Shown here: piece by piece, positions 1-64,000 of the stretch
Layout: every line of letters begins with the position of its first letter
Numbering within the stretch: position 1 is the stretch's first letter
DNA from: Planctomycetaceae bacterium
GTDB taxonomy: Bacteria; Planctomycetota; Phycisphaerae; Phycisphaerales; UBA1924
Assembly (NCBI GenBank): GCA_027487735.1
Contig: JAIYDA010000059.1
Coordinates: 1-64,000, forward strand
Reading direction: 5' to 3'
Length of the DNA stretch: 64,000 nt
Position numbers and translations under genes: made by a program
Notes under the pieces: model-generated
Told to the model about the DNA's origin: nothing
Database searches by the model: none
The model's input: the letters and a program-made list of their open reading frames with translations, nothing else

Positions 1-13
1 AAGCGGAGAGGGG
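1..13. repeat. possible left attachment core (tRNA-Ser 3'-end repeat)
   Basis: The first 13 bases (AAGCGGAGAGGGG) are identical, in the same orientation, to 50475-50487, which is the 3' end of the tRNA-Ser gene on the opposite strand. Tandem copies beside the tRNA show that this region has been duplicated by integration. The match ends at base 14. Whether it extends to the left cannot be seen. It could be attL of a 50-kb element or a short chance match. Confidence 0.35.
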
Positions 14-438
14 ACGCGGATAGGGGCTGAGCTCTCCTGATTGGGAATGCGAGCGGGGCGGATTTGTCGGGTCGCGCGCGTCATGTTCATGCTTAAACCT
101 CCTTAACATTAGGGTTTAGGTCCTGTCTGTTGGATTCGGCCCGACAACGACGATCGGCACCGCAATCCGCGGTTGGAAGGCTCATCCGAGGTTCGCCGAG
201 TTCAAAACCTGCAACGCACGACAGAGATCGTGCGCGGTCGCGGCGTGCGTCCCGAGGAGCAGGGCGATGACGATGCAGACCTAGTTTGTTCGTATTTTGT
301 TATCTATGCGAGCTTTCCGCCCGTGGGCACCGCGTTCTCATTGGCCATACTCGCCAAAGAAATAGATTCCGTGAACTTCGCTTCCAGCAACTCGCGGAAG
401 CCCTGTCCGACAGCCGATATCCCGGAAGGCGAACTGGC
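14..438. other. gene-poor left flank
   Basis: No convincing gene. A short - strand frame near 190-290 reads like a signal peptide with a short mature part, but a stop codon lies just before it and there is no start. The interval ends in GGAAGG at 424-429, a good ribosome binding site for the gene at 439. Confidence 0.4.
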
Positions 439-927
439 ATGGAGTGGCTACGTACACTTCACGCGACGCTCCTCATGCGACAGACACCGACTCAACGCCT
501 GGTCACACTTCTCTGCCTTGTGGCGTTTGCCATTGGCCAGACCTTGTTTGGTTCTCTCGGCGTTTGGTGCACCGATGGGTCGGGTCAGGGTCGGCTTGAA
601 CTCGCGTGCTTGAAGTCATCGCTGGGTGCGTGTTTAACGCCTTGCTCGGATTCGTCGGGACATGAGGCACTCGAGGATCATTCATCAGATCCTGTCGCTC
701 CGACGCCTTGCGAAGATCAGCCGCTGGGTCTACAGGTTGCCGTTCCCAAGCCGGGTACTTCGGCGATGGTGCTTGACACCATCCTTACGGCTGTGATGGT
801 GGCCGTGATCTGCGATGCGTGGCCGCCTGAGTGCGTCCGCCCCGCGCGTGCCTTCGCGTCTGGTCAGGATCGCGAACGACCGCCGGATTCTCTTGTCCGG
901 TTGCGCACGGTCATACTCGTTGTTTAG
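439..927 (+). CDS. small exported CzcI-like protein, paralogue 1
   Basis: 162 residues. The start at 439 is chosen because GGAAGG lies 9 nt upstream and a hydrophobic export segment follows (TLLCLVAFAIG at about residues 21-31). The mature part carries several Cys residues and a His/Asp/Pro-rich middle. The C-terminus (RPPDSLVRLRTVILVV) matches the ends of the small proteins at 10857 and 17694, which also sit first in a metal-efflux block. It lies 246 bp before czcC. By position it resembles the small CzcI-type proteins that precede czcC in proteobacteria. A periplasmic metal-binding or modulatory role is inference. This copy is the most diverged of the three. Confidence 0.6.
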   Translation: MEWLRTLHATLLMRQTPTQRLVTLLCLVAFAIGQTLFGSLGVWCTDGSGQGRLELACLKSSLGACLTPCSDSSGHEALEDHSSDPVAPTPCEDQPLGLQVAVPKPGTSAMVLDTILTAVMVAVICDAWPPECVRPARAFASGQDRERPPDSLVRLRTVILVV

Positions 928-1173
928 TCCTTTACAGGCTTGGCCCGATCTCTGCTCGTCTCAATCCGAGCAAGAGATGAGGCCATCATCGCGCCCCCGC
1001 TCCAAGCGGCGCTTTCTTTAGCGCGCGTGAATCGCCCTTCAGTCGGCGATCTCCCCACTTCACAATTTGGAACTGCTGCTCAATCAGGAGCTACGCCCGC
1101 CGTGCGCTCCGATCGCCGCGCGATGCGTGGCGCCCGTGGCATCTTGATGCTTCGTCTGATGTAGAGACCACCC

Positions 1174-2625
1174 ATGCACACAACGAACGAAACGACTGCT
1201 CTTAAACCCTGCCGATGGTTGTTCAACCTCGTGCTTGTGTTGGTCACGACGGCCATCTTCGCCGGCTGTCAAAGGCCGCAGCGGCTGAATGTGGATGTCG
1301 CTCTGCGCGCGGGTGAAGCCGCTGGAATATCATCGCCGATCGATTTTGTCGTCGTAGGACCCGACGGCGGACCGCTTGACGAATCGAACGGTGCTAGCGA
1401 TGCGCTCGCTCTGACGGAAGCTCTCCGTCGAGCGGTTACCACAGACCCCGCGCTCCAAGCGGCGATGGCAAGGGTGCGGATCGCGATAGCCGACGCGGAC
1501 CAATCACGGCTGCTTTCGAATCCTGTGCTCAGCTTTGTCCTGCGATGGGGACCGGGCAAACCGCAAGTCGAGGCTTCGTTGGCGCAGGACATCATTCTTG
1601 CCTTGCAGCTTCCTCGACGCGCCAGCGCCGCTGACAACCGGCTACGTCAGGCGGCCGCCGACGCAGTCACCGTCGCGATTGATGTCGCAAGCGATGTCCA
1701 GGAACGCTACGCGGCGGCACAGGCAGCGGACAAACTGGTTCCTGTGTTGCGCGAGCGGATGGTCCTGTTGGAACGCTTGATCGCAATCGCAAAGTCTCGG
1801 CTCGATGCCGGTGAGGGCACGCGCGGTGACTTGGCGGTGCTTGAAGCCCAGCGTGTCGAACTGCAGGTTGAGATCGATCAGGCGATGCTCTCCGCGCGGG
1901 AGGAGCGATTGCGTTTGGCGAGGCTCATCGGTGAACCGTCATCGCCCGCTCAGTGGACGCTTGACCCATGGACCGCGCCCAGCACGGGCGTTCAGCCCGA
2001 GTCGCGATGGATCGACACTGCTCTACAGCTGCGTCCCGAGATCCAGGCAGTGGCGTGGAAATTGCGTGCACTCGGCGACGATGAAGCGATTATCCAACTA
2101 CTCCCATGGGATGGTTCAAGCGCCGGAATTGACGCTGCTCGCGATGACAAGTGGTTTGCTGGACCGTCCGTGTCAACCCCGCTGCCCATATTCGACACCG
2201 GTCAAGCCAAACGAGCAAGGGTCACCGCGGAGCAACTGGAAGCGAGGCACGAACTCACGCTCGCTCGGCGCAAAGTCGTCGAAGAAGTCCGCGTTGCCTT
2301 TCAGACATTGACCGCAAGCAACGCCAATCTCGATCGCATCCGAAACGAGTTGATTCCTCTCCAGCAGCAGCGCAGAACCCTTGCGGAGGACGCTTACCGC
2401 GCCGGGCAGAGTGATGTGACCGCCCTATTCCTCGCTGAACAGGATCTCCGGCTGACGCAAGCGAAGGCAATCGAGGTCGAGCGACAGGCTTCGACTGCGT
2501 TTGTTCGGTTGCAGCGTGCTATTGGGGGCCCGGGCGTGGCGATGCCACTCATCGAAGCCCCCACGCCAGTTGTTCCAAGTCCTCCAGATGCGCCCGCTCC
2601 AAGCGAGAGTGCTCCGCAGCGCTGA
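1174..2625 (+). CDS. czcC: CzcC-like outer-membrane efflux channel (TolC family lipoprotein)
   Basis: 483 residues, the usual size for CzcC/CusC. It would form the trimeric outer-membrane duct of an RND metal-efflux complex. The N-terminus has a hydrophobic segment ending in a lipobox-like FAGC with Cys32. Two outer-membrane efflux repeats follow, with long Ala/Arg/Glu/Leu-rich helices (about residues 80-260 and 280-450) and the internal similarity typical of TolC proteins. The C-terminal 25 residues are Pro/Ala-rich. The adaptor and pump genes follow directly. The ATG at 1174 has only a weak ribosome binding site. The family is clear; metal specificity comes from the partner pump. Confidence 0.88.
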   Translation: MHTTNETTALKPCRWLFNLVLVLVTTAIFAGCQRPQRLNVDVALRAGEAAGISSPIDFVVVGPDGGPLDESNGASDALALTEALRRAVTTDPALQAAMARVRIAIADADQSRLLSNPVLSFVLRWGPGKPQVEASLAQDIILALQLPRRASAADNRLRQAAADAVTVAIDVASDVQERYAAAQAADKLVPVLRERMVLLERLIAIAKSRLDAGEGTRGDLAVLEAQRVELQVEIDQAMLSAREERLRLARLIGEPSSPAQWTLDPWTAPSTGVQPESRWIDTALQLRPEIQAVAWKLRALGDDEAIIQLLPWDGSSAGIDAARDDKWFAGPSVSTPLPIFDTGQAKRARVTAEQLEARHELTLARRKVVEEVRVAFQTLTASNANLDRIRNELIPLQQQRRTLAEDAYRAGQSDVTALFLAEQDLRLTQAKAIEVERQASTAFVRLQRAIGGPGVAMPLIEAPTPVVPSPPDAPAPSESAPQR

Positions 2626-2721
2626 CCTGCGTCCCACTCACTCAACGCCCACGCATTGCAACTCATCCGCCGCGCGTCTGACTGCCTTTTCTCGAATCTC
2701 GCACCACCAATGAGATCACAT

Positions 2722-4074
2722 ATGAAGAAAACAACCCTCCTGACCTGCCTCCGCACATCAACGATCACCACAACGCTCATGATGCTGTCATTTACCGCTG
2801 GGTGTAAGAAGCACACCGAGGGACCGGCGGGCGATGCTCACGACCATGGCTCGGCTGCTGCTGCGAAGGCGGACGACCACGCCGGCCACGAGCACAGTGC
2901 AGGTGGGAGCGAGCACGCCGACGAGGTCAAACTCACGGCGGACGCGATCGCTCGCTACGGCGTCAAAGACGAACCTGCACAGCTTTGGATTCTCAAGCCC
3001 ACGGTATTGACCCCCGCGCGCGTCGCGTTCAACACAGAGGCGATGGCCCATGTGGGTTCGCCGCTGCGCGGCCGCGCCGTTGAGGTAAAGGTCCGCCTCG
3101 GCGACACGGTGAAGGCCGGGCAGGAACTGGTCATCATCGAGAGCCCTGAACTCGGCGAGGCACAAGCTGACTATCTCCAGAAGAAGACCGCAGTGCTAAC
3201 GGCGGGACCCGCAGTTGAACTGAGCAAGATTGCCTGGGATCGAGCCAAGGGGTTGCTGGAACAGTCGCAGGGCATCTCCCTGACTGAGGTGCAGCGCCGT
3301 GAGGCCGAATACAAGGCCGCCATCGCCAACGTCAAGGCCGCCGAGGCGGCTGCAATGGCCTCCGAGAACCGGCTGCACTTGCTGGGCATGAAGCAGGAAG
3401 AGGTTGCCACGCTCGCCGCCACGAGTGAGATCGCGCCGCGTCACGCGATCAAGGCCGCTATCGACGGCCAGGTCGTACAGCGCGAAGTCACGCTAGGCGA
3501 ACTCGTCGGTCCAGACCGCGAGGCCTTGATGGTTGTTGCGGACACCGGTTCGCTGTGGGTGCTTGCGGACGTGCCCGAAGCGAAGCTTGCTGGCATCGCC
3601 GTTGGTGCGAAGACGTGGATCACCATCGGCTCGACAACGGGCACGAACGACACGAGTATCGCACCGAAGTTCGAGGGAACGGTGTCGTTCATCGCTCCGC
3701 TCGTGGACCCCACCACCCGCACCGCACAGGTAAGGATCGATGTGCCGTTGTCGTTAGAGGGCGGATTTACGCTCAAGCCCGGCATGTTCGCGCAGGCTGA
3801 GATCGTCGCTTCACTCCCGGGTGGTGAAGACCCCGCGCCCATGGTCGCCGTCCCCGATGAGGCGATCCAAACGGTCGAGGGCGGCCCCGCCGTCTTCGTG
3901 CCCGTGGAGGGCGAGCCCAACACCTTTGCCAAGCGCGCGGTGACCATCGGCAAGCCGATTGGTGGCCTTGTCCCCATCTTTTCTGGATTGGTCGAGGGCG
4001 AGCGGTTCGTCATCGCCGGTACGTTCATCTTGAAGGCAGAGCTCGGCAAGGGCTCCGCGGCACACGAGCACTGA
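2722..4074 (+). CDS. czcB: CzcB-like periplasmic adaptor (membrane fusion protein)
   Basis: 450 residues. The start at 2722 gives MKKTTLL followed by a hydrophobic stretch and a lipobox-like FTAGC with Cys28; an in-frame ATG at 2710 is an alternative. Just after the lipobox there is a His/Asp-rich stretch (HDHG, HAGHEHS) that probably binds metal. The rest follows the HlyD/CusB plan: barrel-sandwich half (about 100-145), alpha-helical hairpin rich in Ala/Glu/Lys (about 150-220), second lipoyl half with DGQV, then a beta-barrel region. It should bridge the channel encoded upstream and the inner-membrane pump encoded 30 bp downstream. Confidence 0.9.
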   Translation: MKKTTLLTCLRTSTITTTLMMLSFTAGCKKHTEGPAGDAHDHGSAAAAKADDHAGHEHSAGGSEHADEVKLTADAIARYGVKDEPAQLWILKPTVLTPARVAFNTEAMAHVGSPLRGRAVEVKVRLGDTVKAGQELVIIESPELGEAQADYLQKKTAVLTAGPAVELSKIAWDRAKGLLEQSQGISLTEVQRREAEYKAAIANVKAAEAAAMASENRLHLLGMKQEEVATLAATSEIAPRHAIKAAIDGQVVQREVTLGELVGPDREALMVVADTGSLWVLADVPEAKLAGIAVGAKTWITIGSTTGTNDTSIAPKFEGTVSFIAPLVDPTTRTAQVRIDVPLSLEGGFTLKPGMFAQAEIVASLPGGEDPAPMVAVPDEAIQTVEGGPAVFVPVEGEPNTFAKRAVTIGKPIGGLVPIFSGLVEGERFVIAGTFILKAELGKGSAAHEH

Positions 4075-4104
4075 ATCCAACTGCCGCACTAGGAGCCCAC
4101 ACCC

Positions 4105-7725
<3,621 letters not shown>

Positions 7726-7803
7726 TCGCTGGGAACACGAGCGCGTTGCCCGTAACCGTCCAGCGATCGAGTCTGTTCCGTAGTTTCAGATAGGAGTCTT
7801 TCG

Positions 7804-8112
7804 ATGAACCAATCCACTTTCCCCAGCCATCCCCGTTCCAAGTCCCTCTTCGTTGGCCTCGCCGCAGGCGCCGCGCTCACCACGCTCGCAGCGGTCATGA
7901 TGGGCCAGGGCGCGAGCCAGCCCGTCAAGTCCGCGAGCGAGTACTTCGTCACCGCCGACGGCGAAGGTGCACACCTGTGGGTCCGCGAGGGCAACGCCCT
8001 GCGTGTCGTCGCTCACGGGGAATGCAAGGAGTGTGCCGCCAAGGGCCACGACGACCATGACCACAAAGACGGTGATGGACACGACCACTCCAAGGACGCC
8101 CCCAAGAAGTAA
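7804..8112 (+). CDS. small exported His-rich protein
   Basis: 102 residues. A basic N-terminus is followed by a hydrophobic segment (about 15-34) that should be a signal peptide or anchor. A short folded-looking part (YFVTADGEGAHLWVREGNALRVVAHGECKEC) leads to a CKEC pair and a tail dominated by His, Asp and Lys (HDDHDHKDGDGHDHS). GATAGGAG lies just upstream of the ATG. It sits 78 bp after czcA and probably shares its transcript. I do not recognise a family. The composition suggests a periplasmic binder of Zn or similar ions (inference). Confidence 0.6.
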   Translation: MNQSTFPSHPRSKSLFVGLAAGAALTTLAAVMMGQGASQPVKSASEYFVTADGEGAHLWVREGNALRVVAHGECKECAAKGHDDHDHKDGDGHDHSKDAPKK

Positions 8113-8174
8113 CTCGCCAGCTTCGCGGCAGGCTTGCGTTTGCCCGGAGCATTCAACATGTAAAGGAGTTTTCC

Positions 8175-8615
8175 ATGAACCGCATCCTGATTGCAGTTGC
8201 CCTGAGCGGCCTCTTGGCTGGTTGTGCTTCCACCCGTAGTGACTTGGTGAAGTCCGGCTACCTCTCCCTCCAACCCACATCGACCGCTGCGCTGACGCAC
8301 TCACCGAGCGTCTATGAACGAAACGGCGGCCTTGTCGTCGATGGATGGCTCGACGCGTCCGAAGTCATCAAGGGCGGACACGTTGACATTCAGGTGATCA
8401 GTCCAGATGGCACGGTTGTCTTCGACGCTGCAGTGAACTTCCGCCAACCGACGTCACGAACACCCACCGGCCCGAGAGGTTCGAGTCGGGGATCGCGATC
8501 TCAAGCGGACAGTCATGCGACCTATCTGGTCCGGTTCCCCGGACTACCTCCGAAAGGATCGGTAATTCGCGTGGTGCACGACACCCAGCCGCACCATTCG
8601 GAGCCGTCGGAGTGA
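8175..8615 (+). CDS. putative lipoprotein
   Basis: 146 residues with a clear lipoprotein signal: a short basic start, IAVALSGLLAGC and acylation at Cys17. AAAGGAG precedes the ATG. The mature part has alternating hydrophobic residues that read as a small beta-sandwich (YERNGGLVVDGWLDAS, GHVDIQVISPDGTVVFDAAV), a disordered Ser/Arg/Pro loop, and a last strand ending in His/Glu. It lies between the His-rich exported protein and the P-type ATPase, 3 bp from the latter, so it belongs to the same operon. No known family recognised. A periplasmic metal-handling role is only suggested by position. Confidence 0.6.
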   Translation: MNRILIAVALSGLLAGCASTRSDLVKSGYLSLQPTSTAALTHSPSVYERNGGLVVDGWLDASEVIKGGHVDIQVISPDGTVVFDAAVNFRQPTSRTPTGPRGSSRGSRSQADSHATYLVRFPGLPPKGSVIRVVHDTQPHHSEPSE

Positions 8616-8618
8616 TCT

Positions 8619-10814
8619 ATGCCAACAAGCAGTTTCATTATTCCGACGATGGACTGTCCAACTGAGGAATCGTTGATCCGGCATCGCCTCGCGAGGGTCG
8701 CTGGCATATTTGAGATGCGGTTCGACCTCATGCAGCGGCGGTTGACCGTGGTTCACGACGTCGCCGATGAAGCGGTCATCATCGCTGCGCTGGACGACAT
8801 CGGGATGACCCCCGCGCTTGCTTCGCTTCCAGAGCGTTCTAATTCTGCTTGCGATGTTGGCCCGTGTGCGGTCAGCGCGACGGGGGAAAACCCTTTCACA
8901 AAGTCCTGGTGGATCAAGTATGGAGTCTTTTTCTTGTCGGGCTTGCTCGCGGCGGCATGCGAGATCGCGTATTTCGCGGGCGTGAAGGAGACCTCCTGGC
9001 CAATCGTCACGATGTCCATCGTGTCGATGCTGCTGGGGGGCCGCGAGACTTTTTATAAGGGCTGGATCGCGCTCAAGACCTTCACGCTCAACATCAACTT
9101 CCTCATGACCGTCGCCGTCGTCGGCGGCATGTTCATCGGCGCGTGGCCGGAGATCGCGCTGGTGGTCTTTTTGTTCGGCCTCGCCGAAATGATCGAGAAG
9201 AAGGCGCTGGACCGCGCGCGGAATGCGGTCAAGGGGCTGATGGCGATGGCCCCCGACGAGGCGCGCGTGAAGCAGCCCGACGGATCGTGGAAGGTGACGA
9301 GCGCGGGAGAAGTTCCCGTGGGCGCGGTCGTGCAGGTCAAGCCGGGCGAGCGGCTCGCGCTCGACGGCGTGGTGGTCGCGGGCGAGTCGAGCGTCAACCA
9401 GGCCCCGGTCACCGGCGAGTCCGTGCCGGTGGACAAGGGCGTCGGCGACAAAGTCTTCGCGGGGACGATCAACGAGTCGGGCGTGCTGGAGTTTCAGACC
9501 ACCGGCGGCAAGGACCAGACCACGCTCGCCAAGATCATCAGGACGGTGCAGGAAGCACAGGGAAGCCGTGCGCCGACGCAGCGGTTCGTGGACAACTTCG
9601 CGCGGGTCTACACGCCCATCGTCTGCGTCGTCGCGGTGCTGGTCGCGGTCGTGCCGTGGTTGGCGTTCGGGCAGCCGTTCTATCCCTGGCTCTACAAAGC
9701 ACTCGTGCTGCTCGTGATCGCGTGCCCGTGCGCTCTTGTGATCTCAACGCCCGTGACGGTGGTGAGCGGGCTGACGGCGGCGGCCCGCCGAGGCATCCTC
9801 ATCAAGGGCGGCGTGCATCTGGAGAACGGCCGCAAACTCAAAGTCATCGCGCTCGACAAGACCGGCACCATCACCGAGGGCAAGCCGCGCGTGACGGATG
9901 TGCAGCCCATCGGCGGCGCGACCAAGGACGAGGTGCTGCGTATCGCCGCGAGTCTCGATGCGCTCTCGCAGCACCCGGTGGCGCTCGCGGTGGTGGCGGC
10001 TTGGGCAGGGCCGCGCCAGAGCGTCGAAGGGTTCAAGTCGCTGACGGGGCGGGGCGTCGAGGGAAAGATCGCGGGCGAGATGTACTTTCTCGGCAACCAC
10101 CGCCTCGCCGAGGAGCGGAAGGTCTGCTCGCCCGAGGTGGAGGCGGTGCTGGGCCGGTTCGAGGTGCAGGGGAAGACAACCGTCGTGGTTGCCTCGGCGA
10201 CGCGCGCGCTGGGCGTCATCGCCGTCGCCGACACGCCCCGCGAGACCAGCGTCGAGGCCCTCAGGCACTTGCACGATCTGGGCATCAAGACGCTCATGCT
10301 CTCAGGCGACAATCAGACGACGGCGGACGCGATCTCCAAGGCGGTCGGCATCGACGAGGCCAAGGGCGGCATGCTGCCGCAGGATAAACTCGCCGAGATT
10401 GAGCGGCTCACGCGCGAGCACGGTGACTCGGTGGGCATGGTCGGCGACGGCGTGAACGACGCCCCGGCCCTCGCCAAGTCCACCATCGGCTTTGCGATGG
10501 GCGCGGCAGGCACGGACACCGCATTGGAAACGGCGGATGTTGCACTGATGCAGGACGACCTGCGGGGCATCCCCGAGTTCATCGTCCTCTCGCGCCGGAC
10601 GGGCAGGATCCTGGCCCAGAACATCACGCTGGCGGTCGGGATCAAGGTCGTGTTCTTCGCGCTGACGCTCGCGGGCTGGGGGACGATGTGGATGGCGGTC
10701 GTCGCGGATGTGGGGGCAAGCCTGCTCGTCGTCGGGAACGGGCTGCGGGTGCTGGGCAGGCGGATGGGTCCAATAGCCCGGGCCGGATCGAACCCGTCCG
10801 GAGGCCGTGCGTAG
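8619..10814 (+). CDS. zntA: P1B-type ATPase exporting Zn/Cd/Pb (ZntA/CadA type)
   Basis: 731 residues. An N-terminal HMA-like domain has MDCPTEE (residues 11-17) in place of CxxC, as in many CadA/PbrA-like pumps. Eight membrane helices are expected. TM6 carries CPCAL (about residue 368), and the phosphorylation motif DKTGTITEG starts at about 412, followed by an HP motif and GDGVNDAPAL. The last helix reads VVADVGASLLVVGNGLRVL, where the Asp is typical of the divalent Zn/Cd/Pb subgroup rather than the Cu(I) group. It should move metal from cytoplasm to periplasm, from where the Czc complex takes it out. A Cys/Asn/Ser-rich linker follows the HMA domain. Confidence 0.92.
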   Translation: MPTSSFIIPTMDCPTEESLIRHRLARVAGIFEMRFDLMQRRLTVVHDVADEAVIIAALDDIGMTPALASLPERSNSACDVGPCAVSATGENPFTKSWWIKYGVFFLSGLLAAACEIAYFAGVKETSWPIVTMSIVSMLLGGRETFYKGWIALKTFTLNINFLMTVAVVGGMFIGAWPEIALVVFLFGLAEMIEKKALDRARNAVKGLMAMAPDEARVKQPDGSWKVTSAGEVPVGAVVQVKPGERLALDGVVVAGESSVNQAPVTGESVPVDKGVGDKVFAGTINESGVLEFQTTGGKDQTTLAKIIRTVQEAQGSRAPTQRFVDNFARVYTPIVCVVAVLVAVVPWLAFGQPFYPWLYKALVLLVIACPCALVISTPVTVVSGLTAAARRGILIKGGVHLENGRKLKVIALDKTGTITEGKPRVTDVQPIGGATKDEVLRIAASLDALSQHPVALAVVAAWAGPRQSVEGFKSLTGRGVEGKIAGEMYFLGNHRLAEERKVCSPEVEAVLGRFEVQGKTTVVVASATRALGVIAVADTPRETSVEALRHLHDLGIKTLMLSGDNQTTADAISKAVGIDEAKGGMLPQDKLAEIERLTREHGDSVGMVGDGVNDAPALAKSTIGFAMGAAGTDTALETADVALMQDDLRGIPEFIVLSRRTGRILAQNITLAVGIKVVFFALTLAGWGTMWMAVVADVGASLLVVGNGLRVLGRRMGPIARAGSNPSGGRA

Positions 10815-10856
10815 AACGAATCCGCGCCGATTTCTGCCGATATACTCGTTACGATC

Positions 10857-11315
10857 ATGCGTCACCCCCTGCTTCGCATCTTGGTCGCTCTGCTCATCGG
10901 CATCATCATGCCGCTGTGCTGCTGCCAGGCGGCGTCATTCGTAGGAGGACATTGTTCCGGCATCGTGGAGGCTGCACAGATAGTCGACTCCTGCTGCCAC
11001 GAGTCCGAAGATGAATCGTCTGCTCCACCGGATAACGACGGTACGGAAAGAAACGCTCCACAGCCAGCGGAGACGTGTCCATCATGCCCATCGTGCCAGG
11101 GATCGGTCGCTGGAAATGGAGCCAAGTCTGAGGCCACCATCCCCTCGTTCAAATCGCAGTGGGACGCACTCGCCACGTTTGCCTTCGCCATCGTGTGGAA
11201 CTCGCTTCTCGGCGAAGCACAAGCCCCATCGGTGCCGCCTGGGTGGAGGTCTGATCCACCGTTTCTCCGAGCCAACCGCGATGCTCAGCGGTGGTACTGC
11301 GCGCTGATCGTTTAG
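10857..11315 (+). CDS. small exported Cys-rich CzcI-like protein, paralogue 2
   Basis: 152 residues. It starts MRHPLLRILVALLIGIIMPL, an export segment followed by CCC. The mature region has repeated Cys pairs (DSCCHES, CPSCPSC) within acidic, disordered-looking sequence. A hydrophobic stretch (WDALATFAFAIVWNSLL) precedes a C-terminus ending WYCALIV, shared with the protein at 17694 (HCALIV). It is the first gene of the ABC-type efflux block and lies 42 bp after the P-type ATPase, with a TATACT box in the gap (10841-10846). A periplasmic metal sensor or buffer is inferred. The relationship to the copies at 439 and 17694 rests on size, layout and C-terminus. Confidence 0.65.
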   Translation: MRHPLLRILVALLIGIIMPLCCCQAASFVGGHCSGIVEAAQIVDSCCHESEDESSAPPDNDGTERNAPQPAETCPSCPSCQGSVAGNGAKSEATIPSFKSQWDALATFAFAIVWNSLLGEAQAPSVPPGWRSDPPFLRANRDAQRWYCALIV

Positions 11316-11435
11316 TTCCATCCTGCACCGGACGGTTTTCGTCCGCATCGTCCTTGCGCGAGCGATTCTCTTTCGCCCGTGCGAGGTTCGTCATCACGTT
11401 GCGCGCCCGGACCCGGCGCGATGCAGGAACCACAC

Positions 11436-13019
11436 ATGGCCACCACGCAGACCGACCTGCGGACCCTTCGACGGAGTCCGCAATCAACGAGCACAACCAC
11501 CGCATCACCACCTGCGAGCGCCGGCGCAACTACGCCGATCCCTCGCCCCAAAGCCCGATGGGCGACGCGGCTGGTCGTGCCCGCCGCTGTGCTGCTCGCC
11601 ACCGGCGGGCTCCTCGCATATGCCGCCCGCGATGCGCTCCAGCCTCGGCTGGAGGTCTATGTCGCCGCAGCCGTCCCGAAGGGCAGCGTGTCGGCACCAC
11701 CGCGCCCCGAGACGGCTTCAACCGCTGGAGCGACGGGCGCGGACCCGACCGACGCGTCGTCCGCTTCGTCGCCCCCAACCACCGCCGCGCTCGGCGCGGT
11801 TGCGGTGCAGGCCCCGGGCTGGATCGAGCCCGCGCCGTTCGCCGTCAGCGTGCCCGCGCTCGCCGAAGGCGTGGTGCGGGAGGTGCTGGTGCTCGAAGGA
11901 GAGCGGGTCGAAGTCGGCCAGGTGGTCGCCCGCATGATCGATGACGATGCCCGGCTGGCCGTGCGGGCCACCGATGCGGTGATCGCGGAGCGCGAGTCCG
12001 ATGTCGCGCGAGCCCGGGCCGCTCTTGCGACGGCCGAGTCGCAGGTGGACGTTGAACGCACCACCGCCGCTGAACTGCGTGACGAGGTGACCCGAAAGCG
12101 TGATCTCGTGGCGACGGGGGGCCTCAGCGAAGGGACGTTCCGGAGGATGGAGATTCGCCTGAACGGGCTTGACGCCAAGGTCAGGACGGCGGAGAAGATG
12201 GTGAGCGAGGCGCGTGCGGCCCTTGCCCAGACGGAGTCTGCCCATGCCGCAGCGCACGTCATGCGTGACGAGGCGAGGCTGCGACTGGAGCGAATGGATG
12301 TGCGCTCGCCCGCGAGCGGCGTGGTGCTGGCGCGGCTCGTCGAGCCGGGCTCACGCATCAGCATGGGTTCAAAAGGAGGCGAAGCAGGCGCGGGCGGCGG
12401 CATGTCCGGCACGGCGGGGGCTGTGCTGCGCATCTACGACCCCGCGAAGTTGCAGGTCCGGGTCGATGTGCCGTTGGCCGATGCCGCCAAGGTGGGCGTA
12501 GGTACGCGGGCGACGGTCAGCACCGAGGCGCTCGCGGACCAGACGTTCACTGGCGTCGTGTCAAGAGTCGTGCACGAGGCCAACATCCAGCGCAACACCG
12601 TGCAGTTCAAGGTCGCGCTCGACGCGCCCTCTCCCGTGCTCAAGCCCGAGATGCTGACCCGCGTCAAGCTCCACGCGCCCGCGCTCGCCTCGCGGCACAG
12701 CGGCGCGGCGTCCGGTCACGACGCGAGCGGCGACATGACGCTCCTGGTTCCGACCGCCGCCGTGACATCAACGGGTGAGGACAAGGGCCAAGTCTGGGTC
12801 GTGGACACCAGCAGCGGCAGCCCGGTCGCGCGCCAACGCGACATCGCCACCGCGCCGTCTGCGGACGAAGGGTTCACCGCCGTGACGAGCGGCCTGCGCC
12901 TGACCGACCGCGTCATTCTCGATCCTCCCAAACCGCCCGCCATCCAAGACGGCACCCGCCTCAAGCTCCTCGGTGAACGAACCACCGCAGCGGCAACGCC
13001 CAGTCCGACCACACCGTAA
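11436..13019 (+). CDS. HlyD-family membrane fusion protein for an ABC exporter
   Basis: 527 residues from the ATG at 11436, which has AGGA 8 nt upstream. The N-terminal 45 residues are Ser/Thr/Ala-rich and cytoplasmic, then one membrane helix (about 50-70). The periplasmic part has a lipoyl-type half, a long coiled-coil hairpin rich in Ala/Arg/Glu (about 185-290), the second half with RSPASGVVLARLVEPG, and a beta-barrel (about 350-480). A Gly-rich loop sits before residue 335. This is the MacA/HlyD plan. The next three genes supply an ATPase and two FtsX-type permeases, so it should be their periplasmic adaptor. No outer-membrane channel gene is in this block. Confidence 0.85.
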   Translation: MATTQTDLRTLRRSPQSTSTTTASPPASAGATTPIPRPKARWATRLVVPAAVLLATGGLLAYAARDALQPRLEVYVAAAVPKGSVSAPPRPETASTAGATGADPTDASSASSPPTTAALGAVAVQAPGWIEPAPFAVSVPALAEGVVREVLVLEGERVEVGQVVARMIDDDARLAVRATDAVIAERESDVARARAALATAESQVDVERTTAAELRDEVTRKRDLVATGGLSEGTFRRMEIRLNGLDAKVRTAEKMVSEARAALAQTESAHAAAHVMRDEARLRLERMDVRSPASGVVLARLVEPGSRISMGSKGGEAGAGGGMSGTAGAVLRIYDPAKLQVRVDVPLADAAKVGVGTRATVSTEALADQTFTGVVSRVVHEANIQRNTVQFKVALDAPSPVLKPEMLTRVKLHAPALASRHSGAASGHDASGDMTLLVPTAAVTSTGEDKGQVWVVDTSSGSPVARQRDIATAPSADEGFTAVTSGLRLTDRVILDPPKPPAIQDGTRLKLLGERTTAAATPSPTTP

Positions 13020-13073
13020 CGCACCACTCAAGACTACACCGGCGACAGTTTCGCCGCACGAAAGCACTCATCC

Positions 13074-13835
13074 ATGACCACGAGCGACACGAATCATCGA
13101 CCTTCCCCCTCCAGCCCGCCGCTCATCCAGTGCCGCCGCCTGACCAAGACCTACAAGAAGGGTGACAACACCATCACCCCGCTGCAGGAACTCGACCTCG
13201 ACGTGCCCGCGGGCGACTTCCTCGCGCTCATGGGCCCCTCGGGCAGCGGCAAGACCACGCTCCTCAACCTCATCGCGGGAATCGACCGTCCCAGCGGCGG
13301 CGAGCTCATCATCGGTGGCACCAACATCGCGTCGCTCTCGCGGAGCAAACTCGCCGACTGGCGGAGCACGCACGTGGGCTACGTCTTCCAGCTCTACAAC
13401 CTCGTGCCGGTGCTGACGGCCTACGAGAACGTCGAACTGCCCCTGCTGCTGCACCGGCTCTCGGCCAAGGACCGCCACGAGAAGGTCCAGACCGCGCTGC
13501 AGCTCGTCGGCATCGCCGATCGGTACGACCACTACCCGCGTCAACTCTCGGGCGGCCAGGAGCAGCGGGTCGCCATCGCCCGGGCCATCGTCACCGACCC
13601 CACCATCATCGTCGGCGACGAGCCGACCGGTGACCTCGACCAAGAGTCCGCCGCCGCCATCATGGACCTCATGACGCGGCTCTGCGACGACCTCGGCAAG
13701 ACCCTGATCCTCGTGACCCACGACGCCAAGAGCGCCGCCTATGCCAAGCGGACGCTGCACCTTGAGAAGGGCCGACTGGTCGAAGCCCAGACCCTCACCG
13801 CCCGCCGCGCGGCGCACCAGTTGCAGGAGTCGTAA
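13074..13835 (+). CDS. ABC transporter ATP-binding protein (LolD/MacB type)
   Basis: 253 residues, standard for the MacB/LolD ATPase family. Walker A is GPSGSGKTT (residues 54-62), the signature is LSGGQEQRVAIARA (about 156-169), and Walker B with the catalytic Glu is IIVGDEPTGDLD (about 177-188). The switch His lies in LVTHDAKSA. It powers the two permeases encoded directly downstream; the first begins 3 bp after its stop. The C-terminal tail is short. Together with the adaptor upstream it forms a MacAB- or DevABC-like exporter, here placed in a metal-resistance island. The substrate is unknown. Confidence 0.92.
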   Translation: MTTSDTNHRPSPSSPPLIQCRRLTKTYKKGDNTITPLQELDLDVPAGDFLALMGPSGSGKTTLLNLIAGIDRPSGGELIIGGTNIASLSRSKLADWRSTHVGYVFQLYNLVPVLTAYENVELPLLLHRLSAKDRHEKVQTALQLVGIADRYDHYPRQLSGGQEQRVAIARAIVTDPTIIVGDEPTGDLDQESAAAIMDLMTRLCDDLGKTLILVTHDAKSAAYAKRTLHLEKGRLVEAQTLTARRAAHQLQES

Positions 13836-13838
13836 CCC

Positions 13839-15002
13839 ATGATCCCCCCCAAGTTCATCCCCGTCGTCGTCAAACAGCTCTGGCGGCACCGAGTCCGCAG
13901 CATCCTCACGCTCCTGGGCGTGGGCGTGGCCATGTTCCTGTTCATCGCCGTGCAGACGCTGCAAGAGGGCGTGCGCCGCTCGACGCAGGCCGCCGCGGGC
14001 GACACCACGCTGGTAGTTTACCGCGAGAACCGTTTTTGCCCCGCCGCGAGCCGATTGCCGCAGTTCTACGTGGACCGGATCGAGAAGATCCCCGGCGTCG
14101 TCTCGGCGGTGCCGGTCAAGATCATCGTCAACAACTGCCGGGCCTCGCTGGATGTCGTCACGTTCCGGGGCGTGCCGCGCGAAGACCTTGCTGGACCCAA
14201 CGGTTGGGCCAGCAAGTGGCAACTCATCGCCGGGTCCGTCGCGGAGTGGGAAAAGCGCTCCGACTCGGCCCTCGTCGGCGAGACGCTCGCCGCGCGGCGT
14301 GGCTTCAAGGTCGGCGAATCCTTCGACGCTTCGGGCATCACCGTCACGGTCGCGGGGATCATCCGCTCTCCCGAAGCCCAGGACCAGAACGTGGCCTATG
14401 TGCATCTCGACTTCCTTCAGCAGGCCGCGGGCAAGGGCGGCGGGCTGGGCAGCGTCACGCAGTTCACCGTGCGCGTCGATGATCCGGCGAAGATGGAGCA
14501 GGTGGCCGAGGCAATCGACGCGGAGTTTCGCGCCGAGGCCGACCCGACGATGACCAGCCCCGAAAAGGCCTTTGTGGCTCAGGCCGGGGCCGACATCGTC
14601 GAGATCGTCAAGTTCACGCAGTGGCTGGGCTGGGGCTGCCTCGCCGCCGTGCTCGCGCTGGTCGCCAACGCCATTGTGCTGAGCGTGCAGGACCGCATCA
14701 AGGAACACGCCGTGCTCCAGACGCTGGGGTTCCGCTCTGGGCTTATCGCCCGCTTGATCGTCAGCGAAGGGATGCTCATCGGCTTGCTAGGGGGCGCGCT
14801 GGGCACGGGCATCGCCCTAGCCGTCGTCCACTTCGGCAACTTCTCGCTCTCGCAGGAAGGGCTGTCGATCAGCGTGAGCGCGTCATGGTCGGTCATGGCC
14901 CTGGGCCTTGTCATCTCCGCGGGCGTGGGCATCGTCGCCGGCCTCGTGCCCGCGTGGCGAGCCGGGCGGCGTGAGATTGCGTCTTGTTTCAGGGCGGTGT
15001 GA
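13839..15002 (+). CDS. FtsX-type ABC permease, first subunit
   Basis: 387 residues. The N-terminal helix (SILTLLGVGVAMFLFIAVQTL, about 18-38) is followed by a periplasmic domain of about 220 residues containing CPAASR and NNCRAS, giving two lone Cys. Three helices follow in the C-terminal FtsX domain (about 265-285, 305-335 and 350-375), ending in basic RAGRREIA. The layout is that of MacB/LolC permeases without a fused ATPase. It is read from AGGAG just before the ATG and is probably translationally coupled to the ATPase. It should pair with the second permease at 15014. Confidence 0.88.
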   Translation: MIPPKFIPVVVKQLWRHRVRSILTLLGVGVAMFLFIAVQTLQEGVRRSTQAAAGDTTLVVYRENRFCPAASRLPQFYVDRIEKIPGVVSAVPVKIIVNNCRASLDVVTFRGVPREDLAGPNGWASKWQLIAGSVAEWEKRSDSALVGETLAARRGFKVGESFDASGITVTVAGIIRSPEAQDQNVAYVHLDFLQQAAGKGGGLGSVTQFTVRVDDPAKMEQVAEAIDAEFRAEADPTMTSPEKAFVAQAGADIVEIVKFTQWLGWGCLAAVLALVANAIVLSVQDRIKEHAVLQTLGFRSGLIARLIVSEGMLIGLLGGALGTGIALAVVHFGNFSLSQEGLSISVSASWSVMALGLVISAGVGIVAGLVPAWRAGRREIASCFRAV

Positions 15003-15013
15003 GAAAGGACTCC

Positions 15014-16276
15014 ATGAGACTTCTTCCCTTTGCCTACGCCGTCCGCAACTTGGGGCGCTCGCCCTCGCGGCTGTTCCTCTCCGTCGCCGGGTCGGCGATG
15101 GTGGTGCTGCTCATTCTGGTCGCGGGCGGGTTTGTCAGCGGCATGAGCACGGCGCTGCGCGCGACCGGCGGCGAGCACAACGTCATCCTCATGGGGGCGG
15201 GGAGCGAGGAGAGCGTCGAGCGTTCCGAGATCGAGGCGGGTGTTCCCGGTGTGCTCGCGGCCAGCGTCGCGGGCGTCCGCACCCGGGCGGGCGTCGCGTA
15301 CGTCTCGCCCGAGGTCCATGTCATGCTGCCTGTCCGAGTGGGCGCCACGGAGAGCACGACGAGCCCACCAAGCGGAGCACAGACAGGAGTCGCTCAGGGT
15401 TCGAGCGCTTCCTCGATGCCCAAGCCAAAGGGACGACAGGTGATGATGCGTGGAGTCACCCCCGCCGCGGCACTCGTCCACGAGTCGGTGTCGCTCACCG
15501 AGGGACGTTGGCCCGTCTCCGGAGCTGATGAAGTCATGGTTGGACGGATGGCGGCGACAGTGCTGGGGGTTGCTGAGATCGACTTGCAGATCGGCAAGGC
15601 GGTCATTATCGACGGCAGACCGTGGCAGATCGTCGGGCGCTTCGGCGCGCCGGGGACGGTCGTCGAGGCGGAGGTGTGGCTGCCCTTGGCGGACCTCATG
15701 ACCGCGACCAAACGCGAGACCATCTCATGCGTCGTTCTCACCCTTGACCCGTACAACGAGGCCACGGGCGAAGGGGCCGACTTTGGCGACATCGCGGCCT
15801 TTACCAAGACGCGGCCCGACCTCGAACTCGTGCCCATGACCGAGCGCGAGTACTACGGCAAACTGGCGAGTTTCTTTGGGCCCATCAAGATCGTCGCGTG
15901 GGTGACGGCGGGGCTGATCGCCGTCGGCGGGCTGTTCGGCGGGCTGAACACGATGTACGCCGCGTTCGCTTCGCGCATCCGCGAACTGGGCACGCTGCAA
16001 TCCATCGGCTATCGGCGGCTGGCGATCGTCTGGTCGATGATCCAGGAATCGACGCTGGCGACGGCGGCGGGCGGGCTCATCGCGTGTGCGATCGGCGTGT
16101 TCCTGCTCGATGGGCTGGCGGTGCGGTTCTCGATGGGGGCGTTTGGGCTGAAGATTGACGAGATGGTGATCGGGCTGGGGCTGCTGACGGGCCTGGCTCT
16201 TGGTGTCGTGGGCGCGTTGCCCCCGGCGATTCGTTGCCTGAGGCCGACGATCCCCGTCGCGCTCAAGGCGGTGTGA
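15014..16276 (+). CDS. FtsX-type ABC permease, second subunit
   Basis: 420 residues from the ATG at 15014, supported by AAAGGA 5-10 nt upstream. The order is the same as in its partner: an N-terminal helix (about 20-45), a periplasmic domain with a Ser/Thr/Pro-rich insert near residues 110-140, then three C-terminal helices, including IKIVAWVTAGLIAVGGLFGG. It lies 11 bp after the first permease and is clearly related to it but diverged, so the two probably form a heterodimer. The substrate cannot be read from sequence. Confidence 0.88.
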   Translation: MRLLPFAYAVRNLGRSPSRLFLSVAGSAMVVLLILVAGGFVSGMSTALRATGGEHNVILMGAGSEESVERSEIEAGVPGVLAASVAGVRTRAGVAYVSPEVHVMLPVRVGATESTTSPPSGAQTGVAQGSSASSMPKPKGRQVMMRGVTPAAALVHESVSLTEGRWPVSGADEVMVGRMAATVLGVAEIDLQIGKAVIIDGRPWQIVGRFGAPGTVVEAEVWLPLADLMTATKRETISCVVLTLDPYNEATGEGADFGDIAAFTKTRPDLELVPMTEREYYGKLASFFGPIKIVAWVTAGLIAVGGLFGGLNTMYAAFASRIRELGTLQSIGYRRLAIVWSMIQESTLATAAGGLIACAIGVFLLDGLAVRFSMGAFGLKIDEMVIGLGLLTGLALGVVGALPPAIRCLRPTIPVALKAV

Positions 16277-16351
16277 TGGTGGACGCGTGCGCTGTCGCGG
16301 CGTGTGCCGCGCGGCGAAGAGAGTGCTGCAAGCTGTTCAAGGAGTTTCGAC

Positions 16352-17320
16352 GTGACAACCATGATGACGAGGATGACGAGTGTGGTCCGCACGATGACGC
16401 TGGCGGCGGCGCTGCTGGGCGGCGCGGCGGTGGTGATGCTGCCGCAGGCCGCGCAGGCGCAGATCAAGAGCGCGGGTGACGTGAAGACGCTGCTCATGAC
16501 GGAGTTGCCCGCGAATGCGCTGGAGATTTCTGCGGCGATGAAGTCGGCCAAGGTGGGCGAGACCATCACCGTGCGCGGGAACGTGGCGATGTCGAAGGAT
16601 GCGTTCGTCGAGAACCGCGCGATGTTCACGCTGGTGGACGAGACGACCCGCAAGGGGTGCTGCCCGCCCAGCGACAAACTGCCCGACACCGCGTGCGACA
16701 TTCCCGCCGAAGGCCGGGCCACGGTGCAGATTGTCGATGCCAACGGCAAGCCAGCGCGATTCGGTCTCAGCGGCGAGCACGGGCTCAAGCCCGGCGCGGA
16801 AGTCTTCGTCACGGGCAAGGTCGAGACCGCCAACGGGACCGACGCGCTCGTGCTGACCGCCACGTCCATACATGTTCCCAAGGCCGCGCTGCCCACGGGC
16901 CTGTTTGTCAGCACGCAGCCGGAGAACGCCAAGGATGTTTCAGAAGTTCGCAAGGCGGCGACGGCTCCCAAGGTCGGCGAGGAGGTCGTGCTGCGTGGGC
17001 GCATTGGCGGTAGCAAGGAGCCGTTCGTCGCGGGGCGCGCCGTGCTCACCCTCATAGGACGCGGGTTGAAGGCCTGCAACGAGAACCCCGACGACAAGTG
17101 CTCGAAGCCCTGGGACTACTGCTGCGAGACCAATGCGGACATCCTGGCGAACTCGGTGACGGTGCAGATCGTGGACGCCAAAGGCCAGATTCTGCGGACG
17201 GAAATGAAGGGTCGTCGCGGACTGAAGGAATTGTCTGAGGTCGTCGTCGTCGGCAAGGTCGCCGCCTCCGACGGCAAGTCGCTGGTGGTCAATGCGACAG
17301 CGATGTACGTGCATCAGTAA
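16352..17320 (+). CDS. secreted protein with a duplicated OB-like domain
   Basis: 322 residues from a GTG at 16352, chosen because AAGGAG lies 7 nt upstream. A signal peptide with an AQAQ-type cleavage site covers about the first 35 residues. The mature protein contains the same domain twice (about 50-170 and 205-320). Each has VGExxxxRGxxxxSKxxFVxxRAxxTL, a Cys-rich loop (CCPPSD; CNENPDDKCSKPWDYCC), VTVQIVDAxG and a closing beta-hairpin ending in a TA(T/M) strand. The pattern fits an OB-like barrel with a disulfide- or metal-binding loop. It is the last gene of the ABC exporter block. Function unknown; it could be the extracytoplasmic substrate binder. Confidence 0.6.
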   Translation: MTTMMTRMTSVVRTMTLAAALLGGAAVVMLPQAAQAQIKSAGDVKTLLMTELPANALEISAAMKSAKVGETITVRGNVAMSKDAFVENRAMFTLVDETTRKGCCPPSDKLPDTACDIPAEGRATVQIVDANGKPARFGLSGEHGLKPGAEVFVTGKVETANGTDALVLTATSIHVPKAALPTGLFVSTQPENAKDVSEVRKAATAPKVGEEVVLRGRIGGSKEPFVAGRAVLTLIGRGLKACNENPDDKCSKPWDYCCETNADILANSVTVQIVDAKGQILRTEMKGRRGLKELSEVVVVGKVAASDGKSLVVNATAMYVHQ

Positions 17321-17640
17321 CCTGAGTTGTCATGCCATAAGCGAGCGTGGCGGCCGCGATTGGCTTCCACCCACGTCCCGGCAAAGAGATGCGCCGCCTT
17401 CACGAACGACGGGGCGTCGGGATTCGACTTCGACTCGCCGACCGTCGGGTGAAAGTACGCCGGCGGGTAGAGCGCTACGTCGTCGTACTGCGTAACCACG
17501 CGGGCGAGCAGCCCGGGCCCAGCTTGATCGCCGACGTACCGGCGCTCGAAAAACGAACGTTCTGCCCTGTAGCCACGGCGTGGCAGTGCCAGGACGAGTC
17601 GATGGCTCTCAGGCCGTGTGTTTAGTTCTGCCCGTCGAAC
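17314..17640 (-). pseudogene. C-terminal remnant of a glycosyltransferase-like gene
   Basis: On the - strand an open frame runs through this interval without a good start and ends at 17314. It reads AGPGLLARVV, then VALYPPAYFHP, then AAHLFAGTW, the order seen at the C-terminus of DXD-type (GT32-like) sugar transferases. The N-terminal catalytic part is missing and the frame runs into the promoter of the + strand metal operon. I read it as a gene cut off when the metal block arrived. Family assignment rests on motif order only. Confidence 0.4.
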
Positions 17641-17653
17641 TTGGTCTCGACTG

Positions 17654-17694
17654 TTGACGTACTCCCTGAGAGACCGATATACTCCCCCACAGTA
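17654..17694 (+). promoter_or_regulatory. promoter overlapping a CsoR/RcnR-like operator
   Basis: TTGACG (17654-17659), an 18-nt spacer and TATACT (17678-17683) form a good sigma-70-type promoter. The -10 box overlaps TACT-CCCCCAC-AGTA (17680-17694), an inverted repeat with a seven-base C/G tract like the operators of CsoR/RcnR repressors and like the site at 27417. The A of the next gene's ATG is the last base of this operator, so the transcript would be almost leaderless. Confidence 0.6.
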
Positions 17695-18167
17695 TGCTCT
17701 TCCGCAGCTCTCAATTCCGGACCTTCATCGCCCTGCTCATGGCGGTGGTGGTGCCGTTCTGCTGCTGCAACTTCCATGCGTGGGTGAGCGCGTGTGCTTC
17801 CTGTGTCCCCGCTGCCGTGGTTGACGGGGACCGTCACGTCACGGCGAGCGAACACGACCACCACGGGTGTCACCACTCGGGCACAGACGCCGCTCGCTCC
17901 AGTGGCGATCACCACGAAACCCCGACGTCGCCTGGTGATGGCTCCGACCCGCACGACTGCACCTGCGGCAAGGACCAAGCGAAAATGATGTCGGGCGAGA
18001 AGCCGACCATCGATTTCGCTCTAGCGGTTCTCGTTGCGACGCTCAACTGGATTACGTCGAATTGGACTTCTGTCGAGCCTGCCCACACCTTCGTCAGTGG
18101 CGAAGTCTGGGCATGTGCTCGACCGCCGACCAGCCTGCTGCGCTTGCACTGCGCGCTCATCGTGTAG
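17694..18167 (+). CDS. small exported Cys/His-rich CzcI-like protein, paralogue 3
   Basis: 157 residues. An export segment (FIALLMAVVVPF) runs into CCC, then CASC, a His-rich stretch (EHDHHGCHHSG, GDHHETP), DPHDCTCGKDQ, a hydrophobic stretch (about 107-122) and the C-terminal PPTSLLRLHCALIV shared with the protein at 10857. The ATG overlaps a repressor-type operator. It is the first gene of the second RND block. The Cys/His content suggests Cu or Zn binding in the periplasm (inference); the promoter site argues for copper control. Confidence 0.65.
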   Translation: MLFRSSQFRTFIALLMAVVVPFCCCNFHAWVSACASCVPAAVVDGDRHVTASEHDHHGCHHSGTDAARSSGDHHETPTSPGDGSDPHDCTCGKDQAKMMSGEKPTIDFALAVLVATLNWITSNWTSVEPAHTFVSGEVWACARPPTSLLRLHCALIV

Positions 18168-18306
18168 CACTGCAATCCATGACTAGCCGTTGCCGAGCGA
18201 GAATCGACATGCGGCCGGTCTCGGTGCGCCCATGACCCTGTTCGCACTTCGACGCGTTAGGGCATCCCCCACATCTCGGTTACCCATCCTCTCATGGAGA
18301 TCGCTC

Positions 18307-19680
18307 ATGATCCGCTCACGCGCGGCTCTTGGTGCGAGCGCCCTCGCGCTCGCGACCGCCGCCATTCTGATTCCTGTGTACGCCCACGAAGGTCACGGCA
18401 AGCCCACGGGTGCGACGTTTGATCCGAACGCACCCAAACGGGTCTCTGAAGCCACCGCGCTCGCCATTGGCCTTGAGACCGCCGAGGTGGACTTTGGCAA
18501 CGTCGAGGACGTTGTTCGGCTGACCGGCATGGTCCGCGCTCAGCCCGGATCGCTTGCTGCGGTCTCGGCGACTTACGCGGGCGTGGTCCGAGCGATCGAA
18601 GCGCAGGTCGGTGATCGCGTGCGGAAGGGCGATTTGATCGCCGAAGTCGAGTCCCCCGAACTTGCCCGGGCGCTGTTTGATGTCAGGCGATTGGAGTCGG
18701 AGTCGGAGCGTCTGAGCGCTGAGCAGAAGCGAGCGACCGCGCAGATCGCCTCGCTTGAGATCGAATCACCTGCCGCTGAGCTGAGCGCTTCGCTCGCCGA
18801 GGCAGAAGTGGATCGGCTGAAGTCCGCGGGCGAGAGCGTGTCGGCGAACTTGCTGGCACAACGCCGGGCCGAGGCGATCAGGTTGCGTGCGGACGCATCA
18901 CTCCGCAAGGTTGCGCTCGAACAAGCCAGGACGGAGGCCGTTTCGCTGCAGCGTCAGCTCGACGCGACGCGGGCATCGGCCGAAGCACTGCGTGCCACGC
19001 TGCCATCAGACTCAGCAAACCCAGCCGCGGGTGTCATCCGGCTGGTCGCGCCGCTGGACGGTGTGGTCGTGAGCCGAACGGGAGTCATCGGCGAGGGCGT
19101 CGCCGCCGGAAGTCCAATCGTGAGCATTGGCGACTTCTCCACGGTCCAGATCGAGGGCGAACTCCCCGAGAGTCTGCTTTCCCGTGTGAAGGGCGTGCCC
19201 GGGGCGAAGGTGCGGATTCGGCGTGGGATGGCAGTTCCCAGTGACGTGGTGGCGGAGGGCGTGGTGCGGTTCCTGAGTCCGGTGATCGATGCGACCAAGC
19301 GTACCGCGCATGTCATCGTGGATGTGGACAACCCGCAGGGACTGTTGCGGCACGGCCAGTTCGTGGATTTGAACGTGGTGATCTCAACCAACGACAGCGC
19401 CGTAGTGGTGCCAGCGACGGCTGTCGTCAAGGAAGGCCCGCTGCAATACGTCTTTGTGCGGGAAGGCAAGGGCGAGAACGTCGTGTTCAAGAAGCGAGAC
19501 GTGGCCGTGGGCGTGCGCGACGACCGCGTCGTTGAGATCACGAGCGGCCTCGTCCCCGGTGATGTCGTTGCGGTTGGAGGTGCGTTCAGTCTGTCGCAGC
19601 TCCGTGGCTTTGTGCCCGGTGCTCCCGAACCCGTCGCTGAGCCTGCCAAGCCCGGCGACGGCCACGGCCACTCGCACTGA
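18307..19680 (+). CDS. CusB/CzcB-like periplasmic adaptor
   Basis: 457 residues from the ATG at 18307, with GGAG 9 nt upstream. A signal peptide (about 1-22, ending VYAHEGHG) exposes a His motif at the mature N-terminus. The sequence then follows the RND adaptor plan: first barrel half (about 50-110), a coiled-coil hairpin rich in Ala/Glu/Arg (about 115-220), second half with LVAPLDGVVVSRTG, a beta-barrel and a membrane-proximal domain, with a C-terminal HGHSH. It is 48 bp upstream of the pump gene. Unlike the first set, the channel gene is not adjacent; it lies at the end of the block (25992). Confidence 0.88.
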   Translation: MIRSRAALGASALALATAAILIPVYAHEGHGKPTGATFDPNAPKRVSEATALAIGLETAEVDFGNVEDVVRLTGMVRAQPGSLAAVSATYAGVVRAIEAQVGDRVRKGDLIAEVESPELARALFDVRRLESESERLSAEQKRATAQIASLEIESPAAELSASLAEAEVDRLKSAGESVSANLLAQRRAEAIRLRADASLRKVALEQARTEAVSLQRQLDATRASAEALRATLPSDSANPAAGVIRLVAPLDGVVVSRTGVIGEGVAAGSPIVSIGDFSTVQIEGELPESLLSRVKGVPGAKVRIRRGMAVPSDVVAEGVVRFLSPVIDATKRTAHVIVDVDNPQGLLRHGQFVDLNVVISTNDSAVVVPATAVVKEGPLQYVFVREGKGENVVFKKRDVAVGVRDDRVVEITSGLVPGDVVAVGGAFSLSQLRGFVPGAPEPVAEPAKPGDGHGHSH

Positions 19681-19728
19681 TCAGTCCGCCCGCGTCTCAC
19701 GCACAACAGCAATCCGAGGAACCTCCCT

Positions 19729-22700
19729 GTGCTCAACTGGATCATCCGATCATCCTTGAACAACCGCGTGCTGGTGCTGATCGCCGCGTTGCTCGTCTCC
19801 GTTTACGGAATGTACGTGACGCTGCGGACGCCCACGGACGTGCTGCCCGACCTCAACCGGCCGGTTGTGACGATCATGACCGAGGCCGCCGGGCTTGCGC
19901 CCGAGGAGGTCGAGGCCCAGGTCACGTACAACATTGAGACCGCCGTCAACGGCTCTCCGGGCGTCGAGCGAGTCCGGAGCGTTTCCTCGCTCGGGCTCTC
20001 GATCGTGTTCGTCGAGTTCCAGTGGGGCACGGACCTCAAGTACAACCGCCAAGTTGTCAGCGAGCGGATGGGCACCATCTCCGAGAAACTGCCGCCTGGC
20101 GTCGTACCGGTCATGACGCCCGCGACCAGCATCATGGGCGAAATCGCCCTGATCAGCGTCTCGAGTAAGACGCTCTCCCCGATGGAGGTGCGCACGGTCG
20201 CCGAGTTCACGCTCCGTCCAGCCATTCTGTCGATCCCCGGAATCGCCCAGGTCACGGCGATGGGCGGCGACCTCAAGCAGTTTCGTGTTCAAGTCGATCC
20301 GGACAAGCTTCGGCTCTACGACCTGACCATCGAGGATGTCGAGCGAGCACTCGCCGCCGCCAACCAGAACACTGGGGGTGGCTTTGTCGTCAGCGGCGCG
20401 CAGGAACTCGTGGTTCGGAACCTCGGCCGCGTGCAGAACGCCGATGACATCGCCATGTCGCTGGTCGCCACAAGGCCCGGCGATCACGCCAGCCCTCCGC
20501 GGGCAGTCCTCGTGCGCGACGTCGCGGAGGTCATCGAAGCGGGTCCCACGATCAAGCGCGGCGATGGCTCCGACAACGGCACGCCCGCCGTCATCATGGC
20601 GATTCAGAAACAGCCTGGTGCGGACACCATCACGCTTACGCGGTCGCTCGATCGAACGTTGGAGCAGATTCGCCCGACCCTTCCCGCCGGCATCGACATC
20701 AACGCCGACGTGTTCCGGCAGGAGCACTTCATCAACTCGGCCATCGGGAATGTCGTGGAGGCGCTGCGCGACGGTGCGATCCTGGTCGTCATCGTCCTGA
20801 TCCTGTTCCTCATGAACGTGCGGACGACCATCGTCACGCTCACGGCGCTCCCGCTCTCGATCATCACGACGTTCCTGGTCTTCCACTGGCTTGGCTTGAG
20901 CGTCAACACCATGACGCTGGGCGGGCTGGCGGTCGCTATCGGCGAGCTTGTTGACGACGCGGTTGTTGACGTGGAAAACGTCTACCGACGGCTGGGGGAG
21001 AACCGCCGCGCTGCATCGCCCAAGCCGATCGCACAGGTTGTTTTCGACGCTTCCAGCGAAATCCGCAACCCGATCATTCTGGGCACGGTCATCGTCAACC
21101 TTGTGTTCCTGCCCACGTTCTTCCTCCCAGGCATCGAGGGACGACTGTTCGCCCCGCTCGCCACGGCGTACATCGTGAGCATCTTCGCGTCGCTGCTGGT
21201 GGCGCTCACCGTCACTCCCGTTCTGGCGTACTACCTGCTCCCGGGCATCAAACGCATGGAGCACGGCAAGGACGGCCCGCTGCTGCGCGCCTGCAAGTGG
21301 CTGGCGCTCAAGTCATACTCGGTCTCGATGCCACGCCCGGTCGCGGTGCTGGGCACGCTGGGCGCGCTGGTCGTGGCGGCGCTGTTCATGGTCACGCGGC
21401 TGGGCTCGGAGTTTCTGCCGCCCTTCAACGAGGGCACCGCAGTCGTCTCCTTCATGCAGCAACCGGGTATCTCGCTGGAGGAGTCCAACAAGCTCGGCAC
21501 CAAGGCCGAGGAGATGATCCTGTCCATCCCTCAAGTCAAGAGCACGGCGCGCCGCACCGGACGCGCCGAGCAGGACGAGCACGCGCTGGGTGTCAACGCC
21601 AGCGAGATCGAGGTGGACTTCTGGACCAAGGAGGAAGCGAAGAACCCTGACAAGCACACGACGCCCGCCGGTCGCAGGCCGCCGCCGGCCAAGGACATCC
21701 TTCCCCGCGAGCAGGTCTTCACGATGATCGAGGAGAAGCTCGCGGCGTTCCCCGGCGTGGCGACGGGCATCGGCCAGCCCATCAGCCACCGCATCGAGCA
21801 CTTGCTCTCGGGGGTTCGTGCCCAGGTTGCCATCAAGATCTTCGGCGACGACCTCGGCACGCTCCGCACGCTCGCGGACCAGACCAAGGCGGCGATGGAG
21901 GGCATCCCCGGCGTCGCCGACCTGCAGGTCGAGCAGCAGGTGCTGGTGCCGCAACTGCACATCAGTGTCAACCGCGCGGCGGCGGCCCGCGTCGGCTTCA
22001 CGCCGCAGTCGCTCACCGATGCGATGGAGACCGCCACCAAGGGCAAGGTCGTGGGCCAGGTGCTCGACGGCCTGAAGGTCTTCGACATCACGCTCACACT
22101 CGATGACCATCACCGGACCGATCCAACTGCGCTGGGGCTGGTGCGGCTCGTCTCGCCCACCGGGGCGATCGTGCTCGTGCAGGACGTTGCCGAGATCGTC
22201 GAGAAACTCGGCCCCAATGAGGTCCAGCGCGAGAGCCTGCGACGCCGCATCGTCGTCTCGGCCAACGTCCGCGGACGCGACCTGGGCTCGACGGTCGAAG
22301 AGATCAAGAAGTCCATCGCGATCGACGTGACGCTGCCCCAGGGCTACACGATCCAGTACGGCGGGCTGTACGAGGCGCAGCAGGAGTCCACGCGGCTGCT
22401 GCTCGCCCTGGGCACGGGCTCGCTCATCGCCATCTTCGTCATCCTCTTCACCCACTACCGCTCGGGCATGGTCGCGGCCCAGATCATGCTCAACGTGCCC
22501 TTCGCGCTCATCGGCAGCGTGACGGCGCTCTTGATCACCCGCGAGCCCTTCAGCGTGGCCTCGCTGGTGGGCTTCATCAGCCTCACCGGCATCGCCACCC
22601 GCAACGGTGTGCTGATGGTCAGCCACTACATCCATCTGATGACCGAGGAACGCCAGCCCTGGAGCAAGGAACTCATCATCCGGGGCAGCCAGGAGCGTGT

Positions 22701-23085
22701 CGCCCCGGTGCTCATGACCGCCGTCACGGCGGGGCTGGGCCTGATCCCGCTGGTGCTCAGCAAGGGCGAGCCGGGTAAGGAGATCCTGTACCCGGTCGCG
22801 GTCGTCATCCTGGGCGGCCTCATCACCAGCACATTGCTCGACTTCTTCGTCACGCCGTCGATCTTCTATCGGTTCGGCAAGGCGGCCGCGGAACGGTTGA
22901 CCAAGGAGCACATCGAGAAGCACGGAGCACTCCCACAAAGCCATTCCGATCCAACCACCGCTCCGATTTCAGCCAAGTCCACCGTCGCCATTCCAGCAGG
23001 GGCGAGCGATCGTGGAAACGCATCCGCCTCTGCGTTACCCGAATCCGGCCGCCCTGCGGCCCCAGATCAAGGAGTTCAGCAATGA
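19729..23085 (+). CDS. RND heavy-metal efflux pump (CusA/CzcA family)
   Basis: 1118 residues from a GTG start. Full-length HME-type RND pump with two sets of six membrane helices and two large periplasmic loops. The TM4 motif is AVAIGELVDDAVVDVEN (about residue 402), differing both from CzcA (DFGxxxDGA) and from CusA (AIGxMVDAA), so the metal is not settled by the motif. The surrounding YHS proteins and CsoR-type site favour Cu/Ag. A C-terminal extension of about 55 residues is rich in Ala, Pro and Ser. Its stop overlaps the next start (ATGA), indicating coupled translation. Confidence 0.92.
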   Translation: MLNWIIRSSLNNRVLVLIAALLVSVYGMYVTLRTPTDVLPDLNRPVVTIMTEAAGLAPEEVEAQVTYNIETAVNGSPGVERVRSVSSLGLSIVFVEFQWGTDLKYNRQVVSERMGTISEKLPPGVVPVMTPATSIMGEIALISVSSKTLSPMEVRTVAEFTLRPAILSIPGIAQVTAMGGDLKQFRVQVDPDKLRLYDLTIEDVERALAAANQNTGGGFVVSGAQELVVRNLGRVQNADDIAMSLVATRPGDHASPPRAVLVRDVAEVIEAGPTIKRGDGSDNGTPAVIMAIQKQPGADTITLTRSLDRTLEQIRPTLPAGIDINADVFRQEHFINSAIGNVVEALRDGAILVVIVLILFLMNVRTTIVTLTALPLSIITTFLVFHWLGLSVNTMTLGGLAVAIGELVDDAVVDVENVYRRLGENRRAASPKPIAQVVFDASSEIRNPIILGTVIVNLVFLPTFFLPGIEGRLFAPLATAYIVSIFASLLVALTVTPVLAYYLLPGIKRMEHGKDGPLLRACKWLALKSYSVSMPRPVAVLGTLGALVVAALFMVTRLGSEFLPPFNEGTAVVSFMQQPGISLEESNKLGTKAEEMILSIPQVKSTARRTGRAEQDEHALGVNASEIEVDFWTKEEAKNPDKHTTPAGRRPPPAKDILPREQVFTMIEEKLAAFPGVATGIGQPISHRIEHLLSGVRAQVAIKIFGDDLGTLRTLADQTKAAMEGIPGVADLQVEQQVLVPQLHISVNRAAAARVGFTPQSLTDAMETATKGKVVGQVLDGLKVFDITLTLDDHHRTDPTALGLVRLVSPTGAIVLVQDVAEIVEKLGPNEVQRESLRRRIVVSANVRGRDLGSTVEEIKKSIAIDVTLPQGYTIQYGGLYEAQQESTRLLLALGTGSLIAIFVILFTHYRSGMVAAQIMLNVPFALIGSVTALLITREPFSVASLVGFISLTGIATRNGVLMVSHYIHLMTEERQPWSKELIIRGSQERVAPVLMTAVTAGLGLIPLVLSKGEPGKEILYPVAVVILGGLITSTLLDFFVTPSIFYRFGKAAAERLTKEHIEKHGALPQSHSDPTTAPISAKSTVAIPAGASDRGNASASALPESGRPAAPDQGVQQ

Positions 23086-25028
23086 ATCGTCCACGTCTTT
23101 CGATCCTGTCCCTTTTGTTGGTGTCCGGGCTCGCGCTCTCGACGGCGCCGAGCGCAGTCGCCCAGCACAGTCACGGCTCGGACGCTCAGCCCGGCCACAA
23201 GGATGACGGGCACAGTCACGGCGAGGTCGCCAAGGCCGGCTCGTTCGCCGATGCGTCCCAGCGCATCGCCGCCGATGTGAAGGCGATGGATTCGGCCCTC
23301 AACCCTTCATCCGGGGGCGGGTCGGTCGCGGGCGTCTCGGACAAGGCCAACGCCGTCGCCACCCTCGCCAAGACGCTGGGGGCGCTCGCGCTCGCCAAGG
23401 AGAGCGGCGTGCCTCGTGAGAAGGTCAAGGAGATCAACGCCGCCAGCAAGGAACTCGCCGAGGCGGCGGACAACCTGCACAACATCGCCGATGCGGGCGA
23501 CATCGCCAAGAGCAAGGCCGCGTTCGCGCCGGTGAAGGCGGCGGCGGCCAAGGTCGCGGCCCTCGCGCCGGCGATGGCCGACGGACACGACCACGCTCAT
23601 GGCGCGGAGGCCGCGCCGGTCACGCACTCGGTCGCGGTCGCCGCTGAAGGCGGCAAGCCCATCGAGGCGGGCAAGGCCGCGGCGATGGTCTTTACGCTCG
23701 AGGATGCCAAGGGCGAGGCGGTCAAGGACCTGGAGACGGTCCACGAGAAGGTGCTGCACCTGCTCATCGTCAGCAAGGACCTCTCGTGGTTCGCGCACGA
23801 ACACCCGACGCGCCGCGCGGACGGCGCGTTCACGCTGCCCATCACCTTCCCGGCGGGGGGCGAGTACACGTTGTACTTTGACTTCACGCCCAAGGGTTCG
23901 CCTCAACAGGTCGTGCCGGTGAAGGTCACGGCGACCGGGACGCCCAAGGCCGCCGTGCCGCTGACGGTGGATGCCGACAAGCCCAAGACCATCGACGGGT
24001 TCACGGTCGCACTGGACACCGAGGGTGCGATCAAGGCGGGCGGCAACGCCCACATGTCCTTCACGATCACCAAGGACGGCAAGCCCGTGACCTCGCTCCG
24101 CCCGTACCTGGGCGCGATGGGGCACCTGGTCATCATCAGCCAGGACGGCACGCAGTTCGTGCATGCCCATCCGCATGAGGGCGGGGAGCACGGCGCAGGC
24201 GGCCACGATGCTCATGGAGCGGGCGGCGGGCACGATGACGGCGCGAAGAAGGACGACCACACCGGGGGCGCGGGCCACGGCCACGGTGCGCCGAAGGCGA
24301 CGGTCCAGACCGGCGGGCCCAAGGTGGACTTTGAGGCCCACTTCAAGGAGCCGGGTACCTACAAGGCGTGGGGCCAGTTCAACGTCGGCACGGCGGAGAA
24401 AGAGCAGGTTCTGACCGTCCCCTTCACCTTCACGGTCGAGAGGGGCGCGATGGCTGCAGCGCCCGTGAACAAGGTCTGCCCGATGACCAGCGACACCGTC
24501 AACGCCTTTCACACCCGCGACTTCAAGGGGCAGACGGTCGGATTTTGTGACGGGGACTGCGCTCTGCGCTGGGACGGGCTCAAGGACGAGGAACGGATGG
24601 CCAAACTGGTCGCGGCGATCGCGGGCTCAACGCCCAAGACGCCGCACGGCGCGCAGCCCGGCGCGGGTCACGCAGGCTCGGACTCCGCAGGCGGCCACGA
24701 CGACATGCCCGCCGGCGTCGATGCCGCCGAGGAGCGGGCGCTCTACCTGACGCCCGGCGGCCTCTACACCGAAGCCGACATCAAGGCAAACGGCTCGATG
24801 ACGGCGAGCGAGAAGTACAAAGGCAAGATGGCCAAGCACGACATGAAGCCCAAGCCTGGGGACAAGGTGTGCCCCATCACGATGACCAAGGCCAACCCCA
24901 AGTTCACCTGGATCATCGGTGGCAAGACTTACGAGTTCTGCTGCCCTCCATGCATCGATGAGTACATGCTGCTAGCGAAAACCTCGCCCAAGGAAGTGCT
25001 CGATCCCAGCGAGTATGTGAAGAAGTGA
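23082..25028 (+). CDS. large exported protein with two YHS-type metal modules
   Basis: 648 residues with a signal peptide (about 1-27) and His-rich mature start (HSHGSDAQPGHKDDGHSHG). Next come a helical Ala/Lys-rich part (about 45-165), two beta-sandwich-like segments (about 180-290 and 300-460) separated by a long His/Gly insert (near 365-410), then two YHS-like modules: KVCPM with FCDGDC (about 462-495) and KVCPITM with FCCPPC (about 593-622). YHS modules bind Cu or other soft metals in copper-resistance proteins. It overlaps the pump gene by 4 bp. It probably works in the periplasm as a metal sink or donor to the RND complex. Its architecture is unusual. Confidence 0.7.
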   Translation: MNRPRLSILSLLLVSGLALSTAPSAVAQHSHGSDAQPGHKDDGHSHGEVAKAGSFADASQRIAADVKAMDSALNPSSGGGSVAGVSDKANAVATLAKTLGALALAKESGVPREKVKEINAASKELAEAADNLHNIADAGDIAKSKAAFAPVKAAAAKVAALAPAMADGHDHAHGAEAAPVTHSVAVAAEGGKPIEAGKAAAMVFTLEDAKGEAVKDLETVHEKVLHLLIVSKDLSWFAHEHPTRRADGAFTLPITFPAGGEYTLYFDFTPKGSPQQVVPVKVTATGTPKAAVPLTVDADKPKTIDGFTVALDTEGAIKAGGNAHMSFTITKDGKPVTSLRPYLGAMGHLVIISQDGTQFVHAHPHEGGEHGAGGHDAHGAGGGHDDGAKKDDHTGGAGHGHGAPKATVQTGGPKVDFEAHFKEPGTYKAWGQFNVGTAEKEQVLTVPFTFTVERGAMAAAPVNKVCPMTSDTVNAFHTRDFKGQTVGFCDGDCALRWDGLKDEERMAKLVAAIAGSTPKTPHGAQPGAGHAGSDSAGGHDDMPAGVDAAEERALYLTPGGLYTEADIKANGSMTASEKYKGKMAKHDMKPKPGDKVCPITMTKANPKFTWIIGGKTYEFCCPPCIDEYMLLAKTSPKEVLDPSEYVKK

Positions 25029-25142
25029 TCCTCTCCCCCGCGCCGCGCGAGAGTGGGCGCGGAGGGCTTGTGCGGGTCGCTACCGCCGACCCGTCAGTCG
25101 TTCGTTCCATCCCTGTGTTCCAATGCTCCCGGAGTTACGCAC

Positions 25143-25928
25143 ATGAAACCGTCTAATGCCATGCTCTCCCGCTCGCTCGCCGCGCTCCTGCTTGGGGCGG
25201 GCATCGTCACCGCTGCCGCGTGGGCGGCACAACCCGAGCAGCCCGCCGTGTCCGCCCAAGCACAGCCCGCTTCCAAACCCATCAACAAGCTCTGTCCCAT
25301 CATGGAGAATGAAGTGGATGCGGAGGCACCCACGCGCCAGTTCAAGGGCGTCACCATCGGGTTCTGCTGCCCGGGCTGCGACCGCAAGTGGGACCGCAAG
25401 TCCGACGAGGCCAAGATGGCGCTCCTGACCAAGATGTCCCCCGAATCCGTCGCCGCGATCAACGCGGCCAGCAGCCCGGCTTTGAAGATCGCCCGCGATT
25501 ACCTCGAGGCGTGCGGCAAGGCGGACGTGAAGGCTCTCGACGCGATTTTCCTCGACAAGGGCCGCGCGACGGTGAGTGAGAACGCGGGAGATGAGGGCAC
25601 ATGGGAGGCTTACCGAGACCACCACCTGATGCCAGAGCTCATTGAGATGCCCGGGTTCGTGATGACCGTGGTGAAGGAGGATGTCCAGACCTTCGGAACG
25701 ACCTCGATCGTCCGCCAGATCGGCTCGTTCACGCTGCCCGACCCCAACCACAAGGAACTCACGAAGAAGTACCTCGCGGCGGTGACCTATGTCATCGTGG
25801 ATGACAACGGCACGCCCAAGATCGCCCACCTGCATTGGTCAAGCCGGGCGGAGAAGAAGCCCGCGGCGGATGCACCCGCGACGCCCGCGAGCGGGCACGG
25901 AGCCGGCGGCGGCCACGAGCACAAGTAA
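25143..25928 (+). CDS. exported YHS-domain protein with NTF2-like domain
   Basis: 261 residues from the ATG at 25143, with CGGAG upstream. A signal peptide covers about 1-28. A YHS-like module follows (KLCPIM at about 49-54, FCCPGCDRKWD at about 74-84), then an NTF2/SnoaL-like fold (ALKIARDYLEACGKADVKAL through VTYVIVDDNGTPKIAHLHW, about 114-240), and a His-rich C-terminus (HGAGGGHEHK). It follows the larger YHS protein in the same block. The three Cys of the YHS module are intact. Periplasmic copper handling is inferred from the module and the context; the role of the NTF2-like part is unknown. Confidence 0.7.
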   Translation: MKPSNAMLSRSLAALLLGAGIVTAAAWAAQPEQPAVSAQAQPASKPINKLCPIMENEVDAEAPTRQFKGVTIGFCCPGCDRKWDRKSDEAKMALLTKMSPESVAAINAASSPALKIARDYLEACGKADVKALDAIFLDKGRATVSENAGDEGTWEAYRDHHLMPELIEMPGFVMTVVKEDVQTFGTTSIVRQIGSFTLPDPNHKELTKKYLAAVTYVIVDDNGTPKIAHLHWSSRAEKKPAADAPATPASGHGAGGGHEHK

Positions 25929-25991
25929 CACACTCACCCGTCCCGCTCCGCCGACGCGGCGTGGGCCGATTCCCGCTTGGAGACTTTCCGC

Positions 25992-27380
25992 ATGAAGCGC
26001 CAGCCGACTCGTCAGCATGTACTTGCCACCTGCACGCCCGCCACGCTTGCCCTCGCGCTCGCTCTGATCACGGGAGGGTGCGCCTCGCTCGACCCCAAAC
26101 CCGACATCAACCGCGCCGCTTCGACCGTGGCCGAGCGTTCCGGTATGACGCCGGTGTGGACCGAGCCGTGGGAGGCATCACTCACTTCCTGGGACGGACG
26201 CTCGCCTCTCATGCTCGAGCAGGCGGTGGCGATGGCGCTCCGCAACAACCGCGAGATCAGGGCTGAGGTTGAGCAGATCGCGGCGTCGCGCGCCGACCTC
26301 GTGCAGGCAGGCCTCCTGCCCAACCCCGTGCTTGGCCTGACACTGCGCTTCCCGTTTGATCCGGTGAGCGGCGGCACGCTCATCGGCGCGCAGGTCGTGC
26401 AATCGTTTACCGCCCTCTGGCTGCGTGACGGCAAGATCAAGGCGGCGGACGCCCGGCTCAACCAGACTGTGCTGGACATCTCCGACAAAGCCCTTCGACT
26501 CGTGGCCGAGGTGAAGTCCACGCACGCTCGGATAAGTTTCGGTCAACTCGCACTCGCGCTCAGCGATGAGAACCTCGCCACAATCCAGGGGTCCATCGAC
26601 TCGCTCGAAGCCCGCGTTCGCGGCGGCGAGGGGACGCTGCTTGATGTGAACCGAGCCAGGCAGCAGCTGGTCAAGGCCCAGTCCGAACGGGCCGTTGTCT
26701 TCCGCGACCTCGCCAAGGATCGCCGTCGGATGCTGGAATTGATCGGCTTTGCCAGCGAGGACGCGGAGTGGACCGCCGACGGAAGCGGTGCAGCCCTAAG
26801 CACAGCCGCGATCAACGAGTCCGCCGTCATCGCTATTACGGTGTCGCAGCGATTGGACGTTGCCGCCGCACGTTCCATCGTGGAGGCACAGTGTGCCGAC
26901 CTCTCCATCGAAGAGAAGAGCCGCATCAAGGACTTCGGGTTGGGGGCCGACTTCGAGCGAGATGTGGATGGTGCAAAGACCATCGGACCGGTGATAGAAG
27001 TCGGCATCCCGATCTTCGACACCAACGCCGCGCAGATCTCCAAGGCCGGGTCGCTCGCCCGCGCCGCCCTTGCCAGGTACGAAGCAGTCTCCCAGCGCGC
27101 CATTCGCGAAGCCCGCATCGCGTGGGTCGAACTCGATAGCGCGTCGCGGCTCGCGGAGCAGTACCGCTCCACGGTGCTGGCGATCTCAGAGCACAACCTG
27201 ACGCTCGCGGAGGCCGCGCTCAAGTCCGGGCAGGCCGATGTAACGGTGCTGCTGGACTCACAGAGGGAACTGCTCGACGCCCGGCGCACACTGAACGACC
27301 TGGAACGAGACGCGGTGCTTGCCCGAATCTCGCTGGAGGAGGCGGCGGGCGGGAGGATCCCATCGTTGCCCGCCCAATGA
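25992..27380 (+). CDS. TolC-family outer-membrane channel lipoprotein
   Basis: 462 residues from the ATG at 25992 with GGAG 10 nt upstream. The signal ends in a lipobox (LITGGC, Cys28). Two outer-membrane efflux repeats (about 75-250 and 265-450) have the long Ala/Glu/Arg helices of CusC/CzcC, including VEVGIPIFDTNAAQ, equivalent to VSTPLPIFDTGQAK in the channel at 1174. It is the last gene of the second RND block and should serve the pump at 19729. The order adaptor-pump-YHS-YHS-channel is atypical; most Cus/Czc operons begin with the channel. Confidence 0.87.
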   Translation: MKRQPTRQHVLATCTPATLALALALITGGCASLDPKPDINRAASTVAERSGMTPVWTEPWEASLTSWDGRSPLMLEQAVAMALRNNREIRAEVEQIAASRADLVQAGLLPNPVLGLTLRFPFDPVSGGTLIGAQVVQSFTALWLRDGKIKAADARLNQTVLDISDKALRLVAEVKSTHARISFGQLALALSDENLATIQGSIDSLEARVRGGEGTLLDVNRARQQLVKAQSERAVVFRDLAKDRRRMLELIGFASEDAEWTADGSGAALSTAAINESAVIAITVSQRLDVAAARSIVEAQCADLSIEEKSRIKDFGLGADFERDVDGAKTIGPVIEVGIPIFDTNAAQISKAGSLARAALARYEAVSQRAIREARIAWVELDSASRLAEQYRSTVLAISEHNLTLAEAALKSGQADVTVLLDSQRELLDARRTLNDLERDAVLARISLEEAAGGRIPSLPAQ

Positions 27381-27416
27381 ACGTGTTGTGCGAACCGGTC
27401 AAACCCGGTGGACGTA

Positions 27417-27435
27417 TATACTGGGGGGGAGTATA
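27417..27435. promoter_or_regulatory. CsoR/RcnR-type operator
   Basis: TATACT, seven G, AGTATA: an inverted repeat around a G tract that fits the TACT-G6-N-AGTA form described for RcnR-type sites. It lies 21 bp before the ATG of the HMA protein, and a CsoR-type repressor gene is the second gene downstream. The TATACT half could also serve as a -10 box. Autoregulation of the copper module by its own CsoR is the natural reading. Confidence 0.7.
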
Positions 27436-27455
27436 CTTCCACCAAGGAGATTCGC

Positions 27456-27845
27456 ATGAATACGACGACGGACATCAACAAAACCACCACGCTCCGCATC
27501 GACGGCATGACCTGCGGGCACTGCGTGCAGGCCGTGACGAAAACCCTTTCGGGCGTGCCGGGGGTGACGGTCAAGTCGGTGGCGGTGGGTTCGGCGGTGA
27601 TCGAAACCGTGGATGGTTGGGCCACGAGCAAGGCCATAAACGCGCTCGACGAGGCCGGGTATCCGGCGAAGGCGATGGGCGATGCCGCAGGCGCGGAAGC
27701 GCCGATGCCAGCCAGGAGCAGCGGCGGGTGCAGCGGCGGGGCGAATCGCGCTCAGCCGGACGGCGGGAACGCGATCCCGGGCGGCGGGTTGGCCATGCTG
27801 CAGAGTGAGAGCAGCGAGAAGACCCCTGGCGGGTGCTGCCGGTAA
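27456..27845 (+). CDS. HMA-domain metallochaperone-like protein
   Basis: 129 residues from the ATG at 27456, supported by AAGGAG. The first 75 residues form a heavy-metal-associated domain with GMTCGHC (Cys20 and Cys23), as in CopZ and MerP. No signal peptide is visible, so it should be cytoplasmic. A Gly/Ser/Ala-rich tail adds a lone Cys (SGGCSGG) and ends in GGCCR, which is longer and more Cys-rich than a normal CopZ. First gene of the copper module, directly after the operator. It probably passes Cu(I) to the ATPase at 28541 or the repressor at 27881. Confidence 0.85.
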   Translation: MNTTTDINKTTTLRIDGMTCGHCVQAVTKTLSGVPGVTVKSVAVGSAVIETVDGWATSKAINALDEAGYPAKAMGDAAGAEAPMPARSSGGCSGGANRAQPDGGNAIPGGGLAMLQSESSEKTPGGCCR

Positions 27846-27880
27846 GTGTGTGGTGAAGCATCGACAAAGGAGTGATGATC

Positions 27881-28300
27881 ATGGCCAAAGGCAAATCGAG
27901 CAAAGGTGTCTCCGAGCGTGCAGCGCTGCCTATGTTGAACGGCGCGGCGTGTGGGTGCCGGCCGGGCGCGGGTTCGGTCATCGGCCAAACCCGCGACGGC
28001 GTGGGGCCGGGCGCGCACGCGGTGAGTGTCGATGCGGCGATCAAGGCGGCGAATCTCAAGCACCTGCGCCGGATCGAGGGGCAGGTGCGCGGCATCGCGC
28101 AGATGATCGAGGAGGACCGCTACTGCGCCGACATCATCCAGCAGGCCGCGGCGGTGCAGGAGTCGCTCCGCTCGGTCGCCAAGAACCTGCTGCGGAACCA
28201 CCTCTCGCACTGCGCCGTGGCCGCCATGTGCGAAGATGGGGCCAAGCGTGACGACATGATCGAGGAACTCCTGGAATTGGTCGCCAAGGTCGCGCGATGA
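27881..28300 (+). CDS. csoR: CsoR-type Cu(I)-sensing repressor with N-terminal extension
   Basis: 139 residues from the ATG at 27881 (AAAGGAG 8 nt upstream; GTG 27872 and ATG 27875 are possible starts). The C-terminal 88 residues are a CsoR/RcnR helical domain beginning LKHLRRIEGQVRGIAQMI. The metal ligands Cys82, His107 and Cys111 have exactly the C-x24-H-x3-C spacing of Cu(I)-binding CsoR. The first 50 residues are extra: Gly/Ala-rich with Cys24 and Cys26 (CGCRPG), absent from ordinary CsoR of about 90 residues. It should bind the TACT-G7-AGTA site upstream and release it when copper binds. Confidence 0.88.
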   Translation: MAKGKSSKGVSERAALPMLNGAACGCRPGAGSVIGQTRDGVGPGAHAVSVDAAIKAANLKHLRRIEGQVRGIAQMIEEDRYCADIIQQAAAVQESLRSVAKNLLRNHLSHCAVAAMCEDGAKRDDMIEELLELVAKVAR

Positions 28301-28324
28301 ACGAACTGGAATGCGAGGTGCCCG

Positions 28325-28513
28325 ATGAGTTGCAACTGCGGATGCCATGACGACAAGCCCCCGGCGACTGGATGGCGGAGGTTCGTGCCCGTGATCGTGG
28401 GCGTGGTGGTGGTCGGAGCGCTCATCGCCGGGGCAGTGCTCAAGAAGGACGACGCGGTCAAGCCCGCGTCTCGCTCGCCAGCAGAGCGGATCACAGCAGC
28501 GACCCAACCCTGA
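28325..28513 (+). CDS. tiny membrane protein with Cys/His N-terminus
   Basis: 62 residues. It starts MSCNCGCHDDKPP, with three Cys and one His in the first eight residues, then has a single membrane helix (about 22-40, VPVIVGVVVVGALIAGAVL) and a short Ser/Ala/Arg tail. GAGGTG lies 8 nt before the ATG. It sits between the repressor and the copper ATPase. The N-terminal Cys cluster looks like a soft-metal site at the membrane face; function unknown. No family recognised. Confidence 0.6.
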   Translation: MSCNCGCHDDKPPATGWRRFVPVIVGVVVVGALIAGAVLKKDDAVKPASRSPAERITAATQP

Positions 28514-28540
28514 GCTCGGCCAAACCGACAAAGGACGACG

Positions 28541-31024
28541 ATGATGAACGCCCATGAACATCAGCGCGGCGGCGAGCCCGCATCGATGGAGACGAACGCT
28601 AAGTCGACCATCGAGCGGGCGGACATTCCGATCGAGGGGATGACATGCGCTTCGTGCGCCAATCGGATCGAGAAGCGTCTTGCCAAGCAGCCCGGCGTCT
28701 CGTCGGCGAACGTTAACTTCGCTACCAAGGTGGCGACGGTGAAGTACAACCCGGCGGCGACCGGGCCCGAGCAGCTCGCCAAGGCGGTGGACGACATCGG
28801 GTACAAGGCGATTGTGCCCGCGGCGGCCGCGGAAGAGAACCAGGCGGTGAATCCGCCGCACGGGCACAAGGGTCACGACCATGCCGCGATGATCGCGGCG
28901 CGGGGCGCGGGCTCCCACGCGGGCCACGGCGGCGCGACCGGCGATGACCACTCGGCGCACATGAACGTGGGCGAGGCCGATGTGAAGCGCGTCCTGACCA
29001 AGACCATCGTCGGGGCGAGCCTGTCGTTGCCCGTGCTGGTCATCGCCATGTCGCACGGAAAGTTCGAGATCTTCAATGTGCCTTGGATCAACTGGCTCCA
29101 GTTTGTGCTCACAACGCCGGTGATGGTGTGGTGCGGGGCCCAGTTCTTCCGTTCCGCGTGGAAGGGCGTGAGGCACCTGAGTGCGAACATGGACACGCTC
29201 GTGGCGATGGGCACCGGTGCGGCGTACTTGTATTCGCTCGCGGCAACGATCTGGCCTGGGTTCTTTGCTGGTGTGGCGGGCGGTGCATCGCACACGGCGG
29301 CGGCCGCGCACGCCGCGAGCGCTGAGACGGTTGGCATGGGCGGGATGACGATGGTGCCGGTGTACTACGAGGCCGCGGCGGTCATTATCGTGCTCATCCT
29401 GCTTGGCAAGTACTTCGAGGTCCGGGCGACCGGTCGGACAACCGCTGCGATCAAGCGGCTGATCGGCCTACAGGCCAAGACCGCCCGGGTGCTGCGCGAC
29501 GGCGTCGAACGCGATGTGCCCATCGAGGCCGTCGTCGTAGGTGACCGGCTGCTCGTCCGCCCCGGAGAGAAAGTCCCGGTGGACGGCACGGTCGAGAGCG
29601 GGCAGTCGGCGGTGGATGAATCGATGCTTACGGGCGAGAGCGTTCCGGTCGAGAAGAAGGCCGGCGACAGCGTCTTCGGCGCGACGATGAACACGACCGG
29701 CGCCCTGCGGCTGGTGGCGACGAAGGTCGGATCCGATACCGCGCTCCAGCAAATCGTGCGACTGGTCCAGGAGGCCCAGGGGAGCAAGGCGCCGATCGCC
29801 CGCTTGGCGGACAAGATCAGCGGCGTGTTCGTGCCAGTGGTCATCGCCATCGCGGTCGTGACTTTCATCGTGTGGTGGTTCGTGTCGCCGGTAGACTCGC
29901 GGCTGAGCATGGCTTTGGTGACGGCGGTCTCGGTGCTCATCATCGCGTGCCCGTGCGCCCTTGGTTTGGCCACACCCACGGCCATCATTGTCGGCACCGG
30001 CCGCGGGGCCGAGAAGGGCATCCTCATCAAAGGCGGCGAAGCGCTGGAGACCGCGCACAAGCTGACCGCGATCGTGCTCGACAAGACCGGCACCATCACG
30101 CACGGCAAGCCCGCGGTCACGGACGTGATTCCGGCTGCCGGGGCAGGCGTCGATGCAGCGGAACTGCTGCGGCTCGCCGCGTCGGCGGAGCAGCACAGCG
30201 AGCACCCGCTCGCCACTGCGATCGTCCGCGAGGCCACGGCGCATGACGCTCGGCTCGTGGAGCCATCTCAGTTCCAGGCCGTCGTCGGCCACGGCGTCGA
30301 TGCGACCGTGGATGGGAAACGGCTGCTCGTGGGTAAGGCGGCATTGCTGGAGCAACGCGGCATCGCGATCACGCTCGCGGACAAGGCGGCGGAACTGGCG
30401 TCGTTGGGCCGCACGCCAATGTTTGTCGCGATCGAGGGGCGTGAGGCCGGGATCGTGGCCGTCGCCGACACGGTGCGGGCCGAATCCAAGGACGCTATCG
30501 CAACAATGCACGGGCTGGGCCTGCGGGTGGTGATGATGACCGGCGACAACCGCCGGACCGCCGACGCGGTCGCCTCGCAGGTGGGCGTCGATCAGGTCTT
30601 CGCCGAGGTGCTGCCCAAGGACAAGGCCGACAAGGTCAGGGCGCTCCAGGCCGAGGGGCACGTCGTGGGGATGGTGGGCGACGGCATCAACGATGCACCC
30701 GCGCTGGCGCAGGCGGATGTTGGCCTTGCCGTAGGGACCGGGACCGACGTTGCGATGGAGTCGGCGGACATCACGCTCATGCGTGGAGATCTCCGCGCCG
30801 TGCCGCAGGCGATCGCCCTTTCCCACGCGACCATGCGAACGATCCGTCAGAACCTCTTCTGGGCGTTCATCTACAACGTCGTTGGAATCCCCGTCGCCGC
30901 TGGCGTCCTATTTCCGTTTACCGGTTGGCTGCTCTCGCCGATCCTCGCGAGCGCCGCGATGGCGTTCAGTAGTGTGAGCGTGGTCCTCAACAGCCTGCGG
31001 CTGCAAGTCTGGCAGAAGCTCTAG
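28541..31024 (+). CDS. copA: Cu(I)-exporting P1B-type ATPase
   Basis: 827 residues. N-terminal HMA domain with GMTCASC (residues 33-39), a linker rich in His/Gly/Ala ([17 protein letters not shown], about 107-145), then eight membrane helices. TM6 has [10 protein letters not shown] (about 470), the phosphorylation site is DKTGTITHG (about 513), SEHPLA supplies the HP motif and [16 protein letters not shown] the hinge. The last helices hold YN and [13 protein letters not shown], typical of the Cu(I)/Ag(I) subgroup. A loop between early helices carries a Met/Gly stretch (GMGGMTM). It pumps Cu(I) to the periplasm, where the RND block and YHS proteins can take over. Start is ATG 28541 or 28544. 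Confidence 0.93.
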
Positions 31025-31148
31025 CTGGCGAGTCTCGGTGACGAGTAAGCGGGCATGTACGATCGTCCTCATGGGGCAAGCGAACAGTGGCGAACGACTG
31101 CAACTTTACCTGATGCGCACACAGGCTGAATGACGTTAACAATCATCC

Positions 31149-31736
31149 ATGCGAGTTCGAGTCTTCGACAGCGACGGCGTCTTCCGGGGAGGGCTGCTGC
31201 CCGTTTCAACGTATGACGCCCTGCGCTTCCGTCGCTGGCATGCGCCACCGCATCCTCACTTCGACGAGTTTTTGCTGGATATCGCAGGCATCGACGAGCC
31301 TTGCTACGACAGTTCGTGGTTTCGGGTCTACATGTCAAAGCACCCGGACATCGAGGGTGTCGGCAGTGACAAGTTCGATTCCAACTCGTTCGCCAACAGG
31401 TTTTCGCTTGGCGAAGCACGAGACTGGCTGATGCGGTACGGCTACGCGATCCCGGCGGACCTTCGCGAGTTGTGCTCGACGACCGTGACAGCTCATGGAA
31501 GTTTAGCAGCCGAGTCGCCGCTCGATCCATGGGCGCCATACTTGCCCGCCCGGTGGTTCAAAGATCAGTTCGGGATTCCGCAGGAGCGGTTGCGTGCAGC
31601 GCACCGCGCTGGTCATCTTCGTGCGGAGAAGCAAAGCAAGCGCTACCTCTACTCGGTGCGCGATGCCGCAAGGCTTTGGCCAGAAGACCACATCGTGCTT
31701 CCTCCGCAGCAAAACGCAGCGGCTAATCCCGGCTGA
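31149..31736 (+). CDS. hypothetical protein with C-terminal HTH-like segment
   Basis: 195 residues. The N-terminal 140 residues (starting MRVRVFDSDGVFRGGLLPVS) are not recognised. The C-terminal part, ARWFKDQFGIPQERLRAAHR followed by AGHLRAEKQS and YLYSVRDAARLWPED, has the shape of a MerR/excisionase-type winged helix. It lies alone between the copper module and the phage-like genes, so it could be an excisionase-like factor of the mobile element or a regulator. Base composition matches its phage-like right neighbours rather than the metal genes (visual impression). Confidence 0.55.
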   Translation: MRVRVFDSDGVFRGGLLPVSTYDALRFRRWHAPPHPHFDEFLLDIAGIDEPCYDSSWFRVYMSKHPDIEGVGSDKFDSNSFANRFSLGEARDWLMRYGYAIPADLRELCSTTVTAHGSLAAESPLDPWAPYLPARWFKDQFGIPQERLRAAHRAGHLRAEKQSKRYLYSVRDAARLWPEDHIVLPPQQNAAANPG

Positions 31737-31834
31737 TCGCGGTGGGTAACGGCTAATTGCACGACGAGTCATTCGACTTCGTGACAAGCGAGCTGCTGCT
31801 TGGTAGGGTGATGCTCCACAGAAGGAGATCATCC

Positions 31835-33265
31835 GTGAAACTCACTCGCCTTCCGATTGCTCGCCTCAAGCCCGCCCCGTACAACCCGCGCGTCGATCTC
31901 GTGCCCGGGCACCCCACGTTCGAGAAGCTGCGTCGCAGCATCGAGACGTTCGGCAGTGTCGAGCCCATTGTCTGGAACCGCCGCACGGGGCACGTGGTCG
32001 GGGGTCACCAGCGCCTGAGCGTGCTCAAGCACCTCGGTCACACGCATGTCGATGTGGTGGTCGTTGACTTGGATCTGTCTGCCGAGAAGACGCTCAATCT
32101 CGCGCTCAACCGGATCGTCGGCGAGTGGGACGAAGGCAAGCTTGCCGAACTCCTCAAGGACCTCACTGCCGATCCGTCACTGGACATCGGCCTCACCGGC
32201 TTCGACGGCACGGAGATCGACCACGTGCTCGCGAACGTCGCGACTACCGCCGGGCTCGCGAACGACGATGCGGCGTTCGACCTCGCGGCCAATCTGCAGA
32301 CCGGGAAACCCGCCATCACCAAGCCGGGCGAGTTGATCGTGCTCGGCGATCACCGGCTGCTATGCGGGGACTGCACGGTCGCGGCAGACGTGCAGCGGGT
32401 AATGCACGGGCAGAAAGCGGTGCTGTTTGCGACCGATCCGCCGTACTTGGTGGACTATGACGGCACCAACCACCCGGGCACGAAGTCGGGCAAGCCGAAT
32501 GCGAAGTCACCGGGCGCAACCAGCGTGATGGCGTCGCGTGCGGCATTGCCGTCGATGCGTGCCGCGAACGCGCCAAAGCCACGCACTCGTCCCACGAAGA
32601 ACAAAGACTGGAGCGGTACGTACGGCGTGACGTGGGATGACGCGGATGCCAACACCGACCTCTACGACAACTTCATCGCAGCCGCCGTCGAGCACGCGAT
32701 TACTCCCAATGCCGCGTGGTACTGCTGGCATGCATCGCGCCGGCAGGCCATGCTCGAAGCGGCGTGGATCAAGCACGGGGCCTTTGTCCACTGCCAAATC
32801 ATCTGGGCGAAGAACCGCCCTGTACTCACACGCACGTGGTACGCGTGGCAGCATGAGCCGTGCCTCATGGGATGGCTGCAGGGCAACAAGCCTCCACGCG
32901 CGCAGCGCGATGTGCTGAGCACCGTCTGGCATATCGACACCATTCCCAACGGCGAGCAGCGTCCGGACCACCCCACCCCCAAGCCGCTGGAAGTGTTCGA
33001 GACTCCCATGAAGCAGCACACCAAGCCGGGCGATATCTGCTACGAACCGTTCGCGGGCAGCGGCACGCAGATCATCGCCGCGGAGAAGCTCTCTCGCCGC
33101 TGCTTTGCACTCGAGATCAGTCCCCACTACTGCGATGTCATCGTTAGGCGATGGATTCATGCGGTTGGGCCAGCGAAGGCGCCGCGTGAGCTCGTCAAGC
33201 GCTACGCGGTTCCGGTTCAAGGCGCGACTGTCAAGGCGACTGGCAAGAAGGCGGTGCACGCATGA
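31835..33265 (+). CDS. ParB-like domain fused to a DNA methyltransferase
   Basis: 476 residues from a GTG at 31835 with AAGGAG 7 nt upstream. The N-terminal ParB/Srx-like domain (about 1-95) has GHPTFEKLRRSIETFG and GHVVGGHQRLSVLKHLG. A DNA N-4/N-6 adenine or cytosine methyltransferase of the beta type follows, with motif IV DPPYLVDYDG (about 205) before motif I FAGSGTQIIAAE (about 406). A Ser/Pro/Lys-rich insert sits after motif IV. Such fusions are common next to terminase genes in phages and integrated elements, where they modify element DNA. The stop overlaps the next start. Confidence 0.87.
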   Translation: MKLTRLPIARLKPAPYNPRVDLVPGHPTFEKLRRSIETFGSVEPIVWNRRTGHVVGGHQRLSVLKHLGHTHVDVVVVDLDLSAEKTLNLALNRIVGEWDEGKLAELLKDLTADPSLDIGLTGFDGTEIDHVLANVATTAGLANDDAAFDLAANLQTGKPAITKPGELIVLGDHRLLCGDCTVAADVQRVMHGQKAVLFATDPPYLVDYDGTNHPGTKSGKPNAKSPGATSVMASRAALPSMRAANAPKPRTRPTKNKDWSGTYGVTWDDADANTDLYDNFIAAAVEHAITPNAAWYCWHASRRQAMLEAAWIKHGAFVHCQIIWAKNRPVLTRTWYAWQHEPCLMGWLQGNKPPRAQRDVLSTVWHIDTIPNGEQRPDHPTPKPLEVFETPMKQHTKPGDICYEPFAGSGTQIIAAEKLSRRCFALEISPHYCDVIVRRWIHAVGPAKAPRELVKRYAVPVQGATVKATGKKAVHA

Positions 33266-33972
33266 GCCGACCACGCATGCATTCATCGCAGGGAAGCGGG
33301 GAGTCTCATGCTGTGCCGACAGTGCACGACGACACGGGCGGCATGGAGCGGTCACTTGAGTTGCTCGCCAAAGTCCGTGCAGGCACGCTGTCCGGCAAGA
33401 TGCTCGGCGCAACCGAGCGCCAAGCTCTGGTTGCGCTGTTGGCGGCGGACGGTCTCTCGGGACCCGAGATCGCCCAGATCCTGCAGGTGTCGGACCGCAC
33501 CGTGGAGCGTGACCGCCGCGACATTCGTGATCGTCACGCGTTACCGCGTGACCCCAAGCTCGTTGAACAAATGGCCGGGCGCATTCTCGCCGAGGCGGAG
33601 CTATCCATCCAGCGCATCCGGCGCACAGCCCGTGAACGCGAAGTGGACCCCGCCGTCAAGATCGATGCCGAACACCGCTGTTTCCAGATCGTCGACTCGG
33701 CGGTCGAGAGATTACAGAAGCTGGGCTATCTCCCGACGGCGGCAATGCGCGTGCAGGCCGACATCACGCACCAAGCAGCCGACCTGCCCAGCGCCGAAGA
33801 TCTTGAGAAGCAGGTGGCCGGGCTGCGCGAACTCGTGTCAGCGACCGGAAAGCCTGATCCGGCGTTGCTTGAGTCCATCAGCAGCATGTCCACCGCGCTG
33901 ACCAGAGCGCGCGTGGCGACGCAGGTCAAGCACGTGTCCAACACGGCGGCTGCTCCTCACACGCCGCGTTGA
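33262..33972 (+). CDS. HTH protein, probable terminase small subunit
   Basis: 236 residues. An HTH of the LuxR/sigma type (about 50-90, LLAADGLSGPEIAQILQVSD) is followed by a helical middle (about 95-160) and a Gln/Ala-rich tail. It overlaps the methyltransferase gene by 4 bp and the terminase large-subunit gene follows, so a small-subunit role in recognising DNA for packaging is likely. Sequence alone does not prove it; a transcriptional regulator is possible. Confidence 0.6.
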   Translation: MSRPRMHSSQGSGESHAVPTVHDDTGGMERSLELLAKVRAGTLSGKMLGATERQALVALLAADGLSGPEIAQILQVSDRTVERDRRDIRDRHALPRDPKLVEQMAGRILAEAELSIQRIRRTAREREVDPAVKIDAEHRCFQIVDSAVERLQKLGYLPTAAMRVQADITHQAADLPSAEDLEKQVAGLRELVSATGKPDPALLESISSMSTALTRARVATQVKHVSNTAAAPHTPR

Positions 33973-34046
33973 ACTTCCATGTCATTCTGTCCGTGGTCCG
34001 TTACCTCACGCGCGTCATTGCACGTCTACCGAGAGGACACATCGTC

Positions 34047-35678
34047 ATGCAGATCGCCCCCGAGTACATGCCCGCGCTCCAGCGTGAACTCTCCGCCCAT
34101 CGTCGGCGGATCGCTTCGACTTCACCGCAGCTCTTTGCCCGCATCTATCTCAGCAGTGCGTTCATCGTCGCGCCGTCGCGCATGCACACGGAGATCTTCA
34201 ACTGCTTGCAGACCCTGCATGAGCGGCGCGGCAATCACGTCGCCATCGCCGCGCCACGCGGGCACGCCAAGAGCACCGTTGTCACGCTGGCGTACGTGCT
34301 CTGGTGCCTGCTTTATGGCGTTGAGCCGTTCGTAGTCGTAGCGTCGGGTACCGAACAGCAGGCCGCGCGGTTGGTCGAGCATGTTCGCGTGCAGCTTGAA
34401 TCCAACCCGCTGCTCCAGCAGGATTTCCCAGAGCTTGCGGATGTCCGCCGCATCACGCCATGGCGCAAAGACACGCTCAAACTTCCAGCTCGCTCGGGTA
34501 CCGGCAGTCTGCTGATGGCTTTCTCCAGTGGTCAAAACCTCCGCGGCATCCGCTTCGGAAAGCACAGACCGACCTTGATCGTCGTGGACGACATCGAGGA
34601 CAAGCAGAACGTGGTCTACGAAGAGCAGCGTGCCAAGCTCAGTGACTGGTTCCACAGCACGCTGCTCAAGGCTGGTTCGCCCGACACCAACGTCATCGTC
34701 GTCGGCACCGTGCTGCACCACGATGCGCTGCTCGCAAACCTGCTGGACGGCGCCAAACGCCCCGGTTGGCTGACGTTCCGGTATCAGGCCGTGGAGCGTT
34801 TCTGTGATCATCCCGAGCTGTGGGATCAGTACAGCGCCATTGCTTCAGGTCAGCAGCCGTATCCAGCTCCGCCTGCGACCGGCGGCCAGTGGGGCGAGAA
34901 GGGTGCGAAGCAGTTTCTGACCCACAACAAAGACCAGATGGCGAAAGGTGCCGTCGTGCTCTGGCCCCAGCAGTATGACTATGACCATCTGATGCACGTG
35001 CGCCTGCGCGAGGGCGAAGCTGCGTTTCAAGCAGAGTTCCAGAACCAGCCGCTGGATCCTCAGGCGTGCGTGTTCGCACACGCGAAACTGCGCATGTGGG
35101 ACGATATCGCGCCGACACCGGAAGACCTGCTGCGGAAGTTCAGCCCTGGATATGGACGGATCAATGGCGCGTTCTACGGCGCTTGCGATCCCAGCCTTGG
35201 CAACGATCCCCATCGCGGCGACTACAGCGCGATCGTGATTCTGTTTGTGCCCGATAGTGACGATGACGAACGCAAGACCAAGTACGTGCTCGTGGCCGAT
35301 ATCGCACGCCGTACGCCCGATGAGACGATTGCCAAGATCGTCCAGTACGCCCGTATCTACAATTTCCGCCGATTCGGTGTCGAGGGCAATCAGTTCCAAG
35401 AGCTCATGATTAATGATCTCAAGCGTCGGTCGCAGCAAGCCGGAACGCACATTACGATCGAGGACATCAAGAGTCGCTCCAACAAACAGCAGCGCATCAT
35501 GGCCATCGAAGCCGAGGTGAGCCAAGGCCTGATCGCGTTCACCCGGCGACACTCGCTGCTGCTCGAGCAACTCCGCACCTTCCCAGGCGGCAAGTACGAC
35601 GATGGACCTGATGCGATGGAAATGGCAGTGGCCATGGCAAACAAGCCCAGCGGTTGTTGGTGGGGACCGATTCTCTAA
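34047..35678 (+). CDS. phage terminase large subunit
   Basis: 543 residues from the ATG at 34047 with GAGAGGA upstream; the frame is open from 33969 (TTG), overlapping the previous gene. The ATPase half has Walker A APRGHAKST (about 68-76) and Walker B LIVVDDIED (about 177-185). The RNase H-like nuclease half has YGACDPSLGNDPHRGDYSAI (about 380), a middle Glu region near EGNQ and a final DGPDAMEMAV (about 520). All expected catalytic acids appear present, so it may be active. There are no portal, capsid or tail genes nearby. Confidence 0.9.
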   Translation: MQIAPEYMPALQRELSAHRRRIASTSPQLFARIYLSSAFIVAPSRMHTEIFNCLQTLHERRGNHVAIAAPRGHAKSTVVTLAYVLWCLLYGVEPFVVVASGTEQQAARLVEHVRVQLESNPLLQQDFPELADVRRITPWRKDTLKLPARSGTGSLLMAFSSGQNLRGIRFGKHRPTLIVVDDIEDKQNVVYEEQRAKLSDWFHSTLLKAGSPDTNVIVVGTVLHHDALLANLLDGAKRPGWLTFRYQAVERFCDHPELWDQYSAIASGQQPYPAPPATGGQWGEKGAKQFLTHNKDQMAKGAVVLWPQQYDYDHLMHVRLREGEAAFQAEFQNQPLDPQACVFAHAKLRMWDDIAPTPEDLLRKFSPGYGRINGAFYGACDPSLGNDPHRGDYSAIVILFVPDSDDDERKTKYVLVADIARRTPDETIAKIVQYARIYNFRRFGVEGNQFQELMINDLKRRSQQAGTHITIEDIKSRSNKQQRIMAIEAEVSQGLIAFTRRHSLLLEQLRTFPGGKYDDGPDAMEMAVAMANKPSGCWWGPIL

Positions 35679-35706
35679 GCATGCAGGAGTGAGATCAGTC
35701 GAACAC

Positions 35707-35907
35707 ATGGTGACCTTTGGTGATGTGCACCGCGCTGGTGACGGCTGCATCGCCTACTTCCTTGGCGATCAGGCGACTCTGAGGAATAGCACGCGACTGC
35801 GGCACATCAGCGATCGGGCCAGGAACGGGGTGGTGTTGGTGTCGCCCGATGGGGCGATTGTCAGCGTGCAGCACGTTCCGCCGAAGCGTCGGTGGCGGGC
35901 GCTCTAG
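35707..35907 (+). CDS. small hypothetical protein
   Basis: 66 residues from the ATG at 35707. It reads as a compact alpha/beta protein (DGCIAYFLGDQATLRNSTRL, then NGVVLVSPDGAIVSVQHVPP and a basic C-terminus). It lies 28 bp after the terminase gene and its last 47 bp overlap the 3' end of jetD on the other strand. No family recognised. Confidence 0.4.
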   Translation: MVTFGDVHRAGDGCIAYFLGDQATLRNSTRLRHISDRARNGVVLVSPDGAIVSVQHVPPKRRWRAL

Positions 35908-37114
35908 ACGGCGCAGTATCGGTGAGGCTACAAGAACGAACTGCGTACACGCCTGTCTTCGGCTCGAACTCGCGGGCGAACTTGTCCAAGACAGCAGCTT
36001 GCGGGATGCGTTCCTGCTCGAGCCGCAGGCCTTGCCTGTCACAGACATCGAGCGCGTCCGCCTCAGTCGGGGTCAGGTGCGCCGGTCGTGCAGCGGTTCG
36101 GCGGCCACTGCCCGGGCCGGTGAGATGTCGGTATCGCTCGAGCGTCTCACGGTCCATGAAGATACTGCTGGTGGCAGCGTAGATCGCGCGCACCCGAGAC
36201 AGGATCTCGAGTCCCTCGCGATCCAGATCCCCCCAGTACCACACGCGCGCATGCTGAAGCCACTGGACATACCGCAGGAGCGACACCCCATTCCCCAGCC
36301 CACCGATCGCGATCGCTCGGGTGCACATGGGCAGCGTCATCAGATTCACACGGTTCTCCACGATTACCGCGTTGATGCCCCGTATATCCCACGCGCCGAG
36401 CGTGTGCAAGGGCACGGCGAGGGCGTCGCAGGGAAAGCCGAGCTCAGCCTGCACGGCGCGATCGAGAAAACGAACGAAGATGTCGGGCTCGTGATAGCGA
36501 AGGCCGAACCTGCGCCCAAAGTGGTTCTCGTCCGCACGCACCTCGTGCGGTGGGAGCACCAGGTCCAGCCATTGCGAAAGGACGCGCTCATATCGCTCGA
36601 TAAACTTCGAATCCACCGTCAACGGCAGCTCGCGAGTGAACCTGTTGGGCCGAGGGTGATCGCGGAAGTACCGAACGACCTCGAGTAGGCCATCCAGGTC
36701 GGCCGCTGCGTCCGTCACCGCGGCGAGGTGTGACCTGACCCACGACTGCAGTACCGGGAACTCCGAGCGCAGACGGGCCACCGCCTCGGTGAACCGTCGG
36801 AACTCGCTCTCCTTGCCGACAAGCCGCAGCAGATCGAGCTCCGTCGCGATGAACACCTTGCTGGGGAAGAGGTTCTTGCCGTGCCGCCTGGACTGGAGTT
36901 CCTTCCATTCCACCGAGTAGCCGTACCCCAGCACGTCCTTCGAGCCCTCGCGCAGGCGTCTCACGTTGTCGATCGCGGCGACGACGTCAGGGCCGGGGTC
37001 CATCTTGGCGGGCACGCGGCGCGGAAAGTACCCAGGGTCGCCCTCAACCCACGACCGCAGGTATTCGCGATAGATGGCGAGCGCTTTGCGCGAGATATCG
37101 TCAGGCTGGATCAT
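35861..37114 (-). CDS. jetD: Wadjet system JetD nuclease subunit (DUF3322/DUF2220)
   Basis: 417 residues. The N-terminal half (about 1-190) matches the DUF3322 layout. The C-terminal half is a Toprim-like DUF2220 domain with INAVIVENRVNL (about 262), where the acidic Glu lies, and VWYWGDLDREGLEIL (about 305), giving the DxD. JetD is the topoisomerase VI A-like nuclease that cuts circular plasmid DNA after JetABC extrudes a loop. The gene starts 3 bp after jetC. The last 40 or so residues (after ERIPQAAVLDKF) are a low-complexity Ser/Ala/Arg tail whose gene end overlaps the convergent small gene by 47 bp. Confidence 0.9.
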   Translation of the reverse strand: MIQPDDISRKALAIYREYLRSWVEGDPGYFPRRVPAKMDPGPDVVAAIDNVRRLREGSKDVLGYGYSVEWKELQSRRHGKNLFPSKVFIATELDLLRLVGKESEFRRFTEAVARLRSEFPVLQSWVRSHLAAVTDAAADLDGLLEVVRYFRDHPRPNRFTRELPLTVDSKFIERYERVLSQWLDLVLPPHEVRADENHFGRRFGLRYHEPDIFVRFLDRAVQAELGFPCDALAVPLHTLGAWDIRGINAVIVENRVNLMTLPMCTRAIAIGGLGNGVSLLRYVQWLQHARVWYWGDLDREGLEILSRVRAIYAATSSIFMDRETLERYRHLTGPGSGRRTAARPAHLTPTEADALDVCDRQGLRLEQERIPQAAVLDKFAREFEPKTGVYAVRSCSLTDTAPSRAPATDASAERAAR

Positions 37115-37117
37115 GGG

Positions 37118-40100
37118 TCACGCACGCATCGCCGATGTGGTAGCGGGCACGACCGCCGCGCGGCCGAGGTCGGTGTCCTCGAACTCCCTTGCCGTCATGC
37201 TGAAGATTTCCGAGTGATGCGCCTTGGGGTCCTTGACGACATGCAGATAGCACTCCACGTACGGTTCCGTCACGCGGGCCTTGGCATCCAAGGGAGCCAC
37301 GATCAGCAGCTGAAGCCCAAACTGCCGGAAGAGCCTCAGGGCGTACTCCGCATACCGGTCGTCGACCTTTGAGAACATCTCGTCGACGACCACGAAGTGG
37401 AAGCGATCGCTGCTGGGGCGGGCGGGATCGATGTCGAACTGGTATGCGATGGCAGCAACGAGGATAGTGAACGCGAGCTTAGCCTTTTCCCCGCCGGACT
37501 GGCCCGAGCTGTCCTCGTAGTAGTGCCGCTCAGCACCCGACTCGGCGTCAAGCTCGCGTGCGGCAAAGTCGAACCACCGCCTGACGTCGGTGACCTTTTC
37601 CCGCCAGCGCTCCTCCTCGCGAAGTCTCTGGATCAGCTTCGCGATCCGAACGTACCGAGCCTCGCCCGCGGCCAGCGTCCCCTCGAACGAATCGGCGAGG
37701 CACTCCCGCAGACTCGCCTGGAACTGCTGGATCTCCGCGTCCCGCACCCCACGCGGCTCGAGCTTCATGTACGTCCCGGGTCTGTACTCGAGCTGCCTCA
37801 GCGACCGGTTTAGGACTTCGATCTTCTGTTCGATCTCCTGTTTCTCGGTCTGGAACGCGCCGTTCAGGATGCCAATCTCCTGCGTGACTTTCTCGTTGAG
37901 CCGCTCCTTGAAGCGATTCTCGTGCCGCGGCAGACCCTCGCGGCGGATGTGCTCGCACGCGGCGGAGAAACTCTGCAGGTACTCGATGGACGCATCCAGA
38001 TCGGCCTGTTGGTCGGGGAAGTCCCGCAGGTACCGGTTCATGAGGCTGCAAATCTCACGCTCCAGCGGTTCCAGCTCTTTCGTGAGTCGCTCCACCTCGG
38101 CCTGCCGAGCCGAGAGAAAGGCCGCCTCGCGCTGTGTCACGTCGTGGGCGGTCAGTGGCTCGTGCTCGAAGAGCTTCGACAGTGCGGGGAAAAACGCCTC
38201 GTGCCGCGACCATTCCCCTGTCTGCCGGAGCGACGAGATGACCCGGCTCGCCTCCTCGATCTGACGCTCCGCGAACCGCAAGTCCTGCGACGCACGCTCA
38301 TGCTGCCGAATCGCTTGGTCGCGATTCTCACTCAATCGCTTCTTAGCCGCCTCTACTTCGGCGACGCGTGCGCGCAGCAACTTCAACGCTTCACTCGACT
38401 CCTCAAGCGCCCGCTTTTCCTGTCGAAGAGCCGCGATAGCGAATTGTTCGGATTCGAAGTCGATCAGCGCGAATGAGTTGATCTCTTGCAGCACCTGCGC
38501 GGCGCGCCTTTGCCCCTCGAGGCCGGCAATCTCCGCGTTGAGCTTGGTGACACGAGCATCCAGGTTGCGAATCTCGTCTTCGAGCCGCCTGACGTTGTCG
38601 GAAATCGCCTTTCGCTTCTCGCGGTTGTCCCACCCGAGCACGAAATCACGCGGATCGAAGGCGCGGTCCCGGTCGTCCTTCTCGTGGCGAGATCCCCTGC
38701 CCTTGATGTGTCGTTCACGCGTGAGCGCCATGTCGTGTGCGGCTTGAAACTGCTCGATCGTGTCGCAGCACAGGTAATTGAACCTCTCCTCAAGTTCCGC
38801 CTTAACCCAGGGAGCCAGCCCGTGGCCGTCCTTGACCTTCACCTTTCGGAGTAGGGACTGGGGGTGCACGACCGGACGGGAGTGAGGCGCGGCGCGCCCA
38901 CTAACGCGGAGGTACACCAGCTTCTGGCCAAAGCCGCGTCCGTCGCGGATTCGGTTCCGATCAATGTGGGCGCTGACAACCGCATAGTGCTTCTGCGGGA
39001 CCAGCAGACTGAGCGCAAACGACCGGAGGACTAGCTCGATTGAAGCCTCCCAACTTTTCTCTTCAGCGGGAACGGCGATGAGCTCCGCCGCGAACGGGAG
39101 CTCGCTGTCCGGGAGCCGCAGCGCTTCGCAGAGCTGTCGGCGGATCTCCACGTGGCTCTCGGGTAGCTTGGTGTGGCGGGTGCCGAGGGCCTCCAGTTCC
39201 CGCTTACTCTCACCCAGTTCGCGGTGCGCGTCACCGCGATCGAGAACGACATCCTGGTGCTCTCGCCGCAGCGCTTCCTCGCGGGCATCAAGCGCCTTGA
39301 TGAACTCGGGCAGGCGCTGGTGCAGCGAGCGCAGGGCGGCGTCGTCGGTCACTTCCGCGCCAATCCCGGTCGTCACGAGGGCCGCGGCGAACCGCGTGCT
39401 GCGCTCGCGCCGGGTGGTGCTCTCGGTCTCGTGCTGTCTGATCAGGAGGGGAAGCTGGCGAAGCCTCTCGCCCCCGGCGTTCTCGATTTCGTTCTTCAGT
39501 TGCCGTTCTTGCTCGGCCGCGTCCCGCAGCGAGCTATCGAGGCGCTCCCTGGTGGCGACAAGGGCTGAGAGCTCCCTCGTCAGCGAAGCTGCCGCGGGAC
39601 CGAGCAGCTCAACCGTCATCGCCCGAAAGTACGGGCCAGCGGCGCTGCGCATCGACCGAGCAAGCAGCAGTGCTTCCGACTGCTCAGTGAAGATCGCGCC
39701 CTTCGTCGCGATCGGCGTGAGAAGTTCGAACTGCCGCCGGACCCGCAGCAGGCTCTGGTACGCTTCAGTGAGCTGGGTGAAGTGCGTCTGCAGCGTCTCG
39801 ATCTTCTCCATCCACGGCTTCGGCTCGAGCATGTGCTCGCGGATGAACCTGTTCAGACTTTGAATGTCTTTGACCGCGACGGTCTGATTGAACACGTCCA
39901 TCGCCTTCGGTTGCATGCCGGTGAGCTTTGTGATCCAGCCGTGGTACTCCGTGTACTTGTCGGTGGCGCGGAATCCGCGTTTTTCCAGTTGCTGTTTCAC
40001 TCTCTCGGTGGTGGCCAGGTTGGCGCAGTGCTCGGCGATTGACCGCTCTGCCTGCGAGAACGCGTAGACCTTCTCCACGCCGCCATCGCCGCCGAGGTAG

Positions 40101-40504
40101 AGAACCTGCGCGACCGTGAACGCCTCGCCACGTTCGTTCTTGAAGGTGGCGAGCAGGGTCGAGTAGTGCTTTCCATCGGGCCGAAGGAACTGGACCTCCG
40201 CCCGATTGTCCTCATCCCGGCTCCGTCGGTCGAAGGCCCCCTTGACGTAGCTCCGCTCGTCGCGCTCAGTCTTCTGAGCGCCGGCGGCGACGTTGTAGTT
40301 GCGCACGACCGGCCGCACGAACAGGGTTAGGAGGGCATCGACCAGAGTGGACTTGCCCGAGCCGTTCTGGCCGATCAGGAGCGTGGTTGCTCTGCACGGC
40401 CGTACTACGTGCACCGTTCCTCGGCTGCTGTCGAAGGTTCCCCAGTTTGAGACCTCGAGCTTCTCGAGCCGGAATCCGGGTCTTGGTTGTGGGGCGTCAT
40501 GCAT
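37118..40504 (-). CDS. jetC: Wadjet system JetC SMC-like ATPase
   Basis: 1128 residues from the ATG at 40504, which overlaps the jetB stop. Walker A is GQNGSGKS (residues 45-52). Long coiled-coil arms follow (about 300-480 and 640-900) with a hinge-like globular part (about 500-620). The C-terminal head has SSGQSGGEKAKLAFTIL as signature and FVVVDEMFSKVD as Walker B. This is the MukB-like motor of Wadjet, which together with JetA and JetB extrudes DNA loops. Both ATPase halves look intact. Confidence 0.93.
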   Translation of the reverse strand: MHDAPQPRPGFRLEKLEVSNWGTFDSSRGTVHVVRPCRATTLLIGQNGSGKSTLVDALLTLFVRPVVRNYNVAAGAQKTERDERSYVKGAFDRRSRDEDNRAEVQFLRPDGKHYSTLLATFKNERGEAFTVAQVLYLGGDGGVEKVYAFSQAERSIAEHCANLATTERVKQQLEKRGFRATDKYTEYHGWITKLTGMQPKAMDVFNQTVAVKDIQSLNRFIREHMLEPKPWMEKIETLQTHFTQLTEAYQSLLRVRRQFELLTPIATKGAIFTEQSEALLLARSMRSAAGPYFRAMTVELLGPAAASLTRELSALVATRERLDSSLRDAAEQERQLKNEIENAGGERLRQLPLLIRQHETESTTRRERSTRFAAALVTTGIGAEVTDDAALRSLHQRLPEFIKALDAREEALRREHQDVVLDRGDAHRELGESKRELEALGTRHTKLPESHVEIRRQLCEALRLPDSELPFAAELIAVPAEEKSWEASIELVLRSFALSLLVPQKHYAVVSAHIDRNRIRDGRGFGQKLVYLRVSGRAAPHSRPVVHPQSLLRKVKVKDGHGLAPWVKAELEERFNYLCCDTIEQFQAAHDMALTRERHIKGRGSRHEKDDRDRAFDPRDFVLGWDNREKRKAISDNVRRLEDEIRNLDARVTKLNAEIAGLEGQRRAAQVLQEINSFALIDFESEQFAIAALRQEKRALEESSEALKLLRARVAEVEAAKKRLSENRDQAIRQHERASQDLRFAERQIEEASRVISSLRQTGEWSRHEAFFPALSKLFEHEPLTAHDVTQREAAFLSARQAEVERLTKELEPLEREICSLMNRYLRDFPDQQADLDASIEYLQSFSAACEHIRREGLPRHENRFKERLNEKVTQEIGILNGAFQTEKQEIEQKIEVLNRSLRQLEYRPGTYMKLEPRGVRDAEIQQFQASLRECLADSFEGTLAAGEARYVRIAKLIQRLREEERWREKVTDVRRWFDFAARELDAESGAERHYYEDSSGQSGGEKAKLAFTILVAAIAYQFDIDPARPSSDRFHFVVVDEMFSKVDDRYAEYALRLFRQFGLQLLIVAPLDAKARVTEPYVECYLHVVKDPKAHHSEIFSMTAREFEDTDLGRAAVVPATTSAMRA

Positions 40505-41117
40505 CAGGAGCCCCCTGCCCACGGGCAGCTGCGGCCGCCGCCAACTGCTGCTTCAGCGCCTCGAGCTCGGACGCGGGGAGCTTGGCCTTCAGGATGCGGC
40601 GGACCTCCCATGTCTCCGGGTTGTCGGCGAACTTACGAACGAAGCCCAGCTCTTCCAGCTTGTGCAGGGCGGCATTGAACTCCTTTCGCTGACGCACCTC
40701 ATCGAACTGGGCCGGGAAGAAGCCCTTCCACTGATCAAAGACGACGTCGACCTCCACGACGCACCGTTCGTTGTGGAGATCGTCCTCCTCGAACCGTCGC
40801 AGTTCATCACGGAAGAGCACGGCGAGCATCGTGGGGGCGTACCCGAGCTGGCTGCGGCGGACGAGCTTGGGAAGCTGCTCGTACCCGCTGGGGAACTCGT
40901 CCTCTCCCCACTGACGGACATATGCGTATCCCTCCGCCTCGTCGACGACGAGCGCTAGCCCCAAGCGGGCCATGAAGGTCTCGAGCTGTGAACGGTTTGA
41001 CAGCAGGATGTTCCAGATCCGGTCTTCGTCCAAGTAGATGACGCCCTGTAGCAGCCGGACGGCCGCGATGCTCCATTCGCGGAACTCCGGGACGGGAGAT
41101 GTAGAGGGGTTAGGCAT
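40497..41117 (-). CDS. jetB: Wadjet system JetB (DUF4194, MukE-like)
   Basis: 206 residues from the ATG at 41117, which overlaps the jetA stop by 8 bp; the ORF can be extended to 41147 but the overlap favours 41117. The sequence has the two winged-helix halves of DUF4194 proteins (about 15-95 and 100-180; LGYAPTMLAVLFRDELRRFE, FNAALHKLEELGFVRKF). An Ala-rich C-terminus follows. It is the MukE-like partner in the JetABC complex. Gene order A-B-C-D with overlapping ends shows one operon. Confidence 0.9.
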   Translation of the reverse strand: MPNPSTSPVPEFREWSIAAVRLLQGVIYLDEDRIWNILLSNRSQLETFMARLGLALVVDEAEGYAYVRQWGEDEFPSGYEQLPKLVRRSQLGYAPTMLAVLFRDELRRFEEDDLHNERCVVEVDVVFDQWKGFFPAQFDEVRQRKEFNAALHKLEELGFVRKFADNPETWEVRRILKAKLPASELEALKQQLAAAAAARGQGAPDA

Positions 41118-42579
41118 TCGCGGTCTCCTGGGGAGGGAGGAACACAACCAGCGGGACGGTAACGAGACGGGACACCGCCCCTGCGACTTGGATGTCCTCC
41201 GAGCGCTCGCGGCTGATGATGTGCCCGTCGTCCTTGGCGATCTGTATGTAACCGAGGAGCTCGACGATCCCAGCGTCCGGCGGAAACTCTCGCACCACCT
41301 CCGAGAGGGTCATCGATCTGCCTGCACGAGAAGTAAGAGAGTTGATCCGCTGGCGCATCGCCGCCCAGTCGAGGCGATGGAGCTGGGCGAGCATTCGGAA
41401 CAACTCCACCCGACGCGCATCGTCAACCTGCCCTTCAGAGAGGTCCATCTTCGCGAACTCGGTCGGTGGACTCCAGAACATCCGCGAGAAGGGGAATGCA
41501 AGCTGTACGCCGACATCAACAGTGGTGCCGACCTCGAAGGGCGGCGTGTTGGCGAGGGCGGCACCGAGACCTCGGATCTCCGTGAGCAGATGCGTTACCC
41601 GGCGTCGGTCCGACGCGGTCCGGGAATCCAGCATCCGCCGCAGGGTGGCAGAGAGCCGTTGGTTCGTCCGCATCACCTTCTCGGCGTCCGCGATCAGCGA
41701 TGGCACCATCCGGCGAACCGTCGCGAGCCCGTCGGATTGCTGTGAGAGCTCGTCGATCCTCCCCAGCTCGACGATGATCCTCTGGAGTTTCTCCTGTTGG
41801 GTCGGCGACAAGATGAAGCGCACGAACTCATAGAAGCTGACACCTTGGTCGTCCTGCTTCAAGACATCCTCCGCGTCGAGGGCGAACTGGAGGATCTCCC
41901 CGCGTGAGTCCTTTCCGTCGAGTTGTCGCCGCTGCACCTGCCGCGTGATGTCCTTGAAGCGGTCTTCCACGGCCCGAAAGTCGGAGAGGAGTTCCTTGAG
42001 CAGGCCAACGGCGGTGGCGAACCGCTCTCGCACCGCAGCGGGTTCATACCGCGCCTCGACTCCGCCGTCCCGCAGGATCTGACCGATCTCGTCGTCGAGC
42101 CTCTTGCGTTCCTCGTACAAGTGAGCCAACCGGACTTCGGGATCGTGCGACGCGCCGGCGACGAGATCGGCCAGGGTACTAATGACGACACGCAGACGAG
42201 ACTCAGTGCCGACAAACCCCAGATCTCTCTGCAGGGCGCGGTCGAGGAACAGAAACACGTCCTCAGTGTGCGGGGTCAGCTGAAACACCGGCTCGTTCCG
42301 TCCGCCTTCTACAGAGCGATGCAGCCAGCGCGTCTCCCCGCTGCACCAGGAGGACAAATAGGTCTCCGGTTTGTCCCGTATCGACTCCGGATGGGCTTCG
42401 CTCACGGACTCTTGGTACTCGCCTAGCGCCGCAACCAAGTCTGATGAGGGGAGGGAGATGCGGCCCGAGCCTTTGAACTGCCGGTGCAGGAAATCGATCA
42501 CGAAAGGGGCGTGCTGCGCCCGCAGCAGCTTCAGCGCTGGCGACGTGCCGAAGTATGCAATCAGTTGGTCCAGGCGCAT
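41110..42579 (-). CDS. jetA: Wadjet system JetA (DUF3375, MukF-like)
   Basis: 489 residues. The start MRLDQLIAYFGTSPALKLLR and following HAPFVIDFLHRQFK are characteristic of DUF3375. The middle is a helical, coiled-coil-prone region (about 155-290) with RFATAVGLLKELLSDFRAVED. The C-terminal winged-helix-like part includes LSEVVREFPPDAGIVELLGY. JetA is the kleisin-like subunit. First gene of the operon; the promoter should lie in 42580-43100 on the - strand. Confidence 0.9.
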   Translation of the reverse strand: MRLDQLIAYFGTSPALKLLRAQHAPFVIDFLHRQFKGSGRISLPSSDLVAALGEYQESVSEAHPESIRDKPETYLSSWCSGETRWLHRSVEGGRNEPVFQLTPHTEDVFLFLDRALQRDLGFVGTESRLRVVISTLADLVAGASHDPEVRLAHLYEERKRLDDEIGQILRDGGVEARYEPAAVRERFATAVGLLKELLSDFRAVEDRFKDITRQVQRRQLDGKDSRGEILQFALDAEDVLKQDDQGVSFYEFVRFILSPTQQEKLQRIIVELGRIDELSQQSDGLATVRRMVPSLIADAEKVMRTNQRLSATLRRMLDSRTASDRRRVTHLLTEIRGLGAALANTPPFEVGTTVDVGVQLAFPFSRMFWSPPTEFAKMDLSEGQVDDARRVELFRMLAQLHRLDWAAMRQRINSLTSRAGRSMTLSEVVREFPPDAGIVELLGYIQIAKDDGHIISRERSEDIQVAGAVSRLVTVPLVVFLPPQETANA

Positions 42580-43590
42580 GGCGGCAATCCGGTTACCTCA
42601 TCCGTCGAGGTGTTAGAGTAGTGGCCCCAGCTTTCGCCAGCTGTGTTCCGGTCAAGATCGCGGCTCCCGTAGCGCTTGTTGCGGCGCAGGCTCCAGTCCG
42701 CTCATACCCCGTCGCGTGACTGACCATTCCTGGGTACCCCCGGGCTTCTGCATCATTATCAGCACTCGGTCCGAAACCCAAACAGCCGAGCGACCCGGCC
42801 GACATGGAACGTTGTCGGCGTTTGGATGCTGGCTGCACTGGCGCAGGACTCTCCTCGACGACCAGAGTCGAGCACGTCAGAAGTAGGCTGTTGTGCATTG
42901 CCCCGACGCATCGTTAGACTTGTCGCCACCGACCACCGAGAACGCGCTCGTCCGGGTTGCGGATACGGAGCTTCTGACCGGCCCGCGAAAGCGGCCCACG
43001 TTGCTCCAGATGTGACCTCTTCTACAATGTCAGATAGTACATCGAGACGAGCGAGCATCGTGACGAGATTCAATCGAAGCGCATTGGTGGCTTTCAGGAG
43101 CCGATCGGCCTGTGTGTTGGTCATGACAACGTTCAGAGAGCAGGGCGGCGGATGTCGCGAGAACGCGTCGCGAGGGAGCTTCACCAATGCTCATGGCGAT
43201 GCGTAAGTGCTAGGGGCTCGTAGCGCGCTGTATCTTGCTCCCGTCGCAACGTGTCTCATCAAGGGGTCGTAGCGCGACATACCTTCGGCGCTCCCGTACG
43301 CGTCGTGTGGCGATTGTCATGCCACCACACGTCACCGTGCGTGTCGTGGTTGCGTGAAAGTGGGCGGTCGCCCACATCCGAGCTATAGGAAGCGGATATC
43401 CACCGGAAAGTGCGGCCAGATCGCGATTCGCCTGTGCGCATGTCCCCAACATCTGCGCGACATCGCAAGATATCCGCGTTAGCGCCTTGCCTATCGCCCA
43501 TGTCCCGGCCCTGATGTGCGATGTTCTCGCTCAGAGCGGACGCCTGCATTAGGCCATCACTGGGAGCGTGAACACAACAAGGAGCCAGCG
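42580..43590. other. gene-poor spacer between Wadjet and recombinase genes
   Basis: About 1 kb between divergent gene sets, which must hold the jetA promoter (- strand) and the promoter for the HARE-HTH gene (+ strand). I see one weak - strand reading frame (see 42759-43124) and two short copies of TCGTAGCGCG (about 43218 and 43267). No repeat array, RNA gene or clear terminator is visible. Confidence 0.4.
42759..43124 (-). CDS. possible small hypothetical protein
   Basis: 121 residues from the ATG at 43124. The first half (MTNTQADRLLKATNALRLNL, then VTMLARLDVLSDIVEEV) reads like a real amphipathic helical protein, while the second half is Arg/Ser/Thr-rich and looks non-coding. No clear ribosome binding site. 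It may be a broken gene upstream of jetA, or spurious. Confidence 0.25.
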   Translation of the reverse strand: MTNTQADRLLKATNALRLNLVTMLARLDVLSDIVEEVTSGATWAAFAGRSEAPYPQPGRARSRWSVATSLTMRRGNAQQPTSDVLDSGRRGESCASAASIQTPTTFHVGRVARLFGFRTEC

Positions 43591-44265
43591 ATGACCGAGC
43601 GACGCGCACCGCAGCGAAATGGATCAAGTTCCACGACCACTCCGGCAGCTACACCGAGCGACCCGGCCAAACCATCTCTGGCAACGGCATCGCCAGCAGA
43701 GCCGCGTTCACGTCGCAAGGCACGAATCGAAAACCTAGTCGCCACTCGGCCCTCGACGCAAGCAGATGCGTCGAAGCCCCGCGCGACCAAAGCCAAGAGC
43801 GCGTCGGCGCGGCAGCCCGCGACGAACAATTCAGCCGCAACCCGCGGCGCGTCGCCACAACGTTCCGTCCGATCGCTAAGCGCGCTCGACGCAGCCGCCC
43901 AAGTCTTGTCGTCACTCACAGGAAAGATGGCCGAGTCCGGATTGTCCGCGCCACAGCTCATTGAACGCATGGCGAAAGCAAAGTTGTGGATGAGTCCTGG
44001 CGGCAAGACGCCCGATGCCACTCTGTACGCCGCGATGTCGCGAGAGATCGCGGCCAAGGGTTCCGCGTCGCGCTTCCGGAAGATCAGCCCGGGACACTTT
44101 GCCCTCGCCGCGTCAAGTCCGATGGTCGCTGAACCCGCACCGAATGGAGGCGGCAAGCGCCCGGCAGCCTCCGCCCAGACGAGCGCCTCAAGCCTAACGA
44201 CCAAGGTTGACAATGGATCGCGTCACGCTCGAACGGAGCGCAAGGCTCGCGGGGGTAAGCCATGA
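43591..44265 (+). CDS. HARE-HTH domain protein
   Basis: 224 residues from the ATG at 43591 with AAGGAG 7 nt upstream. The first 95 residues are disordered and rich in Ser, Thr, Ala, Arg and Pro. A winged helix follows (about 98-165), with LSALDAAAQVLSSL, MSAPQLIERMAKAKLW-like helices and TLYAAMSREIAAKGSASRF, matching the HARE-HTH family, whose members are linked to DNA or chromatin. A second basic disordered tail ends the protein. The stop overlaps the DUF2924 gene. It holds the place that a DUF3489 protein has in similar recombinase loci. A DNA-binding helper of the recombinase is inferred. Confidence 0.7.
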   Translation: MTERRAPQRNGSSSTTTPAATPSDPAKPSLATASPAEPRSRRKARIENLVATRPSTQADASKPRATKAKSASARQPATNNSAATRGASPQRSVRSLSALDAAAQVLSSLTGKMAESGLSAPQLIERMAKAKLWMSPGGKTPDATLYAAMSREIAAKGSASRFRKISPGHFALAASSPMVAEPAPNGGGKRPAASAQTSASSLTTKVDNGSRHARTERKARGGKP

Positions 44266-44795
44266 GGTCAACACTCGACCTTGCCAAGCTGCCCCGTCTC
44301 TCGCTCGCTGAGTTGCGACAGGTGTGGCGCGAGCACCATGGCAATGCCAAGCCACCGGGCCAGAAGCGACTCTTGATGCGAGAGCTGGGCTGGCGCTATC
44401 AGGAGTCGATCGGCGGCGGACTTGACGCGCCAACACAGCGGCTACTGAAGGCTGCAATGGCCCGCGCGGATCGTGAGTCGTTACGAAATGAACGTGATGC
44501 TCCCGTAAGTGCCGGTCTGTCACGATCCCGCGTCATCGCAACCGCGTCGACCCGTCGTGCCGTCGAGGATTTGCCTGCGGGCAGTCGCCTTATTCGAGAG
44601 TGGCGCGGTCGCACCCACGAGGTGACGGTCGTCACACACACGGTCAATGGCAAGTCCAAACCAGCGTTTCGCTACCGCGATAAGGAGTACGCCAGCCTCA
44701 CGGAAGTCACGCTGGTGATCACCGGCCTCCACTGGTCGGGACCGCGCTTCTTTGGTCTCGTCAATCGTGCTCGACGTGGGAGGTCAGCATCATGA
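44262..44795 (+). CDS. DUF2924 protein
   Basis: 177 residues. The N-terminal helices (LSLAELRQVWREHHG, LMRELGWRYQES) and C-terminal core (LPAGSRLIREWRGRTHEVTV, FRYRDKEYASLTEVTLVITG, then HWSGPRFFGL) are the DUF2924 pattern. Genes of this family are nearly always beside large serine recombinases, as here, with 4-bp overlaps on both sides. The core resembles a small DNA-binding module. Probably an accessory factor in integration; the exact role is not known. Confidence 0.85.
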   Translation: MRSTLDLAKLPRLSLAELRQVWREHHGNAKPPGQKRLLMRELGWRYQESIGGGLDAPTQRLLKAAMARADRESLRNERDAPVSAGLSRSRVIATASTRRAVEDLPAGSRLIREWRGRTHEVTVVTHTVNGKSKPAFRYRDKEYASLTEVTLVITGLHWSGPRFFGLVNRARRGRSAS

Positions 44796-46696
44796 GCGGC
44801 TCTCAATCAACACTCCGCTGCGCGATCTACACGCGCAAGTCCAGCGAGGAGGGGCTCGATCAGGCCTTCAACTCGCTGGATGCCCAGCGTGAAGCATGCG
44901 TGGATTACATCAAGAGCCAGAAGCACCAAGGCTGGACGCCACTCGCCGACACATTCGACGATGGTGGCTTCTCAGGCGGTTCAACCAACCGTCCAGGCTT
45001 GCAGCGATTGCTCACCGCGATCGTCGCGGGGCGCATCGACACCGTTGTGGTCTACAAAGTCGATCGCCTGAGCCGTTCGCTCGCCGACTTCGCCCGGCTC
45101 ATGCAGACGTTTGACGAGCATGGCGTGAGCTTTGTGTCCGTGACCCAGCAGTTCAACACCACGACGTCCATGGGCCGTCTCACGCTCAACATGCTGCTTT
45201 CGTTCGCGCAGTTCGAGCGTGAAGTCGCGGGCGAGCGCATTCGCGACAAGCTTGCCGCCACGTTTAAGCGAGGTGTGTTTGTCACGGGCCAACCTCCGCT
45301 CGGATACCGGCGCCCCAAAGAAGGTGAAGCTGGCTTCGTGGAACGAACGCTCCTGATCGTGCCGGAGGAAGCCGCAACCGTCCGCGCGATCTACGACACT
45401 TACGTGGCCACCAAGTCACTGCTCGCCGTGGCAACGCATGTGAATGGTGCAGGTCGTCGCACCAAGCAATGGACGAGTTCGCGGGGGCGCAGCTTCGGCG
45501 GCAACAGCTTCTCAACGGGCCTTATCCACCGCATTCTGACCAACCCAATCTACATCGGCATGATTGCGCACACTCGGACGCCGCCATCTGCGTCACCCGG
45601 TGTGCACCGATCACAACGAGTCACGGAACTGCACCAAGGCCTGCACCAACCGATCATCTCGCGCGAGCTCTGGGACAAGGTGCAGGCGATGATGACAATC
45701 GTCAACCGACGCGAGCCGGGTCAGTGGACGCATACTCACTTGCTGAAGGGCAAGTTCCGCACCGTTGATGGTTCGACCATGTCGCCAGGCTCGACCCAGC
45801 GGGCGGGCGATGGAGATGGCAAAGGGCTGACGTCTTCCGTGAGTCCATCCGTCCGAGCGCCGGCCGTGCGTTACTACGTGAGCCAGCGGGCCATCAAGCA
45901 GGGCTACGCCGCCTGCCCGATCAAGTCGCTCAACGCCGCAATCGTCGACGATCTCGTGCGGGCGCTCGTCGCCGATCATCTCCGCGCGACGCAGTCGGTT
46001 GAACTTGGCACGCTCACTCCCTCGATCCGTGATCACTGGCTTCGTGAGATGATTCGCCAAGTCACGGTTGGGCTGGACCGCATCATCATCGAACTCAGTA
46101 ACGAACAAGTGGCGAGCTGCGCGAAGACGTTGGGCACCAATGGCGCGACAAACGTCGTCGAAGCAGTAGGCAACTCACGACGTCAATCGCTGGCGTCAAC
46201 TGAAGGGGACGATGCAAAGCCCACCCCGCAACCTTTGCCGACGTGTCCCTTCAAGCCATCGGTGACAAACGATGACGGCATCACCACGATCACGCTCGCG
46301 ATCCACATGAAGCGGATGGATGGGCGCCGCGTCCTTGTTTCGCCAGAGGGACATGATTTGCTGCTGACGGCGGCATCGGATGCAAAGGCGTGCGCCCATC
46401 CGCACCTCGTCCACGCGTTGGGACAGGCGTTCCTCTGGCGCGCGGAGCTGCTTCGCACGGGCGACTCAATGGACGTGCTCGCTGCCCGACGGCGCGTGTC
46501 GGCATCCCAGGTCAAGAAGCTGCTCGGTCTGACCAACCTCTCCCCGCGCATCATCCGAGCCGCGCTCACCGCAGGTCTGCCGCCCCGCGTCAGCGTCAAC
46601 GACCTCGTCGAAGCTGGGCAGCACTTGGAGTGGCCGCGTCAGGAAGCACGGCTCGGTCTCGTGTCGCAGCAACGCGAGGATCGTCGCCGAGCATAA
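44792..46696 (+). CDS. large serine recombinase
   Basis: 634 residues. The N-terminal resolvase domain (about 8-150) has YTRKSS with the catalytic Ser17, NSLDAQREACVDYI, DGGFSGGSTNRPGLQRLL and YKVDRLSRSLADFARL. The Recombinase domain follows (about 165-290). The zinc-ribbon region (about 310-400) lacks the CxxC pairs, reading LLKGKFRTVDG and YYVSQR, as is common in DUF2924-linked enzymes. A C-terminal helical part ends the protein. It should integrate or excise the element. It is convergent with the SIR2-Argonaute gene, 135 bp away. Confidence 0.92.
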   Translation: MSGSQSTLRCAIYTRKSSEEGLDQAFNSLDAQREACVDYIKSQKHQGWTPLADTFDDGGFSGGSTNRPGLQRLLTAIVAGRIDTVVVYKVDRLSRSLADFARLMQTFDEHGVSFVSVTQQFNTTTSMGRLTLNMLLSFAQFEREVAGERIRDKLAATFKRGVFVTGQPPLGYRRPKEGEAGFVERTLLIVPEEAATVRAIYDTYVATKSLLAVATHVNGAGRRTKQWTSSRGRSFGGNSFSTGLIHRILTNPIYIGMIAHTRTPPSASPGVHRSQRVTELHQGLHQPIISRELWDKVQAMMTIVNRREPGQWTHTHLLKGKFRTVDGSTMSPGSTQRAGDGDGKGLTSSVSPSVRAPAVRYYVSQRAIKQGYAACPIKSLNAAIVDDLVRALVADHLRATQSVELGTLTPSIRDHWLREMIRQVTVGLDRIIIELSNEQVASCAKTLGTNGATNVVEAVGNSRRQSLASTEGDDAKPTPQPLPTCPFKPSVTNDDGITTITLAIHMKRMDGRRVLVSPEGHDLLLTAASDAKACAHPHLVHALGQAFLWRAELLRTGDSMDVLAARRRVSASQVKKLLGLTNLSPRIIRAALTAGLPPRVSVNDLVEAGQHLEWPRQEARLGLVSQQREDRRRA

Positions 46697-46831
46697 TCAC
46701 GGCGCGCAGAGTACTGGGTTACCGCCGAGATTGATCGCACGCAACCTGCTTGAGTAACCCCAGCAATTCGAACAACGATCAAAGACGATGCGCTGCGTGG
46801 ACTGTTAAACTTGAACGACTTTGACTGCGAG

Positions 46832-49800
46832 CTAGATAAACAAACGGTAGTCATAGCTCAGCGGACCAAACCGGTCAAGCAACCTTCCAATCCGTGCGAT
46901 CTCGTTGGATGATTCGATGGTGGCGGGTAGGTTGGAGTAAAGGTCGAAAGAGTTCCACGACATCTTCGACAGCCCCAGTACCTCGTCGACCAACGTCGGC
47001 AAGTCGCTGCTCCCCGCATAGCGATGAATCCTGAGCGGCACCGGCACGCCCTTCCTCCCCTTGAAGTAGCGACGTGATCCCTGCTGAACGCTTGCCGCGG
47101 ATCCATGGAGCCACACCAAGGCGTCGGACGGCCCCAATGCGATGGCTGCACCCCGCGGCAAGGGGAAGAACTTGTCCACTTCGAGCTGTCCCTGCCGGTA
47201 CGTGGAGGCGATGAACCTCAGCTGAGGGTCCTCCTGGATAGTGAGCATCTCCAACGATTTCACGCCATCGAACCCTTCGCGCAAACCGTCGCGTTCATCG
47301 CGCGTGAACTCCGTCCGCTTATGAAGCACCACCCTCTGCGGGAACTTCTGCATCGAGGTGTAGAACAACTGCCGCGCGTTCTGCGCCAGCCGTCGGGCGT
47401 CTTCCCTGGACAGGTACGGATTGCCGCGTCTGACTACAGAAGACTCAAGGCGGCTCAGTTGGTATCGCAGACCATAGCCACGAGCGTTGTAGAGGTGGCT
47501 GCAGCCCACGAGGATGTGCTGGCCGGACGTCGCCGTGCGGTCGATGGCGAAGCCCATGCCAACAAACGCTGTGTTGTCGTCGAGGCCATCCAGAAGCCAA
47601 GGGATGCGCATTGCCTTCGAGTAGAAGGACAGCGCGAGCCACCACATGATTTCGCAGCTGTATTTCTTGTTGAGCGTCTGCTCGCGGATGAACTGCGTGC
47701 ACGCCCCCAACTGCACGCACAATGCCTTGACCGCATCGTGGAGGTTTGGTTCACGATTCTCAAGTGAGTTCTCTAGGTCATCCCAGCGCTTGGGCTTGAA
47801 GATAACGACGATGGCCCCGGGGTTGGCGTGTGCGGCCTGCTTCACGCTGTCGAGCAGTTGCATGCGCAGCCGACCGTACGCTTTCTCAGCGGACAGAGTC
47901 CTGGAGGGTTCAGGGCAGTCGACGAAGCCGCTTGAGCCCGGGGCTGCTACCACGAAGTCCGTACCAAAGGCGTTCTGAAAGCCAGGGAACTCGATCAAGT
48001 AGTCACCCTTAGTGTCTGGAGCCGCTCGTGACGTTAGCTTGGCGAGGAAGTTGGCGGCTCTGTGTGCTTCCGACTGGGGGCAGACCACTGAAATGCGGAC
48101 CGGTCCTTCAAGCCCCTTGGAACTGAGATCAAAGTCGTACGGCCTGTTCTCAACGATGCCCCTGATTGGATGCTCGTCCTTAACGTAGCCGTCGTTGCGG
48201 CGGGCGCGGAACAACAGCCGTGCGTCCGGCCGTATCGTGCCCTGGAAGCGCAGATGTTTATTGACCGTTTGGACGATTGTGCTTGGAAGGGCTGGCGAAC
48301 CGGTGAGTGCCGCGAACGGCGGTTTGTTACCCACGCTGAAGCGAAACCCCGAGCCACTCGCCGGGGGGTATTCGACCTCCGTCACGGGTTCACTAAAGAG
48401 AAGTTTGTGCCACACCTTGAATCGATCGTTGAACGAATCGTTTGTCCAAGAGGCGGTCTCCCCACGCTTGGCTTCCATGGCGATGCTCTTGGGTGGAAGC
48501 TGCCCGTCCTCAAGCCGCGCATGAACCGTCGGTTTGACGATCAGGAAGGAGTTCCCTTGAATGAGCCGCAACGACAGGAGTATCGCATCGTGGATGACGA
48601 CCCTGGTTCCATTAACGGTCCGCGTGGTCCTAGCCTCACTTCGCCAGATTCGCTCGCGGTCAACATTCAAACCCGGCTTGGACGCGAGCGCCCGAGCCAG
48701 AGCTGAAATCAGAATTGAGACGACGATCCCGTCATGACGATCGAGTTCAGACCGCTGTATCGGTGTCCGGACGACACTTCCCCGGATGCGGTTCCCGAAC
48801 GTACGTTCTAGCTCAGACTGTGTGGACAGCGCCAGGACCCGTCCCCGGAAGAGTCCAGCAGCGATGGGCCGGTCCCCGACATCCTCACGCAATCTTGTCC
48901 ATGCGCCCTTACTATCAAATCCACTCACGTCTGCTTCGAGGATCTCCGCTGGCAAGGTGATCGGGAACGAATTGCTCTTCGAGACTGCTGCAGGAGGCCC
49001 TGCGGGCAGTTCAAAGGGCGGCGGAACGTCAATTCTTGGCTGGGCCGTGGCAAGCAGCGTGTTCGCCTTCGCCAGACCATCACCGGTCAGGCAGGCTGCA
49101 GCGAGACGGTACATCAGGTCGTCGAAGCTCTGGACTGGCACTAGAAAGGCGTCGCGACCGCAGGCCCGGGCACTCTTGATTAACTTTACTACGGCTGGGG
49201 CAGGCTCCTGAGAACCGGCATGGCACCAATAAAGGCGTCCTTTGCCCGGACGGCCGAACGCCGATCCCAGCGTGGTCATCACTGAGTCGTCACGGCCACT
49301 ATACCCCACGACGACAAGATCGCGGTCTAGGAGCCGCTTCATCAGCTCCTCCACGAACAGAGCCTCCTGCGCCGCCACCTCGTCGGGAAGATTCTTGAGA
49401 TCGTCGTATCGGTAGTCGCCGTGCAAGGCAACCACCTGGATCTCGCCAGTTCGCGGCTCGCGGAGGCGGTTACGGCTATCCAGACCGATTTCGATCGGGG
49501 CGAGCCTGGTCGCCTTGACGACGGCTCGCGACACCAAACCATCGAAGTTGGTAGTCCACACCGAGTCCACCATGCCCGCCTCGGCCACCAGCCCTAGCAG
49601 CAGGTAACCGACATGCGGCTGCTTGCCGCTGATCAGTTGCCGAAAGTACGTCTGGCGGTCAGCCGCGATGGGGTAACAGCGCTGGGCGTAGATGCCATAC
49701 TCGTCGGGTGCATTCGCCGGCGGGTACGTCTTCTGTGCATCGAGCCATTGTTGGATTCGCGACCGCGTCGACGGCAAGGACAACTCTGAGAACAAATCGC

Positions 49801-49978
49801 TCATCCCCGGGTGCGCCGACAAGAAGATAGACCTCTTCCAATGCCATATGCACTCTCCGGCACTTGGTACGCCCGAACTGATCGAGGCGCCGGCTCCCAG
49901 CAACCACAGCGCCGCAGCGTCCTTGTTGATGTGGACGGAGCGAACGAATTCCTGAACCGATAGCTCGTAAACAGACAT
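46832..49978 (-). CDS. single-chain SIR2-APAZ-PIWI protein (SPARSA-like short Argonaute)
   Basis: 1048 residues. N-terminal SIR2 domain with GAGAS (28-32), TNFD (143-146), LHGD (185-188, catalytic His) and GYSG (225-228). An APAZ region (about 340-570) includes FLIVKPTVHARLEDGQLPP. The C-terminal MID and PIWI region (about 600-1048) ends in the Argonaute-like YDYRLFI. The PIWI catalytic Asp is replaced (VGMGFAID) and the later motif reads VVLHKRTEFTRDE, so slicing is not expected. In known SPARSA systems guide-directed recognition of invader DNA turns on NAD+ hydrolysis by SIR2 and kills or stalls the cell. Here all parts are in one protein, as in a known minority of systems. Confidence 0.85.
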   Translation of the reverse strand: MSVYELSVQEFVRSVHINKDAAALWLLGAGASISSGVPSAGECIWHWKRSIFLSAHPGMSDLFSELSLPSTRSRIQQWLDAQKTYPPANAPDEYGIYAQRCYPIAADRQTYFRQLISGKQPHVGYLLLGLVAEAGMVDSVWTTNFDGLVSRAVVKATRLAPIEIGLDSRNRLREPRTGEIQVVALHGDYRYDDLKNLPDEVAAQEALFVEELMKRLLDRDLVVVGYSGRDDSVMTTLGSAFGRPGKGRLYWCHAGSQEPAPAVVKLIKSARACGRDAFLVPVQSFDDLMYRLAAACLTGDGLAKANTLLATAQPRIDVPPPFELPAGPPAAVSKSNSFPITLPAEILEADVSGFDSKGAWTRLREDVGDRPIAAGLFRGRVLALSTQSELERTFGNRIRGSVVRTPIQRSELDRHDGIVVSILISALARALASKPGLNVDRERIWRSEARTTRTVNGTRVVIHDAILLSLRLIQGNSFLIVKPTVHARLEDGQLPPKSIAMEAKRGETASWTNDSFNDRFKVWHKLLFSEPVTEVEYPPASGSGFRFSVGNKPPFAALTGSPALPSTIVQTVNKHLRFQGTIRPDARLLFRARRNDGYVKDEHPIRGIVENRPYDFDLSSKGLEGPVRISVVCPQSEAHRAANFLAKLTSRAAPDTKGDYLIEFPGFQNAFGTDFVVAAPGSSGFVDCPEPSRTLSAEKAYGRLRMQLLDSVKQAAHANPGAIVVIFKPKRWDDLENSLENREPNLHDAVKALCVQLGACTQFIREQTLNKKYSCEIMWWLALSFYSKAMRIPWLLDGLDDNTAFVGMGFAIDRTATSGQHILVGCSHLYNARGYGLRYQLSRLESSVVRRGNPYLSREDARRLAQNARQLFYTSMQKFPQRVVLHKRTEFTRDERDGLREGFDGVKSLEMLTIQEDPQLRFIASTYRQGQLEVDKFFPLPRGAAIALGPSDALVWLHGSAASVQQGSRRYFKGRKGVPVPLRIHRYAGSSDLPTLVDEVLGLSKMSWNSFDLYSNLPATIESSNEIARIGRLLDRFGPLSYDYRLFI

Positions 49979-50178
49979 AATGAGTGACGATATGAGGCAG
50001 CGCTACGGGAATGCACTGATCTCAGCCAGATCAAGTTAGCGGGTATCCTGTGCGAAGCTGCTCGGCGAAGCCCCGAAAACGACACTGGCCCGGGGTGCGT
50101 CAGAGAACCTGTCGCACATTGTGCCGCATCGTGACCGAAGTCAGGGTCTCTGCACGAGCCGCCACCCAAGGAGCGCGA

Positions 50179-50233
50179 AGTCTCGCGGAGAATTCGCCGA
50201 TTCCACGAAAAAGCCCCGACGCCCATTGGGCTC
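50179..50233. repeat. direct repeat beside tRNA-Ser, outer copy
   Basis: 55 bp identical to 50411-50465, with diverged similarity on both sides (about 50076-50250 against 50307-50482). It is followed by AAGCGGAG, the end of a partial tRNA-Ser 3' copy, then the match fades. The duplicated stretch includes a degraded form of the tRNA terminator. It looks like a leftover junction from an earlier integration event at the tRNA. Confidence 0.85.
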
Positions 50234-50410
50234 AGGGCCTTGAAGCGGAGTTGGTGAGATTCGAATGTACATACATGTCGACATGCGGCGACCCGAGCTC
50301 GCCCTCAAAACGACACTGGTCTGGCGCACGCCAGAGAACCTGTCGCGTATTTTGCCACATACTGCCGCGAGACGGGGTCTCTACCCAAGGCGGCCTCACA
50401 AGTAGCGCCA

Positions 50411-50465
50411 AGTCTCGCGGAGAATTCGCCGATTCCACGAAAAAGCCCCGACGCCCATTGGGCTC
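50411..50465. repeat. direct repeat beside tRNA-Ser, inner copy
   Basis: Perfect 55-bp partner of 50179-50233, offset by 232 bp. This copy is joined to the intact tRNA-Ser gene and contains its functional terminator. The whole similar block is about 180 bp. Confidence 0.85.
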
Positions 50466-50471
50466 GGGGCT
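50440..50471 (-). terminator. rho-independent terminator of tRNA-Ser
   Basis: On the - strand, AGCCCCGA pairs with TCGGGGCT, an inner GCCC/GGGC extends the stem, and a run of five T follows. It lies 7 bp past the tRNA 3' end. Confidence 0.75.
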
Positions 50472-50477
50472 TGGAAG

Positions 50478-50568
50478 CGGAGAGGGGGGGATTCGAACCC
50501 CCGATACCTACCGAAATAAGTATAACGGTTTAGCAAACCGCCGCCTTCAGCCGCTCGGCCACCTCTCC
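50478..50568 (-). tRNA. tRNA-Ser (anticodon GCU)
   Basis: 91 nt, right for a class II tRNA. Acceptor strands GGAGAGG and CCTCTCC with a G discriminator, TTCGAAT in the T loop with a GGGGG/CCCCC stem, a long variable arm, and anticodon loop TTGCTAA, so GCT reads AGC/AGU codons. CCA is not encoded. The 3' end coincides with the repeats that mark the island edge. Confidence 0.93.
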
Positions 50569-50883
50569 GGCGGAAGAGGAGTATAGGGGCCATCCCCGCG
50601 TCAAACAAGCCTCGCTCAAGCCTCGCTCGGTCCGCCACCCACGCCGCCGTCCCCGCCCGCCTGACCCGCCCCCTGGCAAGGCACCCAGCAAAAAAAAGTC
50701 ACGCCGGGCATGCGGTCCCGGCGTGACAGGAGTTGCGGGCGCTTCCTGCGCGCCGCGATGCGACAGTTGTGGGGCGGGTGCTCTCGCTGGCGAGTTCGCT
50801 GGTGCTCTAGCCGAGTTCTGGCGGATGGCGTGACGTCGTGAAGACCCGCTCCTGCCACCCTCAGCTCCATCTCAGTACGTGCT
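50569..50883. other. intergenic region after tRNA-Ser
   Basis: Holds the presumed tRNA promoter (- strand, just above 50568) and a strong - strand terminator at 50690-50727. No gene seen. Confidence 0.5.
50690..50727 (-). terminator. rho-independent terminator of the small coiled-coil gene
   Basis: A perfect 11-bp stem (GTCACGCCGGG with CCCGGCGTGAC, 8-nt loop) followed on the - strand by eight T. It lies about 155 bp after the stop of the gene at 50884-51156. Confidence 0.85.
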
Positions 50884-51156
50884 TCACTCCGCTTCTTCGC
50901 GACCCTGCTGCTGCAGCAGCTTGCGGAGGTAGTCGTTCTCGCGGCGTGTCGCCTCGAGGTCAAACACGAGGTACTTCACGCTCAGCCGCAGATAGTCCAG
51001 AGCCTCTTGCAACTCCTGCACCGTCTGCTGCATCTTGCCGTGGCGGGCGCTGGTCTCCGCTGCGAGCTTCACGAGCGGAGCCCGCTGCTCTTCGGGCAGG
51101 CTGTTGATCTGGCTGATGAGGTCGCTGAGCTTGGTCTGAAACTCTTGCTCGTTCAT
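50884..51156 (-). CDS. small coiled-coil protein
   Basis: 90 residues from the ATG at 51156 with GGAG about 10 nt upstream. Almost entirely helical and charged: MNEQEFQTKLSDLISQINSL opens the protein, and heptad-like TVQELQEALDYLRLSVKYLV with ENDYLRKLLQQQGREEAE closes it. It probably forms a dimeric coiled coil. No domain family recognised. It stands alone with its own terminator. Small proteins of this kind are common in Phycisphaerae-like genomes by my recollection, which I cannot verify here. Confidence 0.75.
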   Translation of the reverse strand: MNEQEFQTKLSDLISQINSLPEEQRAPLVKLAAETSARHGKMQQTVQELQEALDYLRLSVKYLVFDLEATRRENDYLRKLLQQQGREEAE

Positions 51157-51515
51157 GGTTTGCTCTCCGGTTTGTGCTTGTCTTGTGCGTGTCTGCGTTG
51201 TGTGTCCCTGGTCTTGTCTTGCGTTGGTCTTTGCGGTTGCTGTCGTGGCAAGCCCCGCAGCCAACACGTTGGTGATGACAGAGATACAACGCCCATGCCA
51301 ACGCAAGCACCGACCGGCGCACAGCCTCGCGCGCCCCGCGCGAGCAGTGGGGGCCCTCCACGAAACGTCTCAAAAAAAGCCGCAAAGCAAGCCGATTGGC
51401 CCGCACAAGCCCCTCCAAGCCCGTCACGCAGTGCGCCTCTGCCGTTTATGCGGGCTGCGCGGACGACAGCTCCCACGCCTCACCGCGTGCTGCCTGGCGC
51501 GACTGTTGCCAAACT
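51157..51515. other. intergenic region, nothing recognised
   Basis: Contains the promoter region of the coiled-coil gene on the - strand and T/G-rich sequence near 51165-51230. No gene or clear structure. Confidence 0.4.
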
Positions 51516-52133
51516 TCAACGCCCGATGTCGACGCGCCGCAGCGCAGCCTTGCCCGCAGGCGACACCACGCGACGCAGCAGCGCGTCCGTCCCCGATGGG
51601 TCGTGCTTCCGCGCATCGCGCAGCAGCTTGCGCACGTGGTTGTCGAGCGTGATGCGGAAGCGCTCATACCACGCCTCCAGCTCATGGCGATTGAACTTCG
51701 CCAGCGGGTCGCGCAGGCCCGTCTGCGCCGTCGCCCAATCCAGCAAGCCCGAGGGCTTCTCCCCCTGCGCATAAATCATGAACGCCGCTTCCAATCGCTT
51801 GGGGTAGCTCAAAAACGCATCCGTCACGCTCTCTGGCAGCGCGAGCAGCGCCTCATCCAGCGAGCGATCCAGCCCCGCGCTGGGCTTCTCTTCGATCAGC
51901 GCGGTCGCCGTCGCCAGTGCCTGGCTCCCGCGGTGCTCGCTCGCGGGCACAAGCTCGGCAAACGCCGTGCTCAGCGTCTTGAGCCCACCCCGTGCAAACC
52001 GAATCGTGAGCCGCTGCACAGGCTTGCCCTCGTGCACGTGCCCCTCGATGGAGACAATGTCTCCGGGGCCCCACTCGGGCTTGCCAGCGTGGATCACCAC
52101 ATCACCTCTCGCAAAGCTCGTCACCGACATCGA
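51516..52133 (-). CDS. DUF3553 protein
   Basis: 205 residues from the ATG at 52133. The N-terminal 60 residues (FARGDVVIHAGKPEWGPGDI, then RLTIRFARGGLKTLSTAFAE) have the small beta-barrel pattern of DUF3553, also found at the end of UvrD-like helicases. The rest is helical and rich in Arg and Leu (about 75-205), with WYERFRITLDNHVRKLL. Longer upstream starts exist but the added Cys/Arg/Gly-rich sequence looks non-coding. Function unknown; the N-terminal domain may bind nucleic acid. Confidence 0.72.
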   Translation of the reverse strand, partial: SMSVTSFARGDVVIHAGKPEWGPGDIVSIEGHVHEGKPVQRLTIRFARGGLKTLSTAFAELVPASEHRGSQALATATALIEEKPSAGLDRSLDEALLALPESVTDAFLSYPKRLEAAFMIYAQGEKPSGLLDWATAQTGLRDPLAKFNRHELEAWYERFRITLDNHVRKLLRDARKHDPSGTDALLRRVVSPAGKAALRRVDIGR

Positions 52134-52868
52134 CGGATTCCTTCCAAGTCGCCGCACGCTTCGCACGAGTTTGTCGGCGTTTCTCGCCGCTCGTCGCGCC
52201 ACGGACGCATGCATTACCAACGCAGCTCCATCCCCACAAACATCGCCCGACACCGGGCACGCGGCTGTTTCCGCTCGCGTTCGCACGTCTTTTCCTGCCC
52301 GCGCTGCGGTGCTTCGCCGCTCGCTTCGTGCAAGCTCACACCGCCTGTGGGCCTTTTTCCATCTGCAAGCATGCCCGCAGGCTGCTTCGCCAGCGGACGC
52401 ATCGTTCGTTTGTTTCATGCCCCGAGCATCAACGCAGCGGTTCGCTCGCTGCGGTCCCCTCCCCAGAGCGTCCCATCCCCAAACGCAACAGCATCCCTCC
52501 CCGCAAGACCCCGACCACCGAAAGCCCAAACGCTACCGCCCTTCTTGGCGGCTTGCTTCACGGCAGATTTCGTGCACCCTTCCCCAACTTGGAGAAGCAG
52601 CCTGCATGCTCTGGCCTTGGCCCACGCAGGCAGATCTTGCCGCCCGCAGCCCGCCCTCTCGCTTTCCACTTCCGTCCTGCATAATATCCCGGCCCGGAGC
52701 CACGCAGTCCAGCCCCGGTGTCAAGAATATCCACAGGATTGCACTTTCCCGGAGCGTTATCCGGCTTTCGAGCTTCGCTTTCCGCCTGCGGTCGGCACCC
52801 AGCCCTCCCACCGGTCGCTCGCCCGAATCGCCAACTCGCCCACGGGACATACCAGAGGGCCCCAGCGC
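52134..52868. other. 735-bp intergenic region upstream of rpoZ
   Basis: Divergent promoters for the DUF3553 gene and rpoZ are expected. A TAATAT element at about 52683 could be a -10 for rpoZ. The long frames here have Cys/Arg/Pro-rich composition without domain sense, so I do not call a gene. Confidence 0.4.
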
Positions 52869-53087
52869 ATGATCGAAGCACTCAAGAGCGAAGAGATCGT
52901 GAACAAAGTCGGCGGACGCTTCAAGCTCTGCGTGCTCATCCAGCGCCGCATCGTCCAACTCATGGACGGCGCTCGCCCCCTTGTCGCCCGCGAAGGTCGC
53001 AGCGACCTCGAGATCGCCATCGAAGAGATCATGCAGGACAAAATCACCCTCGACTGGGACGAGAGCGTGATGCTCAAGGGCCAGTGA
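52869..53087 (+). CDS. rpoZ: RNA polymerase omega subunit
   Basis: 72 residues, small for the family but with the expected layout: a helical start (MIEALKSEEIVNKVGGRFKL), VQLMDGARPLV, then EIAIEEIMQDKITLDWDES. Omega stabilises the beta-prime subunit during assembly of RNA polymerase. The CoaC-like gene follows 10 bp later, a pairing seen in many bacteria (rpoZ-coaBC), which supports the call. Confidence 0.8.
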   Translation: MIEALKSEEIVNKVGGRFKLCVLIQRRIVQLMDGARPLVAREGRSDLEIAIEEIMQDKITLDWDESVMLKGQ

Positions 53088-53097
53088 TGCCCTCCTG

Positions 53098-53745
53098 ATG
53101 GACCAGTCAGGCCGCCCAATGGCCCGCAAGCCCGTGCCATCACCCTCGCCTAGCCCGCCCACGCCCGTGCACACTTTGCACGGCAAGCGCCTGCTCGTCT
53201 GCCTCACGGGCGGCATCGCCTGCTACAAGGCTGCCACGCTCGTCTCGCGCCTCGCCCAGCTTGGCGCGCACGTCACCGTCGCGATGAGCCCCAGCGCGAC
53301 GCGCTTCATCGCCCCGCTCACATTCCAGGCCCTCAGCGCTCGCCCCGTGCTCACCTCCCCCTGGGAGCCAACCGCAAGCGAAGATGGCCTGCTCGATCCC
53401 CAGCACATCAAGGTCGCCCAGCACGCCCACGCCGTCGTCGTCGCGCCCTGCACGATGGACTGCCTCGCCCGCCTCGCGCACGGACGGGGCGACGAGATCG
53501 TCAGCCTGCTCCTCAGCGCGGTCGATCGTGCCACCACGCCCGTCCTGCTCTGCCCCAGCATGAACGCCGTCATGTGGGCCCAGCCCGCCACCCAGCGCAA
53601 CGTCGCCGCGCTGCAAGCCGACGGCTACCACTTCGAAGGCCCAGCCGACGGCTGGCAAGCCTGCCGCACCATGGGCACCGGTCGCATGAGCGAGCCCGAA
53701 GCAATCCTTGCTGCCCTCACCAGCATCGTGCACGCGCGTGCCTAG
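53098..53745 (+). CDS. flavoprotein, CoaC-like phosphopantothenoylcysteine decarboxylase
   Basis: 215 residues; the start may be 53098 or 53119. The core begins KRLLVCLTGGIACYKA (about 30), the FMN-binding opening of CoaC/Dfp enzymes. The catalytic-type His is expected in PQHIKVAQHAHAVVVAPCTM, and the substrate clamp is in LCPSMNAVMW followed by PATQRN. CoaC decarboxylates 4'-phosphopantothenoylcysteine in CoA synthesis. Only the CoaC half is present; the CoaB synthetase half usually fused to it is absent and must be elsewhere. Function within the wider flavoprotein family is likely but not certain. Confidence 0.8.
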   Translation: MDQSGRPMARKPVPSPSPSPPTPVHTLHGKRLLVCLTGGIACYKAATLVSRLAQLGAHVTVAMSPSATRFIAPLTFQALSARPVLTSPWEPTASEDGLLDPQHIKVAQHAHAVVVAPCTMDCLARLAHGRGDEIVSLLLSAVDRATTPVLLCPSMNAVMWAQPATQRNVAALQADGYHFEGPADGWQACRTMGTGRMSEPEAILAALTSIVHARA

Positions 53746-53772
53746 CACCCGACGTATGCTGCTGCGGTCGAC

Positions 53773-54489
53773 ATGCCCGCAGCCTCCTCCCCACCTCGCA
53801 CCAGCGGCGAGCTGCTCACGCCCCGCGTGCGTCGCGTGCTGCCCAACGCCCTCACCACGCTCCGCCTTGTCATCGCTGTCGCCTTCTTCACGCTGCTCGC
53901 CGTCTGGACCTATCCCACCACACAGCTCATCGTCCGCCCCACGCACCCCGTCGCGCCCTACCTCGTCGCCGCCCTGCTCTTTGGCCTCGCCGCCCTCACA
54001 GACGCGATCGATGGCCCACTCGCGCGCCGCTGGCAAGTCGTCAGCAAGTTTGGGCGCGTGATGGATCCCTTCGCCGACAAAATCCTCGTCCTCGGCGCCT
54101 TCGTCCTGCTCGCGGGCCCCAACTTCTCCTTCGACGTCGATGGCCCCAAAAACCTGCACGTCAGCGGCATCCACCCCTGGATGGTCCTGGTCATGCTCAG
54201 CCGCGAGCTGCTCGTCACCACCATCCGCAGCATGCTCGAGAGCGAGGGCAAGGACTTCTCTGCAAGCGCCACAGGCAAGGCCAAGATGGTCGTGCAGGCC
54301 CTTGCCATCCCCGCCATCCTCGTGCTGCTGGGCATCACGAACGTGGGCCGCGGCTCCTGGGGACGCATCGCCATCGACACCATCGCCTGGACCACCGTCA
54401 TCGTGACCCTCATCAGCGCGATTCCCTACGTCAGCCGAGGCATGCGCATGCTCAGCAGCGACGCTGCCCGCGACGAAGCCCCCGACTAA
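53773..54489 (+). CDS. pgsA: CDP-diacylglycerol-glycerol-3-phosphate 3-phosphatidyltransferase
   Basis: 238 residues. The CDP-alcohol phosphotransferase motif is complete: DAIDGPLARRW followed by GRVMDPFADK (about 77-102). About five to six membrane helices are visible. It would join glycerol-3-phosphate to CDP-diacylglycerol, the first step to phosphatidylglycerol. A proline-rich N-terminus of about 20 residues precedes the first helix. A different alcohol acceptor is possible, but the long hydrophobic inserts fit PgsA. Confidence 0.85.
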   Translation: MPAASSPPRTSGELLTPRVRRVLPNALTTLRLVIAVAFFTLLAVWTYPTTQLIVRPTHPVAPYLVAALLFGLAALTDAIDGPLARRWQVVSKFGRVMDPFADKILVLGAFVLLAGPNFSFDVDGPKNLHVSGIHPWMVLVMLSRELLVTTIRSMLESEGKDFSASATGKAKMVVQALAIPAILVLLGITNVGRGSWGRIAIDTIAWTTVIVTLISAIPYVSRGMRMLSSDAARDEAPD

Positions 54490-54593
54490 ACCGCCCAGCC
54501 AAACCCCCCCGGCCAAACCCCCGCAACCAAACCCCCGCACCCTCCACTCCCAACCGACCCTCGCCCAGCCTCCCTCGCCCTGCTTCCCCACGC

Positions 54594-55664
54594 ATGACCT
54601 TCGCCGCCTCCATCGCTCGTGCCGCCGCCCGCCGCATGCCCCTGCTCGACACCACGCAGTGCTTCCGCGTCTTCAGCGGCAAAGCCGAAGGCCAGGACGG
54701 CGTCTTCATCGACGTCTTTGGTCCTCTCGCCACGCTGATGGTCTACGAAGGCCCCGCCACCGCATCGCTCGACCCGAAAGAGCTCGCCGACGCCGCGCTC
54801 CCAGCCCTCGCGCCCCTGGGCGTGCAAGCCATCTACTTCAAGCCCTTCGCCAAAGACCGCTCGCGCCTGGGCGGCGCATTGCCCAAAGTCGTGACCAGCG
54901 CCACGCCCCTCGCCGGCACGCGCCTGCCCGAGTCCATCGTCGTGCGCGAGCACAACGTGCAGCTCGAAGTCCGCCCGTTTGACGGCCTCTCTACAGGCCT
55001 CTTCGTCGACCAGCGCGACAACCGCGCCTGGCTCGCCAAGCTCGTTGCCAACCGCGTCGCAAAGCTAACCAAAGGCAAGGACGGCACGAACGCCCGCGTC
55101 CGCGCCGCACTCAAGGACAGCCCCGTCGACCAGGCAGCCCCGCAGCATATCGGCGTCCTGAACGCCTTCGCCTACACCTGCGCCTTCAGCACCGCCTGCG
55201 CCAAGGCCGGCGCAATCACGACAAGCGTCGACGTCTCCGCGAAGTATCTCGCCTGGGGCAAGGCCAACTTCGCACACAACGCGCTCGACGCCAGCGCCCA
55301 CCGCTTCGCGCGCATGGACATCTTCGAGTTCATTACCTACGCCAAGCGCAAGCAGCTCCGCTACGACATGGTCATCCTCGACCCACCTAGCTTCGCCAGC
55401 GCAAACCGCAAAAAAGGCACCAAGGCCTGGAGCAGCATCAGCGACTACCCAACCCTCGTCCGCGAGGTCAAAGGCCTCATGCGTCCAAACGCCCTCCTCT
55501 TCGCCAGCACGAACACGCTCGAACTCTGCCAAGAAGGCCGCCTCGCCAAAGTCGTTCTCAAAGGCCTGGGTGGACAGCCCCGCATGTGGCTCGACGTCCC
55601 GCCCCCAGGCGTCGACGTCGCCATGTCCAAAGGCCGCTTCGCCGCCCTCGCCGCGATCGTTTAG
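54594..55664 (+). CDS. RlmI-like 23S rRNA (cytosine) methyltransferase
   Basis: 356 residues from the ATG at 54594. The N-terminal 100 residues are a PUA-like and linker region (CFRVFSGKAEGQDGVFIDVF). The Rossmann domain has VLNAFAYTCAFSTACAKAGA as motif I (about 187), SVDVSAKYLAWGKAN as motif II, and VILDPPSFA as motif IV (about 262). RlmI/RlmK-type enzymes methylate ribosomal RNA with S-adenosylmethionine. The lack of a clear C-terminal Cys motif leaves the target base open. Confidence 0.8.
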   Translation: MTFAASIARAAARRMPLLDTTQCFRVFSGKAEGQDGVFIDVFGPLATLMVYEGPATASLDPKELADAALPALAPLGVQAIYFKPFAKDRSRLGGALPKVVTSATPLAGTRLPESIVVREHNVQLEVRPFDGLSTGLFVDQRDNRAWLAKLVANRVAKLTKGKDGTNARVRAALKDSPVDQAAPQHIGVLNAFAYTCAFSTACAKAGAITTSVDVSAKYLAWGKANFAHNALDASAHRFARMDIFEFITYAKRKQLRYDMVILDPPSFASANRKKGTKAWSSISDYPTLVREVKGLMRPNALLFASTNTLELCQEGRLAKVVLKGLGGQPRMWLDVPPPGVDVAMSKGRFAALAAIV

Positions 55665-55679
55665 TTGTGAGTGAACGCA

Positions 55680-55785
55680 GGCATTCGGGATTCGCCATTC
55701 GCCATTCGTGGGCCACTCGGTCGGCGGCCCTGTCAGCACAGCGCCCCTGCCGACCCCGAATGCCGAACGGCGAATCCCGAATGCC
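55680..55785. repeat. inverted repeat with 17-bp perfect arms
   Basis: GGCATTCGGGATTCGCC (55680-55696) and its exact complement (55769-55785) enclose 72 bp that themselves fold further (GGTCGGC with GCCGACC). The left arm also repeats ATTCGCC in tandem. It ends 26 bp before the next start codon. It may be a REP-like dispersed repeat or a structured leader. Confidence 0.75.
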
Positions 55786-55811
55786 TCGCCCTCCCCGTCT
55801 ACGCTTCCCCA

Positions 55812-56633
55812 ATGTCCCTCCAGAACTGGCTCCAACTTCTCATCCCGCTGCTCATCATCTTCGGGCCAGTCGTCGCCAAGGCCTTTCAAAAGCTGGGCGA
55901 AGTGAAGAAGGAGCGCGAGCGCCAGCAGCGCAGCCAGCGCGCCCAGATCGACGCCCTCCGCACGGGCAACGCCGCCGACACCAACACCGCCTTCCAAACC
56001 CCCCAGTCGCAGCAAGAGCGTGACCCCGCCCCGGTGCTCGAAGCTCCGATCGTCCGCGCCCCGCAGCCGCAAAGGCCCGTCCTTTCCGCCCCGCGCACCA
56101 CCATCGGCCGCCCGACAGTGGCTGGCCCCACCCGCACGCTCCGTCTGCCGGGCGGCATCGTCATCGAGGTGCCCGTCGAGCCCGACGCAGGCCGCCCCGC
56201 GCCGCAAACCTCCAACTCACGCACGCAGGCCCAAGGCCAAGCCCAAGCTCAAGCTCAGGCTCAGGCCCAAGCCCAGCAACGCTCCCAGCAAAAAGCCCAA
56301 CAGCGCGCCCAGCAAAGGTCAAAGTCCAAAAAGCCCCAGCCCGCCGAGCAGCGAACCCAGCTCGCTCCCGCCCAAGACTACCAGACCGTCCGCACCCGCG
56401 CCCTCGGTGCTCTGCCCGACCTGCAAGCCCAGTCGCAGATGCAGTCGCAGATCGGCAGCGCATTCCCCGCCGCGTCGCCCCCCGCCCGCGCTGCCACGCA
56501 GGTCACGCCCGGTCGCGGCAGCGCACGCGGCTCGGGCCTTGGTGCCCTGCTCCCCAAGAACGCAACGCCCGCCGACGTCCGCCGCGCGTTTGTTCTGAGC
56601 GAGGTCTTCGGCCAGCCCGTGGGCAATCGCTAA
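55812..56633 (+). CDS. hypothetical membrane-anchored protein with Gln/Ala repeat
   Basis: 273 residues from the ATG at 55812. A single N-terminal helix (LQLLIPLLIIFGPVVAKAFQ, about 7-26) is followed by a charged coiled-coil stretch and then disordered sequence rich in Pro, Gln and Ala. A low-complexity block (about 140-180) is built from AQ and QQ units. A short C-terminal region (DVRRAFVLSEVFGQPVGNR) looks like a conserved peptide motif. No enzyme domain seen. It could be a small membrane scaffold; function unknown. Confidence 0.65.
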   Translation: MSLQNWLQLLIPLLIIFGPVVAKAFQKLGEVKKERERQQRSQRAQIDALRTGNAADTNTAFQTPQSQQERDPAPVLEAPIVRAPQPQRPVLSAPRTTIGRPTVAGPTRTLRLPGGIVIEVPVEPDAGRPAPQTSNSRTQAQGQAQAQAQAQAQAQQRSQQKAQQRAQQRSKSKKPQPAEQRTQLAPAQDYQTVRTRALGALPDLQAQSQMQSQIGSAFPAASPPARAATQVTPGRGSARGSGLGALLPKNATPADVRRAFVLSEVFGQPVGNR

Positions 56634-57017
56634 GTGCCTGAGCGCGTTGCTCGCGCGAAGCGCAGCCTCGCGAAACCCGCGCCCAAAACAGCACGCACCA
56701 AAAAAACCCGCGGCGTGCGACCGTGTCGCACGCCGCGGTACAGCAGTGATTGAGCTGGGGCGTCTCTCGCGTGCAGGCGGTGTCCGCCGTGCACTGCGAA
56801 GCCCTTCGCTCTATCTCCAAACGAACGTCACGCTTCGGCGTGGTTGCCGCGTGGTCGCAAGCATCACAGGCCCACCGGGGAGACATGCGCAGCGTTCATC
56901 AGGCGCTGCGTCCCGCGTGAGGAGCGATGCCCGCAACCGGTCGTTGCACCGGCGCTCTGGGCGTGGGTCCGACTCAAACCGTCGGAAGACCGCAAGGCCA
57001 GTCGGCCCGCTCGGTCA
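56634..57017. other. intergenic region with - strand terminator
   Basis: Contains the terminator at 56700-56738. The remainder has no clear gene; it would be the 3' untranslated part of the small gene at 57018-57146 if that gene uses this terminator. Confidence 0.4.
56700..56738 (-). terminator. strong rho-independent terminator
   Basis: A perfect 14-bp stem (56708-56721 with 56725-56738, CCGCGGCGTGCGAC and its complement, 3-nt loop) followed on the - strand by seven T after GG. It serves - strand transcription coming from above 57000. Confidence 0.8.
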
Positions 57018-57146
57018 TTACCCAATGCTCCGCACGAGCTCGATCGCCGTGTCGGTGTCACCCTCCAGCAGCTCCTGAGCGCACACAATCACCAGCCCGC
57101 AGACGCGAGCCAGCACAAAGCCACATGTTGAAAATGCTTCGAGCAT
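57018..57146 (-). CDS. very small protein, 42 residues
   Basis: Starts MLEAFSTCGFVLARVCGLVI, with a well placed GGAGAG before the ATG (CCTTGGAGAGAACCG). A short hydrophobic, Cys-containing first half and an acidic second half (VCAQELLEGDTDTAIELVRS). A strong terminator on the same strand lies about 280 bp downstream. Too short for family recognition. Support comes from the ribosome binding site and the plausible composition. Confidence 0.45.
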   Translation of the reverse strand: MLEAFSTCGFVLARVCGLVIVCAQELLEGDTDTAIELVRSIG

Positions 57147-58870
57147 CGGTTCTCTCCAAGGCACAACGCGCAGCACGCCGCGCGTATTGCAAACTCTCCA
57201 AAACGGCGAAACGACCAACCCAACCAGTCGCCTCTCACAGCGACTGCCCTTTCCCGACCGGCTCCTAACCCTCAGCCCCGAACCCCCAGCCCCGAACCCT
57301 GCCGACGCCCGTTTCCGCTGCACGCACCCCGCGCTCTCACACGCAAGGCCGCACACACCGAATCGGGCGAAAAATCAGCCCAGTCAAGCCAAACCCACCC
57401 AAACCCAACCAGCCCCACACCGGCACATCTCCGAGCCCGCCCCAATCAACAATAGTCCAAGGCCAGCCCTTCCAAAGGTCCCCCCGCCGAAGACAGGGTG
57501 GGCGAGCAAACATCGCGCCCGCACCACCCGCCGCCAGGCTTACGCAAACCGGCCAGCAAACTCGCCCGCGCAACCCAGGAGCGGTTTCCTCATCCGCTCG
57601 CAGGTCACCCAGCGACCAGCCCACGCCGCCAGCAAAGCCAAAACCGCAAGGCACGTGGTCCAACCCGTGTGCTCCACCAAAGCCTGCTCCGCCTCGTCCA
57701 CGCTCGTGCGAATGGACGCTCGCGAGCAGGCTCGCACACGCACCAACTTGCCTGCATTCCAGCGCGCCCGGCCCGTGCCACCGCGCTGCTTGCCTTCTCA
57801 CTCGCGATCATCTCACGCGAGACACAAAGTCTTGCCCACTGCCCGCCTCCCGCTCCCATCCACCCCGCTGGCCCGCTCGGCTCGCGACGGCTCTCAACCC
57901 GTCGCGGCCTGCGCTTCCAGATATGCACACCCAGCCCACACACCATCCTCAGCCTTTGCTCAGTGCAGCCCTTCCCAAAGGCCATTCCAACCAACCAGCC
58001 ACCAACCCAACAAAAGGCACGCCCGGAGCTTCTCACCACAGGCGCCTTTTCTCGTGCCACCTTTCACCCAACCCAACACCGACGACCGCGCCAACCTGGC
58101 TCGCTCGCAACCCGCAAGCACGCTTGTGCTCGCCTTCTCGCAGGGCGATTCCCTTTCGGGCCATCACGTGATCCTGCTCGACTCAGTTTGCTCGCCGCGT
58201 CACGAAGGGCTCTCACCTCCCGCGTGACGCACCATGCTGGCCTGTCCACCGGCTCGTGCGAGGCTCGCCCTTTCAGGCAAAACTCAGCACACTCTCACAA
58301 AGGACAACGGCTCGACAAAACAATGAACACAGAACCCGTCCAGACCTCCAAGGAACACCAACATCAGAAGCTCGCACCGCCCTTGAGCGATGCCCGCCTC
58401 CGAATGCCGCCCGGCACGCTCTCGCGCACACGGCAACGCATCACACCAAGCCCGCAAGGGGGCCCAGCGAAAATCTGACGAAAAGGCAGACCAGCCTGTT
58501 CGATCACCGTCTCGCCACCATCTTGTTTGCATCGATGCCAAAGGGCCCAAAGAGCGTGAGCAAGGCCGCCAGAAACGACGGGAATCACGCAGAGCGGAGG
58601 CACGAGCGAAACGCCAGCGAGGTGAGGCACCCGGCAAAAACTGCCCAAGCACACGCACACCCTGCATCTTGTCGCTCTTCAAGCGGCAGTTTCTGCCGCG
58701 CCTGCTTCGACGTCGCCAAGATAACGGGAACGCAGAAGACTGTCAAGTCAAGATGCTGACAATTCTCCAAGTTCCGCGCTGGCAACGCCTTAGAACACCA
58801 CGACTCTGTCCGAATAACCCGCGTTCGCCCCGCACAGACCGCACACGCGTTTCAAGCCCACATCCAGCCC
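57147..58870. other. 1.7-kb strand-skewed region without a convincing gene
   Basis: The + strand is rich in C and A and poor in G across the block. Several long frames exist on both strands, but all have skewed Pro/Arg/Ala/Ser or Trp/Gly/Arg content and none has a domain, a signal sequence or a good ribosome binding site with sensible codons. Candidate weak frames are 57540-57746 (-), with an internal hydrophobic stretch LAVLALLAAWAG, and a + strand frame around 58490-58760. It may be decayed genes or a long untranslated region after recO. Confidence 0.4.
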
Positions 58871-59686
58871 TCACCCTTCTTTGCGCATCGCCGCCAGCCA
58901 TTGCCCCACCGCGGGCACATCCGTCTGATGCACCTCACGAAAATACTGCACGAGCAAGCTCGCCGCGCGCTGCCAGACGAGCGGCCCCATGCGCGAAGCC
59001 TGCGGCGCCTGCAGCGCAAGCTCGGGCACAGCCAGCGCGCGCAGCACATGCAGCGTCTCACTCCGCACGCGCCACGCCGGGCCCGCATCGGGCGCGGCGC
59101 TCGTGGTCTCCGCATCTGCCGCACTCACAAACCCCCCAAGCCTCGGAAAAAACGTGTACACCTTCGCGGGCAGCAGTGGGGCACCGCGCACGATGTCGTG
59201 CGAGATGTCGGGCGCGAGCCCAGTCTCATGCAGCAGAGCCCACGCCACGTGCGCGAGCGCACGCTCGGGCTCGCCTCTCGGCGCAAGCTCGCGCAGCGAC
59301 ACCAGCAGCGCATCAAACACGCCCGGGTGCGGGTCGGCCTCTTGCATGCCGCGCTGCACGAGGTCGAGTATGCAGCAGCACGCAAGAAAACTCCGCAGGC
59401 TCTGCCGACCAGTCGGAAAGAGCTCCAGCACTTCCCACGCTGTGATCGTGACAAGCCCGCCGCTCTCGCTCGCCCGCGCCGCCTTCTCCCACGCAGCGTT
59501 GCTGAACACGATGTCGCCCAGCGTCAGCGGCTCAAACCCGCCCGCATAGTTGCTCCCCAGCCGCCGCGCGCCCTTCGCAATGCCCCGCAGCAACCCAGCC
59601 CCGCGCGAGAACGCGACGACCATCTGGCTTGTCTGGCTCCAGTCCCAGCTTCGCACGCAGATGGCGGTGTCTCGCACCAGTGGCAC
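58871..59686 (-). CDS. recO: DNA repair protein RecO
   Basis: 271 residues from a GTG at 59686. The N-terminal OB-like part has RDTAICVRSWDWSQTSQMVV and RGIAKGARRLGSNYAGGFEP, the typical RecO opening. A helical C-terminal part follows (FLACCCILDLVQRGMQE). The zinc-binding Cys cluster found in some RecO proteins is absent. RecO works with RecR to load RecA on SSB-coated single-stranded DNA. Confidence 0.85.
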   Translation of the reverse strand: MPLVRDTAICVRSWDWSQTSQMVVAFSRGAGLLRGIAKGARRLGSNYAGGFEPLTLGDIVFSNAAWEKAARASESGGLVTITAWEVLELFPTGRQSLRSFLACCCILDLVQRGMQEADPHPGVFDALLVSLRELAPRGEPERALAHVAWALLHETGLAPDISHDIVRGAPLLPAKVYTFFPRLGGFVSAADAETTSAAPDAGPAWRVRSETLHVLRALAVPELALQAPQASRMGPLVWQRAASLLVQYFREVHQTDVPAVGQWLAAMRKEG

Positions 59687-59854
59687 GCAAAACCATAGCC
59701 CGCGCGCTCACGCTCCCCGCTTCATCTCCCCTCGCGAGCCCAGTTGCGCAAGCAACGGGACGGACCCCCCGCACTCCGCCCACTCCTCCCCTGCGTGCCA
59801 ATCTCCCACCCGCGCCGCACCCTCACCCCAAACCCCAAACCAAAGAACAACCCA

Positions 59855-59887
59855 CAAAAAAAACAACGCCGCGTTCCTCACGCGGCG
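59855..59887 (-). terminator. rho-independent terminator of rpsT
   Basis: On the - strand CGCCGCG pairs with CGCGGCG across a 7-nt loop, followed by TTGTTTTTTTTT-like sequence. It begins about 55 bp after the rpsT stop. Confidence 0.75.
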
Positions 59888-59942
59888 CCACTCACATTCG
59901 TTCGTTTCGCTCCCCTCGCCCGCTCGCAACGATCGCTCGCGC

Positions 59943-60218
59943 TTACGTGCTCGCGAGCTTCTTCGCCTTCACCTTGGCCGACAGGCGGCTCTTGCGGCGT
60001 GCCGCCTGATTCTTGTGGATCACGCCCTTCTGGGCCGTGCGGTCGATGATCTGCTGGCACTTGGCAAACAGCTCGGTGCACTTGTCGGCGGTGCCGTGCA
60101 TGAGCGCGTCGTTGAGGTCCTTGATCGCATCGCGCATGGTGCGGAGACGCCAGCGATTACGCTCGTTGCGTGCTTCGGTCTGACGGATCGCCTTCTTTGC
60201 GGTGCGAGAGTGAGCCAT
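59943..60218 (-). CDS. rpsT: 30S ribosomal protein S20
   Basis: 91 residues from the ATG at 60218, the normal size. MAHSRTAKKAIRQTEARNER at the start and a Lys/Arg-rich C-terminus (VIHKNQAARRKSRLSAKVKA) are diagnostic of S20, which binds 16S rRNA early in 30S assembly. It has its own terminator. Confidence 0.96.
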   Translation of the reverse strand: MAHSRTAKKAIRQTEARNERNRWRLRTMRDAIKDLNDALMHGTADKCTELFAKCQQIIDRTAQKGVIHKNQAARRKSRLSAKVKAKKLAST

Positions 60219-60390
60219 AGGAGCGCAAAAGCCTTTCGAACTCGAACATGCGGACTGCCGAAACGACCCCGGGCACACAATCTGCCTGGTGGGTCAAGAT
60301 TCTTGCACCTTCCCTTCAAGAATCAAGCCTCTGGGCTTGAACCGCGTACGAAAGGCTGGTAGTGTTAGCCAGCGGAGAAAATCCGCAGAC

Positions 60391-60464
60391 GCGGGTGTAG
60401 CTCAATTGGATAGAGCACCTGACTACGGATCAGGAGGTTTAAGGTTCGACTCCTTACACCCGTG
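60391..60464 (+). tRNA. tRNA-Arg (anticodon ACG)
   Basis: 74 nt. Acceptor GCGGGTG with CACCCGT (one G-U pair at the end) and a G discriminator, D arm GCTC with AATTGGATA, anticodon loop CTACGGA and T arm TAAGG-TTCGACT-CCTTA. CCA is not encoded. ACG would be modified to ICG and read CGU/CGC/CGA. Confidence 0.93.
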
Positions 60465-60501
60465 CTTGCCCGACAATCGCTTGGCCCGATGGCCTGCAAT
60501 G

Positions 60502-60535
60502 CCCCTCGATCCCCGATCGAGGGGTTCTTGTTTTT
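60502..60535 (+). terminator. rho-independent terminator of tRNA-Arg
   Basis: CCCCTCGAT pairs with ATCGAGGGG across a 5-nt loop, followed by TTCTTGTTTTT. Confidence 0.85.
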
Positions 60536-60633
60536 GCGGAATGCGTTTTTGTCGTTCTGGCGTAAGTCCTAATCTAACAAAGTATTACGGCGATTCTGGT
60601 AAGAATCCGTCCCCTTGGCCGCATCGAAACGCC

Positions 60634-60657
60634 CGTTTGAAACGTACGATTCAAACG
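60634..60657. promoter_or_regulatory. palindromic operator for the TetR regulator at 60659
   Basis: A 24-bp palindrome with half-sites CGTTTGAA and TTCAAACG around a central CGTACG; a single A/A pair on each side of the centre breaks the symmetry. It ends one base before the GTG start codon, so binding would block its own gene and the permease behind it. Confidence 0.65.
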
Positions 60658-60658
60658 C

Positions 60659-61465
60659 GTGTCCGAAATTGCCCCGCAATCTCCGATCACCCCGTCCGTC
60701 GCTCCAGAGGCCGACCCGCGGTCGCTCGCCACCCGCCAGCGATTGCTGGAAACCGCCGGCGAACACTTCGGCGAGCGTGGCTTTGCGGGCGCGACGATTC
60801 GTGAAATCTGCAAGCAGGCCGACGCCAATATTGCCGCCGTGCACTACCACTTTGGGGATAAGGCAGGTCTCTACGCCGCCACCCTGGCCCACGCCCGCGA
60901 GCAGAGTGGCCCGCGCGTCATGGGCGCTACGCCGGGCGAGATGACCTGGCAGCAGCTCAGCGCGTTGCCGCCGGCCGTGCGCTTGCGCGAGTTTCTGCTC
61001 GCGATGCTGAGGCGCGTGCTCGACAAGGGAAAACCCCACTGGCACACGCAGCTGTGGCTGCACGAGATGGTGAACCCCACGCGCGAGCTCGACAACGTGG
61101 TCGACTCCAGCATTCGTCCGCAGTGGGAGGGCCTGCGCGCAATCGTGCGCGAGCTGACGGGCCTGCCCGACGACGACGAGCGCGTCTGGCTCAGCACGTG
61201 CAGCATCGTGGCTCAGGTGCTGCTCTACAAGCACGGCTCCGCGGTGATGGCAAGGCTCTATGCGGGCAGCCCCGCGCAGGCCTTCTCGCCCGATCGCCCG
61301 CTGCATGAGCACGAGCTGCGCCTGCTTGCCGAGCACATCTGCTCCTTCTCGCTGGGCGGGCTCGCGAGGCTACGGGCCGATCGGCAGGATGCAGAACCAG
61401 TGACCGAAACCACTTCGACACCGACCGATCCGTCCACCCAGCAAAGCAAGGAGCACCCATGCTGA
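60659..61465 (+). CDS. TetR-family regulator
   Basis: 268 residues from a GTG, directly after a palindromic operator. The HTH (about 24-70) has TRQRLLETAGEHFGERGFAG, then TIREICKQADANIAAVHYHF. The C-terminal domain is of the CerR/YttP type (helical, with WHTQLWLHEMVNPTRELDNV). A disordered Thr/Ser tail ends the protein. The stop lies inside the first codons of the permease gene, so the two are coupled. Likely a repressor of this pair that senses a small molecule, which cannot be named. Confidence 0.88.
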   Translation: MSEIAPQSPITPSVAPEADPRSLATRQRLLETAGEHFGERGFAGATIREICKQADANIAAVHYHFGDKAGLYAATLAHAREQSGPRVMGATPGEMTWQQLSALPPAVRLREFLLAMLRRVLDKGKPHWHTQLWLHEMVNPTRELDNVVDSSIRPQWEGLRAIVRELTGLPDDDERVWLSTCSIVAQVLLYKHGSAVMARLYAGSPAQAFSPDRPLHEHELRLLAEHICSFSLGGLARLRADRQDAEPVTETTSTPTDPSTQQSKEHPC

Positions 61466-62616
61466 GCGTCGCGCTGCGCATGTTGTTTGGCGACAAGGCC
61501 AAGTACTTTGGCATTCTCATGGGCGTTGCGCTCGCGAGCATGGTCATCACGTGGCAGGGCAGCATCTTTGTCGGGCTCATGTCGCGCACCTTCGCGGTGA
61601 TTACCGACATGGGCGACCCGGACATCTGGGTGATGGACGAGAAGGTCGCGTTCATCGACGACACCAAGCCCTTGCAAGACACCGCGCTCTACCGCGTGCG
61701 CGGCATCGAGGGCGTGGACTGGGCGATGCCGTTGTATAAAGGCAACATCCGCGCCCGCCTCGCCGACGGCGGCATCCAAAACTGCAACGTCTTCGGCATC
61801 GACGACGCGACGCTGACGGGGGGCCCACCCGCGATGGTCGAAGGAAGGCTCGAAGACCTCAAGCGTGCGGACGCGGTGATCGTGGATGAGGTGGGCGCGA
61901 CGACGCGCCTCGCAAAGCCCCAGCCCGATGGCACGCGCGTGCCCCTGCGCGTGGGCGACACGCTGGAGCTGAACGACCGGCGTGCCGTGGTCGTGGGCAT
62001 CAGCCGTAACTCACGAAGCTTTCAGAGCCAGCCCACGATCTACACGACGTACACGCGAGCGATGAGCTTCGCGCCACGCGAGCGCAAGATGCTGAGCTTT
62101 GTGCTGGTGGAAGCCAAGCCCGGGCAAGACATTCAGGAGCTGTGCAACACCATCGCGCAGACGACGGGTCTTGCTGCCTACACGCGCGACCAGTTCAAGT
62201 GGAAGACGGTGCAGTACTTCTTGCAGAACACGGGAATCCCCATCAACTTCGGCATCGCCGTGGCGCTGGGGTTTGTCATCGGCACGGTCATCACGGGGTT
62301 CATGTTCTATTCGTTCACGCTCGACAACATGCGCTACTTCGGCACGCTGAAGGCGATGGGCGCGAGCGACGGCAAGCTGCTGCTCATGGTGCTCACGCAG
62401 GCGCTGGTGGTGGGCGTGATCGGCTTTGGGCTGGGCGTGGGGCTTGCGTCGCTCATGGGCAACCAGGCAACGCGCAACAGCCCGCTGGCCTTCCGCATGC
62501 CCTGGCAGCTGCTGTTTGCGGCGGGGAGCGCGGTGGCGGTCATCTGCACGCTCGCGGCGGCGCTGAGCATGTGGAAGGTGCTGCGGCTAGAGCCTGCGGT
62601 GGTGTTCAAGGGCTGA
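61459..62616 (+). CDS. DevC/FtsX-type ABC permease
   Basis: 385 residues; AAGGAG 6 nt before the ATG, overlapping the regulator gene by 7 bp. An N-terminal helix (FGILMGVALASMVITWQGSI) is followed by a periplasmic domain of about 210 residues and three C-terminal helices (about 265-285, 310-335, 350-372), with GTLKAMGASDGKLLLMVLTQ in the FtsX loop. No ATPase gene is adjacent within the window. It is a close relative of the permease beginning at 63547. Confidence 0.87.
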   Translation: MLSVALRMLFGDKAKYFGILMGVALASMVITWQGSIFVGLMSRTFAVITDMGDPDIWVMDEKVAFIDDTKPLQDTALYRVRGIEGVDWAMPLYKGNIRARLADGGIQNCNVFGIDDATLTGGPPAMVEGRLEDLKRADAVIVDEVGATTRLAKPQPDGTRVPLRVGDTLELNDRRAVVVGISRNSRSFQSQPTIYTTYTRAMSFAPRERKMLSFVLVEAKPGQDIQELCNTIAQTTGLAAYTRDQFKWKTVQYFLQNTGIPINFGIAVALGFVIGTVITGFMFYSFTLDNMRYFGTLKAMGASDGKLLLMVLTQALVVGVIGFGLGVGLASLMGNQATRNSPLAFRMPWQLLFAAGSAVAVICTLAAALSMWKVLRLEPAVVFKG

Positions 62617-62695
62617 TTGCGGTGGTTCTAAGACTCTTTCAGACAAGGAGATAGGCTGGCTTCGAGGAAATTGTGTCAGAATCGTCTCATCTGAG

Positions 62696-62740
62696 TGAAC
62701 GGTGTTCAGCGAAAGTGGTATACTGAGTGAACGGTGTTCA
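62696..62740. promoter_or_regulatory. two TetR-type operators flanking a -10 box
   Basis: TGAACGGTGTTCA occurs twice, at 62696-62708 and 62728-62740, each an inverted repeat (TGAAC-GGT-GTTCA) and each preceded by GAG. TATACT (62719-62724) lies between them. The second copy extends outward as CTGA and TCAG. A TetR gene starts 34 bp downstream. This is the layout of an autoregulated promoter blocked from both sides. Confidence 0.75.
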
Positions 62741-62773
62741 TTCAGTGTGCGCAAAGCTGGAAGGCGAGCGCAA

Positions 62774-63550
62774 ATGGCAAAGCGGGCAGGTGCAAAGGCA
62801 GCAGGTGACGCAAGGGCTCGCACTCGTGCGAGCAAGGGCGATGCCATGCCAACCGCAAACCAGCCTGCTGACGGCAAGCCCGCGGCACCCACGCAGCGCA
62901 CGCGCGACAAGGCCCAAAGCCGGACGCGCATGCTCGCAGCGGCTCGCAGGATGTTTCAGCGGCACGGCTTCGAAGCCGCGTCGATGAGGCAGATCGCGAA
63001 GGCTGCCAAGTGCACGCCCGGTGCGCTGTATGTGCACTTTGCCGACAAGCGCGAGCTGCTTGTCGCGATGATGGACGAGGACTTCGCGCTGCTCAGCGCA
63101 GGGATCACGGCGTGCGCGAGCATCGCCGACCCGGTGCTGCGGCTGAGCGAGACGGGGCGGGCGTATGTGCGCTTCGCGCTCGAGCACCCGCAGCATTACA
63201 GGATGTTGTTCATGACACAGAAGCCCACGATCGAGCCCGAGTCTTACTGCGAGATCAAGCACGGCAACCCCGACAAGGACGGCTACGCGTTCATGCGCGA
63301 GACGGTGCGGCAGTGCATCGAGCAGGGCCGCTTCCTGGCGCGGTATCGCGACTTGGAGATGGTGACGCAGAGCTGCTGGGCGAGCGCGCACGGGTTCGTG
63401 TCGCTCTACATCAACTATGGCGAGGACCCGTGGGTGGAGTTTGGCGAGCCTCTCGCGGGCGCGTACGCGTGCCTCGACATGCACATGGACGGGCTGACGG
63501 GTGGCGAGTTCTCTCGCCTCGTGAGCAGCCAGCGCGGGGGGAACCCATGA
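62774..63550 (+). CDS. TetR-family regulator
   Basis: 258 residues from the ATG at 62774 (GGAAGG upstream); earlier frame starts lie inside the operators and are unlikely. The first 45 residues are basic and disordered. HTH: RMLAAARRMFQRHGFEAASM then RQIAKAAKCTPGALYVHFAD (about 53-92). The ligand domain is helical (LEHPQHYRMLFMTQKP near 135-150). It overlaps the next permease start by 4 bp. Probably represses itself and that permease via the paired operators. Confidence 0.88.
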   Translation: MAKRAGAKAAGDARARTRASKGDAMPTANQPADGKPAAPTQRTRDKAQSRTRMLAAARRMFQRHGFEAASMRQIAKAAKCTPGALYVHFADKRELLVAMMDEDFALLSAGITACASIADPVLRLSETGRAYVRFALEHPQHYRMLFMTQKPTIEPESYCEIKHGNPDKDGYAFMRETVRQCIEQGRFLARYRDLEMVTQSCWASAHGFVSLYINYGEDPWVEFGEPLAGAYACLDMHMDGLTGGEFSRLVSSQRGGNP

Positions 63551-64000
63551 TTCGCCTTGCGATCAAGATGATCGTGAACGACCGCCTGAAGTATCTCGGG
63601 CTGCTGATCGGGCTGGCGTTTGCCGCCACGCTCATCACGCAGCAGGCGAGCATCTTCATGGGCTACACGCAGCGGATGTGGGCCTTCTTCAGCGACACGC
63701 CCCACGCCGACGTGTGGGTGATGGACCGCGAGATGGAGTTTAGCGAAGATGCGAAGGCGTTGCCCGAGAGCGCGCTCTATGTGACGCGCAGCGTGGAGGG
63801 CGTGGAGTGGGCGATGCCCATGTATCGAGCGGTGCTGCTGGCAAGGCTCGCCGATGGCAGCGAGCGTGCGTCGCGGGTGGTGGGCATCGACGATGGCACG
63901 CTCATGGGCGGGCCTTTGCGGATGCTGGATGGGCGCGTGGAAGACCTGCGGATGGCGGATGCGGTGATCGTCGAGCGTCGGGCAGCGGAGAACGCGCTGC
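63547..64000 (+). CDS. DevC/FtsX-type ABC permease, partial at window edge
   Basis: The first 151 codons are present; the gene runs past the window. It begins MIRLAIKMIVNDRLKYLGLL with an N-terminal helix, then a periplasmic part (DVWVMDREMEF, VEGVEWAMPMYR, VVGIDDGTLMGGPLRM) that lines up with the permease at 61459 (DIWVMDEKVAF, IEGVDWAMPLYK, VFGIDDATLTGGPPAM). The two are tandem paralogues, each behind its own TetR gene. Confidence 0.85.
   Translation, partial: MIRLAIKMIVNDRLKYLGLLIGLAFAATLITQQASIFMGYTQRMWAFFSDTPHADVWVMDREMEFSEDAKALPESALYVTRSVEGVEWAMPMYRAVLLARLADGSERASRVVGIDDGTLMGGPLRMLDGRVEDLRMADAVIVERRAAENAL

Follow-up and report, generated by a model that had tools for sequence, protein, structure and literature searches.

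What two exported proteins, here named P1 and P2, do between the gene for an RND pump and the gene for an outer-membrane channel was analysed in a planctomycete window, i.e. the whole stretch of 64,000 nucleotides of DNA under study. RND metal efflux is known mostly through the proteobacterial CusF/CusCBA system, and at this locus the CusF-like operon position is occupied by fusions of other copper-related domains. The features of the locus are listed in Table 1, and relatives are designated by L numbers.

Table 1. Positions of the RND/copper cassette genes and of the P1 and P2 domains in the window
Feature	Position	Strand	Basis or remark
Exported His/Cys-rich protein, 157 aa, cassette head	17694..18167	+	Conserved in both operon types
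RND periplasmic adaptor (CusB/CzcB type)	18307..19680	+	PF16576, TIGR01730
RND heavy-metal pump (CusA/CzcA family)	19729..23085	+	TIGR00914
P1, exported multi-domain protein, 648 aa	23082..25028	+	Conserved in L001-L013, L015
P1 helical bundle, four helices, residues 55-161	23244..23564	+	AlphaFold2 pLDDT mostly 67-92
P1 beta domain 1 (YtkA-like, Ig-like), residues 180-286; candidate ligands H226, H239, H241	23619..23939	+	AlphaFold2 model; His invariant in alignment A5
P1 beta domain 2 (YtkA-like), residues 305-455; candidate ligands H348, H361, H363	23994..24446	+	YtkA PF13115; His invariant in alignment A5
His-rich low-complexity insert in beta domain 2, residues 366-409	24177..24308	+	pLDDT <50
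YHS1/TRASH-type module of P1 (C466, C489, C493)	24459..24617	+	C466-x22-C489-x3-C493
YHS2/TRASH-type module of P1 (D594, C597, C620, C621, C624)	24849..25001	+	C597-x22-C620-x3-C624
P2, exported YHS-NTF2 fusion, 261 aa	25143..25928	+	Relatives; NTF2 profile match
YHS/TRASH-type module of P2 (C51, C75, C76, C79)	25275..25412	+	C51-x23-C75-x3-C79; PF24273 TRASH E = 0.0019, below cut-off
NTF2-like (SnoaL_3/DUF4440) domain of P2	25476..25850	+	Family profile match to PDB 3bb9
TolC-type outer membrane channel	25977..27380 (probable ATG start 25992)	+	PF02321
HMA-domain protein (CopZ-like)	27408..27845	+	PF00403
CsoR/RicR-type Cu-sensing repressor	27872..28300	+	PF02583; C85/H110/C114
CopA-type P1B ATPase	28541..31024	+	CPC, YN, M-x2-SS motifs

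Gene arrangement and conservation

Both genes lie between the pump gene and the channel gene, exactly where the initial annotation had placed them, and the ATG of P1 overlaps the RND stop codon by 4 nt (ATGA). P1 begins with a signal peptide of about residues 1-28 (MNRPRLSILSLLLVSGLALSTAPSAVAQ). The start of P2 was assigned to the ATG at 25143, as supported by its signal peptide and by the relatives, and replaces the GTG at 25053 of an earlier ORF call. P1 and P2 were found with unchanged gene order in about a dozen Phycisphaerales MAGs, among which the best-segment identities were mostly 76-93% for P1 and 67-83% for P2, respectively; in most relatives the order is RND gene, P1, P2, channel gene. 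Since the P1 fusion recurs in the dozen MAGs and is also present in the chromosome-level record CP054186 (L015), an assembly or chimera artefact was rejected as its source. In L015 a gene for a Csp-like Cys-rich protein intervenes between the RND gene and P1.

Beta core of P1

The two beta domains of P1 are homologous to each other and each carries an H-x12-H-x-H motif. The YtkA model PF13115 (cut-off 25.9 bits) was matched at 28.5 bits by the P1 core alone and at 17.4 bits by whole P1. The six beta-domain His, which went unmentioned in the initial annotation, are invariant in alignment A5 across Planctomycetota, Bacteroidota, Cyanobacteria, Bacillota, Actinomycetota, haloarchaea and Legionella and are the best-conserved candidate metal ligands. 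P1 contains 32 His in total (4.9%), including the His-rich stretches noticed before; the His-rich insert is short or absent in distant relatives. The two YHS modules with beta domains described at the outset for P1 were retained, and an N-terminal helical bundle and the YtkA homology of the beta domains, both overlooked then, were added.

YtkA members are extracytoplasmic, as is P1, and two of them, CtaK and the C-terminal domain of YcnJ, aid the copper loading of the CuA site of cytochrome oxidase in B. subtilis (PMC13344008). P1 differs from the YtkA/CtaK family (PF13115, including the YcnJ C-terminal domain) in being a tandem pair with an H-x12-H-x-H motif in each member, in carrying a helical bundle and Cys modules, and in its link to RND efflux. 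A Bacteroidota 'heavy metal-binding domain-containing protein' (Hymenobacter sp. NBH84, WP_185284713.1) shares the double beta core and the same six His with P1, and its cluster likewise encodes a P-type ATPase, an RND pump, an adaptor, a TolC protein and an NTF2-like protein; in contrast to P1, it has an HMBD and no YHS or helical domain, and the NTF2-like protein is encoded by a separate gene. HMBD, a known metal-binding module, directly precedes the beta domains in P1 relatives. Beta-core relatives in several lineages adjoin genes of the copper P-type ATPase, CopZ or CsoR type, and some in Gram-positives and cyanobacteria stand beside a copper-type ATPase with no RND pump nearby; metal genes were absent from three of the eight beta-core neighbourhoods read.

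Cysteine modules of P1 and P2

The three YHS-like Cys modules previously proposed for the two exported proteins were borne out by their spacing, which is x22/x3, x22/x3 and x23/x3 in YHS1, YHS2 and the P2 module, respectively. All seven Cys of P1 fall within YHS1 and YHS2, and four of the five Cys of P2 within its module, which is 44% identical to YHS1. The TRASH pattern was taken to be C-x(about 19-22)-C-x3-C, and the P2 module is one residue longer. The modules scored 15.8-18.8 bits with PF24273 (cut-off 27), and the best relative scored 17.2 bits with PF04945 (YHS, cut-off 30.3); because these scores are below the Pfam cut-offs, the modules were named YHS/TRASH-type and were not counted as family members. 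AlphaFold2 was run on full-length P1 and P2 with shallow alignments, and pLDDT over the YHS regions was <60.

YHS2 additionally has an Asp at position -3 (D594), which gives the four-ligand pattern D-x2-C-x22-C-x3-C; this pattern and its spacing match those reported for a YHS domain that responds to Cu, found in the adenylyl cyclase of M. phlei, with D178, C181, C204 and C208 as its ligands (PMC4626032). With the TRASH/YHS modules of Cu-ATPases, CopR/CopM and this cyclase, those of P1 and P2 share the C-x22-C-x3-C spacing (one residue longer in P2), with the Asp position added in YHS2, but they are below the Pfam cut-offs, exported, and fused to YtkA-like or NTF2-like domains.

Two of the three YHS1 Cys are lost in L003, L006, L008, L011 and L012, and the P1 relatives L014 and L016 have no YHS modules; YHS is therefore not essential to the core function, and the emphasis of the initial annotation on the modules as the essence of the system was not supported. 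In L130, P2 carries a C-terminal module of the YHS1 type, and YHS2 is a gene of its own in L122 and L123. In other planctomycetes the beta part and the YHS2 part are separate genes within one metal locus, and that of L122 also contains CopA and an adaptor gene; the two genes sharing this locus provide a Rosetta-stone link. The parts of P1 and P2 undergo modular gain, loss and fusion. The architectures had been called unfamiliar, and indeed, in the samples that were searched, no fused example came from beyond the class Phycisphaerae; the domain combinations look lineage-specific. P1 and P2 are known copper-related domains newly combined and no new kind of system. A literature search on YHS, planctomycetes and copper returned nothing.

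NTF2-like domain of P2

The NTF2 part of the proposed YHS-NTF2 fusion was backed by the family profile A6, which matched PDB 3bb9 across the domain with E = 2.3e-25. SnoaL_3 was detected in 15 of 18 family members; P2 itself scored 17.4 bits, below the cut-off of 22, which its relatives pass. The full-length AlphaFold2 model of P2, made with a shallow alignment, had a mean pLDDT of 38. Residues Y157, H161, H231, S233 and R235 are conserved across the family, and a second clade of the fusion comprises L113-L117 and L121. Stand-alone relatives of the domain occur in copper clusters of Proteobacteria and Bacteroidota: nine of the ten neighbourhoods read were copper clusters, as against none of five control stretches located across from them on the respective plasmids. 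These stand-alone exported proteins (DUF4440/SnoaL_3) and 3bb9 have a domain homologous to that of P2 with similar DHHL and HxHWSSR motifs, to which P2 adds a YHS module at the N-terminus and a tail rich in His.

RND pump and copper genes of the cassette

The pump matched TIGR00914 (CusA/CzcA) at 777 bits (cut-off 701). The Met triad of CusA is M573/M623/M672, as located on the CusA sequence, and the aligned residues of the pump are S/A/H; a CusA-like Cu(I) pump was not supported. With the triad missing, Cu(I) need not pass through the pump, which may serve another metal. Copper is nevertheless the likeliest metal, because CsoR and a Cu-type CopA belong to the cassette; CsoR, HMA and CopA genes are found in the same cassette in L001, L002, L006 and L153. 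The claim that metal-binding-type exported proteins are tied to an RND efflux operon was supported, with CsoR, CopA and the homologous parts in copper clusters of other phyla making the context one of copper.

The CusF domain (PF11604) was matched neither in the genome (90.6% complete) nor in P1 or P2, and the multicopper-oxidase domain (PF07732) was not found in the genome (90.6% complete), both searches being positive in control genomes; the idea that P1 and P2 stand in for CusF/PcoA-type parts is therefore consistent with the data. In E. coli, CusF hands Cu to CusB (PMC6235853). Like CusF with CusCBA, the present locus joins RND, adaptor and channel genes in one operon with an exported accessory of metal-binding type; it differs from that system in the pump without the CusA Met triad and in the genome without a detected CusF domain.

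Discussion

From the observed domain content, conservation, operon linkage and co-occurrence with copper genes, P1 and P2 probably (at about 0.6) act in the periplasm as copper-handling accessories to an RND efflux cassette under copper control, and would capture copper and hand it to the pump. P1 would be a multi-site copper carrier or buffer built on its pair of YtkA-like domains, each of which presents three His on a hairpin; fused onto this pair are the helical bundle, the loop rich in His and either one or two TRASH/YHS modules. P1 would pick up copper in the periplasm, whether this enters from outside or is brought out of the cytoplasm by CopA, and would hand it on to the adaptor and to the RND pump, to which P1 is translationally coupled. 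P2 may be a second, smaller exported copper-binding partner with one TRASH/YHS module and an NTF2-like domain. Copper binding at the candidate His and Cys sites of P1 and P2, the oxidation state of the copper and its hand-over to the pump are what we infer from this arrangement.

Pump-independent action of P1 and P2 as periplasmic copper sponges (for sequestration or buffering), sharing only the regulation of the pump, is a real if minor possibility. The many potential sites and the His-rich loops would suit it, as would the beta-core relatives beside copper-type ATPases away from any RND pump and the Csp-like gene of L015, but the translational coupling and the fixed place between pump and channel genes that most relatives show argue against it. 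A role of P1, P2 and the RND unit in handling Zn, Co, Ni or Cd, with CsoR and CopA as an adjoining copper unit, is decidedly unlikely: the pump without the Met triad, the match of the adaptor to the divalent-metal exporter model IhpB (below cut-off) and the fit of Zn and Ni to His-rich sites speak for such a metal, whereas the CsoR/HMA/CopA genes within the cassette of four relatives and the repeated finding of homologous parts in copper clusters speak for copper.

It is highly improbable that the NTF2-like domain of P2 is an enzyme, acting for example on an organic ligand or an oxidised product under copper stress with the YHS module as copper sensor or gate. The five conserved polar residues could line a pocket, and a YHS domain does gate an adenylyl cyclase upon Cu (PMC4626032), but the neighbourhoods point to no substrate or reaction, and NTF2-like domains are described as having both catalytic and non-catalytic versions (PMC3924330).

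Beyond the accessory role of P1 and P2, it might be speculated, tentatively and against the odds, that they form a dedicated periplasmic relay in which copper moves among the three-His, TRASH Cys and NTF2-pocket sites into the triad-less pump, and that a copper-binding or copper-responsive family has gone unrecognised in the exported NTF2-like proteins which several phyla have in their copper clusters. The fusions hint at working partnerships among the separate 'hypothetical' and 'NTF2 family' genes of copper clusters, including clusters on Xanthomonas and Staphylococcus plasmids. If the six invariant His do bind copper, a single binding study would be enough to assign a function to a family present in both bacteria and archaea.

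Rejected profile and structural matches

Single-sequence PDB searches with P1 and with P2 gave weak matches only. Assignment of the P1 bundle to the cytochrome b562 type was rejected, its Z of 11.2 reflecting a common arrangement and lying below the trust level for bundles, and the weak Pfam matches of P1 to Cytochrom_C_2 and of P2 to Cas9_a were dismissed as chance. 'Zcp' (9mhl, 9mhm, 9mhn), a metal-bound protein of two domains, was treated as a lead only: it ranked high in the Foldseek comparison with the P1 model (E about 1e-5 to 7e-5), but the matches around it were domains of complement, filamin and antibody type and TM was about 0.1-0.3, its sequence was not matched by the beta-core profile, it was absent among the 50 VIA matches listed, and no paper on it was found in the literature search. 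The best PDB sequence matches of the beta-core profile were the Ig domains of human LIR-1 (E = 0.0045), which were taken as shared Ig features.

Organization of the copper cassette

The 3.67-Mb genome carrying the window has its close relatives among Phycisphaerales/Planctomycetota MAGs. The exported proteins P1 (648 residues) and P2 (261 residues) are encoded within a copper/RND cassette, in which the stop codon of the pump gene is overlapped by the ATG of P1. The start of P2 was assigned to the position where its signal peptide and conservation begin; the mechanical ORF start at 25053 was rejected, as both are found only from 25143.

Genes of the copper/RND cassette in the window
Feature	Position	Strand	Remark
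His/Cys-rich exported protein	17694-18167	+	Cassette head; without Pfam match
RND adaptor	18307	+	
RND pump	19729	+	
P1	23082	+	
P2	25143	+	
TolC-type channel	25977	+	
HMA protein	27408	+	
CsoR	27872	+	
CopA	28541	+	

The small head protein has a conserved C-terminus and heads both RND operon types in Phycisphaerales. Upstream of the cassette (13074-17320) are an ABC-type ATPase, two FtsX-like permeases and an exported two-repeat protein (16304); a similar set sits directly downstream of P1 in locus L128 (8942-13891).

Domains of P1

The signal peptide was assigned by eye to residues 1-28. In the predicted structure, residues 55-161 formed four helices and residues 180-286 and 305-455 two Ig-like beta domains, with pLDDT mostly 75-93; confidence was low for the remainder, including the His-rich loop (366-409) and both cysteine modules. 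Searches with beta-1 queries matched beta-2 regions, showing that the beta domains are related to each other. Few residues were invariant in the core alignment over Planctomycetota, Bacteroidota, Cyanobacteria, Bacillota, Actinomycetota, haloarchaea and Legionella, among them H226, H239, H241 and H348, H361, H363, an H-x12-H-x-H pattern found once in each beta domain. Each trio lies on one hairpin of the predicted model (strands 225-231/237-240 and 348-353/359-362, respectively), and its histidines would, from the strand register, face one side. Scanned by itself, the core exceeded the YtkA cut-off; in B. subtilis, genetic evidence gives YtkA-type domains a part in loading cytochrome oxidase with copper outside the cytoplasm (PMC13344008). 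The beta core was also matched by 98 Staphylococcus plasmid records. A relative annotated as hypothetical (L133:4920-5576, Staphylococcus plasmid) is encoded downstream of copZ and a gene for a P-type ATPase.

Seven of seven P1 cysteines and four of five P2 cysteines fall in C-x22/23-C-x3-C modules, which bears out the three modules reported in the initial annotation. Their identity as YHS domains held in part: the cysteine spacing and an Asp three residues ahead of the first Cys in YHS2 agree with it, and the scores were under the Pfam cut-offs, for which reason the modules are named YHS/TRASH-type. The YHS domain of an M. phlei cyclase, with a measured Cu2+ response, has the same ligand pattern as YHS2 (PMC4626032). 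The last two cysteines of YHS1 are replaced by His and Ser in five relatives (L003, L006, L008, L011 and L012), YHS2 ligands are complete in every relative having YHS2, and neither module is present in L014 and L016. Since the beta-domain histidines are kept in all 11 sequences compared and the YHS modules are degenerate or absent in some, the beta pair is taken as the constant core of P1.

An HMBD heavy-metal module lies between the helical and beta parts in L010, L014 and L016; none was found in P1 of the window. L127 and L128 encode helix-beta-beta-YHS2 without YHS1, and in L130 a YHS1 module at the P2 C-terminus gives YHS-NTF2-YHS. The beta-beta part (as a lipoprotein) and the YHS2 part are encoded by two different genes in L122, at one locus with CopA and an RND adaptor, and in L123 a YHS2 gene accompanies CopA, adaptor and RND genes. 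The existence of both separate and fused forms argues that the parts work together.

P2 and its NTF2-like relatives

The NTF2-like domain claimed for P2 is supported by a match of the family profile to 3bb9 (E = 2.3e-25) and by SnoaL_3 hits for 15 of the 18 family members. A second YHS-NTF2 clade (L113-L117 and L121; 41-48% identity in the NTF2 part) occurs in another RND operon, with an HMBD-type adaptor in L113 and L116 and HMA and CsoR genes near some loci; the fusion is therefore regarded as an established architecture. In a small, non-random plasmid set, stand-alone NTF2 relatives lay among copper-resistance genes in nine of ten neighbourhoods (one did not), and copper genes were found in none of five control regions taken from the opposite side of those plasmids. 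At plasmid loci L070-L079, copper-resistance clusters repeatedly include exported proteins of NTF2-like type (DUF4440/SnoaL_3), the hosts being Xanthomonas, sphingomonads, Caulobacter, Massilia, Hymenobacter, Runella and Pontibacter. No function for them was found in the literature searched.

Every domain of P1 and P2 is known or has named relatives. Among the genomes sampled, the fusions of a double YtkA-like core with TRASH-type modules and of a TRASH-type module with NTF2 occurred only in the class Phycisphaerae, and no record in the plasmid search covered most of P1 or P2; the novelty, as judged from these comparisons, is thus limited to combinations of known domains.

Metal and proposed role

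CsoR carries C/H/C and CopA carries CPC, YN and M-x2-SS, which we take to be CsoR and P1B-1 ATPase motifs, respectively. These motifs, and the copper genes found around members of both protein families, make copper the likeliest metal; another metal is improbable. P1 and P2 would serve the pump as a periplasmic copper carrier/buffer pair, with putative binding and transfer (probability about 0.6). The initial annotation had them possibly replacing CusF- and PcoA-type parts; a search of the genome carrying the window gave no CusF and no Cu-oxidase_3 domain. The pump has S/A/H at the positions of the CusA Met triad, which speaks against a simple Cus analogue. That P1 and P2 act as a sponge independent of the pump is a distinctly less favoured reading, and an enzymatic P2 is very unlikely.

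Distribution of the cassette

The main alignment of the window with L001 was a single block (17634-31000, 89%) covering the whole cassette, with flanks unmatched on both sides; the cassette is possibly a mobile copper island. No P1 match was found in a genome of the same genus (G362), and a genome from another order of the class (G738) has the cassette, with the P2 segment 81% identical. The combination of scattered occurrence and high identity is suggestive of horizontal transfer.

The chromosome carrying L015 (CP054186) has elsewhere a second, truncated P1 copy with a pump fragment (L017). By eye, a Cys-rich protein between the RND gene and P1 (L015:6981-7418, minus strand) resembles four-helix copper storage (Csp) proteins, and an ORF at 8014-8811 is heme-oxygenase-like.
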